Assembly (NCBI RefSeq): GCF_000337375.1
Contig: NZ_AOJG01000009.1
Coordinates: 16,620-80,619, forward strand
Direction: 5' to 3'
DNA length: 64,000 bases
Origin: Halorubrum lipolyticum DSM 21995
Lineage (GTDB): Archaea > Halobacteriota > Halobacteria > Halobacteriales > Haloferacaceae
The position numbers were made by a program, and so were the translations under genes. This document shows, piece after piece, positions 1 to 64,000 of the stretch. Each line of letters begins with the position of its first letter. Positions within the stretch are counted from its first letter, which is position 1. The notes under the pieces were generated by a model that worked only from the letters and a program-made list of their open reading frames with translations, was not told the DNA's origin and did no database searches.

Positions 1-983
1 ATCGCGCCGTCCGCCTCGGTCTCGATGCCGACGACCGGATTGCCGGTCTCGAACCGAACGCCCTCCGCGTCGAGCGCGTCGTACAGCCGGTCCTCCAGTC
101 TGAGCCCCGGGAGGCTCGGCGGCCCCATCGGGATCTCGAACGCGTCGGCGCCGAGCCGGTCGGACATCTCGGCGCGCACCGCGTCGCCCTCTTGATCGCC
201 GAGGAACGCCGGGAACCCGACGCGCTCGACGCGGTCGACGCCGCCCGCCTCGTCGACCACGTCGTGGAGGTGCGGCGCGACCGCCTTCGCCAGCGCCTCC
301 CGAGCGGGGACGCCGCCGATCTCCTCGTCGTGGTCGAGCGCCTTCGCGAGCCGGGTGACCTTCGTGTCGGCCCGGAACGCCTCGGCGAACTCCACCTCGG
401 CGCCGGCGACGTCGAAGGGCACTCCGGCCGCTTCCAGCCGCCCGGCGAACGCCCGCGCGTCGTACTCGGTCAGCGACCGGAAGCCGACGATCAGCGCGGG
501 TCGGTCGTCGCTCGCGATCCCCGCCTCGGCGGCGGCCGGGTAGCGCGCGGTCGGCTTCACGCTCCCGCCGAACGTCGGGAGAAGCGCGTTGCTGTCAGTG
601 TGGCCCCCGCGGTACGCGTCGCCCGCGAGGTCGTCGAACAGGTCGAACCCCTCGCGGAGCGCGTCGGCGCCGAGGATTTGGTAGGGGTGCGTCTCGGGGA
701 GCCGGCCGATAGCCTCGAAGGGGTCGGCGAGCGGCCCCTCGGGGTCGGGCCACTCGTCGCGGTCCAGCTCGCGGCCCGCGGTCGGCGGCCCCTCGCGTAA
801 GGGCTTCGCGGGCTCGGTGGCCGGCACGTACCCGAGCGCGTCGATCAGCCCGGAGGCCTGCCGGAGCGTGCTCGACTTGTGGGAGACTAAGCGCACGTCG
901 GCGCCCTCGCGGGCCGCCGCGACAGCCGAGGTGATCGCCGCCAGCCCGCCGCCGACGACGAGCACGTCGCTCTCGATCGCCAT
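1..983 (-). CDS. glpB: Anaerobic glycerol-3-phosphate dehydrogenase subunit B (partial)
   Basis: Flavoprotein subunit that passes electrons from the GlpA dehydrogenase toward the membrane GlpC subunit. About 327 codons are visible; the C-terminus lies beyond the left edge. The N-terminus has a dinucleotide-binding start (VLVVGGGLAA), and an internal stretch reading SNALLPTFGGSVKPT is typical of GlpB. The ATG at 983 overlaps the glpA stop codon by one base (TGATG on the minus strand), so the two are co-translated. glpC would be expected just off the edge. Identification rests on the family motifs plus the glpA-glpK context. Confidence 0.9.
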   Translation of the reverse strand, partial: MAIESDVLVVGGGLAAITSAVAAAREGADVRLVSHKSSTLRQASGLIDALGYVPATEPAKPLREGPPTAGRELDRDEWPDPEGPLADPFEAIGRLPETHPYQILGADALREGFDLFDDLAGDAYRGGHTDSNALLPTFGGSVKPTARYPAAAEAGIASDDRPALIVGFRSLTEYDARAFAGRLEAAGVPFDVAGAEVEFAEAFRADTKVTRLAKALDHDEEIGGVPAREALAKAVAPHLHDVVDEAGGVDRVERVGFPAFLGDQEGDAVRAEMSDRLGADAFEIPMGPPSLPGLRLEDRLYDALDAEGVRFETGNPVVGIETEADGA

Positions 984-2791
984 CAGATCCCCCCGTCGGT
1001 CGCCGCGTCGTCATCTGCGCGGCCCCCGTCGGTCGCCGCGTCGTCATCTGCGCGGCCCCCGTCGGTTGCGGCGGCTCCGGATTCGCCGCCTCTGCTCCCG
1101 TCGGACCCGACCGGTTCGGTTTCGGCACCCGCGTCGAAGGCGCCGAAGTCGACCTCGTCGTCGAGGCTCGCCGGGTCGCCGTCGCGGTTCATCGTCGTCG
1201 CGTGCAGCAGGTGGTTCAACATCGCCTGCGAGAGCTGCCGCCCCCAGAGCGCGTGGCGCTGGCCCTTCCAACGCTCCTGGTACAGCTCGTCTTCCGCGTC
1301 GCGGACGACCGGCTCCGGGTACTCCTGAGCCAGTTCCGCGGCGATCCGGTGCGAGCAGAACCCGCCCTGACAGTTACCCATCGAGGCGCGGGTGCGCAGG
1401 CGGACCGCGTTGAGGTCGCTGCCCGCGTCGCCGATGGCGTCCTGCACCTCGGCGCGCGTGACGCCCTCGCACTCGCAGACGACCGGGTTGGGGTCGTACT
1501 CGTCGAGCACGTCGTCGGCGCGCGAGCCGAGCCGCTGGCCCGATCGCCGCGCGACGGGCGACCGGAGCCCGAACTCGTCCATCAGCTCCTCCATGCGCGC
1601 CTCGCTCTCCGACCCCGGCAGCGGCGCCTCGGCGGTGTCGCAGGTCGCGTCGTGGCCGAGCGCGTCGCAGACGTGATCCGAGATGGACTCGGCCATCATG
1701 CGGTAGGTGGTGAGCTTCCCGCCGACGATGGTCGTCATCCCCGGGAGGTCGTCGCGGTCGCCGTGGTCCAAGAGGAAGTAGTCGCGCGTGATGTCGGTCG
1801 GGTCCTCGGTGCCGGTTCCCGGCGGTTCGTACAGGGGACGGACGCCCCAGAAGGAGCGGAGCGTCCGGGCGTCTTCGAGCGCCGGGACCAACTCCGAGAG
1901 CGTCTCGATCATCAGGTCGACCTCCCACTCCTCCTCGGGGTAGTCCTCGGGGTCGTCCACCTCCTCGTCGGTCGTGCCGAGGATGCAGGCGGTCTCGTGG
2001 GGAACGATGATGTCGGCGTCGCCCTTGGGACGGCAGCGGTTGATCACCGTGTCGACCTGCCGGGTGTTCATCACCGTCATCACGCCCTTCGAGGGGCGCA
2101 CCTCCACGTCGACGCCGGCCATCTCGCCGACGTTGCCCGCCCACGCGCCGGTCGCGTTGACGACGTGGCGCGCGCGGATCTCCTCGGTCGTCCCGGGCTC
2201 GCGGTGGACGCGCTTCCCGGGCCCCGTCTCGTGTTCGATCTCGACGCCGACGATCTCGCCGTCCTCGACGAGCACGTCGGTCACCGGGGCGTGGGTCTCG
2301 ACGCGCGCGCCGTGCTCGCGGGCGTCCGCCGCGTTCGCGACGCAGAGCCGGAAGGGGTCGACCGCGCCGTCCGGCAGCGCGATCGCCTTCTCCACGTCGC
2401 GCGCGAGGTACGGCTCGCGTCGCCGGGCCTCCTCGCCGTCGATAACCTCGGCCGGGATGTCGCACGCGCGACAGCCCTCGAGCTTCTCCTGGAAGTACTC
2501 CTCGGAGTCCTCGGGGCGCTTGACGAACATCCCGCCCGTCTCCTCGACGCAGTGGCCCGCGATGTCGCGGAGCACCCGGTTCTCTTCGATACACTCGCGC
2601 GCGCTCTTCTGGTCGGAGACCGCGTACCGACCTCCGCTGTGTAAGAGCCCGTGCATTCGCCCCGTCGTGCCGTGCGTCAGGTTCCCCTTCTCGACGAGCA
2701 CCGCGTCGAGCCCCCGCCGCGCGAGGTCCCTGACGACGCCGCACCCCGTCGATCCCCCACCGACGACGACGACGTCCACCTGTTGGTCCAT
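983..2791 (-). CDS. glpA: Anaerobic glycerol-3-phosphate dehydrogenase subunit A
   Basis: FAD-dependent oxidation of glycerol-3-phosphate to dihydroxyacetone phosphate, the second step of glycerol catabolism in haloarchaea. The product is 602 aa. It has an N-terminal FAD-binding GGGSTGCG motif (residues 11-18), a DAO-type oxidoreductase core, and a C-terminal BFD-like [2Fe-2S] domain with Cys439, Cys441, Cys474 and Cys479. The last ~60 residues are a low-complexity acidic tail made in part by a perfect 33-bp tandem repeat; this is beyond the usual family length and probably disordered. The gene is divergent from glpK across a 467-bp region and overlaps glpB by one base. Confidence 0.95.
991..1056. 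repeat. Two perfect 33-bp tandem copies in the glpA tail
   Basis: The unit occupies 991-1023 and again 1024-1056, with a third degenerate start at 1057. The period is a multiple of three, so each copy adds the 11 residues [11 protein letters not shown] to the GlpA C-terminus without breaking the frame. Confidence 0.9.
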
Positions 2792-3258
2792 GTCGATCCG
2801 GTCGGACCCCGCCCACTTTACTTTACCTCCTACGCGGAGTCACTCATAACAATCAGGGACGTTCAAGTAGTACAATCGTTGTCGGCGCCGGATTATTTAT
2901 ATAGTGTATTTTTCATTCGCGACGAAATTCGGATTTTAACAGGAAGATTATTATGGTAGTACATTATGTTCACGAGTGGCGTGGTAGCTTCCGTGAAGAT
3001 ATGTCGCGGCGGCGGCGACACCGCCACTCCGTCTGCGTCCGCTTCGTCGGCGTTCCGGCCGACTGCGGCGCCGTCGGAGGCTCCCGGCGTCGCCGGGAGA
3101 CCGTCGGTCGAGGCGCGGACGGCGACTCGATCGGCGGACGGGCGGAGACGGCGTCGCGCTCGACGGTCCGGGGGACGAACCGAGCCCCCGGTCGGCGCTC
3201 GCCGTGCGGTCTGCGCCGACGCCGCGAGCGGACCAGCGCCACAGGAGGGATCCAACAC
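2792..3258. promoter_or_regulatory. Divergent glpA/glpK control region
   Basis: This 467-bp gap contains no convincing gene. An AT-rich core at about 2888-2965 includes TTTATATA at 2896-2903, suitable as a minus-strand TATA box for glpAB, and further A/T runs up to 2955 that could serve glpK. The stretch 2970-3240 is GC-rich. It would form a leader of nearly 300 nt for glpK if transcription starts in the AT-rich core. No operator was identified with confidence. Confidence 0.5.
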
Positions 3259-4791
3259 ATGACACAGTATGTCGGTGCGATAGACCAAGGGACGACCGGC
3301 ACCCGGTTCATGGTTTTCGACCATGAGGGCCAGGTCGTCGCGAACGCGTACGAACAGCACGAACAGATCTACCCGAACCCGGGTTGGGTCGAGCACGACC
3401 CCATCGAGATCTGGGAGAACACGCAACAGGTCGTCCTCGACGGCCTCGCCGACGCGGGGCTGGAGGCGGACCAGCTCGACGCGATCGGGATCACGAACCA
3501 GCGCGAGACGACGATCGTCTGGGACAAGGACTCCGGGAAGCCGGTCCACAACGCGCTCGTCTGGCAGGACCGCCGGACGACCGACCGCGTCGAGGAGTTG
3601 CAGGAGGCGGGCAAGGTCGAGGAGATCCGCGAGAAGACCGGCCTCGAGGCCGACGCGTACTTCTCCGCGACCAAGACCGAGTGGATCCTCGACAACGCCG
3701 AGCCGCTCAAGATGCAGAGCTCGCGCGGCGGCGACCTCCGCGACCGGGCCCGCGAGGGCGAGCTCGTCATGGGGACGATCGACTCGTGGCTCATCTACAA
3801 CCTGACGGGCAACCACATCACCGACGTCACCAACGCCTCCCGGACGATGCTGTACAACATCCGGGATCTGGAGTGGGACGACGAGCTTCTCGATGAGTTC
3901 GACGTGCCGAAGGAGATGGTGCCCGAGGTACGACCCTCCTCCGACGAGGACTACTACGGTCACACCGACGCGGACGGCTTCCTCGGCGAGGAGGTCCCCG
4001 TCGCCGGCGCCCTGGGCGACCAGCAGGCCGCGCTGTTCGGCCAGACCTGCTTCGACGAGGGCGACGCGAAGAACACCTACGGCACCGGTTCGTTCTACCT
4101 GATGAACACGGGCAATGAGGCCGTCAAGTCCGACCACGGGCTCCTGACGACCATCGGGTTCCAGATGTCCGGCGAGCCCGTCCAGTACGCGCTGGAGGGG
4201 TCCATCTTCATCACCGGCGCCGCCATCGAGTGGCTCGAGGACGTCGACCTGATCAACAACGCGGCCCAGACCGCGGAGCTGGCGCGGTCGGTCGACTCGA
4301 CCGACGGCGTCTACATGGTCCCGGCGTTCACCGGGCTCGGCGCACCCCACTGGGACGGTCGCGCTCGCGGGACCATCGTCGGGATGACCCGCGGCACCGG
4401 CAAAGAGCACATCGTGCGGGCGACGCTCGAGAGCATCGCCTACCAGACCCGCGACGTGGCCGAGGCCATGGAAGCCGACTCCGGCGTGGAGACGACGAGC
4501 CTCCGGGTCGACGGCGGCGCGGTCAAGAACAACTTCCTCTGTCAGCTCCAGTCGGACATCATCCAGACGGAGATCGCCCGGCCGGAGGTCGACGAGACCA
4601 CGGCGCTCGGCTCGGCGTACGCCGCCGGCCTCGCCGTCGGCTACTGGGACAACGTCGACGAGCTGCGCGACAACTGGCAGATCGACCGGGAGTTCACGCC
4701 CGAGAAGGACCAGGCGGAGGTCGACAAGCTGTACAGCCGGTGGGACGACGCGGTCGAGAAGTCCCTCGACTGGGCACAGGAGGACGAGTAA
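3259..4791 (+). CDS. glpK: Glycerol kinase
   Basis: Phosphorylates glycerol to glycerol-3-phosphate, the entry step of glycerol use, which is a major carbon source from Dunaliella in salt lakes. The 510-aa product begins MTQYVGAIDQGTTGTRF, the FGGY-kinase phosphate-binding start, and has the later conserved GTGSFYLMNTG and LRVDGGAVKNN segments. The start at 3259 is supported by a clear Shine-Dalgarno sequence GGAGGG at 3244-3249. The frame stays open upstream to a GTG at 2953, but that extension is Arg-rich and outside the family. The stop TAA is immediately followed by the ATG of the next gene. Confidence 0.96.
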   Translation: MTQYVGAIDQGTTGTRFMVFDHEGQVVANAYEQHEQIYPNPGWVEHDPIEIWENTQQVVLDGLADAGLEADQLDAIGITNQRETTIVWDKDSGKPVHNALVWQDRRTTDRVEELQEAGKVEEIREKTGLEADAYFSATKTEWILDNAEPLKMQSSRGGDLRDRAREGELVMGTIDSWLIYNLTGNHITDVTNASRTMLYNIRDLEWDDELLDEFDVPKEMVPEVRPSSDEDYYGHTDADGFLGEEVPVAGALGDQQAALFGQTCFDEGDAKNTYGTGSFYLMNTGNEAVKSDHGLLTTIGFQMSGEPVQYALEGSIFITGAAIEWLEDVDLINNAAQTAELARSVDSTDGVYMVPAFTGLGAPHWDGRARGTIVGMTRGTGKEHIVRATLESIAYQTRDVAEAMEADSGVETTSLRVDGGAVKNNFLCQLQSDIIQTEIARPEVDETTALGSAYAAGLAVGYWDNVDELRDNWQIDREFTPEKDQAEVDKLYSRWDDAVEKSLDWAQEDE

Positions 4792-5880
4792 ATGAACGAG
4801 CTGCTGCTCCAGGTCCCGGTCATCGGGATGGAGGTCGAGCAGTTCCTCCTGCTCCTCATCACCGCGCTGGCGGGCGGGGCGTTCGGCGCCGCCATCGGCG
4901 CGCTGCCGGCGTTCATCTTCACCGGGTTCGTCGTCTTCCTCGGTGAGGGGATCAATATCCTCCAGAGCCAGATCTCCGAACTAGACGCGATCCCCGCCGG
5001 CGAACTGGCCGCGGGCATCACCGGCGTCATCGGGTTCGGGGCGATCACCGGTCCGCACATCGCGTTCGCGGGCGGCGTGGCCGCCTCGGCGTACGCGGGC
5101 AAAAAGTACCCCGAGATGAATCCCGCCGACGGCGGGTACCACTTCGGGAAGGACATCACGTACGCGTTCGGGACGAAGCCCGACATCCTCGCGGTGGGTG
5201 CGATCTTCGGCGTGATCGGTATGCTGTTCACGCAGGTCGCGAACGGCCTCTTCATCAACGTGCTCGAGATGACGCCGCCGACCGACTTCATCGCGGTGTC
5301 GGTGTTCGCGACGGCGTTCCTCGCCCGCCCCGTGTTCGGCTACCCGATCGTCGGGAAGCCGGCGGGCGACGGGCTCCTCGACATGTCGCCGTTCGAGCGC
5401 GGCGAGGACCACCCGAAGGCTGACAGCGACGAGGAACACGCCGGCCGGCCGGCGACCGAGCCGTGGCTCCCGCACCAGTACAAGTGGTCGGGCGTCACCG
5501 TCATCGGGCTCGTCGGCGGTATCCTCGGCGGTTACATCTGGCTGCAGACGGGGAGTATCTTCCTCGGCTACGCCATCTCCGCGATCAGCCTGCTGTTCCT
5601 CAACCTCGGCGTCGAGAAGATCCCGGTGACCCACCACATCACCCTTCTCGGTGCCGTCGGCGCGGTCGTCATCGATCCCGTCGCGGGGAGCGTCGTCGCG
5701 CTCCTGGCTGGCGGTGTGCTCGGTGCTCTCAGCGGCCTCGTGGGTGAGGTCACGCAGCGGATGTTCTACTCGCACTCCGGGACTCACGTGGACCCGCCGG
5801 CGATGGCCATCGCGATCATGATGCTCGCCGTCGGAATCCTCGGGATCCTCGGCGTACTGCCGAACGCCGGGTACCTCTAA
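4792..5880 (+). CDS. Multipass membrane protein downstream of glpK (putative glycerol facilitator)
   Basis: A 362-aa hydrophobic protein that starts on the base after the glpK stop codon, so it is in the same operon. It has several Gly/Ala-rich membrane segments in two halves (about residues 15-185 and 235-360) separated by a charged loop containing ERGEDHPKADSDEEH. It lacks the two NPA boxes of MIP/aquaporin GlpF. Proteins at this position in haloarchaea have been proposed to help glycerol uptake, but I know of no direct proof, so transport is inferred from position and topology. Confidence 0.6.
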   Translation: MNELLLQVPVIGMEVEQFLLLLITALAGGAFGAAIGALPAFIFTGFVVFLGEGINILQSQISELDAIPAGELAAGITGVIGFGAITGPHIAFAGGVAASAYAGKKYPEMNPADGGYHFGKDITYAFGTKPDILAVGAIFGVIGMLFTQVANGLFINVLEMTPPTDFIAVSVFATAFLARPVFGYPIVGKPAGDGLLDMSPFERGEDHPKADSDEEHAGRPATEPWLPHQYKWSGVTVIGLVGGILGGYIWLQTGSIFLGYAISAISLLFLNLGVEKIPVTHHITLLGAVGAVVIDPVAGSVVALLAGGVLGALSGLVGEVTQRMFYSHSGTHVDPPAMAIAIMMLAVGILGILGVLPNAGYL

Positions 5881-5919
5881 CCCCGACCGCGGGGGGTGAC
5901 CCGAATCGATCCCGCGGCG

Positions 5920-5940
5920 GCCCCGGAATTATTCCGGGGC
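5920..5940. other. Perfect palindrome after the glpK operon
   Basis: Two 10-bp arms, GCCCCGGAAT and ATTCCGGGGC, flank a single T. It lies 40 bp after the last gene of the operon in a GC-rich gap (5881-6144) with no gene. It could be a protein-binding site or part of a 3'-end structure. No T-tract follows it, so I do not call it a terminator. Confidence 0.45.
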
Positions 5941-6144
5941 GGTCCCGGAGCGATTCTGTGACACGTCGAACCGATTCGGCCGCGCGGCCCTCTCCGCCCG
6001 GTCGCAACGCACGCCGTACGCGCACATGACCGAGTCGCTGGACCCACCAATGAAACGCCACACGAGACGCGGCCGACGACCGGACCGAACCGGGAGCGAC
6101 CGCGCTTCGCATCGGACTTACCCGAGCACTGCGGAGGCCCGACC

Positions 6145-7317
6145 GTGAACATCGACGACCGGATCGAGCGGCGGCTCGGCTACGACGTCGGGGCCGGCGT
6201 CCTCGTCGATATCGACGCCGTCTCGCCGGTGTCGCACGTCGAGCCGCCGATCGGACGCGGGCCGGCGATCGAGCGGCTCCTCGACGTGCTCGAGCCGGCC
6301 TTCGCCGGGTCGCTCCCGCCGAGCGCCTACGTTCACGGGCCGAAGGGGAGCGGGAAGTCGGCGATTCTCTCCGCGCTGTTTCGGCGGCTCGCGTCCCACA
6401 GCGGTCCGCGTCGGGCGATACAGACGTCGACGCGCGCGGTCGAGCCGACCCTCCCCGGATTCGTCTACGTCGACGCGCGGGAGGCGTCGACGCGGTTCGC
6501 GCTCTACCACGCCGGGCTCGACGCGGTCAGCGACGAGTCGGTCCCCGAACACGGGATCGGCACGGACGAGCTGGTCGAGGCGCTGCGGGACGCCGTCGAC
6601 ACCGGACCTGACCTGGTCGTCGCGGTCGACCACACCAACGAGCCGGAGACGCCGAGTGCGGCGACCGTCGTCGAGTGGCTCACGGCCGTCAGCGACCGGG
6701 TCGTCCCGGTGTGTCTCGGCCGCGACGAGCCGGCGGCGATCGAGTGGGACCCGGAGGAGGCGGTGGGGTTCGAGCCGTACCGCCGGCACGTGCTCGTCGA
6801 GCTGTTGACGAGCCGGTGTTCCACCGGGCTCGGGCGCGACGCGCTCACCCACGACCAGATCCGCGAGGTCAGCGAGTGGGCCGACGGGGACGCGCACGAC
6901 GCGCTCGCCGCGGTCGCCGGCGCGGCGATCACCGCGGAGCGCGCGGGCGCTTCGACGGTTCGACCGGAGGACCTCGACGCGGGGATCGAGGCGGTCCCGC
7001 GCCCGGGCGTCGCGCTCGGGCGAGTCCTCGCGCTCTCGGAGAGCCGGCGTCGGCTGCTCTACGAGCTCGTGAGCCTGTCGGACGATGACCGGGCGTCGGT
7101 GAGCGCCGCGACGGAGACGATCGCCTCGCGGGAGGCGGTCGACCTGTCTCCCTCGACGGTGCGACGCGTCCTCTACGAGCTCGCGGACGCGGGCCTGCTC
7201 GACCGGGTGACTGCCCGGCGGAGCGGCGGGAAGGGACGACCGCCGAGCCGGCTCGTCCCGCGGTTCCCGACGCTCGTGTTCCGCGAGCTGTTCGACCGTC
7301 CCTCGTGGTCGGTCTGA
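6145..7317 (+). CDS. Divergent Orc1/Cdc6-like AAA ATPase
   Basis: A 390-aa protein with the Orc1/Cdc6 layout. It has an N-terminal segment, a Walker A motif GPKGSGKS at residues 65-72, an AAA core, and a C-terminal winged helix (SPSTVRRVLYELADAGLLDRV). The Walker B region reads VVAVDHTNE with Asp162 followed by His163 where initiators have Glu, so ATP hydrolysis may be impaired. No ORB repeats were noticed beside it, unlike the second orc gene at 39-40 kb. It is probably an accessory paralogue rather than the main initiator. Confidence 0.75.
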   Translation: MNIDDRIERRLGYDVGAGVLVDIDAVSPVSHVEPPIGRGPAIERLLDVLEPAFAGSLPPSAYVHGPKGSGKSAILSALFRRLASHSGPRRAIQTSTRAVEPTLPGFVYVDAREASTRFALYHAGLDAVSDESVPEHGIGTDELVEALRDAVDTGPDLVVAVDHTNEPETPSAATVVEWLTAVSDRVVPVCLGRDEPAAIEWDPEEAVGFEPYRRHVLVELLTSRCSTGLGRDALTHDQIREVSEWADGDAHDALAAVAGAAITAERAGASTVRPEDLDAGIEAVPRPGVALGRVLALSESRRRLLYELVSLSDDDRASVSAATETIASREAVDLSPSTVRRVLYELADAGLLDRVTARRSGGKGRPPSRLVPRFPTLVFRELFDRPSWSV

Positions 7318-7416
7318 GCGGACCCCACAGAGCCCGTCTCGTCCTCACTTTTCACCGTCATCTCCGCGGTCGACCGCGAACGCAAGACAGTTGCGCGTCG
7401 TCGCCTCACGTCCGGT

Positions 7417-8100
7417 ATGGTTCCGCCCCTCGCGCTGGACATCGACGGGACGCTGACGACGGCGAGCGGCCGGATCGACGCGCGAGCCTTCGAGCTGTTG
7501 CCGGAGTGGGACGCCCCGGTCGTGCTCGCGACCGGGAAGTCGTTCCCGTACCCGGTCGCGCTGGCGCACTTCCTCGGGCGCGCGGAGACCGTCGTCGCCG
7601 AGAACGGCGGCGTCGTGCACGTCGACGGCGAGACGGCGGTCCTCGGCGACCCCGACGCTCCGCGAGCCGTCGTCGAGGCGTTCCGCGAGCGCGGCGGCGA
7701 CCCCGGCTGGGGCGCCCGCGACACGGTGAACCGCTGGCGCGAGACGGAGGTGGCGCTGTCGCTCGACGCCGACGAGGCGCTGTTGCGCGAGGTCGCCGCG
7801 GCCGCCGGCGGCGACGTGGAGGTCGTCGACACCGGCTACGCGTACCACGTCAAATCGACCGGCGTGAGCAAAGGTCGCGGACTCGAACGGGTCGGCGACG
7901 CCCTCGGGATCGACCCCGGCGAGTTCGTCGCGGTCGGCGACAGCGAGAACGACGTGTCCACCTTCGCGGTCGCCGGCGAGTCGTACGCGGTCGCCAACGC
8001 CGACGCCGCCGCCCGCGACGCCGCGGATGTCGTGGTGGAGGAGTCGTACATGGACGGCACCGCGGGCGTGCTCGCCGAGCTCCGGGCGCGGGGCGAGTGA
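7417..8100 (+). CDS. Archaeal-type phosphoglycolate phosphatase (HAD superfamily)
   Basis: A 227-aa HAD hydrolase, likely hydrolysing 2-phosphoglycolate. HAD motif I is DIDGT near residues 8-12 with both catalytic aspartates, motif II is in the VLATGKS stretch, the conserved Lys is in YHVKSTGVSKG, and motif IV is GDSEND. The length and the compact C2-type cap match the archaeal phosphoglycolate phosphatase family, which is also close to sucrose- and mannosyl-phosphate phosphatases, so the substrate is not certain. Confidence 0.85.
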   Translation: MVPPLALDIDGTLTTASGRIDARAFELLPEWDAPVVLATGKSFPYPVALAHFLGRAETVVAENGGVVHVDGETAVLGDPDAPRAVVEAFRERGGDPGWGARDTVNRWRETEVALSLDADEALLREVAAAAGGDVEVVDTGYAYHVKSTGVSKGRGLERVGDALGIDPGEFVAVGDSENDVSTFAVAGESYAVANADAAARDAADVVVEESYMDGTAGVLAELRARGE

Positions 8101-8469
8101 CTGAGGACAGCGAGATCTCGGGCTCTGTCGAAACATCGTCTTTTTAAATACGATCTCCAATGAAACATGCAGTCGATCGGAGTTGCGAACTGAACGTGGC
8201 AAATATGTAATCATACATAAGCTTGGAGAGGTACGGCTAGCATTTCACGAGGCGACACCCCACAGATACCGAAGGGGTACGACGGGTTATACATCGATTT
8301 GAGACGAGATATACGAACGAATAATTGGTTTAGAGGCCGTGTAAAATGGATATTCGAGCAGTACGAGATATGCGAACTTGCGCAGATCTTCCGGGCTCAC
8401 GCGCCGTTGTTGTGCTCTTTTGAAATACAAGTCCAAATACTTATAATACAACTCGAAAAACACTAGGTG
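8101..8469. other. AT-rich intergenic stretch with a leaderless promoter
   Basis: No gene is supported in these 369 bp. The base composition is clearly lower in GC than the flanking core genes. CTTATAATAC at about 8440-8449 sits some 21-30 nt before the ATG at 8470, the right spacing for a TATA box of a leaderless transcript. A small palindrome, TATGTA-ATCA-TACATA, lies at 8204-8219. Confidence 0.5.
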
Positions 8470-9714
8470 ATGCCTGAACGACGACATTTTATTGCAACAA
8501 CCGGAGCGACTCTACTTACTGCAACCGCTGGTTGTACGGGAGCTTTACCCGGCGGGGACAGCTCACCCGACATCGAAACGACGGACGGTCCCGCCGAATT
8601 TGCGGTGTACGGCGCCACCTGGAGCGACAGCACCGACGTTACCGTCGATACGGACGCCACACTCGACATCACCATCGGAAACCGCGGTGGTGAACCAGGT
8701 GAACTAGAGTTTTCGGCGGCCGTCGAAAGCCTCCAAAGCGAAACGGCACCGCTCGTCACGGCCGAGACCTCTACGATCGAAGACGAAATCGCAAGCGGTG
8801 ACACTGTCACGGTCACAACTGAAACGATTAATTTCGACTACGCCGGCCGATACGAAGTGACGGGCTCGGACGAAACCGGCAGCCGAATCCCGGTTGCCGA
8901 CACCGCAGAAGCTGACTCCGAAATTGAAATTCTCCCGCGGCGCGCCTCAGGAGAAACGACACAGCAACTTGGTACCGATCTCAGGCTCGCCGTTGACCGG
9001 GTCACGTTCGAACAACACCTCCACTACGACACGAGCCGAAGCGTGCTCTTTGGAAGCGTTGACCGAGTCGGTGCTCACAGCGCGCTCGACGACCATACAC
9101 TGGCACTCGTCCACGTGACCGTCGAAAACGCCGGTAATAACGGAACGAGTCTCGATACGAGCAACTTCACGTTTGCCGGCGAGACCCCGCTCACAGACCT
9201 CGGTGGGTCGTCCCTCGACAGTGTCCGAGACATCGATGGCTCTTCGGTCCACGACGAGTCCGTGAACCCGGGCAGTTCAGTCACCGGCTGGATCCTGTTT
9301 AACGTCCCCCGAGACGCCATCGATGACACCCCCCTCGCATTCCACCGTGACTCCACAGCCGCCCCTGAAGACGTCATCTGGGACGTGGAGATCGGATCGG
9401 TTGATTTCCCCACCTTCGAACTCGTGGACATGACTGTCCCCACCGAACGCGCGGAGGGAACCCAAGAGTTCGAATTCACGATCGGTAACACGGGAGACGA
9501 TAGCGGAACGTTCCGTGGTGAAATCGAATGGCGCGAGGGCACGTCTGGAGACTGGGACGGGCTTCTGGAAGGGAACGCCGATCTGTCCGCCCGCATCCCC
9601 GCCGGCTCAGAGACCACCATCGCAACCAGCAGCGATAACGACGAGATGAGCAGCACGTACGAGTACCGATTGAACCCGTTCGGCGCGACGTTCGTCATCG
9701 AACCGAGCGAGTAG
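8470..9714 (+). CDS. Haloarchaeal Tat lipoprotein of unknown function
   Basis: A 414-aa secreted protein. The N-terminus has twin arginines (RRHFIATTGA, residues 4-13), a short hydrophobic stretch and a lipobox ending in Cys22 (TATAGC), so it should be exported folded through Tat and lipid-anchored outside. The mature part is beta-rich with repeated segments of the form VENAGNNGTS and TIGNTGDDSGTFRG, which resemble CARDB/DUF4352-like extracellular Ig-like folds. I preferred the ATG at 8470 over the GTG directly before it. Function unknown; it stands alone in an AT-rich pocket. Confidence 0.8.
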   Translation: MPERRHFIATTGATLLTATAGCTGALPGGDSSPDIETTDGPAEFAVYGATWSDSTDVTVDTDATLDITIGNRGGEPGELEFSAAVESLQSETAPLVTAETSTIEDEIASGDTVTVTTETINFDYAGRYEVTGSDETGSRIPVADTAEADSEIEILPRRASGETTQQLGTDLRLAVDRVTFEQHLHYDTSRSVLFGSVDRVGAHSALDDHTLALVHVTVENAGNNGTSLDTSNFTFAGETPLTDLGGSSLDSVRDIDGSSVHDESVNPGSSVTGWILFNVPRDAIDDTPLAFHRDSTAAPEDVIWDVEIGSVDFPTFELVDMTVPTERAEGTQEFEFTIGNTGDDSGTFRGEIEWREGTSGDWDGLLEGNADLSARIPAGSETTIATSSDNDEMSSTYEYRLNPFGATFVIEPSE

Positions 9715-9921
9715 CGGGTTCTGTACCGGGTCCAGCCCGCGACACGCTTTCTGTCTTTATTTGTACAGAGTACTGTAGGGTGCGTATCCGGTCAGCACAC
9801 GGCTGTGTTCGTATTAATAAGCCTCACTGTCGACCGGACGCAGGTACCACACGCGAGCGGGGCCCCACTCGACCCACTGTCGCGCACGTTCAAACCGTCG
9901 ACAAAACCGCGGTCGGTTCCC

Positions 9922-10491
9922 TCACTCGTCGCCTTGCGCGTCGACGATGACGACTTCGCCGTCCTCGACGGTGACGTTGATGAGGGTCTTCACGTTGTAG
10001 TCGGTGTCGTCGAGCTCGTTCTCGCCGGCCTTCTTGATCACGGCGACGACGTCGACGACCTCGGCGCCGACCTCGTTCGTCAGCGCGTCTAAGATCGCCT
10101 TCATCGTCCCGCCCGTCGAGAGCACGTCGTCGAGGACGAGCACGCGGTCGCCCTCCTCGACGTCGTTGATGTACATCTCCGACTCGGAGTAGCCGGTCTC
10201 CTGGAACAGCGGGACCTCGCCGTCGAGGCCGTACTGGCGCTTGCGGATGACGACGAGGGGGATGTCGGTCATCAAAGAGAGCGCGGTGGAGATGTGGATC
10301 CCCATCGCCGCGGGGGTGACGATCTTGTCGACGTTCTCGAGCTCCGCCTTCCGGATGATCCGGATGACGATCTCCCGGAGCAGCTCCGGTTTGAGCATGG
10401 GAACGCCGTCGCTGATCGGGTGGACGAAGTACTGGTACTCGCCTTTCTCGATGATCGGCGCGTCGAGGAGCGACTGCCGCAACTGGTCCAT
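9922..10491 (-). CDS. hpt: Purine phosphoribosyltransferase (HGPRTase-like)
   Basis: A 189-aa type I phosphoribosyltransferase of the archaeal Hpt group, which salvages purine bases by transferring phosphoribose from PRPP. The PRPP-binding loop is [13 protein letters not shown], preceded by two acidic residues as in the family. The start [12 protein letters not shown] at 10491 is favoured over a longer frame because a TATA-like box lies 20-29 nt upstream and the longer extension is Arg-rich. The exact base used (hypoxanthine/guanine or adenine) cannot be read from sequence. Confidence 0.88.
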
Positions 10492-10510
10492 GTCGCCGGT
10501 ACTCGGGCGG

Positions 10511-10520
10511 ATTAATAAAG
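10511..10520 (-). promoter_or_regulatory. TATA box for hpt
   Basis: On the minus strand this reads CTTTATTAAT and ends 20 nt before the hpt start codon. That is the spacing expected for a leaderless haloarchaeal mRNA. Confidence 0.6.
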
Positions 10521-10700
10521 CGTGGCGGTTGCGTCGCCCGGTGCGGGCCGATACCACGCAGCGGTCGGATGCGCGCGCCGTCGCGATTCGTCTCGAAACG
10601 ACGAGTGAACGAGTGCGGCTACCGCCGAAGTCCGTGCCGTTCATCAATCGCTAGTTGATTGCGGATCGACAGAGAATACCTCCAAGGTCCCAGCCTCGTC

Positions 10701-10861
10701 GCCGGCGGCTCCGCCGCCGCCGGCTGCCCGTGGCGCGTGGCGCCACGCTGTCACCGGACTACGTCCGGCTGCAAGCGAGAGCTTCGCTCTCGCCCTGTCG
10801 GTGGTCCTCCGCGTTGCTCCGGACCGCCGACCCCCTCGCGCTGATCGGCCGCACCGCGGCC
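10701..10861. repeat. Array of six closely packed inverted repeats
   Basis: Arms seen: GCCGGCGGC/GCCGCCGGC (10701-10709 and 10716-10724); the palindrome GCGTGGCGCCACGC (10735-10748); CCGGAC/GTCCGG (10754-10768); GCGAGAGC/GCTCTCGC around TTC (10775-10793); a 10-bp stem with one G-T pair (10798-10807 with 10821-10830); and GGCCGC/GCGGCC (10847-10861). The gap 10492-10910 holds no supported gene. It lies between two genes that both read on the minus strand, so it could be a structured RNA segment or an intergenic repeat element. Confidence 0.7.
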
Positions 10862-10910
10862 TCGCAGGCCCGCCACCGAACTAACATGCCGATCTGGTTC
10901 CCAGCCGCGC

Positions 10911-11690
10911 CTACTCGAACTCCGGCTCGCGCTTCTCTAAGAACGCCCGCATCCCCTCCTGCTGGTCGTGGGTGCCGAACAGCCCGGACCACGCCCGGCG
11001 CTCCAAGGCGAGCCCGCCGCGCTGCGTCCCGTCGTGGACCGCGTTGAGCGCCTCCTTCGCGGCGCGGGTGGCGAAGGCGGGCTTCGCGGCCAGCTCCGCC
11101 GTCAGCTCGTCGATCCGGTCGTCGAAGGCGTCGTCGTCGACGACCTCGCCCACGAAGCCGATCTCGGCCGCCTCGGTCGCGTCGATGCGCTCGCCGAGGA
11201 AGACGAGCCGCTTGGCCGTCTCGTCGCCGACGAGTCGCGAGAGCCGCTGGGTGCCGCCCCACCCCGGGATGATCCCGAGGTCGATCTCCGTCTGCCCGAG
11301 CACGGCGCTCTCGGCGGCGACCCGGAGGTCACACGCCAGGGCCAGCTCGCAGCCGCCGCCGAACGCGTAGCCGTCGATCGCGGCGACCGTCGGCGCCGGG
11401 AACGACTCGATCGCGTCCGCGACGCGGTGCCCCAGCTCCGCGTACGCCTGCGCCTCCGGCGTCGACAGCTCGACCATGTAGGAGATGTCCGCGCCCGCGA
11501 CGAACGCCTCGTCGCCCGCGCCGGCGAGCACGAGCGCGCGGGCGCCGGCCGCCTCGGCCTCCGCGAGCGCCGCCTCGATCGCTTCGAGCGTGTCGACGGT
11601 GAGGGCGTTGAGCTGGTCGGGGCGGTCGACGGTGATCGTCGCGGCGTCGCTGTCGTCGTCGATGTCGAGCGTGATCGTGTCCCACGTCAT
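10911..11690 (-). CDS. Enoyl-CoA hydratase/isomerase (crotonase family)
   Basis: A 259-aa crotonase-fold enzyme that hydrates 2-enoyl-CoA to 3-hydroxyacyl-CoA. The oxyanion-hole segment FVAGADI and the GYAFGGGCELALACDL motif are present. Both catalytic glutamates are in place, in GGGCE and in QTEIDLGIIPGWGGTQR. The start MTWDTITLDI at 11690 is preferred, since upstream codons in the frame overlap the adjacent membrane-protein gene. Its partner beta-oxidation genes are not in the window. Confidence 0.9.
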   Translation of the reverse strand: MTWDTITLDIDDDSDAATITVDRPDQLNALTVDTLEAIEAALAEAEAAGARALVLAGAGDEAFVAGADISYMVELSTPEAQAYAELGHRVADAIESFPAPTVAAIDGYAFGGGCELALACDLRVAAESAVLGQTEIDLGIIPGWGGTQRLSRLVGDETAKRLVFLGERIDATEAAEIGFVGEVVDDDAFDDRIDELTAELAAKPAFATRAAKEALNAVHDGTQRGGLALERRAWSGLFGTHDQQEGMRAFLEKREPEFE

Positions 11691-11749
11691 ACCGGCCCCT
11701 CGCTCGCCGGCGTGAAAGTCGTTCGGCAGGCGGAAGCCGAGGGGGTCTC

Positions 11750-11977
11750 CTAGATCTCTTCGCGGCTGTCGATCTCGGTGTAGATGTACCACGCGACGCT
11801 GTAGACGCCGAGGAACAGTAGGTAGCCGAACACGAGCCCGACGAGCTGGCGGGAGCCGAGCCCGTCCGGGAGCGTCCGCGAGAGGATCCCCAGCGCCACG
11901 ACGAAGACGACCAGCGAGAACAGGCCCGACAGGGCGTACACGCCCAGATCGGAGGTGAGACGATCGCGCACGGCCAC
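11750..11977 (-). CDS. Small membrane protein, unknown function
   Basis: A 75-aa protein with two hydrophobic helices, about residues 12-33 (YALSGLFSLVVFVVALGI) and 45-65 (LVGLVFGYLLFLGVYSVAWY), then a charged tail DSREEI. It lies 59 bp upstream of the crotonase gene in the same direction and may share its transcript. Not recognised as a named family. Confidence 0.65.
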   Translation of the reverse strand: MAVRDRLTSDLGVYALSGLFSLVVFVVALGILSRTLPDGLGSRQLVGLVFGYLLFLGVYSVAWYIYTEIDSREEI

Positions 11978-12090
11978 ACTAACGGGATCGGCTTATAAAC
12001 TCCCGTCGGTCGCGGCGAGGCGGCGGCGGGACAGTGACCGGTCCGGGCGCGACCGACCGGCCGACCGGTCCGTTGCGCGGATTGCAACCC

Positions 12091-12097
12091 CTATATG
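12091..12097 (+). promoter_or_regulatory. TATA box for aroC
   Basis: CTATATG ends 21 nt before the aroC ATG, which suits a leaderless transcript. No Shine-Dalgarno sequence is visible at the start codon. Confidence 0.6.
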
Positions 12098-12118
12098 CCC
12101 CCGGCCACACGTGCGAGT

Positions 12119-13306
12119 ATGAACGGGAACCGGTTCGGTCGGCTCTTCCAGGTGACGACGTACGGCGAGAGCCACGGCGACGCGATGGGCGTGACGGTCT
12201 CGGGCGTCCCCGCCGGCGTCGAGCTCGACGAGGAGGCGATCCAGGCGCAGCTCGACCGGCGCAAGCCGGGTCAGTCGATGATCACCACCTCGCGGGGCGA
12301 GCCCGACGAGGTCGTCGTCAACTCCGGCGTGCAGGACGGTTACACCACCGGGACGCCGATCGGCATGGTGATCCAGAACAAGGACGCGCGCTCGGGCAAG
12401 TACGAGCCGTACGTCACCGCGCCGCGCCCCTCCCACGGCGACTACACCTACTCCGCGAAGTTCGGCACGCGCAACTGGGGCGGCGGCGGGCGCTCCTCCG
12501 CGCGAGAGACGGTGAACTGGGTCGCGGCCGGCGCCGTCGCCGAGCAGGTGCTCGACGCCTCCGACTACGACGTGGAGATCAAGGCGCACGTCAACCGGAT
12601 CGGCGACGTCGAGGCCGGCGACGTGAGCTTCGAGCAGATCCTCGAACACTCGGAGGCGAACGACGTGCGCTGTGCCGACCCCGATGCGGCCGCCGAGATG
12701 CAGGAGCTGATCGAGCGGTATCAAGAGGAGGGCGACTCCATCGGCGGTTCCATCTACTTCGAGTGCCGCGGCGTCCCGCGCGGGCTCGGCGCCCCGCGCT
12801 TCGACGGCTTCCCCTCCCGGCTCGGACAGGCCATGTTCTCCATCCCGGCGACGACCGGCGTCGAGTTCGGGCTCGGCAAGGACGCCGTCGACGTGGCGGG
12901 CAGCGAGCGCAACGAGGACTGGACGTTCGACGACGGCGAGTCGTTCGACCACGTCGCAAGCGAGGAGGGCGACCCCGTCCCGGTCGGCAACGACCACGGC
13001 GGCCTGCAGGGCGGGATCACGACCGGCGAGCCGATCTACGGCGAGGCGACGTGGCACGCGCCAACCTCGATCCCGAAGAAGCAGCGCTCCGCCGACTGGG
13101 AGACGGGCGAGGAGAAGGACGTGCAGGTCGTCGGGCGCCACGACCCCGTGCTCCCGCCGCGGGCCGTCCCCGTCGTCGAGGCGATGCTGTACTGCACCGT
13201 CCTCGACTTCATGCTGCTCGCCGGCCGGATCAACCCCGACCGCGTCGACGGCAACCCGGGGCAGTACGACACCGACTACCACCCGAGCAGCCCGGACAAC
13301 GAGTAG
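12119..13306 (+). CDS. aroC: Chorismate synthase
   Basis: Last step of the shikimate pathway: FMN-dependent elimination of phosphate from EPSP to give chorismate for aromatic amino acids. The 395-aa product starts MNGNRFGRLFQVTTYGESHG, the family signature GESHG. It also carries the GGGRSSARETV segment and the C-terminal RHDPVLPPRAVPVVEAM stretch. Start chosen at 12119 because of the TATA spacing and the match to family N-termini. No other aro genes are close by. Confidence 0.96.
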   Translation: MNGNRFGRLFQVTTYGESHGDAMGVTVSGVPAGVELDEEAIQAQLDRRKPGQSMITTSRGEPDEVVVNSGVQDGYTTGTPIGMVIQNKDARSGKYEPYVTAPRPSHGDYTYSAKFGTRNWGGGGRSSARETVNWVAAGAVAEQVLDASDYDVEIKAHVNRIGDVEAGDVSFEQILEHSEANDVRCADPDAAAEMQELIERYQEEGDSIGGSIYFECRGVPRGLGAPRFDGFPSRLGQAMFSIPATTGVEFGLGKDAVDVAGSERNEDWTFDDGESFDHVASEEGDPVPVGNDHGGLQGGITTGEPIYGEATWHAPTSIPKKQRSADWETGEEKDVQVVGRHDPVLPPRAVPVVEAMLYCTVLDFMLLAGRINPDRVDGNPGQYDTDYHPSSPDNE

Positions 13307-13333
13307 CGGGCGACGGTCGTCCGACCCCTCGCG

Positions 13334-13543
13334 TCACTCCTCCGGCGACCACTCGCACGCGTCGCCCGCGGTGAGGTCCTTCTCGTCGACGCGCGCGGAG
13401 AGGCAGGCGTAGTTACAGAAGAAGGCGGGTGAGCCGCAGTCGTCGTCGCAGTCGCGCACGCAGATCGGGTCGTGGTCGAAGATCCGCGAGCCGCAGTAGG
13501 CGCAGGTCTGCTCGCTGTCGGGCGTCGAGACGGTCGTGGACAT
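13334..13543 (-). CDS. Small cysteine-rich zinc-binding protein
   Basis: A 69-aa acidic protein with cysteines at 14, 17, 28, 32, 36, 43 and 47. CAYCG plus CNYAC suggests a zinc-ribbon or TRASH-like treble-clef site, with the central three Cys possibly forming a second site. Such mini zinc proteins are abundant in haloarchaea and mostly uncharacterised. It lies convergent to aroC with a 27-bp gap and downstream of the ZIP transporter gene on the same strand (51 bp), so a metal link is possible but unproven. Confidence 0.75.
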   Translation of the reverse strand: MSTTVSTPDSEQTCAYCGSRIFDHDPICVRDCDDDCGSPAFFCNYACLSARVDEKDLTAGDACEWSPEE

Positions 13544-13594
13544 GTCCGAACGCAGGGCGCGTCGCGTTGAAAAGGCGTCGCGGTCCTGCGCCCG

Positions 13595-14512
13595 TCACAC
13601 CACGATGACCGCGTCGACGACGACGAGCAACACGAAACCGACGAGGAACGCCCCGGTCGCGGCGTCGGCGTGACCGTGACCGTGCGAGGAGGGGATCAGC
13701 TCGCGGAAGACGACTGCGAGCATCGCGCCCGCGGCGAACCCGGAGGCGACGGGGAACAGCCCGGCCGCGACGGAGACGAGCAGGAAGCCGAACACCGAGG
13801 CGACGACTTGGGGGACGAGCCCGGAGAGCGTGGTGTACCAGATCACCCGCAGGTTCGACATCCCGGTGTCCGCCATCGGCACCGCGAAGGCGAACCCGTC
13901 GGGCACGTTCTGGAGCCCGATCACGACCGCGAGCACCAGCGCGACCTCCTCTAACCCCGACGCGAACGCGACGCCAATCGCAAGCCCCTCGGGTGCGTTG
14001 TGGAGGGTGATCGCCCCGCCGATCAGCAGCGCCTTCCGGAGGGTCACTTCCCGTTCTGCGGCCGCGTCGGCGGACTCGGACGGATCGGCGGGGTCGGCCG
14101 ACGCCGCGGCGGTGCCGGGCTCGACGGGGTCGGCGAACTCCGAGAGTTCGCGGTCCGACCGCTCGGTCTCGTCGGACACCGACATCGCCGCGGCGTCGTC
14201 GCCGGTCGCGCCGCCCTCCGGGAGCCACTCGCGGTACTGCGCGTGGAGGTGCGGAACCGCGTAGTTCCCGGCGAGCAGGCCGATCCCGCCGAGGAGCAGT
14301 CCCGTCATCACCGCCGTGAGCGTCCCCTCCTCCATCCCGGGGAGGATCAGGCCGAAGACGCTGGCCGCGACCATCAGCCCGGCCGCGAGCCCCAGCGCCG
14401 CGTCGTAGACGCGATGGGTGACGCGCGTCCGGAAGAACACCGGGAGCGCGCCGAGCCCCGTCGCGATCCCCGTCACGCCGCTGACGGCGACGACGGTTGG
14501 AAGGGTCGTCAT
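13595..14512 (-). CDS. ZIP-family divalent metal transporter
   Basis: A 305-aa membrane protein for import of zinc or a related metal. The two ZIP signature helices carry metal ligands: TLHNAPEGLAIGVAFASG and NVPDGFAFAVPM. A long acidic/Ser cytosolic loop lies between the third and fourth helices (about residues 100-155), where many ZIPs have a His-rich loop; here it lacks a His cluster. A TATA box sits 23-31 nt upstream of the ATG. Confidence 0.9.
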   Translation of the reverse strand: MTTLPTVVAVSGVTGIATGLGALPVFFRTRVTHRVYDAALGLAAGLMVAASVFGLILPGMEEGTLTAVMTGLLLGGIGLLAGNYAVPHLHAQYREWLPEGGATGDDAAAMSVSDETERSDRELSEFADPVEPGTAAASADPADPSESADAAAEREVTLRKALLIGGAITLHNAPEGLAIGVAFASGLEEVALVLAVVIGLQNVPDGFAFAVPMADTGMSNLRVIWYTTLSGLVPQVVASVFGFLLVSVAAGLFPVASGFAAGAMLAVVFRELIPSSHGHGHADAATGAFLVGFVLLVVVDAVIVV

Positions 14513-14534
14513 GGGACGGCGTTTCGCCCCCGCG

Positions 14535-14543
14535 TATATAAAT
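14535..14543 (-). promoter_or_regulatory. TATA box for the ZIP transporter gene
   Basis: On the minus strand ATTTATATA ends 22 nt before the start codon at 14512, consistent with a leaderless transcript. Confidence 0.6.
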
Positions 14544-14579
14544 GGAGCCGACGGCGGCGCGGTCCGTCCCGCGCCGCGG

Positions 14580-15128
14580 TCACCGCTGGAACGCGCCCCG
14601 GAGGTCGCGCCCGTAGACGCCGACGGCGACCGCGAGCGTCGCGAACGCGCCGACCGGAATCACGGCGAGCCACCCGGACGTGGTCCCGACGCCGAACCGG
14701 GTCGCGACGCCGACGGAGACCCACAGGCTCGCGGCCGCGGCGAGCGCGAGCAGGCCGCCGGTGACGCGGCGGTCCTCCCGCCCGAGCGCGACCCCCGCCG
14801 TCGCGCTGGCCGCGGCGAGCAGGTAAAACCCGATCGCGAGCGGCCACGCTCGGATGGACGGCGGGAGCGCTCCGAACGGGCGCGGCTGCTCGAGGAAGTA
14901 CGCCCACACGGGGTAGCCGCCGGCGCCGAGACCCGGGCCGGACGTATTTAAAAAGCCCCAGAGGCCCACGACCGTGAGGTCGTCGCCCGGGATCACGGCC
15001 ATCGGGACCGCGAGGAGGGCGAGGACGAGGAGCCAGCCGAGTCGACGAGAGACGCGGTCGGCGCGGTCGTCCGGCTCCGGTCGCCCCGCTCCCGTCGTCT
15101 CCGCTCTCGGTCCCGGTCCCTCGGACAT
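14580..15128 (-). CDS. Haloarchaeal membrane protein, unknown function
   Basis: A 182-aa protein starting MSEGPGPRAETTG. After a charged N-terminus it has about four membrane helices (RLGWLLVLALLAVPMAV; WPLAIGFYLLAAASATAG; TGGLLALAAAASLWVSVG; WLAVIPVGAFATLAVAVG). An extracytoplasmic loop contains GPGLGAGGYPVWAYFLEQPRPF. It is divergent from aglM with 97 bp between starts. I cannot assign a function. A longer frame reaches 15236, but the shorter start better fits the AT-rich stretch at 15151-15160. Confidence 0.65.
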   Translation of the reverse strand: MSEGPGPRAETTGAGRPEPDDRADRVSRRLGWLLVLALLAVPMAVIPGDDLTVVGLWGFLNTSGPGLGAGGYPVWAYFLEQPRPFGALPPSIRAWPLAIGFYLLAAASATAGVALGREDRRVTGGLLALAAAASLWVSVGVATRFGVGTTSGWLAVIPVGAFATLAVAVGVYGRDLRGAFQR

Positions 15129-15225
15129 GTCGTCGTCTCGGTGAGCCGCGGATAAGTATCGTCCGGAGCCGTCTCGGGTCCGAGGACGCGCAACGTTCTT
15201 TGAGCCGGGGGTCGCTTGCTCCGGT

Positions 15226-16596
15226 ATGCGAGTCACCGTCGTCGGAAGCGGTTACGTCGGAACGACCCTCGCGGCCTGCCTCGCGGACGCGGGTCACGAC
15301 GTGACCGCCGTCGACATCGATCCGGACGTGGTCGCGGCGATCAACGACGGGCACGCGGCCATCCACGAGCCCGGCCTCGACGACCTGTTAGCCGAGCACG
15401 CGGGCGACCGGCTCCGCGCCACGACCGAGTACGAGAGCGTCCCGGACGCCGACGTGACGTTCCTCGCGATCGGCACCCCGTCGAACGAGGACGGGAGCAT
15501 CGATCTGGGGGGGCTCACCGCGGCCGCGGAGATGACCGGCGAGGCGCTGGCGGGAGCGGGCGACGGGTCGGGAGCGGGCGACGGGTCGGGAGCGGGCGAC
15601 GGGTCGGGAGCGGGTGACGGGTCGGGAGCGGCTCCCGGCGACCGCCACCTCGTCGTCGTCAAGAGCACTATCACGCCGCCGGGCGTCGGGGAGGTTCGCG
15701 AGGCCCTCCTCGAGGGCGCGGGCGACGCGGCCGACCGCGTCGAGCTCGCGACCAACCCGGAGTTCCTCCGCGAGGGGACCGCCGTCGACGACTTCCAGCA
15801 TCCCGACAAGCTCGTCTTCGGCACCGACTCCGACTGGGCCACCGAGCGGTTGGAGGCGCTGTACGAGCCGCTGCTCGCCGCGACCGACGCGGACGCGCCG
15901 GTGATCCGGACCGACCCCGAGACGGCCGTGATGATCAAGTACGCCAACAACGCCTTCCTCGCGTCGAAGATCTCGCTGGCGAACGACCTGGGCAACATCT
16001 GCAAGCGGTTCGGGATCGACGCCTACGAGGTGATGGACGCGGTCGGCCTCGACGACCGGATCGGGGCGCGATTCCTGCGCTCGGGGGTGGGGTGGGGGGG
16101 AAGTTGTTTTCCTAAAGACGTCGATGCAATTAGGGCGGCGGCCCGCGAGGCGGGCTACGAGCCCGCGCTCCTCGACGCCGCGGTCGCGGTGAACGACGGC
16201 CAGCCGGAGCGCATGCTCGAACTGCTCGATTCCCACGCCGACGTGGCCGGCGAGCGCGTCGCGGTCCTCGGACTCGCTTTTAAACCCGGCACCGACGACA
16301 TCCGGAACTCTCGGGCGATTCCGGTCATCGAGGGGCTTCGGGCGCGGGGCGCCGAGGTCGTCGGCTACGACCCGGTCGCGACCGACAACACCCGCGAGCG
16401 GTTCCCCGACATCGAGTACGCGGACTCGGCCGAGTCCGCGCTCGACGGCGCGAGCGCGGCGCTCGTCGTCACCGACTGGGACGAGTTCGCGGCGCTCGAC
16501 GACGCGTTCGACGCGATGGCGGAGCCGGTCGTGATCGACGGTCGCCGGGTGATCGAGCGCCGCGAGGGGCTCACCTACGAGGGGCTCACCTGGTAG
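15226..16596 (+). CDS. aglM: UDP-glucose 6-dehydrogenase
   Basis: NAD-dependent two-step oxidation of UDP-glucose to UDP-glucuronic acid; AglM supplies hexuronic acids for S-layer N-glycans in Haloferax. The 456-aa protein has an N-terminal Rossmann motif [10 protein letters not shown], the central dimerisation helix, and the catalytic GGSCFPKD motif with Cys294. The C-terminal [14 protein letters not shown] segment is also present. A Gly/Ser/Asp linker of four GAGDGS units (about residues 110-133) is inserted in the N-terminal domain. UDP-glucuronate is also the substrate expected for the UDP-xylose-synthase-like enzyme at 54 kb. Confidence 0.92.
15553..15624. repeat. Four 18-bp tandem repeats inside aglM
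   Basis: Copies at 15553-15570, 15571-15588, 15589-15606 and 15607-15624 encode GAGDGS each. Three are identical and the fourth has one silent change. The period is in frame. Confidence 0.92.
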
Positions 16597-16729
16597 CGCG
16601 GGCGACTACCGACGGCGGGCGAAGCGACGTACCGGTCCGTTTGTTCCGTTCTCACGGCGGAGGGAGTGGTCGCCGACGCGTGAGTTGGCCAAGAAACGCA
16701 CTGTGAATGGTGAAATACACTGAAATGTA

Positions 16730-16757
16730 CTGCATTATTAATAGTGTTGAATATTTA
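16730..16757 (+). promoter_or_regulatory. AT-rich promoter of the SBP56 gene
   Basis: The stretch contains ATTATTAATAG and ATATTTATTG, 14-41 nt before the ATG at 16771. Either could be the TATA element. Just upstream is a near-direct repeat, TGAAATACAC then TGAAATGTAC. Confidence 0.45.
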
Positions 16758-16770
16758 TTGACGCTCTGGG

Positions 16771-18174
16771 ATGAGTACTGACGACCACAGCCACGAGACG
16801 GACAGGAGCGGCCACGAACACCACGAAGTCGAGGGGCCGGGGTATCCGACGCCGGCCGCGATGCGGACCGAGAGCGGCCGTGAGGAAACGGCGTACGTGA
16901 TGGCGCCGCGAGTGGGGATGGAAAAGGAGGGACCGGATATGATCGGCGTCGTCGACCTCGACCCCGCGTCGGACACCTACAGCGAACTGATCGACACGGT
17001 CGAGATGCCCAACAAGGGCGACGAGCTCCACCACTTCGGCTGGAACGCCTGTTCGTCGTCGTGTCACGCCGAGGGGCTCTCGCGACAGTATCTGGTCGTT
17101 CCGGGCCAGCGGTCCTCGCGCATTCACATCGTCGACGCCGAGGACCCGCGCGAGCCCGAGATGGTGACGGTCATCGAACCGGAGGAGGTGTTCGAACACG
17201 ACCTGTCCGCGCCGCACACGGTCCACTGCGTCCCCGGCGGAAAGATCGTCATCAGCATGCTCGGCGACGCGAACGGCGAGGTCCCCGGCGGGTTCCTGCA
17301 GTTGGATCAAGAGGACTTCAGCATCGACGGCCATTGGGAGGCCGACCGCGGCGACATGGAACTGAACTACGACTACTGGTACCAGCCCCGACACGACGTC
17401 ATGATCTCCAGCGAGTGGGCCGCGCCGAACACCTACTACCCGGGCTTCGACCTCGACGACGTCGAGGCGGGCGACTACGGCGACAGCATCCACATCTGGT
17501 CGTGGGACGACCGCGAGCACGTCCAGACGCTCGAATTCGGCGACCAGGGGCAGATACCCCTCGAAGTTCGGATGAGCCACAACCCCGAGGAGACGCAGGG
17601 GTACGTCGGCGCGGCGCTCTCCTCGAACATCATCCGCTTTTACGAAGAGAGCGACGGCGCGTGGGACTGGGACGTCGTCATCGACGAGGACCCGCGCGAA
17701 CACGAGGAGTGGGACATGCCGGTGCCGCCGCTCATCACGGACATCCTGCTGTCGCTGGACGACCAGTACCTGTTCTTCTCGAACTGGCTCCACGGCGACG
17801 TTCGGATGTACGACGTGAGCGACGCCGGCAACCCGCGACTGGTCGATCGGGTGTGGGCCGGCGGCCTCTTCGGCGACCGGCAGACGGTGCAGGGCGAGGA
17901 GATCCGCGGCTCGCCGCAGATGCTCCAGCTCTCCCGGGACGGCAAGCGGCTCTACTGGACGACCTCGCTGTTCTCGTCGTGGGACAACCAGTTCTTCCCG
18001 GACATCGCCACGGAGGGCTCGCTGATGCTCAAAGCCGACGTCTACCCCGACGAGGGGCGGATGGAACTGGACGAGGAGTTCCTCGTCGACTTCGGGGACG
18101 CCCCCGGCGGACCGGCGCGGGCTCACGAGATCCGCTGGCCGGGGGGCGACTGCACGAGCGACGTCTGGCAGTGA
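16771..18174 (+). CDS. Selenium-binding protein SBP56 family (methanethiol oxidase-like)
   Basis: A 467-aa beta-propeller-type protein of the SBP56 family. Characterised members are copper-dependent methanethiol oxidases producing formaldehyde, H2S and H2O2. Family features: the GDELHHFGWNACSSSCH segment with its Cys and His cluster, the SAPHTVHCVPGGKIVISMLGD block, and NYDYWYQPRHDVMISSEW. The N-terminus (about 30 residues) is His-rich (DDHSHETDRSGHEHHE) and could hold metal. A plant-type ferredoxin gene follows after 9 bp, suggesting a redox partnership. The archaeal substrate is not established. Confidence 0.88.
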   Translation: MSTDDHSHETDRSGHEHHEVEGPGYPTPAAMRTESGREETAYVMAPRVGMEKEGPDMIGVVDLDPASDTYSELIDTVEMPNKGDELHHFGWNACSSSCHAEGLSRQYLVVPGQRSSRIHIVDAEDPREPEMVTVIEPEEVFEHDLSAPHTVHCVPGGKIVISMLGDANGEVPGGFLQLDQEDFSIDGHWEADRGDMELNYDYWYQPRHDVMISSEWAAPNTYYPGFDLDDVEAGDYGDSIHIWSWDDREHVQTLEFGDQGQIPLEVRMSHNPEETQGYVGAALSSNIIRFYEESDGAWDWDVVIDEDPREHEEWDMPVPPLITDILLSLDDQYLFFSNWLHGDVRMYDVSDAGNPRLVDRVWAGGLFGDRQTVQGEEIRGSPQMLQLSRDGKRLYWTTSLFSSWDNQFFPDIATEGSLMLKADVYPDEGRMELDEEFLVDFGDAPGGPARAHEIRWPGGDCTSDVWQ

Positions 18175-18183
18175 TCGGCCGTG

Positions 18184-18510
18184 ATGAACGCAACGACCCA
18201 CGCCGTCGAACTCGTCCGCCCGAACGGGCGGACCGAGACGATCCGAGTCGAGGACGGCGAGACGATCGTCGACGCCGCGGAGCGGGTCGGCGCGGCCGTT
18301 CCGTACGGCTGTCTGTACGGGGCGTGTGGCACCTGCGTCGCGGAGCTGCTCGACGGCGACGTGCGCCACCAGCGGTCGGCGCGGGCGCTGAAGCCGGCGT
18401 CCCTCGACGCGGGGTACGTCCTCCCCTGTATCGCCACGCCCGAGTCCGACTGTCGACTGCGCGTCGGCCACGGGATCCAAGCCGAGGTCGTCGGTACCCC
18501 GTGGAAGTGA
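18184..18510 (+). CDS. Plant-type [2Fe-2S] ferredoxin
   Basis: A 108-aa ferredoxin with ligands Cys43, Cys48, Cys51 and Cys82 in the classic CxxxxCxxC...C pattern (YGCLYGACGTC and LPCI). It is shorter than the abundant haloarchaeal ferredoxin and lacks its acidic N-terminal insertion. It lies 9 bp after the SBP56-family gene and is almost certainly on the same transcript, so it may carry electrons for that enzyme. A GTG directly before the ATG is an alternative start. Confidence 0.85.
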   Translation: MNATTHAVELVRPNGRTETIRVEDGETIVDAAERVGAAVPYGCLYGACGTCVAELLDGDVRHQRSARALKPASLDAGYVLPCIATPESDCRLRVGHGIQAEVVGTPWK

Positions 18511-18608
18511 GACCTCCCCGGTGACGACCGTCTCTGGCGGTGCCAACGGCGGGAGTCCGGGATGGGTCTCCCGCGGAGGGTTCAGCGAGACAGCCAACGA
18601 GGCAGTCG

Positions 18609-18618
18609 ATTTATGTAT
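18609..18618 (+). promoter_or_regulatory. TATA box
   Basis: ATTTATGTAT ends 20 nt before the ATG at 18639, the right distance for a leaderless transcript of the membrane protein gene. Confidence 0.55.
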
Positions 18619-18638
18619 GTCGGCCGAAACGTGAACCC

Positions 18639-19496
18639 ATGACGGCCCTCCACGCCCTCCGTCCGGCAGTCGGCGGTATCGTTCGCAACCCGATCCTCCT
18701 GCTCGTCACGGCGCTGTACGGGCTCTTTCAGCTCCCGAACCTGCTCGTGCAGTCGACCAGTCCGGTGCTCGCGTCGGCGATTTCGCTCGTCACGTTCGGC
18801 GCGATGGTCCTCGTCCTCCCGTTCTTCCAGGGCGGGCTGCTCGGGATGGCCGACGAGGCGGTCGTGGGCGAGACGCGTCTCGGCACGCTGGCCGCCGTCG
18901 GGAAGGCGAACTACGTCCCGCTGCTTCTGGGTTACTTTGTCCTGCTCGCGGTGAACATGGTCTTCGGGTTCATCGCGTTCATGGGCGCGCTCATCGTGGT
19001 CATCGGCGGGGCGGTCGCCGGTGTCGGAGGGGACGGCGCGGCCGCCGGCCTCGACGCGCCGGCCCTCGGCTTCGACCCCACGCTGCTCGTGGTCGTGGCC
19101 GTCGTCGCGGTCGTGTTCGTGTTGGCGTACCTCCTCGTCACCTTCTTCGTCCAGTTTTACGCCCACGCCGTCGTCCTCGACGACACCGAACTCGTCGACG
19201 GGTTCCGCCGCAGCGCGGGACTCGTCCGGTCGAACCTCCTCAGCACGTTCGGGTACACGGTTCTGCTCCTGCTCGGCAGTCTGCTCGTGGGTACCCTCGC
19301 CGCCGCGGCGTCGTTCGCTATCGGGCCGCAGCCGCCGGGAAGCCCGATCGCCGACCTGATCCCGTTCGACCCCTCGACCGGCGTCATCGTCGCGGGTGCG
19401 ATCGGCTACGTCGTTTTGATCGGGGCGGCCGGCGCGTTCTACGCGACGTACTCGGTCGCGTTCTACCGGCGGATCAGCGGGACTGTCGCGAACTGA
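18639..19496 (+). CDS. Six-helix membrane protein of a haloarchaeal DUF family
   Basis: A 285-aa protein with about six long hydrophobic segments and a cytoplasmic DDTELVDGFRRSAGLVRSN motif between helices four and five. This layout resembles the glycerophosphoryl-diester-phosphodiesterase-type or DUF7847-like membrane domains common in haloarchaea. No catalytic motif is visible. It is followed in the same direction by the HtpX-like protease 73 bp later. Confidence 0.7.
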   Translation: MTALHALRPAVGGIVRNPILLLVTALYGLFQLPNLLVQSTSPVLASAISLVTFGAMVLVLPFFQGGLLGMADEAVVGETRLGTLAAVGKANYVPLLLGYFVLLAVNMVFGFIAFMGALIVVIGGAVAGVGGDGAAAGLDAPALGFDPTLLVVVAVVAVVFVLAYLLVTFFVQFYAHAVVLDDTELVDGFRRSAGLVRSNLLSTFGYTVLLLLGSLLVGTLAAAASFAIGPQPPGSPIADLIPFDPSTGVIVAGAIGYVVLIGAAGAFYATYSVAFYRRISGTVAN

Positions 19497-19569
19497 CGCG
19501 GCCGCGATCTCGCCCCGCGAGACCGACTTTTTAAGCGATCGCTGGTCGAACCCGACAGTCGAACACACA

Positions 19570-20658
19570 ATGTGGCCCTCCATCGCCGCCGCCCTCCGGT
19601 CGGTTCCGCCGTTCGACCGGCTCGCTCGGGTCGATCAACAGCAGTGGCTCCAAATCCGGATCGCGGTCGCGACCGGGCTGGTGATCGCCCTCCCGTTCGC
19701 GTTCGCGTACACGTTCGTCTTCCTGATCAACGCGATCGGGCTCCCGCTCTTGGAGTGGGCGAACGAGCGCCCCTACACCGGCGAGTTCTACGCCGACCCC
19801 GTCGTCCTCGCGGTCGTCGTGTTCGGCGGCCTCGCGCTCCAGTACCGGTACGGCCCGCGGACCGTCGTGCGCTCCGTCGGCGGGCGCCGCGTCTCCCCGG
19901 ACGAGTACCCCGAGCTCCACGCCGCGGTCACCCGGCTGGCCGCCCAGGCCGGCGTGCCGAAGCCCGACGTGGCCGTCGCGCGGACGGACCTCCCGAACGC
20001 CTTCGCTGTCGGGGGGCGCGAGCGCGGCACCGTCGTGGTCACGAGCGCGCTGCTGGAGACGCTCGACGGCGACGAGCGCGACGCCGTGTTGGCCCACGAG
20101 CTCGCGCACCTCGCGAACCGCGACGCGAGCCTGATGACGGTCGCGTGGGTGTTGCCGACGGTCACCTACTACCTCGCCGTGCTCGCATTCTACGTGTTGT
20201 ACGGGTTGTTCCGGTTCCTCGGCGCGGGCGGCGGGTCGGGCGGCGACCGCGACGGCCGGGCCCTCGTGGTCGGGGTCGTCGTGATCACCGTGAGCGCGCT
20301 CGTCACGCTCACCGTCTCGGCGATGTTCTGGTTCGGCAGCGTCCTGATCCACCGCGTGCTCTCGCGGTACCGCGAGTACGCGGCCGACCGCGCGGCCGCC
20401 GAGATCACCGGGTCGCCGGCGGCGCTCGCGAGCGCGCTCGACGCCCTCGACGAGTCGATGCCCGAGGTGCCGGAGCGCGACCTCCGCGCGTTCGACGGCG
20501 GCGCGGAGGCGCTGTACGTCGCGCCCCTAGAGAGCCGCGCGTTCGGTGACAATGACCTCGTGAGCACCGACGTGTTCCCCGAGACGCACCCCCCGACCCG
20601 CGAGCGGATCGAGCGGCTCCGCGAGATGACGGCCGAGGCGACGGGTGAGCGCGCGTGA
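19570..20658 (+). CDS. htpX: HtpX-like M48 family membrane metalloprotease
   Basis: A 362-aa zinc protease of membrane quality control. Two N-terminal membrane helices precede the cytoplasmic active site HELAH (His176-Glu177-His180), followed by another hydrophobic pair. The third zinc ligand is expected from the YREYAADRAAAEITG stretch, and the protein ends with a THPPTRERIERL segment typical of the family. The next gene overlaps its stop by 4 bp (GTGA), so the two are coupled. Confidence 0.88.
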   Translation: MWPSIAAALRSVPPFDRLARVDQQQWLQIRIAVATGLVIALPFAFAYTFVFLINAIGLPLLEWANERPYTGEFYADPVVLAVVVFGGLALQYRYGPRTVVRSVGGRRVSPDEYPELHAAVTRLAAQAGVPKPDVAVARTDLPNAFAVGGRERGTVVVTSALLETLDGDERDAVLAHELAHLANRDASLMTVAWVLPTVTYYLAVLAFYVLYGLFRFLGAGGGSGGDRDGRALVVGVVVITVSALVTLTVSAMFWFGSVLIHRVLSRYREYAADRAAAEITGSPAALASALDALDESMPEVPERDLRAFDGGAEALYVAPLESRAFGDNDLVSTDVFPETHPPTRERIERLREMTAEATGERA

Positions 20659-21965
20659 CCGGGGAGCGACCGCGGCGCCCCCGGGCCTTGCGACGCCCCG
20701 GACTCTCGCGGCGCCGGCTCCTCTCGGCGACCGCGACCGGACTGGTCGGCGCGCTCGCGGGCTGCGGCTACCGCCCCGGCGGCGGCGACCTCGCGTGGGA
20801 GTCGTCGCTCGGTGACGGGGGGTTGCTCGGGGTCGAGGCGCCGCGGTTCGCGGTCGCGCCGGACCGGCTGTTCGTCGTCCGGAACCAGTCCGGACGCACG
20901 TTCGACTTCGACACCGAGACGTGGGGCAGTGTGGAGAACGCGACCGTGACCGCGGTGGACGCGGCGGGAGCGACCCGGCTCGACGCGGAGACGGAGCGCC
21001 AGGCGGTCGCTCCGCCGGCGGTTACCGGAGAGTCGGTGTTCGTCCCCGTGGTTGGGGAGGGAGTCACGGCGATCGACCGCGACGCGGCGGGGATCGACCC
21101 CGACGCGCGGGAGACGGGCGGCGGGACCGGAGGCGAAGCGACCGAAGCGGGCGACGAGATCAGGTGGCAGGTCGACGGGATCGGAGGAGACAGCGGGACC
21201 GGGGACTCCGGCGAGTCGGCGGATCCCCCGGGAATCGAGGGTGTCCGCGCGAGCGACCGACTCGTCGCCGTGGTCACGGGAACGGAACTGGCCGCCCTCG
21301 ACGCCGAAACGGGCGATCGCGCCTTCGGAGTCACGGAGGCGTGGACCGGACCCGACGACGGCTCGGCGGATCGGGTCGCGGTGGAGGGCGAGAACGTGTG
21401 GGCCGCGATGGGGGGCGAGAACGCGCGGACCGCCCTCGTCCGATTCGGTCCGTCCGGCGAGCGCCGCGCGGAGCGGTCGGTCTCGGCCCCCCTCGACTGG
21501 CTCGTCCGGGCCGACGAGACGCTGGTCGCCGGGAGCGTCGAGGCGGGGACCGTGACCGGATTCGACGCGGATCTCGACCGGCGGTTCTCGCTGTCGGTAC
21601 CGACGCCGAGCGACCGACCGCCGGTGGTCGCCGGGAGCGACGGGCGCGCACGGCGGCGGCTGTATCTCCACCGAGACGGGGCGGCCAGGGCGCTCGATGT
21701 CGAAGCCGGGGAGATCGCGTGGGAGCGGACCGACGCGCCGGCCCGTCGGCGGGCCGCCGTCGACGCGGACGGCATCTACGCGGTCCGATCGCGGGCGATC
21801 CTCGCTATCGGCGCCGACGGGGAGGACCGCTGGCGGGCGCCGCTCCCCGATCGCGTCACCGTCGACGAGCTGTTCGCGGTCGGCGGTCGCCTGATCGCCG
21901 TCGACGGCGAGGAGCTGTACGGGTTCCACGCGACGCCGGGAGAGCGGTGGTCGCTGGTGGGGTAG
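20655..21965 (+). CDS. Tat lipoprotein with PQQ-like beta-propeller
   Basis: A 436-aa secreted protein. The signal has SRRRLLSATATG followed by a hydrophobic run and the lipobox LAGC near residue 35. The mature part repeats blade-like units (for example AVDAAGATRLDAET, ALDAETGDRAFG, ALDVEAGEIAWERT, AIGADGEDRWRAP) as in PQQ-binding-like WD/beta-propellers of the BamB type. The start is GTG at 20655 within the htpX stop. Coupling with HtpX suggests an envelope quality-control role; this is inference. Confidence 0.8.
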   Translation: MTGERPRRPRALRRPGLSRRRLLSATATGLVGALAGCGYRPGGGDLAWESSLGDGGLLGVEAPRFAVAPDRLFVVRNQSGRTFDFDTETWGSVENATVTAVDAAGATRLDAETERQAVAPPAVTGESVFVPVVGEGVTAIDRDAAGIDPDARETGGGTGGEATEAGDEIRWQVDGIGGDSGTGDSGESADPPGIEGVRASDRLVAVVTGTELAALDAETGDRAFGVTEAWTGPDDGSADRVAVEGENVWAAMGGENARTALVRFGPSGERRAERSVSAPLDWLVRADETLVAGSVEAGTVTGFDADLDRRFSLSVPTPSDRPPVVAGSDGRARRRLYLHRDGAARALDVEAGEIAWERTDAPARRRAAVDADGIYAVRSRAILAIGADGEDRWRAPLPDRVTVDELFAVGGRLIAVDGEELYGFHATPGERWSLVG

Positions 21966-22066
21966 GTCCGACGGCGGGGCTCCGTCGACCCATCTCGCGG
22001 CGGAAGCCGGGACGTTTCGCCTCGCTAGTTAAAATGCGAATCCCCGGGACGCGACCCCGAGGCGGT

Positions 22067-23002
22067 TCATTCGGAAAATCCCCGGTTATACTCTTTCAGC
22101 AGTCGAACGAGCGGTTCCGCCTCGGCGAACTTCGGTCCCTCGGTGATGGTATCCGTACGGGTGTCCCACCTGACGTATCCGGCGTCGGCCAGTTTGGGGA
22201 GGTGGACGTGGTACAGCGCTATTCGGTCCTCCTCGGGGGTGAACCGCCGTTCGAGGGCGGCGATACTGGTCTCGGTGGTGTCCAACAGCGTCGTGAGAAT
22301 CGCGCGCCGCGTGCGATTTTTGAGCGCGTCCATCATCGAGTCGATCGCCTCGGAGGAAACGGCGCGTTCCTCGACGGTATCGAGGCGCGTCTCCCGAAAC
22401 GGCTGCTCGTCCCAGTGGGCCAACGTGTACTCGACCCACTGGCTGTGCAGCTCGACGAGGGCCTTCTCTTCGTCGCTGACCGGCTCCTCACGGGCGTCGG
22501 TGCCCGCGAAACAGAGCGTTCCGTACAGTTCGTCGCCGACCGAGACGGTGGTCCCCAGATAGCTCCCTAACTCGAACGTGTCGTACGCCGGATCGTCCTC
22601 CCACCCTTCGGCGGCGGCGTCGGTGACGGCCATCGTCCCTTCCGGGTCCGTGATCGTCTTCCGACAGTAGGTCTCGGAGAGCGGGACGGTGGTTCCCGGT
22701 TCGAGAATACCGTGGGGACCGTACGCGAGTTCGAAGCGTTCCGTCTCCCGGTCGAGGTCGATGGACGACAGAAACGCGCAGTTCATGTCGAACTCTTCGG
22801 TCTCGGCTTCGAACAGGCGTTCGAGTCTGGTCCGCGGTTCGATATCGGGCGCTAACAACGCCCGCCAGAGGCGCTGGAAATAGGCCAACTCCCCGTCCGC
22901 TTCCCATGTGCAGATGCGATGTGCCATTTGAGTGTCAGCGGGCGTGTCGGGTGGCCCGCTCTCCGCGACTGGTTCGACCGTGACTATGCCCAATGATGAC
23001 AT
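22067..23002 (-). CDS. GAF-domain regulator with C-terminal winged helix
   Basis: A 311-aa protein. Residues about 45-190 form a GAF sensory domain (FDMNCAFLSSID... GSYLGTTVSVGDELYGTLCFAG). A linker leads to a winged-helix domain (about 225-305, MMDALKNRTRRAILTTLLDTTETSIAALERRF...HLPKLADAGYVRWD) like the DUF7344/ArsR-type modules of haloarchaeal regulators. It probably senses a small molecule or redox state and binds DNA. It is convergent with the propeller lipoprotein gene. Confidence 0.8.
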   Translation of the reverse strand: MSSLGIVTVEPVAESGPPDTPADTQMAHRICTWEADGELAYFQRLWRALLAPDIEPRTRLERLFEAETEEFDMNCAFLSSIDLDRETERFELAYGPHGILEPGTTVPLSETYCRKTITDPEGTMAVTDAAAEGWEDDPAYDTFELGSYLGTTVSVGDELYGTLCFAGTDAREEPVSDEEKALVELHSQWVEYTLAHWDEQPFRETRLDTVEERAVSSEAIDSMMDALKNRTRRAILTTLLDTTETSIAALERRFTPEEDRIALYHVHLPKLADAGYVRWDTRTDTITEGPKFAEAEPLVRLLKEYNRGFSE

Positions 23003-23110
23003 TTAACTAAGGGTTGATTAATCGGCACTGAGGGCGCCGCTCCGCGAGTGATTCGCCCGCGAACCCGGTGCGGTATATAAAACGCCGGTGCGACCACGGG
23101 GAACGACCGG

Positions 23111-24457
23111 CTACGCGTTCAGGAGGCTGTCGCCGTCGAAGTCGCCGTCGTGATCGACGTCCATCAGGTCGAGGATCGTCGGTGTCACGTCGAAGAGGTT
23201 CGACCCCGCGACGTCGAGGTCGGGGTCGGTCGAGTACAGAAGCGAGTTCTCGAATTTGTGCATCCCGTTGCGCGGCCCCTCGGTGAAGACGGCCTCCTTG
23301 CCGCCGAAGCCCGACTTCAGGTCGAAGCCGTCCGCGGGGATGACCACGAGGTCGGGCGCGATCTCGTCGTGGTCGCCGTCGAAGGCGTCCTCGCCTTTCA
23401 CGATCCGCTTGCACACCTGCCGGCCGTCGGGACCGGTGAGCGATTCGAGGTCGCCGATGAGCTCCTCGCGGACCGCCTCGTACTCCGACTCGGGGACGAC
23501 TCCCTCCGGCTCGCGACCCTCCAGATTGAGGTAGAAGCGGCCGGGGATGAGCGAGTACGCTCGGGTCTCGTCGTCGATGTCGGTGAGCGAGTCGTGGTCG
23601 TCGCCGTCGTACGAGAGCCACCCCTCGTCGGCGAGGAACTGGTTGCAGTTCACCTCCCACGTCAGCTCGGTGAACCCGTGGTCGGAGGCGACGATCAGGG
23701 TCGTGTCGTCGTCGAGCCGATCGCGGATCTCGCCGATGTACTCGTCGAGGGTCCGGTAGAACTCGAGGAACTCCTCGGCGTACTCCCCGTCGTTCTCGTA
23801 GTCGCCGAACAGGAAGTGGTTGACTCGGTCGGTGCTCATGAAGACGCCGAAGAAGAGGTCCCAGTCGTCCTGGTCGAGGTAGTGGGTGAACACGTCGTAG
23901 CGGGCGTCGAGCGTCGCGTGCGCGTTCTCGACGAAGTCGGTCTTGTCGTCGTCGTGACCGAGCTTCGCGTTCACGTCGATCTTGTAGTCGCGGTCCTCGA
24001 GCACCTTCCGGACCGCGTCGTCGCTCGCGGCCGCGTCGAGCGATGGCGAGAGGAACCCTGAGACCTGGCGCTGGATCCGGCTCGAGGGCGGGAACGTGAC
24101 CGGGACGTTGAGCACGGTCGCGTCGCGGCCGTCGTCGGTGACGCGGTCCCAGAGCCGCGTCGCCGACACGTGTTTGCCCATCGGGACGTACGTCTCGTAG
24201 GAGTCGATCTCGCGGTCCTGGAATCCGTACACGCCGGTCTCGCCGGGGTTCACGCCGGTCGTGAGGCTCGGCCAGCACGCGCTCGACTCGGGCGGCACGA
24301 TGCTCTCCAGCCGGCCCGCCGAGCCCGACTCGGCGATGTCGGTCAAGTTCTCGAAGACGTCGGGGTGCTCCTGAACCAGGTCGTACGGTACGCCGTCGAT
24401 GCCGAGGAAGACCACGCGCTCGTCGTCGCCGCCGCGCAGCCGATCGAACAGTCCCAT
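23111..24457 (-). CDS. Alkaline phosphatase superfamily hydrolase
   Basis: A 448-aa metal-dependent phosphodiesterase/phosphatase of the type I phosphodiesterase (nucleotide pyrophosphatase) branch. Metal and nucleophile motifs are visible: FLGIDGVPYD (Asp near residue 20), the Thr nucleophile region ACWPSLTTGVNPG, MSTDRVNHF, and ASDHGF. It has no signal peptide, so it should be cytosolic. It is divergent from the PAPS-reductase-like gene (183 bp between starts). Paralogues are frequent in haloarchaeal glycosylation regions; the substrate is unknown. Confidence 0.82.
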   Translation of the reverse strand: MGLFDRLRGGDDERVVFLGIDGVPYDLVQEHPDVFENLTDIAESGSAGRLESIVPPESSACWPSLTTGVNPGETGVYGFQDREIDSYETYVPMGKHVSATRLWDRVTDDGRDATVLNVPVTFPPSSRIQRQVSGFLSPSLDAAASDDAVRKVLEDRDYKIDVNAKLGHDDDKTDFVENAHATLDARYDVFTHYLDQDDWDLFFGVFMSTDRVNHFLFGDYENDGEYAEEFLEFYRTLDEYIGEIRDRLDDDTTLIVASDHGFTELTWEVNCNQFLADEGWLSYDGDDHDSLTDIDDETRAYSLIPGRFYLNLEGREPEGVVPESEYEAVREELIGDLESLTGPDGRQVCKRIVKGEDAFDGDHDEIAPDLVVIPADGFDLKSGFGGKEAVFTEGPRNGMHKFENSLLYSTDPDLDVAGSNLFDVTPTILDLMDVDHDGDFDGDSLLNA

Positions 24458-24640
24458 GGGCGAGAGTGACTTCGAGCCGACAAATTCCTTGTGTTCTGGC
24501 GAGTGACGCCGCGATCCGCGGGTCGCGGCGAGTCATGCCGCCGTCCGTCGCTCTCGGCGAGTCCGGCCGCGACTCCCGCGCGCTGGCAAGTCGCGCCGAT
24601 TCAGAAGGCCTATTGATCTCCGCGGAGACATATCCGGCGT

Positions 24641-25612
24641 ATGACCGACGACTTCCCGGCGAGCGTCGACGTCGACTACGCCGACGGCGAGGGCGAGGAT
24701 CCGGCGGACTACCCGTCGCTGCAACACAAGATCGAGAAGGCCATCGAGGTCACCAAAACCGGACTCGAGCAGTACGAGAACCCGGCCGTGATGTGGACGG
24801 GCGGGAAGGACTCCACGCTGACGCTGTACTTCATCAACCAGGTCGCCGAAAAGTACGGCTACGAGAAGCCGACCGCCGTCTTCATCGACCACTTCCAGCA
24901 CTTCGACGACATCACCGACTTCGTCGAGCGCTGGGCCGACGAGTGGGAGATCGACCTCGTGTACGCCCGCAACGAGGACGTGGGCGCGTACGTCGAGGAA
25001 CACGGCCTCGAACCGGGCGACGACATCCCGGTCTCGGCGCTGAACGAGCAGAACCAGCACCACATCCGCGACATCCTCGAGTTCGAGGAGGACTCTTTCC
25101 CCTTCCTGCTCGACACCTACGTCGGGAACCACCTCCTGAAGACGGTCGCGCTCAACAACGCCCTCGAAGAACACGACATCGACGGCGTCATCTCGGGCGT
25201 CCGGTGGGACGAGCAGGAGGCGCGCGCCGACGAGACGTTCTTCTCGCCGCGTCACGATCCCGACCTGTTCCCGCCGCACGACCGCATCCAGCCCATCCTG
25301 CAGTTCGCCGAGGCCGACGTGTGGGACGCCTTCTGGAACTACGTCGTCCCCGACACGGTCGAGGCGTTCCCCGACGAGGGATACGTCCCGCAGGCCGACG
25401 ACGACCTCCCCGAGGGCGTCACCCAAGAGGACGTACCGATCTCGCCGAAGTACTTCGCCGGGTTCCGCTCGCTCGGCAGCGAGGTCAGCACGGAGAAGAC
25501 GACCGAGGAGCCCGCGTGGCTGCAGGACCTCGAGGACACGACCGAGCGCGCCGGCCGCGCCCAGGACAAGGAGGACCTGATGGAGCGCCTGCGCGACCTC
25601 GGCTACATGTAA
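24641..25612 (+). CDS. PAPS-reductase-like PP-loop ATPase
   Basis: A 323-aa protein of the phosphoadenosine phosphosulfate reductase family. The PP-loop is MWTGGKDSTLT (near residues 52-60), followed by the AVFIDHFQHF strand and a GVISGVRWDEQEARADE segment characteristic of the fold. The C-terminal catalytic cysteine motif of true PAPS reductases (ECG-IH) is absent, so it may adenylate another substrate, for example in sulfur transfer or sugar sulfation metabolism. It ends 12 bp before the convergent epimerase gene. Confidence 0.78.
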   Translation: MTDDFPASVDVDYADGEGEDPADYPSLQHKIEKAIEVTKTGLEQYENPAVMWTGGKDSTLTLYFINQVAEKYGYEKPTAVFIDHFQHFDDITDFVERWADEWEIDLVYARNEDVGAYVEEHGLEPGDDIPVSALNEQNQHHIRDILEFEEDSFPFLLDTYVGNHLLKTVALNNALEEHDIDGVISGVRWDEQEARADETFFSPRHDPDLFPPHDRIQPILQFAEADVWDAFWNYVVPDTVEAFPDEGYVPQADDDLPEGVTQEDVPISPKYFAGFRSLGSEVSTEKTTEEPAWLQDLEDTTERAGRAQDKEDLMERLRDLGYM

Positions 25613-25624
25613 CGCTCGGTCCGA

Positions 25625-26611
25625 CTACGACGAGCGCACCAGCGGCTCGTACCACTCCCGGTTCGCGCGGTACCACTCGATGAACTCCTCCACGCCCTCC
25701 AGAATCGTCCGCGAGGGCTCGTACCCGATCAGCGCTCCGGCCTTCTCGACCGACGCGTGCGTGTGTTCCGCGTCGGCCTCCTGTGCGGACTCGTACGTGA
25801 TATCGAGCTCGGGCGCGAGCCGATCGCGGACCGTCTCGGCCAACTCCCGAATCGACACGTTGTCCGAGCTCCCGACGTTCAGCACTTCGCCGTCGGCCGC
25901 GCCGGAGTTCAACAGCGTCCGATTCGCGTCGACCACGTCTGCGACGTAGGTGAAGTCCCGCGTCTGACGGCCGTCGCCGTATATCACCGGCGGTTCGCCG
26001 TTCAGACACCGCGAGACGAAGTTCGAGATGGCCATGTTCGGCCGCATCCGTGGCCCGTACACCGTGAAGTACCGGAGGCAGACCGTCGGCAGCCCGTGGA
26101 GTTCGGCGTACACCCGCGCCAGATGCTCTTGGGCGAGCTTCGTCACGCCGTAGGGGCTCACGGGTTCGGTCGGGTGGTCCTCCGCGTAGGGTAACGACTC
26201 GGGCTTCCCGTAGACGGACGAGGAGCTCGCGAGGACCACTCGCCGCACGTCCGCCTCCTTCGACGCCTCGAGCAGGTTCACGGTCCCGTCGACGTTGATG
26301 TCGGTCACCTTTCGAGGATGATCCACGCTCGCGCGCACGCCCGCCTGTGCGGCCTGATGGAAGACGACGTCCGCGTCGGCGACCAGCGATCGCACCGTCT
26401 CCGGGTCCCGAACGTCGCCTTCGACGAACCGGTACCGCGCGTCTCGTTCGCCGGCCGCGTCGCGGTGAATATCGAGCGTGTGCCGTTTGATACCCTCCGC
26501 GTAGAAGGGTTCGAGGCTGTCGAGGACGGTCACGTCGTGGCCGTCGGCGAGGAAGGACTCGGCGAGATGGCCGCCGATGAATCCGGCCCCCCCTGTCACC
26601 AGAATCCGCAT
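25625..26611 (-). CDS. NAD-dependent nucleotide-sugar epimerase (GalE-like)
   Basis: A 328-aa extended SDR. It has the Rossmann motif [11 protein letters not shown] (residues 6-16), the catalytic Ser in ASSSSVYG and the YxxxK pair in [10 protein letters not shown]. It resembles UDP-glucose/UDP-GlcNAc 4-epimerases. The start MRILVTGG at 26611 was chosen because the motif sits immediately after it, as is usual. Its 5' side abuts gene debris, so it may be the last intact member of a former sugar operon. Confidence 0.88.
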
Positions 26612-26624
26612 TGTTGCCCCCCGA

Positions 26625-26996
26625 TCACCCACCGCCTGACGAGGGCGGAAGATCGATGTCTCCGTCGACGGCCTGTCCGGTGGCGGCGGACCGTTCGGCG
26701 GCCTCGAGAACCCGCACGGCGTTCAGACCGACGCGCCCAGAGGCGCGCGGCGTCTCGCCCGTGCGACGGGCGTCGAGAAACGACTCGACTTCCAGGCGGA
26801 GCGGTTCGGCCCCTGGCGGTTCGTACGTCCGAGACGACTCCTCACGGGTCTGGACCTCCGCGTCGGTGACCAGCGTGTTGTCGTAGAGTTCGACGACGAG
26901 ATCGCTTATATACCGACCGCTACGAAACACGTCCGACACGCGGTCGAGAACCGGATCGTCCACGTAGATGTCGGTAAGCGAAAGAGCGTCTGACAT
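26625..26996 (-). pseudogene. Chimeric scar: aminotransferase N-terminus joined to oxidoreductase C-terminus
   Basis: The 123-codon frame starts with about 30 residues (SLTDIYVDDPVLDRVSDVFR then SGRYI) that look like the N-terminus of a DegT/DnrJ/EryC1 sugar aminotransferase. From about residue 31 it continues as the C-terminus of a Gfo/Idh/MocA sugar oxidoreductase (PLRLEVESFLDARRTGETPR and GLNAVRVLEAAERSA). The simplest explanation is an in-frame deletion that fused two neighbouring sugar genes. No catalytic part of either enzyme survives. Assignments are by motif memory and need a search. Confidence 0.65.
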
Positions 26997-27261
26997 ACGA
27001 CCCCCTGTTTTCGAGAGCGTCGGATTGTTATACCCCGCCTACGAGAGATATGTTCTCTATCGCACACCAGTTTCAACCGACTCGAAGACCGAACCTCGAC
27101 AGTCGTAAACCGCGGGACTGGTGACGACCGTTCGCTCTCCCGAACCGAGCGCCCGCGTGACGAACTCCCGTGGACCCGGCTCCTCGATGCGGAGGTCATC
27201 CGGTCTGCGGATCGATTTTCATAATGACTGGGACCTCGCGAGACGAGGCGAGTAGCCGCGC

Positions 27262-27430
27262 TCACCGGTACGGCGCAGACACGAGCTCGACCCCTCTTCG
27301 AAGCCAATCTCGGGCTCCCAGCCGGTCGCCTCGCGGAACGTCGAGCAGTCGGCGATCGTGTCGTGGACGTAGCCGTCGAAGGGGGACTCGACGTACTCGG
27401 GGTCGATGTCGGTGCCGAGCGCTCCCGGCG
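27262..27430 (-). pseudogene. Frameshifted 3' tail of a sugar epimerase gene
   Basis: On the minus strand the frame reads GTDIDPEYVESPFDGYVHDT, then ADCSTFREATGWEPEIGFEEG, a typical SDR epimerase C-terminus with its GWEPxxxFEEG ending. At about 27297 the frame is one base short; shifting it gives VELVSAPYR and a stop at 27262. The 5' part of the gene is missing. Together with the chimera at 26625-26996, it makes 26612-27473 a zone of decayed sugar genes with no intact CDS. Between them (about 27060-27215) another minus-strand open stretch looks coding-like but was not identified. Confidence 0.65.
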
Positions 27431-27440
27431 ACGACCGCAG

Positions 27441-27449
27441 CCGATAAAC
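27441..27449 (+). promoter_or_regulatory. TATA-like box for glmU
   Basis: CCGATAAAC ends 24 nt before the ATG at 27474, compatible with a leaderless start. Confidence 0.45.
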
Positions 27450-27473
27450 CCTGTCCCGCCGTCGACCACGGAC

Positions 27474-28682
27474 ATGTACGGAGTCGTGCTCGCGGCCGGC
27501 CGCGGAACCCGCATGCGACCGCTGACGGACCGACTGCCGAAACCCCTCCTCCCGGTCGGGGACCGCTCGCTGCTCGAACGGGTGTTCGACACCGCCGCCG
27601 ATGTCGTGGACGAGTTCGTCGTCGTCACCGGCTACCGCGGCGACGCGCTCCGCGAGGCGGTCGGCGAGTCGTACCGGGACCGCCCAGTCCACTACGTCGA
27701 GCAGGCGGAGGCGCTGGGGACGGCCCACGCCGTCGCGCAGGCCGAGCCCGTCGTCGACGACGACTTCCTCGTGCTCAACGGCGACGTGGTCGTGGACGCG
27801 TCGCTCCCGCGGGCGCTCGCCGACGCGGAGGGGACCGCGGTCGCCGCCACCGAGGTCGCGGACCCGCGGGCGTACGGCGTGCTCTCGACCGCCGCCGACG
27901 GCTCGCTCACGGGGATCGTCGAGAAGCCCGACGACCCGCCGACGAACCTCGCGAACGTCGGCTGTTACGCGTTCGGACCCGGGGTGTTCGAGTACATCGA
28001 CCGGACCCCGGAGAGCGAGCGCGGCGAGTACGAGATCACGACGACGATCGAGCTGCTGCTCGACGACGGCCACCGGATCGACGTGGCGCCCTACGAGGGC
28101 ACGTGGCTCGACGTGGGTCGCCCGTGGGAGCTGTTAGAGGCCAGCGAGCTGGCGCTCGCGGAGCTGGACGACGAGGTCGAGACCGCCGGCACGGTCGAAG
28201 CGGGCGTTCACCTCCACGGCGCGGTCGTCGTCGAGGAGGGAGCCACCGTACGGTCGGGCGCCTACGTCGAGGGGCCGGCGCTGATCCGAGAGGGAGCGGA
28301 GGTCGGTCCGAACGCGTACGTTCGCGGGGCGACCGTGGTCGGCCCGGGCGCGCACGTCGGCCACTCGGTCGAGATCAAAAACAGCGTGCTCATGGCCGAC
28401 GCGTCCGTCGGCCATCTCTCGTACGTCGGGGATTCGGTGCTCGGGCGCGGCGTGAACTTCGGCGCCGGGACGAACGTCGCGAACCTCCGGCACGACGACG
28501 CGAACGTCCGGCTGCAGGTGAAAGGCGAGTCCGTCGACACCGGTCGCCGGAAGCTCGGCGTGATCGTCGGCGACGGGGCGAAGACGGGGATCAACACGTC
28601 GCTGAACGCCGGCGTCAAACTGGGTGCGGGAGAGACGACCGGTCCCGGCGAGGTGCTGACGCGCGATCGGCTCTCCGAGTGA
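27474..28682 (+). CDS. glmU: Bifunctional sugar-1-phosphate nucleotidylyltransferase/acetyltransferase
   Basis: A 402-aa archaeal GlmU-type enzyme that should acetylate glucosamine-1-phosphate and join it to UTP, giving UDP-GlcNAc. The N-terminal half has the nucleotidyltransferase signature LAAGRGTRMRPLTDRLPKPL and VLNGDVVV. The C-terminal half is a left-handed beta-helix of hexapeptide repeats that includes NFGAGTNVANLRHD, VDTGRRKLGVIVGD and KTGIN, the acetyltransferase signature of archaeal bifunctional enzymes. dTDP-sugar synthesis is an alternative. It is convergent with the secreted glycosidase-like gene. Confidence 0.88.
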   Translation: MYGVVLAAGRGTRMRPLTDRLPKPLLPVGDRSLLERVFDTAADVVDEFVVVTGYRGDALREAVGESYRDRPVHYVEQAEALGTAHAVAQAEPVVDDDFLVLNGDVVVDASLPRALADAEGTAVAATEVADPRAYGVLSTAADGSLTGIVEKPDDPPTNLANVGCYAFGPGVFEYIDRTPESERGEYEITTTIELLLDDGHRIDVAPYEGTWLDVGRPWELLEASELALAELDDEVETAGTVEAGVHLHGAVVVEEGATVRSGAYVEGPALIREGAEVGPNAYVRGATVVGPGAHVGHSVEIKNSVLMADASVGHLSYVGDSVLGRGVNFGAGTNVANLRHDDANVRLQVKGESVDTGRRKLGVIVGDGAKTGINTSLNAGVKLGAGETTGPGEVLTRDRLSE

Positions 28683-28704
28683 CGCCGCGTGGGCTCGTCC
28701 GACA

Positions 28705-30957
28705 CTACGCCCCTCGTCGAGCGTACCGTTCGAAGACCGCCCCGACTTCCCGGCCGGACTCCTTGAGCCGCTCCGTGTACGCCGGCCGGTCCCACGTCGG
28801 CGGGACGAACGACAGCGACCGTAGCCCTCCCTCAGCGGCGCGGGGGACCGCGTGCGTGACGTTCGTCGAGCCGTCGAGGGGAGTCGCCGTGCCCTCCGAA
28901 TCGGTCGGGACGTACGAGGCGGCGGCGACCTCGATCCCCGCGAACGTCTCGTACGCGTCGAGTCCCTCGGTCCAGAAGTCACCGAGCCGGCGTCGTCGGC
29001 TCGGGTCGGCGACGTTGAGCAGCTGCCACGGCAGCCGGACCTCGATCGCGTCGCTCGACGGCGACACGTGAACGTCCGCGAGCGAGTCGTACTCGGGGGA
29101 GTCCGGATTCCCGTTGCCGTACCGGAGACGACCCGTCTCGACCGACTCGAACGGGACGCGCTCGCCCGTCTCCGGGACGGTGTACCCGCGGTTGATCACC
29201 ATCCGGAGCGGCGCGAAGACGCCGGGGTCGGGGTCGCGGTACCGGCCGAGGTCGAGGCCGGCCTCGGCGCCGTACTCGTACGCGAATGCGTCGTATCGCG
29301 GGTCGACGGTCACGCGGGAGGCGTCGGGGCCGCCGAGCCGGACGACGAAGTCGGCCGGCGCCGTCGCCGAGAGCCCGTACGGGAGCGCCCTGCCGCCGCG
29401 GTCGGTGATGCCGAGCGCGAGGAGGTAGTTGGTCGTCGTCCAGTCGATGTCGGCGCCGAGATCCGCGAGCTCGAGGCGGACGGAGAGGTACGCCGCGTCG
29501 CTCGTGACTCGCACCGCGGTCAGCTCCCTGGCCGCGTCCGCGCCGTCGCCGAGCCGGATCGGGCCGTTTTCGGGCGACGCGGCGGTCGCGTCGGTCCACG
29601 CGTCGGCCGAGCCGTCGAGCGGGACGGCCCCCTCCGGATCGAAGCCGAGCAGACCGAACCGCTGTTCCGGCGTCTGGACGTTCGACCAGTGCGGTCGGCG
29701 GTCGGGGTCCGAGAAGTGGGCGAGGTTCCACGTCCGCTTGAACCACTCGTCGTGCCAGCTGAAGACGACCCCGCCGGCCGTCCCGGCCTCACGGATGTCC
29801 TCGTACATCGCGCCGAGGATCGCCCCCTGTTCGGCTTCGGTGTGCCGGCCCTGATCGCGGCCGTGCACGTCCCGTTGGGCGATCCCGCGCGACGAGGGCA
29901 CGCCGAACTCCGCGACGAGCAGGGGGTGGTCGGTCGCGCCGACGAGGTCAGTTAAATACCCCGCGTAGCTGTTCGGCTCGCCGCGGTGGTCGGTGTGGTT
30001 CGCGTAGGCCGGCGTCTCGTTCAACAGGGGCGGGTAGTACGGGTAGACGTGGTACGCCGCGAACGTCCCCGCGTCGTACGCGTCCGTCGCGGCGACCGCG
30101 TCGGGGTCGACGGAGACGGCGTCCTCAGCGACGAAGGGCTCGTAGGGGTGAGAGAGGGGGTCGGTCGTCACCCAGTTCGTGAACGCCGCCGGGCGTCGCG
30201 CGTCGTACTCGGCGGCCTCGTAGGCGACGCCCGCGTCGAGCCGCGCCGCGAGCCACCCCTCGAAGGGGGACGCGTCGCGAGCGGCGAGGTACTCGCCGTC
30301 GTATCCGCTCTGATCGTTGACTCGGTCCGTCTCGGCGACGACAGCCGGCGGCCACTCGATACCGACGATATATCCAAGCACGGAGTCGCTCACGTCGGCG
30401 TCGTACGTCCCGCTCGCGTGGCCGGGCTTCGGCTCGATCGTCGTCGCGCCGTGGACGGCGTCGATCACCCGTCGAAACGAGCGGTCGAACGCGGCCGACA
30501 GCGTGAACACGTCGCCGGCCTCGCGGAGCGTCTCCTCGCCGATCCAGTTGCCGTGGAGGACGTATATCGGGTCCGCGTGGGAGCGATTGTACGCGGCGAG
30601 AGCCCGGTAGAACGCGGGCGGATGCACGGTGTACACCCGGACGACATTGACGTGCAGGTCACCCATCGCCGCGAGCCAGCGGTCGTACTCGGCGCGGGTG
30701 ATCGCGGCCTCGCCGGGGAAGCGCCCGGGCTTGGCCATCCCGAGGTTCACGCCGCGGACGGAGAGGGGAGCAAACTCGCCCCCGTCGACCGCGACTTCGA
30801 ACCCGTTCTCGGCGACGCGGAACCGGCGGGACGGTCCCTCGCCCTCGTTTCGGACACCGTCCGTTCGCCCGACTGAGTCGTCGCCGCGGAAGCCGCAGCC
30901 GGCGGTACCGACCGCACCGGCGACTCCGACGCGACCGAGAAATCGGCGTCTGCGCAC
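28705..30957 (-). CDS. Secreted Tat lipoprotein with TIM-barrel glycosidase-like domain
   Basis: About 750 aa. From the GTG at 30957 the signal reads MRRRRFLGRVGVAGAVGTAGC, a Tat lipoprotein signal; an ATG at 31032 would add 25 residues in front of it and is less likely. Residues about 70-420 resemble a clan-A (GH2/GH5-like) barrel: GVNLGMAKPGRFPGE, VNVVRVYTVHPP, an acid/base candidate in GIEWPP and a nucleophile candidate in LLVAEFGVP. The C-terminal ~300 residues are beta-rich. It lies in the polysaccharide locus and may trim or release the polymer at the surface. Substrate unknown. Confidence 0.75.
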   Translation of the reverse strand: MRRRRFLGRVGVAGAVGTAGCGFRGDDSVGRTDGVRNEGEGPSRRFRVAENGFEVAVDGGEFAPLSVRGVNLGMAKPGRFPGEAAITRAEYDRWLAAMGDLHVNVVRVYTVHPPAFYRALAAYNRSHADPIYVLHGNWIGEETLREAGDVFTLSAAFDRSFRRVIDAVHGATTIEPKPGHASGTYDADVSDSVLGYIVGIEWPPAVVAETDRVNDQSGYDGEYLAARDASPFEGWLAARLDAGVAYEAAEYDARRPAAFTNWVTTDPLSHPYEPFVAEDAVSVDPDAVAATDAYDAGTFAAYHVYPYYPPLLNETPAYANHTDHRGEPNSYAGYLTDLVGATDHPLLVAEFGVPSSRGIAQRDVHGRDQGRHTEAEQGAILGAMYEDIREAGTAGGVVFSWHDEWFKRTWNLAHFSDPDRRPHWSNVQTPEQRFGLLGFDPEGAVPLDGSADAWTDATAASPENGPIRLGDGADAARELTAVRVTSDAAYLSVRLELADLGADIDWTTTNYLLALGITDRGGRALPYGLSATAPADFVVRLGGPDASRVTVDPRYDAFAYEYGAEAGLDLGRYRDPDPGVFAPLRMVINRGYTVPETGERVPFESVETGRLRYGNGNPDSPEYDSLADVHVSPSSDAIEVRLPWQLLNVADPSRRRRLGDFWTEGLDAYETFAGIEVAAASYVPTDSEGTATPLDGSTNVTHAVPRAAEGGLRSLSFVPPTWDRPAYTERLKESGREVGAVFERYARRGA

Positions 30958-31113
30958 GTCGACATATACGGGTGAACGGAGATAAGGATATCCGTAACCG
31001 GTTTCACGGAGATTACTTCGGTCGAACGCCACACGCGGTTCGGCCCCGCCAGCCCGGGGCGATAGACCCCCGACCCGGGATCGCAGTTTTATATGCTCTC
31101 ATCGATTAAGCGG

Positions 31114-32295
31114 ATGATAACCGCTTCCCACCTCATGTCACTCGACGCTCCCCGTTCGGATCCATTTAAGAGCCTGTTACAGCTGACGGCGGGCGACCTC
31201 ACCAGCGAGCAGCGGATACGACGGGCGATCGAGGTCGGCCGGGAGTACCTCGGGGTCGACAACGGCGTCCTCTCGTACACCGGCGAGGGGCGCTACGAGG
31301 TGGTCGAGACGAGCATCGAGAGCGGTCCCTACGCGGCGGGTGCCGTCGTCGACCTCGACGGGACCTGGTGCCGGCACGTCGTCGGGAGCGGGGAGACGGT
31401 CGGGTTCGCGGACGCGACCGACAGCGAGTACCGCGACGACGCGGCGTTGGAGACGACCGGCATCTACTGTTACGTCGGGGCGCCGGTGGACGTCGACGGC
31501 GAGACGTACGGAACGCTGTGTTTCTCCGACGCCGAGCCCCGGTCCGATCCGATCACCGATCGGGAGCGCGACTTCGTCTCCGTCCTCGCGGAGTGGGTCG
31601 GCGCCGAGCTCGAGCGGCAGAAACACTACACCGAGCTCCGCGAGCAGAACGAGCGGCTCGACGAGTTCACCGGGATCGTCGCCCACGACCTCCGGAACCC
31701 GCTGGCGGGCGCGATCGGCTTCACCGAGCTCGCGCAGGAGTTGGTGTCCGGACAGGCGGCCGACTTCCTCGGTCGGGTCCGTAACTCGCTGGGTCGCATG
31801 GAGTCGATGATCGCCGAGTGTCTGATCCTCGCGAAGGAGGGCGCCGACGTCGGTGAACGAACCGAGGTCGCGCTCGAAGCGCTCGTCCGGGACGCGTGGG
31901 ACACGGTGCAGACGCGCGACGCCGCGCTGACGGTCGACATCGCGCCCGGCACGACGGTCGTCGCCGACCAGATGCGGCTCCGGCGGCTCCTCGAGAACCT
32001 GTTCCGCAACAGCGTCGAGCACGGCGGCCCGGGCGTCTCGGTGACGGTGACGGGAGACGAACGCGGCTTCGCCGTCGCGGACGACGGACCGGGACTCCCG
32101 CCCGCGGTCGAGAGCGCGCTCGCGGCGGCCGACACGGAGAACGTGAAGTCGTTCGGCCTCGGTCTCCTGGTGGTCCAGCGGGTCGTCTCCGGCCACGGCT
32201 GGGACCTCGCGGTCGAGAGCTCCGACGCGGGGACGCGGTTCGCGGTGACGGACGTCAACACCGCCGAGCCGATCTATCACGACTTGGACGGCTGA
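31114..32295 (+). CDS. GAF-domain sensor histidine kinase
   Basis: A soluble ~393-aa kinase with a GAF domain (about residues 45-140), a HisKA dimerisation helix with the phospho-acceptor in AHDLRNPLAG (His191) and a HATPase domain (LLENLFRNSVEHGG, ADDGPGLP, GLGLLVVQRVV). A TATA-like TTTATAT at 31088-31094 precedes the ATG at 31114 by about 20 nt; ATGs at 31093 and 31135 are alternatives. It has no membrane helix. The response regulator at 35.2-35.6 kb is the nearest possible partner, with the glycosyltransferase and HEAT genes between. Confidence 0.85.
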   Translation: MITASHLMSLDAPRSDPFKSLLQLTAGDLTSEQRIRRAIEVGREYLGVDNGVLSYTGEGRYEVVETSIESGPYAAGAVVDLDGTWCRHVVGSGETVGFADATDSEYRDDAALETTGIYCYVGAPVDVDGETYGTLCFSDAEPRSDPITDRERDFVSVLAEWVGAELERQKHYTELREQNERLDEFTGIVAHDLRNPLAGAIGFTELAQELVSGQAADFLGRVRNSLGRMESMIAECLILAKEGADVGERTEVALEALVRDAWDTVQTRDAALTVDIAPGTTVVADQMRLRRLLENLFRNSVEHGGPGVSVTVTGDERGFAVADDGPGLPPAVESALAAADTENVKSFGLGLLVVQRVVSGHGWDLAVESSDAGTRFAVTDVNTAEPIYHDLDG

Positions 32296-32358
32296 GCACG
32301 GCTCGGGTATCGCGGGTCAGTCGGCGCCCTCGGTGGCCGCTTCGACCACACACGAACC

Positions 32359-32479
32359 CGCTCGTCACCGACGCTGACCCGCTCGTCACCGACGCTGACC
32401 GCTCGTCGCGGTTTCGTCGGTCGCGGTTTCGTCGGTCGCGGTTTCGTCGGTCGCGGTTTCGTCGGTCGCGGTTTCGTCG
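32359..32479. repeat. Tandem repeats at the 3' end of the family-2 glycosyltransferase gene
   Basis: Five perfect 15-bp copies (32405-32419, 32420-32434, 32435-32449, 32450-32464, 32465-32479) encode five TDETA units at the protein C-terminus. Just beyond, a 21-bp unit is repeated twice at about 32360-32400, straddling the stop codon. Confidence 0.92.
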
Positions 32480-33921
32480 GTCCCGGCCGCCGCCGTCTCG
32501 GCGTCGGAGCCGAACCCGCGCCGCTCCATGACGCCCCACGACCGGTCGCCGCGCAGGTACTCGATCAGGCCGTGCCACGCGACGACCGTCTTCCACTGGC
32601 GATAGCCGAAGTTCTCCAAGACGCCGTACCAGAGGAGTCGGAGCACGTCCCACGGCGACGCGTACCGGTTGTAGCTCCACACCTCGCTGAACACGCCGAA
32701 CCACGAGAGGAACATGCCGGTGCCGACCGTGAGAAGCAGGAACGCCAGGAAGAACTCGATATTTAAGATCCCGAGGTACCACGCGATCGGGAGCAACACG
32801 TAGCCGACCCCCTCGATGAGTGGCCCGATCGCCTCCGCCGCGGTGAAGAAGGGGAGGATGACGGTCCCGACGCGCCCGTACGCCCGGCGGAAGAACATCC
32901 GACGGCTGGCGACGACCGTCTCCAGCATCCCCCGGTACCAGCGTCGCCGCTGGCGGCCGAGGGCTCGGAGGGTGTCCGGGACCTCCGTCCACGCGACCGG
33001 CTCCGGGACGAACTCGATACGGTAGTCCACGTCGGCGTCCGAGAGGTGCTCGTGGAGCCGGACGACAACGTCGAAGTCCTCGGTGACCGTGTCGTGTCGG
33101 TAGCCGCCGATATCGCGGACGCGGTCGGTACGGAACACGCCGAACGCCCCCGAGATAAGGATCAGCCCCTTGAGGCGGGCGAGGCCGAGCCGCCCCGAGT
33201 AGAACGCCCGCAGGTACTCCATCACCTGCACGCCGGCGAGCCCGGTCTTCGGGAGGTTGATCTCCTTGACCTGTCCGTCCTGCACCACGCAGTCGTTGGC
33301 GACCCGGATGGTGCCCCCGCTGGCGACCGTTCGCGAGGGGTCCTCCAAGAACGGCGCGACCACGTCCAGCAGCGCGTCACGGTCGATCAGGGTATCGGCG
33401 TCGACCGCGCAGAACAGCTCTTTGTCGGTGAGCCAGACGCCGGCGTTGAGCGCGTCGCTTTTGCCGCCGTTCTCCTTGTCGACGACCAGCAGGTCCTCGT
33501 GGGTCGCCGAGCGGTACACCCCGCGGATCGGCTCGGAAGGAACGTCGTACGGCACCTCGGCGTCGACCGGACGGAGCCCGAACGCCCCGACGAGCCGTTC
33601 GAGGGTGGTGTCCGACGAGCCGTCGTTGACGACGACGATCTCCTGGTCGGGGTAGTTGAGCGCTAGCATCGATCGCACGCTCTCGACGATCGTCGGCGCT
33701 TCGTTGTACGCCGGCACGACCATCGCGACGCCCGGGTAGAACGGGCTGTCGAACTCGCGGAACGACGGCGACCACGCCGACTCGCGGACGCTGTCGCGGA
33801 GCTGGAGCAGGGCGAGGACGTGGATCGCGAGGTAGCCGGCGTTGATCAGCAGGTAGTACGCGACGATGAAGACGCCCGACCCGGCGATGACGGCTGTGCC
33901 GAGGGCACCGAGCGTCGTCAT
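32386..33921 (-). CDS. Processive membrane glycosyltransferase, family 2 (polysaccharide synthase)
   Basis: A 511-aa integral membrane GT2 related to BcsA/IcaA/hyaluronan-synthase-type enzymes. One N-terminal membrane helix (about residues 8-38) is followed by the catalytic domain with VVNDGSSDTT, the metal-binding DADT, TEDFD and the QRRRW motif of processive synthases. Three or more C-terminal helices (VILPFFTAAEAIGPL, LLPIAWYLGILNIEFFLAFLLL) could form a polymer channel. The tail ends in five TDETA repeats. Its start overlaps the HEAT-gene stop by 4 bp (ATGA). Neighbouring glmU and glmS suggest UDP-GlcNAc as donor. Confidence 0.85.
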   Translation of the reverse strand: MTTLGALGTAVIAGSGVFIVAYYLLINAGYLAIHVLALLQLRDSVRESAWSPSFREFDSPFYPGVAMVVPAYNEAPTIVESVRSMLALNYPDQEIVVVNDGSSDTTLERLVGAFGLRPVDAEVPYDVPSEPIRGVYRSATHEDLLVVDKENGGKSDALNAGVWLTDKELFCAVDADTLIDRDALLDVVAPFLEDPSRTVASGGTIRVANDCVVQDGQVKEINLPKTGLAGVQVMEYLRAFYSGRLGLARLKGLILISGAFGVFRTDRVRDIGGYRHDTVTEDFDVVVRLHEHLSDADVDYRIEFVPEPVAWTEVPDTLRALGRQRRRWYRGMLETVVASRRMFFRRAYGRVGTVILPFFTAAEAIGPLIEGVGYVLLPIAWYLGILNIEFFLAFLLLTVGTGMFLSWFGVFSEVWSYNRYASPWDVLRLLWYGVLENFGYRQWKTVVAWHGLIEYLRGDRSWGVMERRGFGSDAETAAAGTDETATDETATDETATDETATDETATSGQRR

Positions 33922-35231
33922 CCGCGCACCTCCTCGCGGAGCCGCTCGCGTTCCGCGGAGATGTCGCGCGCGAGGCGGTCGAATCGGGCGTGTTCGGTCG
34001 CCCACGCCCACGCGACTTCGAAGGGTGCAGGCTCGTCGGCGGGGGGCGTGGCGTCGGCGGGGAGTGCGGACCCGTCGGCGGGGGGCGTAGCGCCGGCGGG
34101 GGACGTGGCGTCGGCGGTCGGGCGACTGTCCTCGTCGACGAGCGACGCGCTCCGCCCGGGAACGGGAGCGTCGGGACCGCGGTGCGAAACGAGCGTCTCG
34201 GCCGCGGCGATCCGTGCGCGTGCGTCCGGCTCCGCGGTCGCGGCGGCCTCGATCGCCCCGATCGCGTCGGCGTCGCCCCATACGCCGAGCGCCCGATACG
34301 CGCTCGCGCGGACCGTCGGGTCGGGATCGTCAGGGATCGCCTCGGGGTCGACCACGCCGCGGAGCCGTCGGTTCCAGCCGTACGCCCCGAGCGCGCGCCA
34401 CGCGGCCGACCGCACCCGCGGATCGGGGCTCGACAGCGCCCCGACGACCCACGAGAGGTCGGCGTCCCCGACCACGGTGGTGAGGTGCCGAACCACGAGC
34501 AGCGCCTGTCGCTGGAGCGCCGGCTCCCAGTCGTTGAAGTCGGCGGCGGCCCGCTCGAAGAACGGCGTCGGGTCGCGCTCGGCGACGCGGTACAGCGTGT
34601 CGACGCCGAACACCGAGAACGCCGACGGATTATCGCGCAGCAACAGGTCGACGCCGGTCGTCGCGCAGTCGTCCGTCGCCGCAGCGTGCAACACCCTCGC
34701 GGCCGCGGCGCGCTCGCGGGGCGTGTCGGTACAGCGTGCTTCGAGCAGGCCGCGGTCGGGGGGATCCCGGAGCAGCGCGAGCCAGACCAGCGCGTGGATC
34801 CGGTCCCAGTAGTCGCCCTCGGCGATCTCGCGGCGCGCCCGCTCGTCGATCCCGAGCGCGGTTCCCAATCCCGCCAGCTCGGCGGCGTCGCGCCCTTCGA
34901 GCTCGCGGAGGTACACGTCGAGCAGCGACTCGAGCTCGTCGCGCTCGAGCGCCGAGAGCCCGGCGACCCACTCGTCCCACGCCGGTTCGTCGCGCCCGTA
35001 GAGCCTGTCGAGCAGTTCGGACCGGAGGCCCGCACGGGCCGGAACCCGCCGCCGGCGCCTGCGGGCCGCCCGCACCGAGTAGCCGACGGTCACGATCACC
35101 ACCGCGGCGAGCAACGAGGCCAGGACGACGACGGCGAGGGTGAGCGCGACCGGCGGGATCTCGACCGCCTGGAGGACGAGGTCGCCGGTGATCCGCGGCG
35201 AGGTCGCAATCAGACCCGGAATCACGCTCAT
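33918..35231 (-). CDS. Membrane-anchored HEAT-repeat protein
   Basis: A 437-aa protein. One membrane helix near the N-terminus (about residues 26-50, VALTLAVVVLASLLAAVVIV) is followed by a basic RRRRR stop-transfer segment. A cytoplasmic region of alpha-alpha HEAT-like repeats follows (ALVWLALLRDPPDRGLLEA, ARVLHAAATDDCATTG, SPDPRVRSAAWRALGAYG, DPTVRASAYRALGVWGDADA). A Pro/Ala-rich spacer and a terminal helix close it. It overlaps both neighbours by 4 bp. It probably works as a scaffold between the response regulator and the glycosyltransferase. Confidence 0.8.
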   Translation of the reverse strand: MSVIPGLIATSPRITGDLVLQAVEIPPVALTLAVVVLASLLAAVVIVTVGYSVRAARRRRRRVPARAGLRSELLDRLYGRDEPAWDEWVAGLSALERDELESLLDVYLRELEGRDAAELAGLGTALGIDERARREIAEGDYWDRIHALVWLALLRDPPDRGLLEARCTDTPRERAAAARVLHAAATDDCATTGVDLLLRDNPSAFSVFGVDTLYRVAERDPTPFFERAAADFNDWEPALQRQALLVVRHLTTVVGDADLSWVVGALSSPDPRVRSAAWRALGAYGWNRRLRGVVDPEAIPDDPDPTVRASAYRALGVWGDADAIGAIEAAATAEPDARARIAAAETLVSHRGPDAPVPGRSASLVDEDSRPTADATSPAGATPPADGSALPADATPPADEPAPFEVAWAWATEHARFDRLARDISAERERLREEVRG

Positions 35232-35632
35232 CGCCCGACCAGCCGCTCGATCCGGACGAGCAGTTCGTTCGGACTGAACGGCTTCGTGAGGTACTCGTCC
35301 GCGCCGGACTCGAGCCCTTCGAGCACGTCCGCCTCCTGCCCGCGCGAGGTGAGCATGACGACGGGAACGTCGGGGTCGACCGCGAGCTCCCCGCGTCGCA
35401 CCGTTCGGAGCAGTTGGGTCCCCTTCAGCCGCGGCATCATCACGTCGAGGACGACGACGTCGGGGTCGGCGTCGGGGTCGTCCAGCGCCGCTCGGCCTTC
35501 CTCGCCGTCGTGGCATACGGTGACATCGAACCCCGCGTTCGACAGTTTGTACTCGAGGATCGACCGGATCGTCTCGTCGTCGTCCGCGATGACGGCCGAT
35601 TTCGACACGGTTCGGCTACAGCTCAGATCCAC
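35228..35632 (-). CDS. Stand-alone response regulator (receiver domain)
   Basis: A 134-aa CheY-like receiver with no output domain. It has the acidic pocket ADDDE, the phospho-acceptor Asp in VVVLDVMMPRLKG, the Thr/Ser in VVMLTSRG and the Lys in YLTKPFSPNE. A GTG at 35608 would give a shorter 126-aa form beginning at the receiver fold. It is the first gene of a three-gene overlapping operon with the HEAT protein and glycosyltransferase. With no DNA-binding domain, it likely acts by protein contact, plausibly on the HEAT protein. Confidence 0.9.
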   Translation of the reverse strand: MDLSCSRTVSKSAVIADDDETIRSILEYKLSNAGFDVTVCHDGEEGRAALDDPDADPDVVVLDVMMPRLKGTQLLRTVRRGELAVDPDVPVVMLTSRGQEADVLEGLESGADEYLTKPFSPNELLVRIERLVGR

Positions 35633-35651
35633 TTTACGTTATCTCTCCGTC

Positions 35652-35668
35652 GCCCGCCGACGGCGGGC
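35652..35668. other. Inverted repeat in the divergent promoter region
   Basis: Arms GCCCGCC (35652-35658) and GGCGGGC (35662-35668) lie in the 75-bp gap between the response-regulator gene and the second GlmU-like gene, flanked by AT-rich TTACGTTAT and CATTTAACA. This could be a shared operator. Confidence 0.4.
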
Positions 35669-35707
35669 CGCGAGTCATTTAACACCGGGGCGAGCGAGGG
35701 ATGAGAC

Positions 35708-36892
35708 ATGCGCGATGAGTCAGGAACTGCGGTGATCCTCGCCGCGGGCGAGGGACGCCGGTTGGAGCCGCTGACGAACCGACGCCCGAAGCCCATGGTC
35801 CCCGTGGCGAACCGCCCGCTGCTCGAACACGTCGTCGAGGCCGTGGCCGCGGCGGGGATCGATCGGGTCGTCCTCGTCGTCGGGTACAGACAGGAGCGGC
35901 TCCGGAACCACTTCGGCGACGGCGACGACTGGGACGTGACGATAGAGTACGTCGAGCAATCGACGCAGCTGGGGACGGGACACGCGGTGTTACAGGCCGA
36001 ACCGGTCGTCGACGGGCCCTTCGTGGTGCTCAACGGCGACCGGATCGTCGACGCCGACGCGGTGTCGGCCGTTCGCGACCGCCTCCGCGACGGCGACGCG
36101 CCGCTTGTGACCGTCACCGCCGTCGAGCGGCCTCGCGACTACGGCGTCGTCCACCTCGACGGCGACCGCGTCACCGAGATCGACGAGAAGCCCGAGGGGC
36201 CGGTGGACACCAACCGCATCAACGCCGGCGTCTACGGCTTCACGCCCGCGATCTTCGACGCGATCCGAGCGACGAACACGGCCGGGGAGCTGGCGATCAC
36301 GGCGACCCTGAACGACCTGGCCGGGAGCGGCGAGGTGACCGCCCTCGGCTACGACGGCCGGTGGCTCGACGTGTCGAACCTCTGGGACGTGCTCTCGGTC
36401 AACGCGGCGCTGATCCACGACAGCGACCACGCCAGCGACGCGCCCGCGGCGGGACAGCGCGTCGGCGACACCGTCACCGTCGCCGACGACGTGGTCCTGG
36501 CCGGGAACGTGCGCGTCGGGCCGAACGCGACGCTGAGCGGGGCGACGGCGATCGGCAGCAACGTCTCGATCGCGGCCAACGCGGTCGTGGAGAACAGCGT
36601 GGTTCTCCCCGACGCCGTCATCGGTCCGGGGGCGGTCGTCCGCGACGCCGTCGTCGGGGGGAACGCGCGGATCGGGCCGAACGCGACGGTCGTCGGCGGG
36701 AACGCGACGGTCGTCGTCGGCGACGCCGTCCACCGCGACGTGACGCTCGGCGGCGTGGTCGGCGACAACGCGTCGATCGGCGGCGGCGCGACGCTCACCG
36801 ACGGCGCCGTGGTCGGCGACGACGTGCGGGCCGACGCGGGGGTCGTGATCGACGGGCGCGTCGAATCAGGTGCGGTCGTCAGGAGGGGATAA
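35708..36892 (+). CDS. Sugar-1-phosphate nucleotidylyltransferase with hexapeptide repeats
   Basis: A 394-aa GlmU-like protein. The N-terminal nucleotidyltransferase domain has LAAGEGRRLEPLTNRRPKPM and VLNGDRIVD. The C-terminal half is a left-handed beta-helix (repeats such as VGPNATLSGATAIGSNVSIA and GGNARIGPNATVVGG). It lacks the NFGAG and TGRRKLG acetyltransferase signature seen in the glmU copy at 27.5 kb, so it may only do the nucleotidyl step. It ends 2 bp before glmS, whose ribosome-binding site lies inside this gene's last codons. Confidence 0.85.
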   Translation: MRDESGTAVILAAGEGRRLEPLTNRRPKPMVPVANRPLLEHVVEAVAAAGIDRVVLVVGYRQERLRNHFGDGDDWDVTIEYVEQSTQLGTGHAVLQAEPVVDGPFVVLNGDRIVDADAVSAVRDRLRDGDAPLVTVTAVERPRDYGVVHLDGDRVTEIDEKPEGPVDTNRINAGVYGFTPAIFDAIRATNTAGELAITATLNDLAGSGEVTALGYDGRWLDVSNLWDVLSVNAALIHDSDHASDAPAAGQRVGDTVTVADDVVLAGNVRVGPNATLSGATAIGSNVSIAANAVVENSVVLPDAVIGPGAVVRDAVVGGNARIGPNATVVGGNATVVVGDAVHRDVTLGGVVGDNASIGGGATLTDGAVVGDDVRADAGVVIDGRVESGAVVRRG

Positions 36893-36894
36893 TC

Positions 36895-38784
36895 ATGTGT
36901 GGGATCATCGGCTACGTCGGCGAGCTGCACAGCGGCGGGCAGACTGACGGCGGAGACGGGAACGAGGCGACGGACGGCGGCACGCCCGGAAGCGTGGGCG
37001 CGATCGTCCACGAGGGGCTCCGCAACCTGGAGTACCGCGGGTACGACTCCGCGGGCGTCGCACTCGTGGGCCCGTCGAGCGGGCTCACCGTCGCGAAGCG
37101 GTCGGGCGAGGTCGACGGGCTTACCGTCCCGGACGTGCCGGACGCGACCCACGGGGTCGGACACACCCGCTGGTCGACGCACGGCCCGCCGACGGACGCG
37201 AACGCGCACCCACACACCGACTGCGTCGGCGACGTGGCGGTCGTCCACAACGGGATCGTCGAGAACTACGAGGCGCTTAAAACGGAACTGGCGGACCACG
37301 AGTTCACCAGCGACACGGACACGGAGGTCATCCCGCACCTGATCGAAGAGGAGCTGGCCGCCGGCGGCGAGGAGGACGGTGAGGACGCCGACCTCCTGGC
37401 CGCGGTCCGGCGCGTCGAGGACCGGCTGGAGGGGAGCTACGCGATCTGTGCGGTCCGCGAGGGCGACGACCGGATCGTCGTCGCGCGCCGCGGGAGTCCC
37501 CTCGTGTTGGGCCGCGGCGAGGACGCGGCGTTCGTCGCCAGCGACGTGACGGCCTTCTTAGAGCACACTCGCGACGTGACCTACCTCGAAGACGGCGACG
37601 TGGCGGCGCTGTCGCCCGACGGCGTCGAGATCTTCGCCGGCGGAGAGCCGGTCGAGCGCGAGGTCGAGCGGGTGACGTGGGAGGCCGACGCCGCCGAGAA
37701 GGGCGGCTACGAGCATTACATGCGCAAGGAGATCCACGAGCAGCCCGAGTCGCTCCGGCAGACGCTCGCGGGGCGGCTGGACGTCTCTGCGGGAGACGTG
37801 GATCTGGACGTGTCGTTCCCGCCGGGCTTCCTCGCCGATCTGGAGGAGATCCGGATCGTCGCCTGCGGCACCTCCTACTACGCGGGTCGATACGCCGCAC
37901 AGCTGTTCGAGGAGCTCGCCGGCGTGCGCGCCACCGTCGAGATCGCCAGCGAGTACGAGTTCGGCGCAGGTCGCACGCCCGACCGGACGCTGGTGGTTGC
38001 GGTCACACAGAGCGGGGAGACCGCCGACACCCTTGGGGCAGTGCGACGCGCGAACGCCGCGGGCGCGCGGACGTTCGCCGTGACGAACACCTTGGGGAGT
38101 ACGGTGACCCGAGAAGTGGACGGGACGGCGTTCATCCGCGCTGGCCCGGAGATCGGCGTGGCGGCGACGAAGACGTTCGCCTCGCAGGTGGCGACGCTCG
38201 CGATGCTCGCGGTGGCCGTGGGCCGCGATCGCGGGGCGTTGGCGGCCGCCGACGCGCGCTCCGTGCTGAAGGATCTGCAGGGGCTCCCGGGCGCGGTCCA
38301 GCAGGTGCTCGACGAGGAGGCGCAGGTGCGCGAGGCGGCCCGCGAGTACGGCGACGGCGAGGCGTTCTTCTTCGTCGGGCGCGCGCTGGGAGTCCCCGTG
38401 GCGCTCGAGGGCGCGTTGAAGCTCAAGGAGATCTCCTACGACCACGCCGAGGGGTTCGCGGCGGGCGAGTTGAAACACGGCCCGCTGGCGCTGGTGACGC
38501 CCGACACGCCCGTGCTGGCCGTGTTGACCGACGGCGCGCGAGCCGACGAGACGATGAACAACGTCACCGAGGCGCAGACGCGCGGCGCGCCGGCGTTGGG
38601 GTGCGTGTCCGCGGGCGATACGTACGACACGCTGGACGTGTCGTTCGAGGTCCCCAACGTGGGCGTCGCCGAGCCGCTGGTGGCGAACGTGTACCTGCAG
38701 CTGTTCGCCTACCACGTCGCGAACGACAAGGGACGGGCGATCGACAAGCCGCGGAACCTGGCGAAGAGCGTTACCGTGGAGTAA
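36895..38784 (+). CDS. glmS: Glutamine-fructose-6-phosphate aminotransferase
   Basis: Makes glucosamine-6-phosphate from fructose-6-phosphate and glutamine, the committed step to UDP-GlcNAc. The 629-aa protein starts MCGIIGYVGEL, with Cys2 as the N-terminal glutaminase nucleophile after Met removal. It has LRNLEYRGYDSAGVA and THGPPTDANAHPH in the glutaminase domain, then two SIS isomerase domains (ACGTSYYAGRYAAQL, TQSGETADTLGA) and the C-terminal DKPRNLAKSVTVE. An acidic Gly-rich insertion follows residue 13. The start is set by the Shine-Dalgarno sequence AGGAGGGG at 36881-36888. Confidence 0.96.
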   Translation: MCGIIGYVGELHSGGQTDGGDGNEATDGGTPGSVGAIVHEGLRNLEYRGYDSAGVALVGPSSGLTVAKRSGEVDGLTVPDVPDATHGVGHTRWSTHGPPTDANAHPHTDCVGDVAVVHNGIVENYEALKTELADHEFTSDTDTEVIPHLIEEELAAGGEEDGEDADLLAAVRRVEDRLEGSYAICAVREGDDRIVVARRGSPLVLGRGEDAAFVASDVTAFLEHTRDVTYLEDGDVAALSPDGVEIFAGGEPVEREVERVTWEADAAEKGGYEHYMRKEIHEQPESLRQTLAGRLDVSAGDVDLDVSFPPGFLADLEEIRIVACGTSYYAGRYAAQLFEELAGVRATVEIASEYEFGAGRTPDRTLVVAVTQSGETADTLGAVRRANAAGARTFAVTNTLGSTVTREVDGTAFIRAGPEIGVAATKTFASQVATLAMLAVAVGRDRGALAAADARSVLKDLQGLPGAVQQVLDEEAQVREAAREYGDGEAFFFVGRALGVPVALEGALKLKEISYDHAEGFAAGELKHGPLALVTPDTPVLAVLTDGARADETMNNVTEAQTRGAPALGCVSAGDTYDTLDVSFEVPNVGVAEPLVANVYLQLFAYHVANDKGRAIDKPRNLAKSVTVE

Positions 38785-38906
38785 CGCGGTTTGTCGGGGG
38801 GTCGGTCAGGGTCGAACGTGCGATAGCTCGACAGCGTTTGACGGTCGGCTCGTGGAGTGTTTGAGATCGGCTCGTGGGGTTTTGACGGTTGTTTCGTTGA
38901 GTCCGG

Positions 38907-39048
38907 ACACCCCTCGTTTCGTCTGTTCTCGTCGCTTCAGTCTGTGGTGGATCCTTCTCGCTTGACTCACACCCCTCATTTCGTCTGTTCTTGTTCAGCC
39001 AGAGGGTCCTCTCTCTCAGTCATCGACACCCCTCGTTTCGTCTGTTCT
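38907..39048 (-). repeat. Left ORB triplet
   Basis: Copies at 38907-38929, 38969-38991 and 39026-39048. The top strand reads ACACCCCTCGTTTCGTC..., so the G-string is on the minus strand. Copies 1 and 3 are identical; copy 2 has one change (CTCATTTC). The last copy ends 16 bp from the orc1 stop codon. Confidence 0.9.
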
Positions 39049-39064
39049 TCCGTTTGAAAACTGA

Positions 39065-40261
39065 CTACGGCTGATTCTCGATCGACTCGCGCGTCTCCAA
39101 GATGATTTCGGGGTCCAACGCGAGCTCGTATCGGTAGTGGACGCCGCCCGCACGCCCTTCGTTCTGTTCGGTCCGTTCGAGAAACCCGAGCATCGTGAGA
39201 TCCGCGAGGTGGTTTTGGATGCTCTTTAGCGTGGTCAGTGGATCGTGACCCCACTCTCGTGCGATCCGTTCGTACACCGCCTGAATCTCTTTAGAGCGTG
39301 CGGGAACGTCTCCGTTCACTTCGATCTGTGCGAGCGATTCTAAGATGAGCTGCCCGTGCATGGTCTGGTCGCGCAACTTGTCTTGCACGCGACCTCGCTG
39401 AACGCGCGCCGCAGCCACTTCGATGTGCGCGTCGGTGATCGCCGCCGCTCCCTGTTCTTCAGCGACATCGCCTCCCTCGCGGAGGAGATCGATCGCCTGT
39501 CGTGCGCTCCCGGTGTCTTTCGCGGCCTTCGCCGCTGCGAGCCGAATCGCAGACTCTTCACACGCACCGTCAACGAGCGCCTTCTCGGCTCTGGCAGTGA
39601 GGATCGACTGGAGTTCGTCTGCGTCGTACGGCGAGAAGGCCAGTTCTTTTTCCATCAGCGTGTCCTTGACTTTCGGGCTCAACGACGAGCGAAACGTGTA
39701 GTTGTTACTGATCCCGATCACGCCGACACGTGCTGCATCGAGGTGGCCGTTGGCGCGTGCGCGAGGGAGTTCGTACAGGAGTGAATCCGGGTCAGAAAGG
39801 TGATCAATCTCGTCGAGAATGAACAGAAATGTGCCGCCGCGCGCTTCCATCTCATCGTACAACGTTTCGAGGGCGTGTGACGTCGAGAGACCGGTTTCCG
39901 GAAACGTCTCTCCCTCGTCTCCGCGGATGCTATTGATAAGCGATCGAACCGTTCTATACACGCTGTCGTCGTTGCAGTTCCGGAAGTGAACGTGGAGTTC
40001 CTCGGCGGCGTCGCGCCGTTTTACTTCCGTCTGGAGGGCACTCATCATGTACTCCGTGACGGCCGTCTTTCCGACCCCCGTTTTTCCATAAATGAACACG
40101 TTTGCCGGGTTTCGTCCGAAGAGCACGTCTTTGAGTGCGGATCGGTACGCATCGATCTCGTCGTCCCGCTCGACAATAACGTCTGGACGATACTCCTCCG
40201 AGAGAATAGATTTGTCCTCAAAGAGCGTCTCAGTCATCTCCGTGAAGAGATCGTCAGACAT
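39065..40261 (-). CDS. orc1: Orc1/Cdc6 replication initiator
   Basis: A 398-aa origin-binding AAA+ ATPase that should recognise the flanking ORBs and open the origin. Walker A is YGKTGVGKTAV (about residues 59-69), Walker B is LFILDEIDHL, and sensor 1 follows in VGVIGISNNYTF. A winged helix with the ORB-reading wing lies at the C-terminus (about 300-390, TMHGQLILESLAQIE ... LTTLKSIQNHLADLTMLGFLERTE). All ATPase motifs are canonical, unlike the paralogue at 6.1 kb. The TTTAAA box at 40293-40298 is about 32 nt upstream of the start. Confidence 0.96.
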   Translation of the reverse strand: MSDDLFTEMTETLFEDKSILSEEYRPDVIVERDDEIDAYRSALKDVLFGRNPANVFIYGKTGVGKTAVTEYMMSALQTEVKRRDAAEELHVHFRNCNDDSVYRTVRSLINSIRGDEGETFPETGLSTSHALETLYDEMEARGGTFLFILDEIDHLSDPDSLLYELPRARANGHLDAARVGVIGISNNYTFRSSLSPKVKDTLMEKELAFSPYDADELQSILTARAEKALVDGACEESAIRLAAAKAAKDTGSARQAIDLLREGGDVAEEQGAAAITDAHIEVAAARVQRGRVQDKLRDQTMHGQLILESLAQIEVNGDVPARSKEIQAVYERIAREWGHDPLTTLKSIQNHLADLTMLGFLERTEQNEGRAGGVHYRYELALDPEIILETRESIENQP

Positions 40262-40290
40262 TGTTGATATTCCGTGGAACGCGGCTCAGT

Positions 40291-40340
40291 TATTTAAAAG
40301 TATGGTTCGTTTGTTTCTTTTGTTTCGTTTGCTTTGTCGT
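40291..40340. promoter_or_regulatory. orc1 promoter and T-rich candidate unwinding element
   Basis: TATTTAAAAG (40291-40300) is a TATA box for orc1 on the minus strand. It adjoins a T-rich tract (40306-40340, runs such as TTTGTTTCTTTTGTTTCG) with strong pyrimidine bias. Lying between the initiator gene start and the right ORB triplet, it is the best candidate in this locus for a DNA unwinding element. Confidence 0.6.
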
Positions 40341-40380
40341 TCTGACTGAGTGGGAAGTCAGTACCCGAACTGTGCAGCCC

Positions 40381-40524
40381 ACAACAGACGAAACGAGGGG
40401 TGTGACCGATGGCTCAGCGTGGTACCCCACCGGCCTGCTGAGAGAACAGACGAAATGAGGGGTGTGAGCTCAACGTGTTCAGAGTCTCGGTCCCAACCCA
40501 GATAACAGACGAAATAAGGGGTGC
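40381..40524 (+). repeat. Right ORB triplet
   Basis: Copies at 40381-40403, 40443-40465 and 40502-40524, with the G-string on the plus strand, opposite to the left triplet. Cores read GACGAAACGAGGGGTGT, GACGAAATGAGGGGTGT and GACGAAATAAGGGGTGC, so the copies become more divergent away from the gene. Confidence 0.9.
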
Positions 40525-40603
40525 GTCTCCGTTCAGCGGGTGGCAAATCCATCGTCGAGTCGCTACTCCAGCGAGACTCATCCAGCCACACCCAACACAC
40601 CAG

Positions 40604-40849
40604 CTAGAAACCCTTCTCGAAGGTCTCAAAGATCTGCTCTGCCCTCCGGGCGTCTGCGGGCTCGAAGCCGGCTTGGGCGACGGCATCCTGCCACGGGTCG
40701 AACCGGCGTGTGATCGTTGTCGCGGCGTATTCGCCGTGGTCGCGATACTCTTGCAGAGAAGGCGCCCGCTCGGCGACTGTCGCCGACAGCATGAGTGGTT
40801 CGGATACGCCAGGCGAGTGCGTCCCCTCTCGCTGTTTCGGGACTCTCAA
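40604..40849 (-). CDS. Small protein with homing-endonuclease-associated repeat
   Basis: An 81-aa protein. Residues about 24-66 (APSLQEYRDHGEYAATTITR then RFDPWQDAVAQAGFEP) match the pattern of the HNH-associated repeat: a helix, a Y-S/A-A-T-I-xxRF turn and a W-xxA-xxxAG end. This repeat usually reads DNA in homing endonucleases and archaeal regulators. No nuclease domain is present. It lies 80 bp outside the right ORB triplet. It could be a true small DNA-binding protein or a remnant. Confidence 0.5.
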   Translation of the reverse strand: MRVPKQREGTHSPGVSEPLMLSATVAERAPSLQEYRDHGEYAATTITRRFDPWQDAVAQAGFEPADARRAEQIFETFEKGF

Positions 40850-40910
40850 ACCGGACCTTGGTGACCGTGTCTCTCAGATCATCACGCTGCTGTCACCGAC
40901 ATCGCAGTCC

Positions 40911-40920
40911 ATTTATATAG
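40911..40920 (+). promoter_or_regulatory. TATA box for the initiating sugar transferase gene
   Basis: ATTTATATAG ends 21 nt before the ATG at 40942, a strong leaderless-type promoter at the left end of the glycan island. Confidence 0.65.
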
Positions 40921-40941
40921 ACTCGTCCTAACATACGGCTA

Positions 40942-42357
40942 ATGCTTTCCGGGTGGCAGTACCGACTGCGCAGCGTTGGTGGCGTCGCAGTCATTACTGC
41001 CCTTGCGGTTGCAGTCGCGAACAGCACCGTTGTCCACACCCTGCTCACTCGGTTGCCGGTGGTCGGTCGGCTGGCCGCGGACGCGCCGATGGGCGCCGAG
41101 CTCGTGTTCGAGATGGCGACGACGGTCGTCATCGTCACGGCGGCGTTTCTGCCGTTGTACAAGCCGCGGCCGCGGCGCATCCTCGATACGGTTGCGCTCA
41201 CCCAAAAGCGGGTGATGGTCGCCGTGCTGACGCTCGCCGCGATCGGCTACTTCGACTACACGTATCGACTCCCGCGGACGACGCTCATCGCGATCACGCC
41301 GCTGTTGCTCGTCATACTGCCCGCGTGGTTCGTCTGGATCCGGCGCCGACCGAGTGGTGACGCAGAGCGCGCGGTCATCGTGGGTGACGACCCGGCCGAG
41401 ATCGAGCGCCTGGCGAACGACATCGAGATGCCGCTGCTCGGATACCTGTGCCCCACGAGCGTGTTTCTGACTGAGCCGAAGTCGACGCCGGTGACGGCCG
41501 TCGCGGACGGTGGGTTCACGCTCGGAGGCCTGGATCGGCTGGGTGGGCTCTCTCGGATCGAGGACGTGCTGGTCGAGTGTGATATTGACACGGTCGTGTT
41601 GGCGTTCGAGCACACAGACCGGGCCGAGTTCTTCGGCGCGCTCGATGCCTGTTACGAGCACGGTGTTGACGCGCTTGTCCACCGCGACCACGCCGACCGG
41701 GTGTTGACTGCTGACGACGACGTCGGGACGCTGACCAACGTCGACGTCGAGCCGTGGGACATCCAAGACCACATGCTCAAGCGCGGCTTCGACCTCGTGT
41801 TTGCGGCGGTTGGGTTGGTGATGTTGAGCCCCGTCATCGGTGCGATCGCGGTCGCGATCAAGCTGGATGACGGTGGGTCGATCTTGTACAGTCAAGAGCG
41901 CACGGCGGTGTTCGGCGAGACGTTCGAGGTGTTCAAGTTCCGGTCGATGGTCCCCGAGGGGGAGTCTGTCGAGCCGGTCGATGACGAGTCGAACGATCGG
42001 ATTACGCGCGTTGGGGGACTGTTACGGCAGACGCATCTCGACGAGATCCCGCAGCTGTGGTCGATCCTCGTCGGCAACATGAGCGTCGTCGGGCCACGGG
42101 CCGTGTGGACTGAAGAAGAATCGTTGTTAGAGGCTCAAGAGCGGTCCTGGCGCAAGCGGTGGTTCGTCAAGCCAGGACTGACGGGGCTCGCGCAGGTGAA
42201 CGGCGCAAAGAGCACGGATCCGGAAGAGAAGTTGCGCTACGATCTGCAGTACGTCAAACAGCAGTCGTTCACCTACGATCTGAAACTCGTCGTTCGCCAG
42301 ATTTGGAAGGTCGGACTGGACGTGGTGGCGACGATCCGCGGGACGCCTACGGAATGA
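40942..42357 (+). CDS. Polyprenyl glycosylphosphotransferase (initiating sugar transferase)
   Basis: A 471-aa membrane enzyme that should transfer a sugar-1-phosphate to a polyprenyl/dolichyl phosphate, starting lipid-linked glycan assembly. The N-terminal half has four hydrophobic helices and a CoA-binding-like domain. The C-terminal half is the bacterial-sugar-transferase domain: the membrane hairpin KRGFDLVFAAVGLVMLSPVI, VFKFRSMVPEGES, RQTHLDEIPQLWSILVGNMS, VGPRAVW and KPGLTGLAQVNG. It is of the WbaP/WcaJ type. Position beside many sugar genes suggests it starts the repeat unit made here. Confidence 0.92.
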   Translation: MLSGWQYRLRSVGGVAVITALAVAVANSTVVHTLLTRLPVVGRLAADAPMGAELVFEMATTVVIVTAAFLPLYKPRPRRILDTVALTQKRVMVAVLTLAAIGYFDYTYRLPRTTLIAITPLLLVILPAWFVWIRRRPSGDAERAVIVGDDPAEIERLANDIEMPLLGYLCPTSVFLTEPKSTPVTAVADGGFTLGGLDRLGGLSRIEDVLVECDIDTVVLAFEHTDRAEFFGALDACYEHGVDALVHRDHADRVLTADDDVGTLTNVDVEPWDIQDHMLKRGFDLVFAAVGLVMLSPVIGAIAVAIKLDDGGSILYSQERTAVFGETFEVFKFRSMVPEGESVEPVDDESNDRITRVGGLLRQTHLDEIPQLWSILVGNMSVVGPRAVWTEEESLLEAQERSWRKRWFVKPGLTGLAQVNGAKSTDPEEKLRYDLQYVKQQSFTYDLKLVVRQIWKVGLDVVATIRGTPTE

Positions 42358-42478
42358 GACGTTTTGTTTCTGTGCACCCACCCCACCGTGTCGAGTGTTC
42401 TGTGAACGACACGGTGGGCCGTGGACTTGAGACCGAACGAATGAGTGGAACTGCGTAGTCACCGAGAGTGGCCGGAGC

Positions 42479-42718
42479 TCAGTCGTCAGATTCGGCCGTA
42501 CTGTCTGTTCCCTGTTCTCCGTCGCTCTGTGTGCCTCCAGTGAGACGCTGTTCGGCCTCGTCACGGTCTTCGGGGTAGCCGACGTCGATGCGCCAGCCGT
42601 CGAGGCCGATGGCGTCGATGGTCCGACCCGACTGGATGAGGAGATCGATCGCGTCGGAGATCTCGTACTCGTCGCGGTTCGACGGCTGGACGAGGTGACG
42701 TGAATCGACATACAACAA
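42479..42718 (-). pseudogene. Truncated duplicate of the aglF 3' end
   Basis: The 79-codon frame contains HLVQPSNRDEYEISDAIDLL and GLDGWRIDVGYPEDRDEAEQ, the same as residues near the end of the intact AglF at 43828-44601. It has a different acidic tail and no catalytic domain. Upstream of the match the similarity stops abruptly. It is a fragment left by a duplication, not a working enzyme. Confidence 0.85.
42541..42697. repeat. Direct repeat copy 1 (aglF tail)
   Basis: 157 bp matching 43899-44055 with ten mismatches by my count (about 94 percent identity). It flanks the two-gene cassette on the left. Confidence 0.85.
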
Positions 42719-42771
42719 GAATAATTCGAATCACCTCAAATTATTTCTACATAGGGGGTGTAGCGGGAGTC

Positions 42772-43290
42772 ATGAGCGACGAACCGTCCCGAAGCTGGAC
42801 TGACGGTCTGTCAGCGGCCGAGCGCGTCGAAGCGGTCGCACTCACTGTCGGCGAACCTCGAACGGCCAATTGGATCGCCGCAGAAGCCGAGGTCGCCCAT
42901 GAGACGGCGACGAAGTACCTCAACCGTCTCGTAGACGGCGGTACACTACGCTCGGATACACGCGGTCAGCAGACGACGTACGAGCCAGACCCGGTCGGTC
43001 AGTACCTCGTCGAGATGCGTGAACTCTACGACGACCACTCACCTGACGAGCTCGCTGCGAGCCTCGAAGAAATAACTGAGCAAATCCGAACGTGGAAGAC
43101 GAAATACGACGTCGAGACGGCCAACCAACTCCGCGCGAGCCTCAGCCAGACAGACGACGCCACAGACGAACACGACCGTCGACAAGTGGCCCGTGAGTGG
43201 GACCACCTCAAGACGCGCCGGCGTCTCGTCGAAGACGCACTCCGCCTTTACGATCGCTTCCCCGGTGAACGGCGCTCCGCGTCCGCATGA
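42772..43290 (+). CDS. Winged-helix regulator, likely antitoxin partner
   Basis: A 172-aa acidic protein starting MSDEPSRSWTDGLSAAERVE. Residues about 15-75 form a winged helix (AVALTVGEPRTANWIAAEAE, then VAHETATKYLNRLVDGGTLR) and the rest is helical with a LRLYDRFP ending. This matches a common haloarchaeal DUF7342-like regulator family. Its stop overlaps the next start by 4 bp (ATGA), and an AT-rich promoter (about 42735-42752) precedes it. In such pairs the first gene is usually a DNA-binding antitoxin; that role is inferred here. Confidence 0.75.
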   Translation: MSDEPSRSWTDGLSAAERVEAVALTVGEPRTANWIAAEAEVAHETATKYLNRLVDGGTLRSDTRGQQTTYEPDPVGQYLVEMRELYDDHSPDELAASLEEITEQIRTWKTKYDVETANQLRASLSQTDDATDEHDRRQVAREWDHLKTRRRLVEDALRLYDRFPGERRSASA

Positions 43291-43727
43291 ACCTCGGAGC
43301 GGAAAATCCGGCCCTCTACCGGACGCTCAAGGATGTGCTAGAACGACAAGCGGAGGTCACCTCCGTTCGATTCGAACCGGACGCGATCCAGAAGCGGTAC
43401 CTCGCCGCTGCGATCGACCCACAGCGGGTCGTCCCGCCGACCGGACCAAAGTCACCGCATCTCGAGGTCCACTGGAAGCTCACGCCGCCCCACGACGAGT
43501 TCAGGATCGACTACGCCGATCCAAATTCGGGGTTCCATTGCGGTTGGCATCAAGACGACGACCACGACGACCTCGGCGCAGCGCATTTCCAGTACCAGAC
43601 GGCTTCGATGGAAACCCCAGCGTACGAAGCGGTCGCGTTCGAAGCGGCGTCTCCCCCGAAACTCCTCTGGGAGTGCTGTGACGACCTCTTCAATAATGTG
43701 ATTCCCAGCTACGCGGCAGAATTGTAG
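43287..43727 (+). CDS. TumE/DUF6516-like putative toxin
   Basis: A 146-aa protein translationally coupled to the winged-helix gene. The central segment FRIDYADPNSGFHCGWHQDD, then DHDDLGAAHFQ, resembles the His/Asp-rich core of the TumE (DUF6516) toxin family. The rest is mixed alpha/beta with no membrane segment. The two-gene, 4-bp-overlap layout with an upstream DNA-binding partner is typical of toxin-antitoxin pairs. The family call is from memory of the pattern and should be tested by profile search. Confidence 0.6.
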   Translation: MNLGAENPALYRTLKDVLERQAEVTSVRFEPDAIQKRYLAAAIDPQRVVPPTGPKSPHLEVHWKLTPPHDEFRIDYADPNSGFHCGWHQDDDHDDLGAAHFQYQTASMETPAYEAVAFEAASPPKLLWECCDDLFNNVIPSYAAEL

Positions 43728-43827
43728 TGCGGGAGCCGTCCCGGCTCTACGACTCTATGGCGTGAGACTCCCCCGCGGACTGCAGCAAAGATCGCTCAAA
43801 CACCGCCGTGGTCCCGTTCTCGTCGTC

Positions 43828-44601
43828 CTACGCGTCGGACTCGACGACCGCGTCGGCGTCTGAGTCGTCACCGTCCGCGTCGGCGTCATCGTCCCCGGTG
43901 AGGCGTCGTTCGGCCTCATCACGGTCCTCGGGGTAGCCGACGTCGATGCGCCAGCCGTCGAGGCCGATAGCATCGATGGTCCGACCAGACTGAATGAGGA
44001 GATCGATCGCGTCGGAGATCTCGTACTCGTCGCGGTTCGACGGCTGGACGAGATGGCACGCGTGGAAGATGGCGGGTGAGAAGGTGTAGAAGCCGGTCAT
44101 CACCAGATTGCTCGGCGGGTCCTCCGGCTTCTCGACGACGTCCGTGATCTCGCCGTACTGGTTGGTGTCACAGACACCGTAGCGAGAGGCGTCTTCCCAG
44201 GGGACCTCCTCGACGAGGAAGGCGGCGTCCGCGCGGTCTTCACGCTGGCGACGGACCACGTCCTGGAGGTTCGCCTGAAAGATGTTGTCGCCGAGGATGA
44301 GCATGAAGTCGTCGTCGATGTGCTCCTCGACGGTGAGCAGCGCGTGGGCGAGCCCCTTCTGTTCGCGCTGGTGGGTGTAGGTAATCGGGACGCCCTCGTA
44401 CTCGTCGCCGTAGTGATCGATGATCACCTCCTTCATGTAGCCGACGACGACGATGAGCTCGTCGGCGCCGAGGTCGATCAGCTGATCGAAGCAGTGGGTG
44501 ATGAGCGGTTTGTCGGCGACCTCCACCATCCCCTTGGGCTTGTCGTCCGTGAGCGGGCGGAGGCGCGTGCCCTTGCCGGCCGCGAGTACGACTGCTTTCA
44601 T
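43828..44601 (-). CDS. aglF: Glucose-1-phosphate nucleotidylyltransferase
   Basis: A 257-aa enzyme that joins hexose-1-phosphate to dTTP or UTP; AglF of Haloferax makes UDP-glucose for the N-glycan pathway. It has the signature MKAVVLAAGKGTRLRPLTDD, KPKGMVEVADKPL, LILGDNIFQ and VEKPEDPPSN. The C-terminal tail after GYPEDRDEAERRL is a run of Asp/Ala (DDADADGDDSDADAVVESDA). The start at 44601 places the nucleotide loop at residues 8-13 as usual. Its 3' end is duplicated 1.36 kb away at 42541-42697. Confidence 0.9.
   Translation of the reverse strand: MKAVVLAAGKGTRLRPLTDDKPKGMVEVADKPLITHCFDQLIDLGADELIVVVGYMKEVIIDHYGDEYEGVPITYTHQREQKGLAHALLTVEEHIDDDFMLILGDNIFQANLQDVVRRQREDRADAAFLVEEVPWEDASRYGVCDTNQYGEITDVVEKPEDPPSNLVMTGFYTFSPAIFHACHLVQPSNRDEYEISDAIDLLIQSGRTIDAIGLDGWRIDVGYPEDRDEAERRLTGDDDADADGDDSDADAVVESDA
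43899..44055. repeat. Direct repeat copy 2 (inside aglF)
   Basis: Partner of 42541-42697, in the same orientation. The distance between copies is 1358 bp and exactly spans the two-gene cassette. Confidence 0.85.
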
Positions 44602-44869
44602 GATCCGACAGTTCAGTTCAGCCAATCATAAGGATTCTGCCTTCGCAATTCGGGACGATGTCCACACAATTTGACGTGCACAGCTGGAGCCGGTGGGCTG
44701 TACGCTGTACTGGGACCTGTGTACTCCACAGAAAGTATTTATCGTGGCTCTTGGCACAAGCTACCATGAACTACCGAGCGTTAGTCGGAAAGCCACACAC
44801 TCGGTGAGACGGTCCGTGCGACCGCCCTTTCGGGGCCGTAGCGGGCTGTACTCCGGTGTGTGCCCATCT

Positions 44870-45121
44870 ATGAACGACGACGAACTCCTCCGCCGAGAAC
44901 TGCGCGGCGCTCGTGAAGAACTCGTCCGCAAACACGCACGACAGTCGGACGACCTGCCAGCATCGACGAGTCAGCTTCCGTTGATGCCGGAGCGGGACGA
45001 CGCGTTCCTTCGTCTCGCTCTGATGAGCGTCGAGGACCTCGAAACGCATATCGCTCGACTCGAACGCGATCTCACCGACCTCGAAGACGGTATCGACCGG
45101 CCGGACGTAGAGCTCGAATGA
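44870..45121 (+). CDS. Small charged coiled-coil protein
   Basis: An 83-aa acidic protein (MNDDELLRRELRGAREELVR then KHARQSDD; LALMSVEDLETHIARLERDL then TDLEDGID) with two heptad-rich helices around a Pro/Ser linker. No family recognised. Upstream, a TATA-like AGTATTTATC at about 44732-44741 would permit a longer form, so the start is uncertain. Confidence 0.5.
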   Translation: MNDDELLRRELRGAREELVRKHARQSDDLPASTSQLPLMPERDDAFLRLALMSVEDLETHIARLERDLTDLEDGIDRPDVELE

Positions 45122-45212
45122 GCACGTCGAACACACATGAACCTCACTGAAAGCTTCTACCGATTAGCTTCATACAGTGATGTAAACGATAGGGTTCCGA
45201 TAATTACGTCAG

Positions 45213-46145
45213 CTACTGACGGTAGTACGGGATTGTCTGCTCTAAGCCAGTCTCGAAGTCGACGTTTGGGTCGTAGCCAAGAAGATCTTCAGCTTTCGAA
45301 ATGTCTGCGTGAGAGTGTCGGATATCGCCAGGTCGCGGATCGTCATAGATGGGATCGATATTCATATCCAGGAGGTCGTTGAGGGTATCGACAAGTTGGT
45401 TGACGGTAACGCGACCGCCACAGCCGACGTTGAACGCTTCGCCGGAAACGTCACTTTCGGCAGCGAGGATATTCGCTTGGACCGCGTTGTCGATGAACGT
45501 AAAGTCCCGAGATTGCTCACCGTCTCCGTAGATGACTGGTCGATCGCCGTCCAGCATCAGCGAAATAAACTTGGGGATCACGGCTGCGTAGTCGCCGTTG
45601 GGATCTTGGCGCGGCCCGAAGATGTTGAAGTACCGGAGCGCAGCAGTATCGATATCGTAGAGCTCGCTAGCTTGAAGTGCGAGCTTCTCCGTGTAGTGCT
45701 TCGAGAGCGCGTACGGCGACTCCGGCTGCTCGGTCATCGACTCAACTTTCGGAAGCTGCTCGGTGGTCCCGTAAACGGACGACGAAGACGCGACGACGAC
45801 GGTGTCGACATCCGCGTTCCGCGCGGCATCGATAACGGTGGCAGTGCCGGTACAGTTTGCATCAGTTGTCGTGACCGGATCGTCGACACTCCTGGGTACG
45901 GAGGGGACAGCGGCTTGGTGGAAGACGTAGTCGGCATCCTCGGTAGCGTCGGCCATTGCTTCGGCGTCCCGGATATCTTCCTCTTTGAACGAGAACTGGG
46001 CGGCGTCCCGTAGCGCTTCGAGGTTCTGTTCACGGCCCGTCACGAAGTTGTCGATGCCACGAACGTCGTATCCACGACTGAGTAGCGCCTCTGCGAGATT
46101 CGATCCAATGAACCCGGCGACACCGGTAACGAGTGCGGTGGGCAT
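45213..46145 (-). CDS. NAD-dependent UDP-GlcNAc 4-epimerase-like protein
   Basis: A 310-aa extended SDR with GVAGFIGSNLAEALL at the N-terminus, ASSSSVYG and the YALSKHYTEK active site. The segment QAAVPSVPRSVDDPVTT resembles the WbpP/TviC group that epimerises UDP-GlcNAc or UDP-GlcNAc-uronate at C4. It lies 210 bp from a UDP-GlcNAc dehydrogenase gene on the same strand, so the pair could make UDP-GalNAc-uronate, as in Vi-antigen synthesis. The substrate is an inference. Confidence 0.85.
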   Translation of the reverse strand: MPTALVTGVAGFIGSNLAEALLSRGYDVRGIDNFVTGREQNLEALRDAAQFSFKEEDIRDAEAMADATEDADYVFHQAAVPSVPRSVDDPVTTTDANCTGTATVIDAARNADVDTVVVASSSSVYGTTEQLPKVESMTEQPESPYALSKHYTEKLALQASELYDIDTAALRYFNIFGPRQDPNGDYAAVIPKFISLMLDGDRPVIYGDGEQSRDFTFIDNAVQANILAAESDVSGEAFNVGCGGRVTVNQLVDTLNDLLDMNIDPIYDDPRPGDIRHSHADISKAEDLLGYDPNVDFETGLEQTIPYYRQ

Positions 46146-46355
46146 ACGTCAGGATACCTACGACTCGACATGGGTCTGTCGACTTCGAATGACTGATACC
46201 AGAGACAGACAGTTGGGCGGCTTCACAATGGTACCCAGTTGAGCGAATCGATGTTCTTGTTGAGTTTGTGTAGAAACATGTCACAGTAGGTGGTAATTCT
46301 ACTGTGCCGGAAGCAAGACTTGGCCTCTGCAATCACACCTGAGACATTTCAGAGA

Positions 46356-47630
46356 CTACAGCCGGACGACGTGATCGTCGTCACGATGACCAGTGACGTT
46401 TCGCGTATCAAACACCATCGATGTCTCGTCAACGATACGATCAATATCTAATGTCGAGTGGTCAGTGACCACAATAACACAGTCAGTGGCGTTGAGTCGC
46501 CCATCAGTGAGGGAGACGGACTCATAAGTCGCGTCGCCAACCTCGAGTTCCGGAACGTACGGATCGTGGTACTCTACGCCCGCACCCCAGCCGTCGAGTT
46601 CTGTGATAATATCTATGGCCGGAGACTCGCGCGTGTCGGAGACGTTCGGTTTGTAGGCAGCGCCGACGACGAGGATATCTGCGTTCGAGAGTGCGGTGCC
46701 GCGATCGTTGAGTTGTCGGACGACGCGTTGAACGACGTGTCGGGGCATTTCGCGGTTGACGGTGTCCGCGAGGTCGATGAAACGCGTATCAACGTCGTGT
46801 TCATTGGCCTTCCAAGAAAGGTAAAACGGGTCGATGGGGATACAGTGGCCGCCCAGTCCCGGTCCGGGGTAGAACGGCATGAAGCCGAACGGCTTCGTCT
46901 CGGCGGCGTCGATGGCGTCCCAGATATCGACGTCGAGTTCGTGAGCAATTTGTGCGAGTTCGTTGATCAGGCCAATGTTGACTGCGCGGAACGTGTTCTC
47001 AAGGAGTTTGACAAGCTCGGCCTCAGTCGCGGAGTCGACGCGCACGACCTCATCGAACACGGGATCGTACAGTGCTTGCGCGCGGTCGCCGCACTCGTCG
47101 GTGACGCCGCCGAGGACTTTCGGAATGTCTGTCGGGCCGTACTCCTCGTTTCCGGGATCGATGCGCTCGGGAGAAAACGCGAGATAGATATCTTCACCGA
47201 CGACTGCGCCATTTTCCGCGAACACGTCCGTGAGAGCATCCTCTGTGGCGCCGGGGTAAACGGTACTCTCGAGAACGACCGTACAGCCGTCCGCAATGAC
47301 GGGCGCGAGACGCTCGGCGGCATCGAGAACGAAGGACAGGTCGGGCGTGTCGGTCTTGCGGAGGGGCGTCGGCACACAGATGGAGACTCCCTCAGCGTCG
47401 CTCAGGAGGTCGTAGTCGGTCGTAAATGTGAGTCCCTCGTTCGTCGCCGCTTGGACTGTCTCGTCGGTAACGTCGTTGACGGTCGATTGGCCACTACGGA
47501 GGCGGTCAATCTTGTCACCGTCGATGTCGACGCCGACGACGTCGTAGCCGGCGTCGTGCATCGCCAGCGCCAGCGGTAGCCCCACGTAGCCGAGGCCGAC
47601 GACGCCAACGCGCGTCTGCTCGTCTTCCAT
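46356..47630 (-). CDS. UDP-N-acetylglucosamine 6-dehydrogenase
   Basis: A 424-aa nucleotide-sugar dehydrogenase of the WbpA/TviB class, oxidising UDP-GlcNAc to UDP-GlcNAc-uronate with two NAD. It has GLGYVGLPLALAM (Rossmann), AFSPERIDPG and KLLENTFRAVNI. The catalytic block ETKPFGFMPFYPGPGLGGHC contains the active Cys, followed by IPIDPFYLSWKA. The C-terminal domain has GAAYKPNVSDTRESPA. It is clearly distinct from AglM in this window. The start MEDEQTRVGV at 47630 is preferred over an upstream ATG. Confidence 0.9.
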   Translation of the reverse strand: MEDEQTRVGVVGLGYVGLPLALAMHDAGYDVVGVDIDGDKIDRLRSGQSTVNDVTDETVQAATNEGLTFTTDYDLLSDAEGVSICVPTPLRKTDTPDLSFVLDAAERLAPVIADGCTVVLESTVYPGATEDALTDVFAENGAVVGEDIYLAFSPERIDPGNEEYGPTDIPKVLGGVTDECGDRAQALYDPVFDEVVRVDSATEAELVKLLENTFRAVNIGLINELAQIAHELDVDIWDAIDAAETKPFGFMPFYPGPGLGGHCIPIDPFYLSWKANEHDVDTRFIDLADTVNREMPRHVVQRVVRQLNDRGTALSNADILVVGAAYKPNVSDTRESPAIDIITELDGWGAGVEYHDPYVPELEVGDATYESVSLTDGRLNATDCVIVVTDHSTLDIDRIVDETSMVFDTRNVTGHRDDDHVVRL

Positions 47631-47730
47631 GTACGTCGCCAAACACGACACAGTGGTTTCAGCATGTCGTTACTCGAACAGCCAGCAGTCGGGCGAATGA
47701 TAAACGGGGCTTAAGTCCCCGAGGGGTGTC

Positions 47731-47737
47731 GTCGGAG
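47731..47737 (+). promoter_or_regulatory. Shine-Dalgarno site of the family-4 glycosyltransferase gene
   Basis: GGAGGTG lies 12 nt before the ATG at 47750, an unusually full ribosome-binding site for this genome. It is preceded by GGGCTTAAGTCCCC at about 47704-47718, an inverted repeat (GGG..CCC) around a TTAA box. Confidence 0.5.
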
Positions 47738-47749
47738 GTGTGAACGTCG

Positions 47750-48898
47750 ATGACCGGTAGCGAGCGACCGCGGGTCTTCCACCTGATCACCCGACTGTTG
47801 AAGGGGGGTGCGGAGGCGAAAACAATCGCGACCGTGTGCGGCCTTGACGACTACGCGTTCACCGTCGGGTACGGGTCGGAGTACGACTCTGACCAGGTTG
47901 ATCGGTTAGAACGGGAGGGAATCGCAACGAAACAGTTCCCACTGATCCGGCACTACAATCCCGTGACGACGGTGCCGGCGGTCCTGTCGCTGGCGCGATA
48001 CCTCCGGCGGGAGGAGTTCGATATCGTCCACACACACAGCACGGAAGCCGGAATTATCGGACGGTTCGCTGCGGCACTCGCGGGCGTCCCGACCATCGTA
48101 CACACGGTACACGGCGTCCCGTTTGCCGACGATCGGAGCGCCTTCCTAAATCGATTCGTGCTCGCGTGCGAGCGGCAGGCGGCGAGCTATACGGACCGCA
48201 TCGTCACGAACGCGGACGTCATCGCCGACGACTACTTAGAGCGCGGGATTGGGCGGCGAGACCAATACACGACCGTCTACAGCGGCGTAGATCTGGATGC
48301 GTTCGCAGACGCCGAGCCCGCGGACGATCTCCCCGGGGAGCGGCCGCGCATTGTTATGGTTGGGCGGCTCGCGGACGGCAAAGGCTACGAGGTGCTGCTC
48401 GATGCCGTCGAATCACTGGATAGCTTCGAAGGGTCGGTGTGTATCGTCGGGGACGGCCCGTTGTACGAATCGCTCACGACGGAGATCGAGGACCGCGAGC
48501 TGGCCGACCAAGTGTGTCTCACAGGCTTTCGAGACGATATCCCGTGCGTACTCGCAGCGAGCGACGTACTCGTACTACCGTCGTTCCGGGAAGGGACACC
48601 TCGGGTCATCACAGAGGCGATGGCGAGTGGGCTGCCAGTCGTCGCTACCGACATTGCGGGAATCCCGGAGCAGATCGAGGACAGTGAAAACGGGTACCTG
48701 ATTCAGACGGGGGATTCCGAAGCGTTAGCTAACCGGTTGGAAACGTTGCTAGCTGACGCGGAGCTACGTGAGCAGATGGGTCGTCATGGACTGGAGCGTG
48801 CTAATCGATTTTCCGTTCCGACGATGGTTGAAGAGTTGGACAGAGTGTATCGGGAATTGGTTGGCGAGCAAGTCGGCAGCACGGGCTCAAACGTCTAG
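47750..48898 (+). CDS. Glycosyltransferase, family 4
   Basis: A 382-aa GT-B enzyme that adds a sugar to a lipid-linked glycan on the cytoplasmic face. The N-terminal domain has LITRLLKGGAEAKT and HTHSTEAGIIGRFAAALAGV. The C-terminal donor domain has MVGRLADGKGYEVLLDA, VIGDGPLYE-type VGDGPLYESL and the retaining signature SFREGTPRVITEAMASGLPV, followed by VATDIAGIPE. It is divergent from the dehydrogenase gene and convergent with the polytopic protein gene (9-bp gap). Confidence 0.92.
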   Translation: MTGSERPRVFHLITRLLKGGAEAKTIATVCGLDDYAFTVGYGSEYDSDQVDRLEREGIATKQFPLIRHYNPVTTVPAVLSLARYLRREEFDIVHTHSTEAGIIGRFAAALAGVPTIVHTVHGVPFADDRSAFLNRFVLACERQAASYTDRIVTNADVIADDYLERGIGRRDQYTTVYSGVDLDAFADAEPADDLPGERPRIVMVGRLADGKGYEVLLDAVESLDSFEGSVCIVGDGPLYESLTTEIEDRELADQVCLTGFRDDIPCVLAASDVLVLPSFREGTPRVITEAMASGLPVVATDIAGIPEQIEDSENGYLIQTGDSEALANRLETLLADAELREQMGRHGLERANRFSVPTMVEELDRVYRELVGEQVGSTGSNV

Positions 48899-48907
48899 TC
48901 TGGTGCT

Positions 48908-50122
48908 TCAGTCAGTCCCAGAGTTCAACGCTTGCGTACTGGTTGCAGAGTCGTCACTCCACCACTGAAACGGCCACGCGAATCGCACGTGTTCGCTAAC
49001 ACCAATGCCTCCGAACAAGAAAATCACCCAGATGAACATCTGTCGGTGGCGCATTCCTGTCCCGTAATTCACAGTACCAACACCGTACAGAACGACGGCG
49101 ACGCAGAGTCCGACGAGGAGCCCGACCGTTGCGGGTGAGTTCTTCTGACCAAGCGATCGAACGCCCCACACCGCTGCAACGGTGAAGGCGATGTTGATCA
49201 AGCCCTCGATACCGACGAGCAGGTCTGGAATCGTCTCGATCATCCACGGGAACGGGGCGTACAGGAAATACACGGCACCGACCCAACTGAAGGCGGTCAG
49301 CTCGACCACCGTCTGTGGGATAACATCCGGTAGATAGACGGTTCGACCGCTAGCTCTCACTTCACGGGTGTACGCCAAGAACTCGATCCCGTCTCGAATG
49401 ACGGGAAGTGAGAGTACGAACGCGACGGGAGATAGCGAGGCAGCGAGCGCGACCGAACGGCGCGATAGATACCCCGAATTCACAGCGTGGACCGCTAGCG
49501 CCGCCGCGATCGCCGCGACAATGATGATAACGTTGTCATCGCGCTGTAACAGCGAGACGTGTAACACGACGGCGGCGAGAGCGTAGGACAGTAGTCTCGA
49601 ACGCCGATGGGAGGGTAGCAGTAGGAGTCGTGCCGCAGTGGTGATTCCAAACAGGACGATGGCTTCTCGGAGTAGCGTGCTCTGAACTGCGACGATGCTG
49701 GGGTAGAACGTCATCGGAAGAGCGGCGACGACGCCGGCTTGGTGAGAGTGATAGTACCGGGCGATAAGATAGACGTTGTAGACGGCGAACGCCCCGAGAA
49801 GCGCATTTCCGAGGCGGGCATAGAAGCCACTCGGGCCGGGAAGCATCCAGAACGGTGCCAAGAAGGATCCCCAGAGAGCGTAGGTATCCGAAGATGCGAG
49901 GGGAACGAGTAGTTGAGACAGATCTATCGAGCTTGATGTGTACTGGTACGGAGTGCCCTCTCTGAGGCCGCGAGCAATCGTCTCTGCGGTGTTGCCAAAG
50001 CCAACTGCGTCTCCTGTCGAATCTGGGTTGAGTGTGGTGAGCGTCGTCACGACAGATGCGATACCACGAACTACGAACGCGACAATGAAGATTGTAACTG
50101 CCTGTAATGTATTTGTTCTCAT
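48908..50122 (-). CDS. Polytopic membrane protein (GT-C or polymerase-like)
   Basis: About 404 aa with roughly ten membrane helices. After the first helix, an extracytoplasmic loop carries STGDAVGFGNTAETIARGLREG, an arrangement like the catalytic first loop of dolichyl-phosphate-mannose-type GT-C transferases (ArnT/GT39). A Wzy-type polymerase is the alternative. An ATG at 50173 would add 17 residues; I favour 50122 because hydrophobicity starts there. Its place between glycosyltransferases supports a role in glycan polymerisation or transfer. Confidence 0.7.
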   Translation of the reverse strand: MRTNTLQAVTIFIVAFVVRGIASVVTTLTTLNPDSTGDAVGFGNTAETIARGLREGTPYQYTSSSIDLSQLLVPLASSDTYALWGSFLAPFWMLPGPSGFYARLGNALLGAFAVYNVYLIARYYHSHQAGVVAALPMTFYPSIVAVQSTLLREAIVLFGITTAARLLLLPSHRRSRLLSYALAAVVLHVSLLQRDDNVIIIVAAIAAALAVHAVNSGYLSRRSVALAASLSPVAFVLSLPVIRDGIEFLAYTREVRASGRTVYLPDVIPQTVVELTAFSWVGAVYFLYAPFPWMIETIPDLLVGIEGLINIAFTVAAVWGVRSLGQKNSPATVGLLVGLCVAVVLYGVGTVNYGTGMRHRQMFIWVIFLFGGIGVSEHVRFAWPFQWWSDDSATSTQALNSGTD

Positions 50123-50241
50123 TTTCCAAAATGTCTCTTGGCTGAATTCGTATGTATAGACCACACGAACCATTCATCGTAGATAATAGATGTGGAATTC
50201 CAAAACATGATGTGGATAACTAGATCTAGACCGGTTTCTGT

Positions 50242-51138
50242 CTAGACATGGATGGCGGATTTTGTGAACTTAGCTATATCATAACCTAATCCGAAAACCT
50301 GTCTAAAGTTGGCTGGTTTAGATTGTCTCAAGTATTTAAATCCAGATTCAAAATCTCCCTCGGAAATGTAATACCTCGCTAAGATAAAATTATGATATTT
50401 TCGGACATCGTATCCTTCAGTTTCTAGATACTGAATTTCATCTTGAAAAGATTCAAACAACTTCTTCTTAGCCTCAGCAGTAGTATCCGCTGATGGGCGA
50501 GACGATTCATGTAACCTGACCAAGGTTTGGTCTACATAGCCGATCTTTCCTTCGCTTGCCAACCGAATAGTAAATTCAATATCCTGATTTCTTTCAAAAC
50601 TCTCATCGAATCCATTAATCGATTCAACAACATCTCTCTTTGCTACAATTGTTGATCCACCATGAATAAATCCCGATAGGGTTAGTAACCCTTTGATAAT
50701 TTCTTTTTGACCCTCGTGCTTTGCATCGTGACTCAGTATCTCTGAAATAAATTTTATTATCTTAGAATCTCGCTCAGTGGTCGTACGACAGTAATTTGCG
50801 ACCCAGTCATCTGAACGGGACTGAAGTTGAGAAATTTGTTTCTCGAGTTTTTCCGGATACCATTCATCATCTGAATCGAGAAGTGCGATATAAGTGCCCT
50901 GAGCGGACCTGATCCCCGTATTTCTAGCTGCACTTCCATTACGATTCTCACTATGTCTTATATACTCAATTCTGTCATCGTCGTACGAATTGACCACTTC
51001 TTGAGTCGAATCAGTCGACGCATCATCCACAATAATCAGTTCAAAATTTCTGAATGTCTGATTCAGAACACTCTCTATCGAGCGCGGGAGTACTTCAGAC
51101 CGATTGTAGGTGGGAATAATAACGCTAACTGCTACCAT
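50242..51138 (-). CDS. Glycosyltransferase, family 2
   Basis: A 298-aa soluble GT-A enzyme: VSVIIPTYNRSEVLPRSIES, IIVDDASTDST, RNTGIRSAQG and the metal-binding ALLDSDDEW. It has no C-terminal membrane helices, so it is probably a peripheral transferase that adds single sugars. The codon use is strikingly A/T-rich compared with the core genes, which marks the start of the low-GC segment. Confidence 0.9.
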   Translation of the reverse strand: MVAVSVIIPTYNRSEVLPRSIESVLNQTFRNFELIIVDDASTDSTQEVVNSYDDDRIEYIRHSENRNGSAARNTGIRSAQGTYIALLDSDDEWYPEKLEKQISQLQSRSDDWVANYCRTTTERDSKIIKFISEILSHDAKHEGQKEIIKGLLTLSGFIHGGSTIVAKRDVVESINGFDESFERNQDIEFTIRLASEGKIGYVDQTLVRLHESSRPSADTTAEAKKKLFESFQDEIQYLETEGYDVRKYHNFILARYYISEGDFESGFKYLRQSKPANFRQVFGLGYDIAKFTKSAIHV

Positions 51139-51474
51139 ATGTTCCCATACTACGTGGAGTGATATTAAGTGCTTTCAAGTAAAGTAGTCTTAATGACTCA
51201 TTACGTCCGACACGGAAATTTGAAATGCCGTCGAACGTGTCTTTTGGGAGATAAAACGGTCAACACCATCGTTCGCAAATAGTTTTAGCAATGTCGCGCT
51301 CAAGACACCTCAAAACAGGCTTGAAGCCGTCGCCGCCTACCACAATATACACAAATTTAAATCGAGCCCTGCAAGCAGACGTATGTGAGTTCGATATTTG
51401 CCCGATACGTACCTGCCTTCGTGAACTGATGGTGGTGCCACCGGTGTGTTCCGAGGATCACGACATTTACCACT
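51139..51474. other. AT-rich gap without a supported gene
   Basis: These 336 bp lie between two minus-strand glycan genes. Short open stretches exist on both strands, including one on the minus strand at about 51190-51345 interrupted by a stop, but none has recognisable family features. Confidence 0.5.
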
Positions 51475-52881
51475 TCACTTGCGGTGTTCGTCATGGATCC
51501 GCTCCAACTCTTCTAGAATATTTGCCACCGAATCTGACTTGAAGAACCTCTCGCGGTCGAACTGACTCGTGTCGACCGAGCCCATCTGTCCGGCAAGGTC
51601 GTCCACGTCTTCGATCATCGACGCTGCTCCGTCTTCTACGAGCGGCTGGAGCACGTCCGCGCCGTCCGCCTCGAACACGAACGTCTCTAGATCGAAGCAG
51701 AGCCCCTCGTAGACGGCGGTCGATCCGACCCCGACCTGCGCGCTCGACTCCGCGAAGAGCCGATAGAGCGGTGGTTCGGACTCGTCGATCACCCGCATGT
51801 CCGATTCCGCGAGCCAAGGGTATTCGTCTTCCCATCGATCGTACTCCCCAGGGTGAAGCTTGTAGACGACTTCGTGCTCGATCCGGTCGTCCTCGTGTAC
51901 CTTGAGAGCGAACTGTGAGAGCTCGCGTCCGATCGTCCCCTGGGAGATGAAGAGGAGCTGTTTGGCGGGTTCGACGTCGTCGTACTGGTTGAGTCGGTCT
52001 TCCAGGTACGGATAGCCGACGGAGATAACGCGTTCGTCTGGGATCGGAAATCTGAGGTTCTCATTCCAGAACTCACCCCAAGTCAGTACGTAGTCCGGAA
52101 ACATGACTTTGGTCTCGTCTTCGGGATACGCGTAACCGAAGTGAGTATCGTAGATCACGCCGTGTTGCAGCTCAACGACCGGGATCTCCTTCCGCTTACA
52201 CGCCTCGATAAACGTCTCTCTTCCGTAGGAGACGACGACGATCGCGACTTCCGGATCTACTCTATCCAGCAGTCGCTCGTACAGCGGGAGGTTCGTGTTG
52301 CGGACGTGAAGATTATGCCTCACTTTGGAAACGAGATCGATGTCAGCGTCAAACCGCCGTTCGATCTCCGCTTCGGCTTCCCGGAGCCGAGAAATCACCT
52401 CGTCGGGGATCGAAGGCTGGCGCAGGCCGATCTGCCGTTGGATGGTTCCCCCGTACTCTACGAGCTCGAGATACCGGAGGTTGTTGGTCTTTGCAGGGCT
52501 CCGATGCGATAGGAGATGCGGCATCTCCATGTGGACGTAATCGAGTTCCTCCTTCTCGTGGATCGGGTCGCAGTAGATGTCCCACCAATAGCCGTCTTCT
52601 TCGAGCTTTCGTCGTGGATGGCCGGCAAAGAGATAGTCGTGTTCGCCGGCGAGATACGGGTTTCTGTGGACAGCGTTCTTCAGCCACAGTGAGAAGCCGC
52701 GGAGGTAGTCCTTCAGTCCGTCTTCGCGCTGCGTGTGAGGTTGTCCTTGTCCCTGCTGACTAGCAATCTCTCGGGCGACTTTGAAGCGTATTCGTTCCCA
52801 GATGGGTAGATGATCGACGTGAATTGAAAACAGATCTAGCTCACTTTCGAATGATTTGTATTCCTCTGGGTCTGTCAACAT
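51475..52881 (-). CDS. GT-B-like surface polysaccharide glycosyltransferase, family unclear
   Basis: A 468-aa soluble protein. The C-terminal half has features of capsule-type GT-B enzymes (CDP-glycerol or sialyl/KDO-transferase-like): VVELQHGVIYDTHFGYAYPE, then PDYVLTWGEFW, VGYPYLEDRL, VYKLHPGEYDRWEDEYPW and GVGSTAVYEGLCFDLETFVF. The N-terminal half is less conserved and partly helical. The HPGE segment is the likely donor-phosphate site. Its location next to the pyruvyltransferase and nonulosonate genes would fit a transferase for acidic sugars, but this is inference. Confidence 0.72.
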   Translation of the reverse strand: MLTDPEEYKSFESELDLFSIHVDHLPIWERIRFKVAREIASQQGQGQPHTQREDGLKDYLRGFSLWLKNAVHRNPYLAGEHDYLFAGHPRRKLEEDGYWWDIYCDPIHEKEELDYVHMEMPHLLSHRSPAKTNNLRYLELVEYGGTIQRQIGLRQPSIPDEVISRLREAEAEIERRFDADIDLVSKVRHNLHVRNTNLPLYERLLDRVDPEVAIVVVSYGRETFIEACKRKEIPVVELQHGVIYDTHFGYAYPEDETKVMFPDYVLTWGEFWNENLRFPIPDERVISVGYPYLEDRLNQYDDVEPAKQLLFISQGTIGRELSQFALKVHEDDRIEHEVVYKLHPGEYDRWEDEYPWLAESDMRVIDESEPPLYRLFAESSAQVGVGSTAVYEGLCFDLETFVFEADGADVLQPLVEDGAASMIEDVDDLAGQMGSVDTSQFDRERFFKSDSVANILEELERIHDEHRK

Positions 52882-53070
52882 TGCTGGTTTGGGTTCAATC
52901 TGAACCAGATATGTATATGTATTTTGAAAATACGATCAATATAGGTATTAGATTCACGTGTGGGAGTTGTCTGCTGTTCGGGTAATCTTCTCTTGACTGA
53001 GTAGCTTGTGAATCAGATCTAGTTGATTCTTCGAAATTCCTTTGTAGAGTCCTCACACATGGGGTCATAG

Positions 53071-54126
53071 ATGAAGTATACCTTGTTTCACGGGGCAAAA
53101 AAGAACGCCGGCGATTACCTGATTCGTAATCGAGCCAAACAGCTGCTATTCGAGTATACTGATATCGACGAAAATGAGTTACTCGAACTGGATATGGTTC
53201 GAAAGAATATTTCCGAAGAACAACTCTCTCAGGTTCGAGAAACAGATGCCGTCATAATCGCTGGAGGGCCAGCGTATGGGTCAGGGGACTTTGCGGATAT
53301 TTACCCTTCACTACCAGACGTATTGGACGCGGGGATTCCCGTCTTCCCTCTTGGTCCGGGATGGAAGGGGACAGACGAAGACGAATTCCGATTCACAGAT
53401 GAGTCACTCTCTCTCATAGAACGTATTCACGAACGGATCGAGTTTTCTGGAGTTCGAGATCTCCCAACGAAACGTGTACTGCAGAAACACGGGATATCGA
53501 ACGTCGAATTAGTTGGGTGTCCCGCATGGTATGACCTTGGTTCGCTTGGAAAGTCGTTTGAGAAACCGTCCACAGTCGGGAGTATTGCGATCTCTACTGC
53601 AGTTCCGCGTTCACGGTACTACCGCAAGCAATTCCGCCATCTCCTTCGACGGGTGAGTGAAGAGTACCCAGATGCTGATCTGTACTGCTCGTTCCATCGA
53701 GGAATAACCTACGACGATCATACGCCCTTTATACGCTCTCTTCATCTCAAACGGTTCAAGCGAGTTGCCAGCAAACATGGGTATACAATACTCAATCCGG
53801 CATACGAACCTGAAAAATTAGAGCTGTACAGAGATGTTGATATTCACATTGGATATCGGGTTCACGGCCATATTTATTTCCTTGCGATGCGCCATCCAAG
53901 TTATCTGTTCCAAGTAGATGGTCGCGGTACCGGTGTATCTGAATCGCTTTCAGCTCCAAGCGATGTAGTTGCGTTTGGACGTGACAATTATAAAGAGCCT
54001 ATTGAGGAGCTACTCAATAATGTCCAGCAGGACGTTACAGATGGATTTACTAGATTCGATAGTGTTTCTGAAGCTATTGATAATACACATGAAAATATGA
54101 TGAGACTGATCGATACTCTTCCGTGA
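53071..54126 (+). CDS. Polysaccharide pyruvyltransferase family protein
   Basis: A 351-aa GT-B-fold enzyme expected to move pyruvate from phosphoenolpyruvate onto a glycan sugar as a ketal. Hallmarks: the N-terminal FHGAKKNAGDYLI, VIIAGGPAYGSGDF, VFPLGPGWKG, SGVRDLPTKRVLQKHG and the C-terminal DIHIGYRVHGHIYFLAMRHP with its conserved Arg-His pair. It is plus-strand, divergent from the GT-B-like gene, in the low-GC segment. Pyruvylated sugars would add negative charge to the surface glycan. Confidence 0.88.
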   Translation: MKYTLFHGAKKNAGDYLIRNRAKQLLFEYTDIDENELLELDMVRKNISEEQLSQVRETDAVIIAGGPAYGSGDFADIYPSLPDVLDAGIPVFPLGPGWKGTDEDEFRFTDESLSLIERIHERIEFSGVRDLPTKRVLQKHGISNVELVGCPAWYDLGSLGKSFEKPSTVGSIAISTAVPRSRYYRKQFRHLLRRVSEEYPDADLYCSFHRGITYDDHTPFIRSLHLKRFKRVASKHGYTILNPAYEPEKLELYRDVDIHIGYRVHGHIYFLAMRHPSYLFQVDGRGTGVSESLSAPSDVVAFGRDNYKEPIEELLNNVQQDVTDGFTRFDSVSEAIDNTHENMMRLIDTLP

Positions 54127-54133
54127 TTTTTTT
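54127..54133 (+). terminator. T-tract directly after the pyruvyltransferase gene
   Basis: Seven T residues begin on the base after the stop codon. Archaeal transcription ends at such U-tracts without needing a hairpin. The next gene has its own AT-rich upstream region. Confidence 0.5.
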
Positions 54134-54240
54134 GCTGTACCACATATCTGTACAATTCAAATAGCGGTCATAAAAATATAAATAGAGGTACTCTATTCCA
54201 CAAACCTCTACTGTATGAGGCCTTAATATAGAATTGACAC

Positions 54241-55170
54241 ATGGCAAAACGCACTATGGTTACAGGATGCGGTGGGTTTCTTGGTAGTCATCTTGTCGAT
54301 GAACTTTTGCAGAGTGGAAGAGAGGTAATCGGAATTGATAATTTTAGTAGTGGACAAAAAGAGAACATCAGTGAATATACTGATCATAATAATTTCAAAT
54401 TGTTAAATAGAAATGTTCGTCTACCAGATTCATTACCTACTGTGGATGAAATATATCACCTAGCTTCACAAGCTTCACCAGCTGACTTTACAGAATATCC
54501 CGTTGAGATTGCACTTGTAAACACACAAGGCACACGAAATATGCTGGACCACGCTCTAGCCTGTGATGCAAAGATGGTTTTTGCCAGCACAAGTGAAGTA
54601 TACGGAGATCCTGAAGTGCACCCACAAACAGAATCATATAATGGGAATGTGAATATTCGTGGAGTTAGAGGTTGTTACGACGAATCTAAACGGTTTGGAG
54701 AAACTCTAACGGAGGCATATTACCGAAAGCATAATGTTGATGTCCGAACAGTTAGGATATTTAATACATACGGTCCTAAAATGCGCCCGGATGATGGACG
54801 TGTTGTCCCAACATTTATTGATCAGGCATTATCTGGTAATGACTTGACTGTTTATGGGGATGGTTCACAAACTCGAAGTTTTTGTTATGTTGATGATTTA
54901 ATACATGGTTTGACACAAGTAATGGAGCAGTCTGAATTAGATCATCGAGTGTACAACCTTGGTAATGAGAATGAGATAACAATAAAGACATTGGCGAAAA
55001 AAATATTAGACATTGTCAATACCAATAGTAGTATTGTATATAAACCTCTGCCTGAAGACGACCCAGAGAGACGAAAGCCAAATATTACACGAATTCAAAA
55101 AGAATTGGGGTGGGAACCAAACATCTCACTTGAAAATGGTCTCAAGACTACAATCGACTCATATAAATAA
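54241..55170 (+). CDS. UDP-glucuronate decarboxylase-like SDR (UDP-xylose synthase)
   Basis: A 309-aa extended [19 protein letters not shown] at the N-terminus. Then come the diagnostic UXS segments [40 protein letters not shown] and [17 protein letters not shown] (catalytic Tyr-Lys), and [21 protein letters not shown]. These match UDP-xylose synthases better than dTDP-glucose dehydratases. The likely reaction is UDP-glucuronate to UDP-xylose, using the product of AglM. It lies 20 bp before a GT61 gene, so both are likely one operon. Confidence 0.86.
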
Positions 55171-55190
55171 ATAATTGCTGACATATTATA

Positions 55191-56444
55191 ATGTATGATA
55201 TAATTAAGAGGATCTTGAAAGAGTATCAATTGAACGGGCTACGGTCATTAGTCGATAGTGGGGTTAGTGAAGTTTCAATCTTTTTTAAAAATAAAAAACA
55301 CGAGATATTTTCCCGATTTTTAGTTTTCATATTGAAAGCTAGCGGTAAGACAACAACCGCAGATGAAAAATGTGAAAATAAGTATTTGTATGCGACTAGT
55401 GAGAAAATTAATGTAACAACAAATGGACAGAGTTCTCACCCTGACATTCAATCAGCGATAGGTGATTGGAGATCTGATCCGCGACACTTGTATTTCTTGA
55501 ATCAAGTCCGACTTGTCGGAAGATATGGTCTCGGTTTCTCCTCAGAAGGTGAATTAATCTGGGACACTGTTGCAAACAGCCAATATATGCTCAATTCAAT
55601 TTTACAACGAATGATAAGTGATATGGGTGTTATTAGAACCTACAACATTATTTATAATGCAATAGTTAGCAAACACATTGACATTCGAAATTCAGAATAT
55701 GATTATTCACTTTCTATGATGAATACTAATTCAAATAATTATTATCACTGGACAGTGGAGTATTTAGCACGTCTTCGCGGCGTAGATTCGTGTCCCGAAG
55801 TCTCCAATGATGAGGTTGAATTATTACTCCTTTCATCAGCTCCACAATATGTCAAAGAGTCGCTTAGCATTCTCGGATTCAAATCTTATCAAACATGGAA
55901 CGAAGATATTGAGCAAATTGACCGACTCATAGTACCAGATCATACATTTCGTTCACGGCATCATGAGTTTGGAATAGCACCATCAGATTTAGAATGGGTG
56001 AGAAAAAAGATGTTAAACAATTTGTCAACAAAGTCTAATATCAAAAATAAAAGAATATATATCTCTCGAGAAGATTCTAAAAATGGTAGGGAGGTAATAA
56101 ATGATCAAGAATTAAACGCTATTTTGAACAACTTCGGGTTTCAAAAATACAGATTATCTGAATTGTCTGTTAGAGATCAAATCGAACTATTTTCCAATGC
56201 AGAAATTGTTATAGGTCCTCATGGGGCTGGATTTGGAAATCTAATATATTCAACATCATCAACAACAGTTGTTGAACTGTATGGAGAAGAGCTACCACAA
56301 GGGAAATTCTTTGTAATGCTAGCGAACGAGATCGGGTCTGATTATTATAACATACGCTGTCAAGTCGATGATAATAATATATATGTTCCAACTAATAGGG
56401 TTGAAAAGTTATTAGACAATATTCTAACAAAACAGATACGGTAG
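55191..56444 (+). CDS. Glycosyltransferase, family 61
   Basis: A 417-aa protein. The N-terminal ~100 residues are basic and variable. The catalytic region has NSNNYYHWTVEYLARLRGVD, then DRLIVPDHTFRSRHHEFG, RIYISREDSKNGREV and the GT61 hallmark IVIGPHGAGFGNLIYS. Plant and fungal GT61 enzymes include beta-1,2-xylosyltransferases and arabinosyltransferases. Following directly after a UDP-xylose-synthase-like gene, it is a good candidate archaeal xylosyltransferase. It is very A/T-rich. Confidence 0.85.
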   Translation: MYDIIKRILKEYQLNGLRSLVDSGVSEVSIFFKNKKHEIFSRFLVFILKASGKTTTADEKCENKYLYATSEKINVTTNGQSSHPDIQSAIGDWRSDPRHLYFLNQVRLVGRYGLGFSSEGELIWDTVANSQYMLNSILQRMISDMGVIRTYNIIYNAIVSKHIDIRNSEYDYSLSMMNTNSNNYYHWTVEYLARLRGVDSCPEVSNDEVELLLLSSAPQYVKESLSILGFKSYQTWNEDIEQIDRLIVPDHTFRSRHHEFGIAPSDLEWVRKKMLNNLSTKSNIKNKRIYISREDSKNGREVINDQELNAILNNFGFQKYRLSELSVRDQIELFSNAEIVIGPHGAGFGNLIYSTSSTTVVELYGEELPQGKFFVMLANEIGSDYYNIRCQVDDNNIYVPTNRVEKLLDNILTKQIR

Positions 56445-56599
56445 TCTTGGTTAGTCTCTAAGAGCTGTTGTTGCCATTTCTGGTAAACAGATCCTCCACC
56501 TGAGAGTGTTTATAATCCAACCACCTTATTTGGTTAAACTACTCAGTACAACCCTAATTGTGTAATCAGTCTTATAATATTGTCTTGGCATTATTATTA

Positions 56600-57676
56600 T
56601 TATAATACTTTGTCCCAAGTTATTATTTCGTCTTTCCTAACCTTCGATTGTGTAGAGCGTCCAATAAGGATCTCAATCATTTCTGGAGAGATACCTGTTC
56701 CAGGCCGCTTAATGGAGATGTCCTCACGAGTGATTTTTTCACCCTCATCAAGTTTCTTAGCTGCCACAAGACTTCTACGGGCATGTTTGCGACTGTCATG
56801 TTCTACATTGATTGGTTTTTTTCTAAAAATACCTGTAGTTGTGTTTAAAATGCGCAAGTTTTCACAAAATATTTGTGTATCTCTCTCGTCCATCGCGTGG
56901 TAGTGATCATTTCCTTTCAATGATTTATCAAGTGTGAAGTGCTTTTCAATAACTTGTGCACCATGAAATATTGAATTTAGAAGGGTATTCATATTCTCGT
57001 CCGGTGGCACATGATCTGAATATCCGGCTGTATACTCTGGATACACCTGATCGAGATGGTGGATCATTCCCAGATTTGCGTTCTCAGGGTCTGTTGGATA
57101 TTGGAGAATACAATGAAGCAAAGCTAGCTCTGGGTCAGGGGTTTCCTCTTCGATCACCTGCACCGCATCATCAATTTCACCGATCGTGCTCGCGCCTGTT
57201 GATAACAGGATGGGCTTCTCTTTTTGAGCGATATGACGAATAAGTGGATGATTCGTGATGTCTGCACTGGCAATCTTGTACGCAGGCACGAGATCCTCAA
57301 GATAATCTACGGCCTCGAAATCAAATGGTGTCGAAAGGAAATCGATATCGTGATTCTCATGTGTCCATCTAGCGATCTCCTCGAATTCGTCTCTCCCGAA
57401 GTCATCATACTGCTCAAACAGTTCGTACTGTGTCTCGGTACTCTCCTCTTCAGTGTCCCAGTATGCGGGTGACTGTTTTGATGCGAGGCGATCCGCAGAG
57501 TACGATTGGAACTTCACGGCGTCCACACCCGCCTCCGCAGCTTCTGTAACCATCTTTTTTGCGGCGTCAAGCGGAGGTATCTCGTGCTTCTCTGCGATAT
57601 CAAAATGATTGACCCCGATTTCTGCGATCAGATAGGGGTCTTTCGGGTCATCAATAGTTGTACCGTTAATTTTCAT
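56600..57676 (-). CDS. Nonulosonic acid synthase (NeuB family)
   Basis: A 358-aa enzyme condensing a hexosamine derivative with phosphoenolpyruvate to form a nine-carbon acidic sugar (sialic, legionaminic or pseudaminic type). The N-terminal TIM barrel has YLIAEIGVNHF, AVKFQSYSADRL, FLSTPFDFEAVDYLEDL, KIASADITNHPLI, LSTGASTIGEI and IEKHFTLDKSLKGNDHYHAM. The C-terminal SAF/antifreeze-like domain has RSLVAAKKLDEGEKITREDI and RPGTGISPEMI. The start MKINGTTIDD is preferred; it lies within the end of the upstream fusion gene (11-bp overlap). Confidence 0.9.
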   Translation of the reverse strand: MKINGTTIDDPKDPYLIAEIGVNHFDIAEKHEIPPLDAAKKMVTEAAEAGVDAVKFQSYSADRLASKQSPAYWDTEEESTETQYELFEQYDDFGRDEFEEIARWTHENHDIDFLSTPFDFEAVDYLEDLVPAYKIASADITNHPLIRHIAQKEKPILLSTGASTIGEIDDAVQVIEEETPDPELALLHCILQYPTDPENANLGMIHHLDQVYPEYTAGYSDHVPPDENMNTLLNSIFHGAQVIEKHFTLDKSLKGNDHYHAMDERDTQIFCENLRILNTTTGIFRKKPINVEHDSRKHARRSLVAAKKLDEGEKITREDISIKRPGTGISPEMIEILIGRSTQSKVRKDEIITWDKVL

Positions 57677-59303
57677 TGGCTTCCTCGAACATGATTTTTT
57701 TGATGCGTTCGATACCATTTGCAATGTCGTGTGTGGAGAGTTCGTTTCTCATCATCTCTCGTTGTTCTCGATTAGAACAGTAGTCTTCTACCGCTGCCTG
57801 TAGGTTCTCTTCGGATACGTAGTTTGCGTGGCCGAGCGAAAGGACACCCCGCGAGATGTGGGCGAATGGGTGTTTTTGCTCTCGAGCATTTTGTGCGATT
57901 GATATCATCGGCAGATTCAGCGAAGCGGCCTCATAGAGCGTCCTCCCATTAGATGTGATGAGAAGGTCCGCCTGTTCCATGTGTTTCGCCATGGAGTTAA
58001 TATTCTGACTAACCGAGATGCGGCCAGGTGATGAGAACTTTTCGATTATCGTATCGAGATGATCCCTTTCGGTATATCCTAACCCGAGCACCACATCAAT
58101 TTCGTATTCTTCGTTAAGAGCAGAAAGTGCACGAAGAGCTTTCGCGGTCAGGTCATTTTCGTCGGTTCCACCGAAAGAGATCATGATTCTTTCGACGGAC
58201 GGGATCTCTTCCAACGGGGTAGCGTACCGGAACTCGCTTCTGAGACAAAAGTACTCAGATCCGAAATAGTGGTTTTCCGGTGGTGTTGAATGTTCGTATA
58301 GAGCGTTAATGATCGCATCTGCGTACTTGGAACCGACACCGAGGTCCTCGAAGTTCACGATCCGAGAGTCCAATTCTGCGAGCGATTGCATATACTCTAC
58401 GCTTGTGTCCAGAACGTCATTGACAACGACGTCTGGAACATCTGTTCTGATATATTCCAGTATGGCCTGTTCGCCCTCGAACACGCGATATGCATAATTG
58501 CTTTCTGCGAGTTTATCAATGGCAAGCTCGTCTTTTTTTTCAACGGCGAAGAGAACATCATGCTCAAAGATGTGATCTGCGAGTGTGATTCCTCGGTATA
58601 CGTGACCAGTACCTGTATTACCGTTCCCAATTAATCGGTATACGAGCTGCTTCCGTTGCAGAACACTCTCTGCAATTTTCCAATCCTCGTACGTGTCAAT
58701 GTCGATTCCCTCTCTCCGATCCACTTCGTAGAAAGACGGAGAATCACAGATTCGTCGGCCGTCTTCTACGATCGATCTGTGTGAGAGAAACACGCCGATC
58801 TCTTCGTAGATCGGTTCCATCATCTGACGGTTCTTCCTATCCGCAGAAACTGAATTATACTCGCCGTTTGTTTTTTTCCAATACTGATGAGTGCTGTCTC
58901 GAATGTAAATTACGCTATCTGAATCAGTTTGTAATCCTTGCTGGATCCCTTCTTCCACTGATGTATGTGTAATTAGTGGAACCGTCGGTTGGAAACAGAG
59001 TACATATTCGAAGTTCCCCTCAGATTCGGCATACGCATGCTGGATTACAGGAGCAAGAGGAACCTCATCTGTGGCGAGTTCTTTGGGTCGGTGAATAATT
59101 TCATCAGCACCGTACTCTCGTCCGATCTGGGCGATTTCGTCGCTATCCGTCGTAAGAACGGTGTGATCTATTTCAGAGGTGTTTTTGCTGGCCTCTATCG
59201 CGTGTGCAATCAGAGGTTTACCATTGAGTTCTCTGATATTTTTCCGTGGGATCCCCTTGGATCCCTTCCTCGCGGGGATAACGGATACCACGTTCTCTGC
59301 CAT
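57666..59303 (-). CDS. Fusion of CMP-nonulosonate synthetase and PseG-like nucleotide-sugar hydrolase
   Basis: A 545-aa two-domain protein. Residues about 5-225 are a CMP-sialate synthetase (VVSVIPARKGSKGIPRKNIR, VLTTDSDEIAQIGREYGADE, LCFQPTVPLITHTSVEEGI), ending VDRREGIDIDTYEDWKIAE. Residues about 228-545 are a GT-B-like PseG domain (IGNGNTGTGHVYRGITLADH, VNDVLDTSVEYM, IMISFGGTDENDLTAKAL, QADLLITSNGRTLYEAASLN). In pseudaminic acid synthesis PseG removes UDP before NeuB/PseI acts and PseF adds CMP after it, so the fusion joins steps on both sides of its partner NeuB, which overlaps its 3' end. Confidence 0.88.
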   Translation of the reverse strand: MAENVVSVIPARKGSKGIPRKNIRELNGKPLIAHAIEASKNTSEIDHTVLTTDSDEIAQIGREYGADEIIHRPKELATDEVPLAPVIQHAYAESEGNFEYVLCFQPTVPLITHTSVEEGIQQGLQTDSDSVIYIRDSTHQYWKKTNGEYNSVSADRKNRQMMEPIYEEIGVFLSHRSIVEDGRRICDSPSFYEVDRREGIDIDTYEDWKIAESVLQRKQLVYRLIGNGNTGTGHVYRGITLADHIFEHDVLFAVEKKDELAIDKLAESNYAYRVFEGEQAILEYIRTDVPDVVVNDVLDTSVEYMQSLAELDSRIVNFEDLGVGSKYADAIINALYEHSTPPENHYFGSEYFCLRSEFRYATPLEEIPSVERIMISFGGTDENDLTAKALRALSALNEEYEIDVVLGLGYTERDHLDTIIEKFSSPGRISVSQNINSMAKHMEQADLLITSNGRTLYEAASLNLPMISIAQNAREQKHPFAHISRGVLSLGHANYVSEENLQAAVEDYCSNREQREMMRNELSTHDIANGIERIKKIMFEEANEN

Positions 59304-59405
59304 CACTGTCGGTCTCTCCTTACCCGGCGAGTAAAACAGTTCTTGTTTGAATATCAGTTGGAATCGATGTCGAATTAACGAACACAGAGTTGCTACCCTG
59401 CAAAC

Positions 59406-61211
59406 CTATTGGCTCGCCTGAATTCCGTACAGCTCCGCGTACTTCCCGCCTTCCGCCACGAGTTCGTCGTGTCGTCCCGTCTCCGTGACTCGACCCTCCT
59501 CGATCGTGTAAATCCGGTCCGCATTCTTCACCGTCGACAGACGATGTGCGATGGTAACGATCGCGTAGTCTCGGTCCATTTCCTCGATCGATCGCTGGAC
59601 CTGCTTTTCCAGATTGGAGTCGAGGTCGCTCGTTGCCTCGTCGAGGATCAACACGTCAGCGTCCTCGAGCAGTGCCCGCGCGAGCGCAACGCGCTGTTGT
59701 TGCCCACCGGACAATCGAACTCCATCATCACCCAACAACGAGTCGTACCCGTTCGGAAGCTCGTCGATGAACTCGTCGACCTTCGCGATCGAACACACAC
59801 GATCGAGTTCTCCCCCCGAGACTTCTCGATTCCCGAGCGTCAAATTATACCGCAGCGTATCGTTGAAGATGAACGGGTCCTGTCTGACCATCGAGAGACG
59901 GTCGCGCCACTCCGCGATGTCCATCTCGTCGATCGGGATCCCGTTCGCTCTGATCTCGCCGGAATCGACAGGATACAGTCGAGCGAGGAGCGAGACGATC
60001 GTCGATTTCCCCGCCCCCGACTGTCCGACGAAGCCGACGAACTCGCCCTTCTCGACGGTAAAGTCGATCCCGCGAAGCACCTCTTCCTCGTCGTCGTACG
60101 AGAAGTGAACGTCGTCGAACTCGACCTCTCGGATTTCTTCAGGGGCTTCCCGACTCGAGCCGGTCGGTTCGTTGTACGTCGCCAGATCGTCTGTGAACTG
60201 GATAGTTCGGACGAGGTGCGGGAGGTTGTTCTCGACTTTGTAGTACAGCGTGTTCACTCTGCTCGCCTTCGGTCCGAGTCGGAACATCGCGAAGAGGAAA
60301 ACCCCGAGTTCACCGACCGAGAGGTTCGCAAACGTTAGTGCAAGGTAGATGAGAACGAACACCGACACCGCGACGACGAGGTTATAGAAGTTGTCGATCG
60401 CAGCCTCGTTACGCCGAAGAACGATACGCGAACGAGTGAACTGTTCGATCGCCTCAGTAAAGTCCTCGAATAGCTCGTCAGCGAGTCCGAAGATCCGGAC
60501 GTCGCGAATTCCCTGTGTTCCGGCTTGCGCGGCTTCTTGTCTCATCTCGTTCGCCTCGGCCACCTTCTCGCCGACATCGTACCCAGAATCGATAACCCGG
60601 CGGAAGAAGACCGAGAAGCCTCCGAGGACGATGCCCGTGATGATCGTCAGGAATGGCGCGATCACCAGCGCGACGGCGAAGTACACGCCGGCAAGGAATG
60701 CTTCTTGGGTAAACTGGATTGAGTATTGAATTACCCGGCTGGCGTAGTTCGTCTGCGTGACGATCGCGTTCAAAATGTCGTCGGAACCCTCTCTATCGAA
60801 ATACTCCACGCGGGCGTTCAACGCGTTTCGAAACGCCCGGGTCTGGAGATCTCTAATGTAGTAGGTCCGGAGTGCCTCGCGGAACCACGCAACAGCGAAA
60901 GTGGTTGTATACCGTGCGACCATTACGCCAGATACACCGATCACGACGTATCCCAGTGTGAATGGGATCCCGATCGCTTGGTAGGCCGTAACGAACACCG
61001 CCAACAGCCCTTCGGCCTCTGCAGCGGGGTCCTGGAGCTGGACGAGTTCAACGATTGGCAGAATGAAACTCAGACCGACACCCTCGAGCACCGCTGCGAC
61101 GATTCCAAGCACGACGACGGCTGCAGTGTACGTCGGATTATACTTCGCAACGTCACGGAGGGCATCAAGTTTCGCCCGTCTGGAAACCGGTTCTGAATCT
61201 GGCGATGACAT
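59406..61211 (-). CDS. ABC transporter, fused permease and ATPase (lipid-linked glycan flippase type)
   Basis: A 601-aa half-transporter of the MsbA/PglK type that probably moves lipid-linked glycans across the membrane. Six membrane helices occupy about residues 25-320. The ATPase has Walker A GFVGQSGAGKSTIV, the Q-loop MVRQDPFIFND, the signature RLSGGQQQRVALARAL and Walker B DVLILDEATSDLD with the H-loop IAHRLSTV. No Wzx flippase is seen in the island. Its GC content is higher than that of the preceding genes. Confidence 0.9.
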   Translation of the reverse strand: MSSPDSEPVSRRAKLDALRDVAKYNPTYTAAVVVLGIVAAVLEGVGLSFILPIVELVQLQDPAAEAEGLLAVFVTAYQAIGIPFTLGYVVIGVSGVMVARYTTTFAVAWFREALRTYYIRDLQTRAFRNALNARVEYFDREGSDDILNAIVTQTNYASRVIQYSIQFTQEAFLAGVYFAVALVIAPFLTIITGIVLGGFSVFFRRVIDSGYDVGEKVAEANEMRQEAAQAGTQGIRDVRIFGLADELFEDFTEAIEQFTRSRIVLRRNEAAIDNFYNLVVAVSVFVLIYLALTFANLSVGELGVFLFAMFRLGPKASRVNTLYYKVENNLPHLVRTIQFTDDLATYNEPTGSSREAPEEIREVEFDDVHFSYDDEEEVLRGIDFTVEKGEFVGFVGQSGAGKSTIVSLLARLYPVDSGEIRANGIPIDEMDIAEWRDRLSMVRQDPFIFNDTLRYNLTLGNREVSGGELDRVCSIAKVDEFIDELPNGYDSLLGDDGVRLSGGQQQRVALARALLEDADVLILDEATSDLDSNLEKQVQRSIEEMDRDYAIVTIAHRLSTVKNADRIYTIEEGRVTETGRHDELVAEGGKYAELYGIQASQ

Positions 61212-61447
61212 TGAGTTGCGTTACTCGTATTCCAGCAGCGATCCGAATAATGCCGTCGGTCTGAATCGGATGTGCTGTGCTGGCTCGTGAACACAGACGG
61301 CGGGGGTTTATCACCCACTTTCCGTGTACTGACGTCGTCGACTGCTAATTGGTTCAGTGAGGAAACACCGTAGGTTTCTGTCGAACAAATACGCTTTTCA
61401 CACAGGCACGATTTTCTCACAATAATGCGACTTTCGGGTGGTCCCCT

Positions 61448-62548
61448 ATGGACGTAATCGATGATGACGGCAATCTCTTTGGGACCGTCAACGTTGTTGA
61501 CGCACTTGTTGTGCTCGTGGTGCTTGCGGTCGGCGTCGCCGGTGCGGCGTTCGTGTTCGCCGACGAGCCAGCGCCCGAACCCGAACCAGAGACCGACACG
61601 ACGTACGCGACCCTCGATATGGGTACCCAACCCGCGTATATCGTCGACGCGATCAACGAAGGCGACACATTTTCGCCCGATGACACCTCCTCGATCACGA
61701 TTACGGATGTCCACCTCACCCCACGCGACGACGGTATCGGCGTCACTCTCCGCGTCGAGCTCCAAGGTGAGGCCAACGGCGACGCGATCTCGTACGCAGA
61801 CGCCCCGCCACGACTGGGCCGGACACTCGCCATCGAGACGTCGCAGTATGAGGTGAGCGGGCAGATCCGCGACACTGGAGACGACGACGCACTCGCGGGC
61901 GACATCCAACAGGTGATCGTCCGAGATACGCTCGACGCGGAGACCGCCACAGCAGTCACACCGGGCGACGAGATACGGCTTGCCGGCCGCACGGTCGCGA
62001 CCGTCGAAGACGTCGTGACCTACGCCACGAACAACACCGACCGGACGAGCGTCCTCGTCGAGACGAACGTGTCGGCCCATAACGAGAATGACCAGGCTCG
62101 CTTTGGTGGCGTCCCGCTCCAACGCGGGCAGCCGATCACGCTCCCGGCCGACAAGTACACGATCGACGGGCAGATCGAACGCGTGAACGGCGACCTCCAA
62201 CTCGGGGGAACGTCGACGCGAGAGGTCACACTCCGGATGACCGAAGTCCGTGAGGACACTGCCGAGGCGATCGAGCCGGGCATGACTGAAGGCCCGACAG
62301 GCGACCCCGTTGCGGAGGTCACCACCGTCGACACCGAGCCCTCGCTCATCATCGCGACCGGTGAGGACGGCAGCGTCAACGTCGTCGATCACCCGATCAA
62401 CCGGGACGTGACGATCACCGCCGACATTCAGGTCCGGGACACGCCGACCGGCGTCCAGTTCAAAGGCGAACCGCTCCGCGGTGGCACCACCATCACGCTC
62501 GATCTCGGGACGCGGGTCATCGAAGCCGAGGTGGTGAGCGTCGCCTGA
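61448..62548 (+). CDS. Membrane-anchored DUF4330-like protein
   Basis: A 366-aa protein beginning MDVIDDDGNLFGTVNVVDAL, the DUF4330 N-terminal pattern, with one membrane helix (about 18-39, VVLVVLAVGVAGAAFVFAD) and a long extracytoplasmic region. That region contains three similar beta-rich blocks with a turn of the form RLGRTLAIETSQYEVSGQI, RGQPITLPADKYTIDGQI and RGGTTITLDLGTRVIEAEV, so it looks like a triplicated domain. Function unknown. Confidence 0.75.
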   Translation: MDVIDDDGNLFGTVNVVDALVVLVVLAVGVAGAAFVFADEPAPEPEPETDTTYATLDMGTQPAYIVDAINEGDTFSPDDTSSITITDVHLTPRDDGIGVTLRVELQGEANGDAISYADAPPRLGRTLAIETSQYEVSGQIRDTGDDDALAGDIQQVIVRDTLDAETATAVTPGDEIRLAGRTVATVEDVVTYATNNTDRTSVLVETNVSAHNENDQARFGGVPLQRGQPITLPADKYTIDGQIERVNGDLQLGGTSTREVTLRMTEVREDTAEAIEPGMTEGPTGDPVAEVTTVDTEPSLIIATGEDGSVNVVDHPINRDVTITADIQVRDTPTGVQFKGEPLRGGTTITLDLGTRVIEAEVVSVA

Positions 62549-62615
62549 TGGCCGCGCGTGGTCGCGCTCCACAGAACCTGTTCGCCAAAGGTGCTCTAAC
62601 AGAGGTGTCTCCGAG

Positions 62616-63281
62616 GTGAGCACGCACTCGCCCGACGAGTCCGAACGTGGCACGCCAGCGCCCTCAGAGACGGATGAGCCGGCCGCGCTGGCGGGCTCCC
62701 GGCTCGTGTCGGCACTGCACGCCGTCAGTACGCGCGGTGCGTCGTGGGTGCGCAACTCGGCACTGTATCAGTGGCTCACCGCCGAACCCGATCCGGAGGT
62801 CATCGTGATCGACCTTCGAGAGACCTGGACCGTCGGCCCGTTCCTGCGCGTGCTCGACTGGGTCGTCGATCGACTCATCGATGCGGCCGAGGACTCCCGT
62901 GTCGTCGCTCTCGCCCGGCGTGGCGTCACCGCAACGCGTGCCGCGCCGCTTCGCGTGGCCGGACTCCTGGCCGTGATGATCGGCCTCGTCGTCGCCGGCA
63001 GCGGACTCCTCGGTGGTGTCTCGACGACGCAGCTCGCTGTCGGAGTGGGCCTCGCCGTCGGAGGGCTCATCGCGATGCAAGACGACCGTGATTGGGCCAC
63101 ACTACGAGAGACGCGACCGGTCGCACTCACGATCGCCGCATTGGAGCCGCCGGAGCCACCAGAAACCGCAGCCGGTGACGAGACAGATCCACGAGAAGAC
63201 GCCACCCCATCTTCGTCAAGTGAGTCCTCTCAGACTAACGAAGACGATACAGCAGACTCACAGCCGACCCAAACGGAGTGA
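62616..63281 (+). CDS. Haloarchaeal membrane protein, unknown function
   Basis: A 221-aa protein with a GTG start. The N-terminus is hydrophilic, and two membrane helices lie at about 110-132 and 135-152 (VAGLLAVMIGLVVAGSGLL; LAVGVGLAVGGLIAM). The segment IVIDLRETWTVGPFLRVLDW is likely conserved. The acidic C-terminal tail is low in complexity (TPSSSSESSQTNEDD). It lies 67 bp after the DUF4330-like gene and 159 bp before cetZ. Not recognised. Confidence 0.65.
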   Translation: MSTHSPDESERGTPAPSETDEPAALAGSRLVSALHAVSTRGASWVRNSALYQWLTAEPDPEVIVIDLRETWTVGPFLRVLDWVVDRLIDAAEDSRVVALARRGVTATRAAPLRVAGLLAVMIGLVVAGSGLLGGVSTTQLAVGVGLAVGGLIAMQDDRDWATLRETRPVALTIAALEPPEPPETAAGDETDPREDATPSSSSESSQTNEDDTADSQPTQTE

Positions 63282-63440
63282 TCTAGAGAGACCTGCGAGA
63301 GCGCCACCGCTCTACGGTCAACCGCTCTACGGCCACGATCTGTACGCCCCGCGCGAAGAGAAATTCACACTCGCGAGACCCTCTCAGCAGAGCCGGCTTT
63401 ATGGTATCTCAAATTAAACAACCTCGGAAAGGACCCTCCT

Positions 63441-64000
63441 ATGAAACTCGCACTCATCGGCGTCGGTCAAGCGGGCGGGAAAGTCGTTGACAAGTTCATC
63501 GAATACGACAAAAAACACGGCGCGGAGATCGTCCGCGGCGCGGTCGCCGTCAACACCGCGAAGGCCGACCTGCGCGGTCTGACTCACATCCCCGAGGATC
63601 GACGGATCCTCGTCGGGCAAGCCGAAGTCAAAGGTCACGGAGTCGGTGCCGACAACGAACTCGGCGCCGAGGTCATCGAACGCGATCTCGGAGAGATACA
63701 GGGCGCGCTCGATATGGTACCCTCTCACGAGGTTGACGCGTTTCTCGTCGTGGCCGGGCTCGGCGGCGGCACGGGGTCCGGCGGCGCACCGGTGATCGCC
63801 AAGTACCTCAAACGCATCTACACGGAACCCGTCTACGGCCTCGGGATCCTCCCCGGAAGCGACGAGGGCGGGATCTACACGCTCAATGCGGCTCGATCGC
63901 TGCAGACGTTCGTCCGAGAGGTAGACAATCTCTTAGTGTTCGACAACGACGCCTGGCGGCAAACGTCCGAGTCCGTCACGGAGGGGTTCGACGCGATAAA
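63441..64000 (+). CDS. cetZ: CetZ tubulin-superfamily protein (partial)
   Basis: The first ~186 residues of a tubulin/FtsZ-family GTPase, cut by the right edge. It starts MKLALIGVGQAGGKVVDKF, has AVAVNTAKADLRGL and the tubulin signature GLGGGTGSGGAPVIAKYLKR, and continues GLGILPGSDEGGIYTLNAAR. These are CetZ-type rather than FtsZ. CetZ1 of Haloferax controls rod shape and motility. An AT-rich TTATGGTATCTCAAATTAAA at about 63398-63417 provides the likely promoter. Confidence 0.92.
   Translation, partial: MKLALIGVGQAGGKVVDKFIEYDKKHGAEIVRGAVAVNTAKADLRGLTHIPEDRRILVGQAEVKGHGVGADNELGAEVIERDLGEIQGALDMVPSHEVDAFLVVAGLGGGTGSGGAPVIAKYLKRIYTEPVYGLGILPGSDEGGIYTLNAARSLQTFVREVDNLLVFDNDAWRQTSESVTEGFDAI

Follow-up and report, generated by a model that had tools for sequence, protein, structure and literature searches.

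Anatomy of a candidate Halorubrum replication origin with ORB repeats on both flanks of its orc1/cdc6 gene

An orc1/cdc6 gene with ORB-like repeats beyond both its start and its stop codon raises the question of where replication would begin: on one side of the gene, on both sides, or across the whole segment that the repeats enclose. Such a gene lies in the window analysed here, a 64,000-nucleotide stretch on contig C9 of a 3.43-Mb, 41-contig Halorubrum genome (Table 1). An earlier note on this DNA had described three repeats per flank as mirror-image triplets, had regarded the position of the gene inside the bracket as exceptional, and had suggested that the initiator might load from both sides of its own gene or repress it when bound.

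Table 1. Positions of the observed, predicted and proposed features of the locus, in window coordinates.
Feature	Position	Strand	Remarks
Cluster of downstream ORBs, oriC2D-like; proposed element for initiator titration	38905..39048		anatomy compared with PMC3936714
Downstream ORB, outermost	38907..38927	-	21-bp motif
Downstream ORB, middle	38969..38989	-	21-bp motif
Downstream ORB nearest orc	39026..39046	-	18 bp past orc stop codon
orc1/cdc6 initiator gene	39065..40261	-	398 aa; TIGR02928, Cdc6_C, Cdc6_lid
Upstream intergenic segment, proposed origin proper	40262..40526		ORBs, AT-rich array and promoter
50-bp duplex of lowest stability in the locus	40286..40335		nearest-neighbour profile
orc TATA box (TTTTAAATA)	40291..40299	-	38 bp before ATG; consensus match, predicted
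Tandem 9-bp array of ORB cores lacking the G-string; candidate unwinding element and promoter operator	40304..40333	-	
Upstream ORB, innermost	40383..40403	+	121 bp from orc ATG
Upstream ORB, middle	40445..40465	+	21-bp motif
Upstream ORB, outermost, weakest (AACAGACGAAATAAGGGGTGCGT)	40504..40524	+	21-bp motif

The gene inside the bracket is a true orc1/cdc6, as had been assumed. Its product scores 422 bits against TIGR02928, for which the cut-off is 181, carries AAA_22, Cdc6_lid and Cdc6_C domains, and has relatives of solved structure in Sulfolobus Cdc6-1 (2qby) and an Aeropyrum protein (2v1u); the closest named relative by Orc is H. salsamenti (96%). All six repeats are likewise present, although the right-hand coordinates first given for them were about two bases early. 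Their consensus, AACAGACGAAAYGAGGGGTGT, consists of a core of the CGAAAC type and, after it, a G-string, the G-strings are directed outward from orc on either flank, and left and right copies form inverted repeats of 20–26 nt with 87–100% match. Six such sites are not a product of chance, because about 0.04 sites with at most one mismatch would be expected in the genome and six were found; besides these six, there are no sites at up to two mismatches in the 3.4-Mb genome.

The start-to-start spacings of 62/57 and 62/59 are as claimed, and the triplets do mirror one another in orientation, but the order of the spacings does not follow suit (57 then 62 outward from the gene on the downstream side, as against 62 then 59 on the upstream side). 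A conserved mirror spacing was also sought and rejected, since the spacings of relatives vary between 54 and over 300 bp, most being 54–66, and lack mirror symmetry. A segmental inverted duplication of one flank was rejected as well, since the likeness of left and right ends at the ORB edges or within a few bases of them. Beside the outermost downstream ORB lies a 22-bp tandem repeat (about GTTTGACGGTCGGCTCGTGGAGT; window 38836–38889), three copies of which are kept in H. lacusprofundi (L123 18600–18680).

The anatomy of the locus is conserved. Eighteen loci with an Orc at least 74% identical were examined, the window included, from Halorubrum (H. lacusprofundi among them), Halohasta, Halobellus, Haloquadratum and Natronocalculus, and ORBs stand on both flanks in every one, at one to four per flank, with at least one downstream ORB in 18 of 18. 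As a rule some 120 bp separate the ATG from the nearest upstream ORB, and 10–30 bp separate the stop codon from the first ORB beyond it. Orientation is nearly always outward, the exceptions being Natronocalculus, whose downstream flank also has inward copies, and one further Halorubrum (L011), which has one extra inward copy further upstream. The spacers are more diverged than the ORBs among these loci.

The repeat also keeps company with its initiator. In a survey of 59 genomes, 11 of which hold an Orc orthologue of at least 78% identity, clustered perfect ORBs occur in 11 of 11 orthologue-holding genomes and in no others, and a reversed control pattern occurs nowhere in the 59; perfect clusters are thus confined to genomes with this Orc, and repeat and initiator are therefore linked. 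Anatomy, conservation and initiator–ORB linkage are in this way directly supported, and there is support for the elements being ORBs, the gene their cognate initiator and the locus one with the anatomy of an origin, much as the earlier note had it. Most of the 59 relatives, many Halorubrum among them, lack this Orc. Of the 48 genomes without an orthologue, 45 have no perfect ORB and three have one or two stray copies (G014:C11:476498, G014:C23:422935, G016:C44:6165, G017:C100:18747). These copies, and two more at a locus that lacks a close orthologue (L060 4832 and 4927), are probably traces of a lost origin.

The position of the gene inside the bracket is not exceptional. Wu et al. (2012; PMC3528665) list some ten orc genes of haloarchaea, Hlac_1078 included, that have ORBs on both flanks, and 26 of 44 further haloarchaeal orc loci (∼60%) share at least four 12-mers in inverted order between the orc flanks, so that the two-sided layout, real and conserved, is of a published kind and ordinary for haloarchaea. 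Like the origins sought in that study, the locus encodes an Orc/Cdc6 homologue that exceeds 300 aa and has both AAA+ and winged-helix domains, and it has repeated ORB-like elements with a G-string, six in number, in the intergenic regions flanking orc. The study also looked for inverted ORBs around an AT-rich region; here full ORBs are inverted solely across the gene, and within the upstream region the opposite-orientation partners of the ORBs are 9-bp cores without a G-string. The H. lacusprofundi orthologue, at 1,077,250–1,078,446 on chromosome 1 (2,735,295 bp), has three ORBs on each side and encodes an Orc 96% identical. It comes after an STT3 gene, identified with aglB (Hlac_1062), and after the sugar-gene cluster reported as Hlac_1062–1075, and because of this position and the three ORBs per side it is very probably Hlac_1078, the tag being deduced from the order of the genes beside the aglB cluster. 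The Hlac_1078 origin, a prediction only in PMC3528665, resembles the window in having ORBs in both flanking intergenic regions.

A role for the downstream triplet is suggested by Haloarcula hispanica, where the oriC2-cdc6E locus likewise has origin ORBs ahead of the cdc6 gene and a cluster of ORBs right behind it (Wu et al. 2013; PMC3936714). The downstream cluster, oriC2D, shows no ARS activity, reduces that of oriC2 and can be removed only if oriC2 is also removed; its effect depends on ORB number, and initiator titration is probable (PMC3936714). In the window the first 160 bp after the stop codon likewise hold three ORBs, and since this anatomy matches oriC2D the upstream region is taken as the origin and the triplet as a sink. 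We accordingly consider it rather probable that the locus is a chromosomal, non-oriC1, orc1/cdc6-linked Halorubrum origin in which the upstream region is the origin proper and the downstream triplet an initiator sink, although three downstream ORBs are few against the 11 in 722 bp of oriC2D, which counts against this reading. Loading from both sides appears, by the same analogy, less likely than repression by a downstream cluster of the published kind, itself devoid of ARS activity (PMC3936714).

Identity with Haloarcula oriC2 itself is uncertain because the best Orc matches in probable Haloarcula genomes are only ∼42–46% identical, against the at least about 80% by which PMC3528665 delimits families such as oriC2-cdc6E, and cdc6E is probably not an orthologue of the window Orc. 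Such an identity was considered because, according to PMC3936714, H. lacusprofundi has a homologue of oriC2 with three ORBs downstream. Haloarchaeal oriC1 resembles the window in having ORBs of core and G-string, with G-strings directed outward around an AT-rich region adjoining orc, and the window ORB is similar to its oriC1 counterpart in H. lacusprofundi (TTCCACACGAAACGAAGGGGTGGGG), but oriC1 has another Orc, another ORB and another gene neighbourhood. Membership of the oriC1 family was rejected, the window Orc being ∼30–34% identical to the widely conserved Orc paralogues and missing from most of the 59 relatives.

The proposed working of the locus is as follows. The Orc1/Cdc6 protein would bind its own ORBs, and the origin proper would be laid out as three ORBs with outward G-strings, a spacer, the A/T-rich opposed 9-bp cores and the orc TATA box. 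Bound to the array, Orc could melt the A/T-rich stretch and could also limit its own synthesis by occluding the promoter, while the three ORBs past the stop codon would form an initiator sink that restrains firing. Of these steps we infer Orc binding, origin activity, the site of unwinding, autorepression and titration; on the Haloarcula analogy the downstream ORBs probably sequester initiator and restrain replication, and autorepression of orc through the cores that abut its promoter is a likely extra loop. In Escherichia coli an initiator sink, the datA locus, is combined with initiator sites, the boxes of the dnaA promoter, and the logic is as proposed for the window; proteins and sites are unrelated, and the likeness is one of analogy only. 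Given that the two-sided layout is kept in five genera with few ORBs (1–4 per side), the titration model should be easily testable in quantitative terms.

The T-rich tract ahead of the gene, which had been put forward as the unwinding element, is the best candidate for that role by predicted duplex stability, the least stable duplex of the locus being found there. This weak duplex stands between the start of orc and the nearest upstream ORB, nearly all orthologues have a weak stretch at the same place, and in the nearest-neighbour profiles of the window and its closest relatives the downstream ORB cluster has no comparably weak duplex. The 9-bp cores of the array are present as AGCAAACGA, AACAAAAGA and AACAAACGA in the window (TRF reports period 9 at 40306–40331) and in up to six copies in relatives. 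They run in the sense of the gene, opposite to the upstream ORBs, and reach as far as the TATA box. The array was found in 18 of 18 orthologues, and over the 18 loci the core matches number 56, compared with 4.7 expected from dinucleotide shuffles, and one in the other orientation. Within the upstream region alone, an AT-rich stretch is thus already surrounded by cores of either orientation; an inverted pair need therefore not span the gene, which itself need not belong to the origin core, and self-repression of orc, the second suggestion of the earlier note, stays plausible because the opposite cores abut the orc TATA box.

Other Orc families have an array of the same period in the same place with a core of their own, for example AACACTAGA, AACACTGGA and AACACTCGA in a Haloarcula plasmid. 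As other Orc-family sets had already been inspected, a test was fixed beforehand on an evenly spread selection of ∼16 orc loci from plasmids, covering positions −95 to −25 of the annotated start and lags 5–13. Lag 9 alone is in excess (0.375 vs 0.255 in the 16 orc loci), with a z of 8.7 that is somewhat inflated because two pairs of the 16 are near-duplicates, and 28 neighbouring non-orc genes, most of them from the same loci, show no lag-9 excess (z = 0.7). Since some ordinary ORBs are weakly 9-bp self-similar, part of the signal may come from an ORB that stands directly at the TATA box, with extra cores ahead of it. It is a tentative proposal, and one that we hold with less than even confidence, that non-oriC1 haloarchaeal orc/cdc6 genes carry tandem 9-bp cores of their own ORB immediately before the TATA box, inverted relative to the upstream ORBs, and that these cores would serve at once as unwinding element, initiator contacts and autoregulated promoter. 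No description of such a 9-bp core array was found in the openly searchable archaeal-origin literature, most subscription papers lying outside the search; such a device would recall the iterons of plasmids or the DnaA-trios of bacteria. The Orc1 of Aeropyrum has a preference for T-rich single strands within its AT-rich region (PMC8287685), and contact of Orc with the T-rich strand of the array would fit this preference. If the arrays do serve in unwinding or autorepression, they would add a general rule for the melting of DNA by archaeal initiators and for the control that these exert over their own level.

The use made of the origin was approached through cumulative GC skew, over 2.62 of 2.74 Mb of H. 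lacusprofundi chromosome 1 and, in the genome of the window, over contig C9 only. In H. lacusprofundi a strong peak near 1.53 Mb lies close to the rRNA-linked oriCb-type Orc, and the skew appears to turn near the sequence start, which is the site of oriC1-type ORBs. Near the present locus, the strongest turn on the 10-kb scale (1.068–1.070 Mb) falls ∼8–10 kb away, and at 40–80 kb there is nothing marked. The locus so tested adjoins a glycosylation gene cluster of atypical composition.

The origin may be a minor or dormant one, as some are in Haloferax mediterranei (PMC4595724), and by extension its ORBs could persist mainly to regulate orc expression, with replication starting elsewhere. The weakness of the skew signal would agree with a dormant or little-used origin, as would the known dormant origins of Haloferax mediterranei that retain intact ORBs (PMC4595724) and the many Halorubrum that lack this Orc entirely, but the ORB set, the AT-rich array and the Orc have been kept over several genera despite the divergence of the spacers, and we regard this explanation as unlikely.

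It is distinctly improbable that the entire 1.6-kb bracket is one origin, in which both triplets load helicase and the opposed, outward ORBs are the canonical inverted pair, orc being enclosed between the halves. The outward orientation is kept on both flanks across genera and recurs in the oriC1 ORB pair around its AT-rich region, yet opposite cores already stand beside the AT-rich stretch of the upstream region, the downstream cluster is without a weak duplex in the window and closest relatives, and the corresponding Haloarcula cluster is dispensable for ARS activity and inhibitory (PMC3936714). Two separate origins, one per side of the gene, would suit the Natronocalculus downstream flank with its ORBs in both orientations, but are very improbable in view of the window, where the downstream ORBs all share one orientation and have no AT-rich partner.

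The genome also encodes a sister Orc (59%), whose locus supports the origin-and-sink reading that we prefer. At this locus (L002, G000:C35:9349–13051) the sister gene is bracketed by repeats at 755–933 and 2294–2709, whose left half, AACAGACGAAA, is common with the window ORB and which have CGTACTCTC instead of the G-string half, a half-difference that, judged from sequence, appears to be a natural specificity switch. Two related initiators with sites alike in the left half and unlike in the right offer a natural test of origin discrimination. That the repeats are terminators or sites of another DNA-binding protein is scarcely credible: the downstream triplet does sit between the convergent genes orc and glmS, but the repeat clusters solely with this Orc and the sister Orc has its own variant on both flanks. 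A search for terminators or bacterial promoters found no excess of either in the region, and that reading was rejected.

In relatives the sister origin is often close to this locus. Its ORBs lie ∼200 bp further downstream in H. ezzemoulense (L045 7195–7600), an orc C-terminus-like remnant occupies its position in H. salsamenti (L043 7360–7450), and in H. lacusprofundi the sister orc gene is 7 kb off (L124 5281–6955). Elsewhere in the window, a stretch at about 47000–63500 has a GC content of 43–61%, compared with ∼69% over the rest of contig C9, and is possibly a genomic island.
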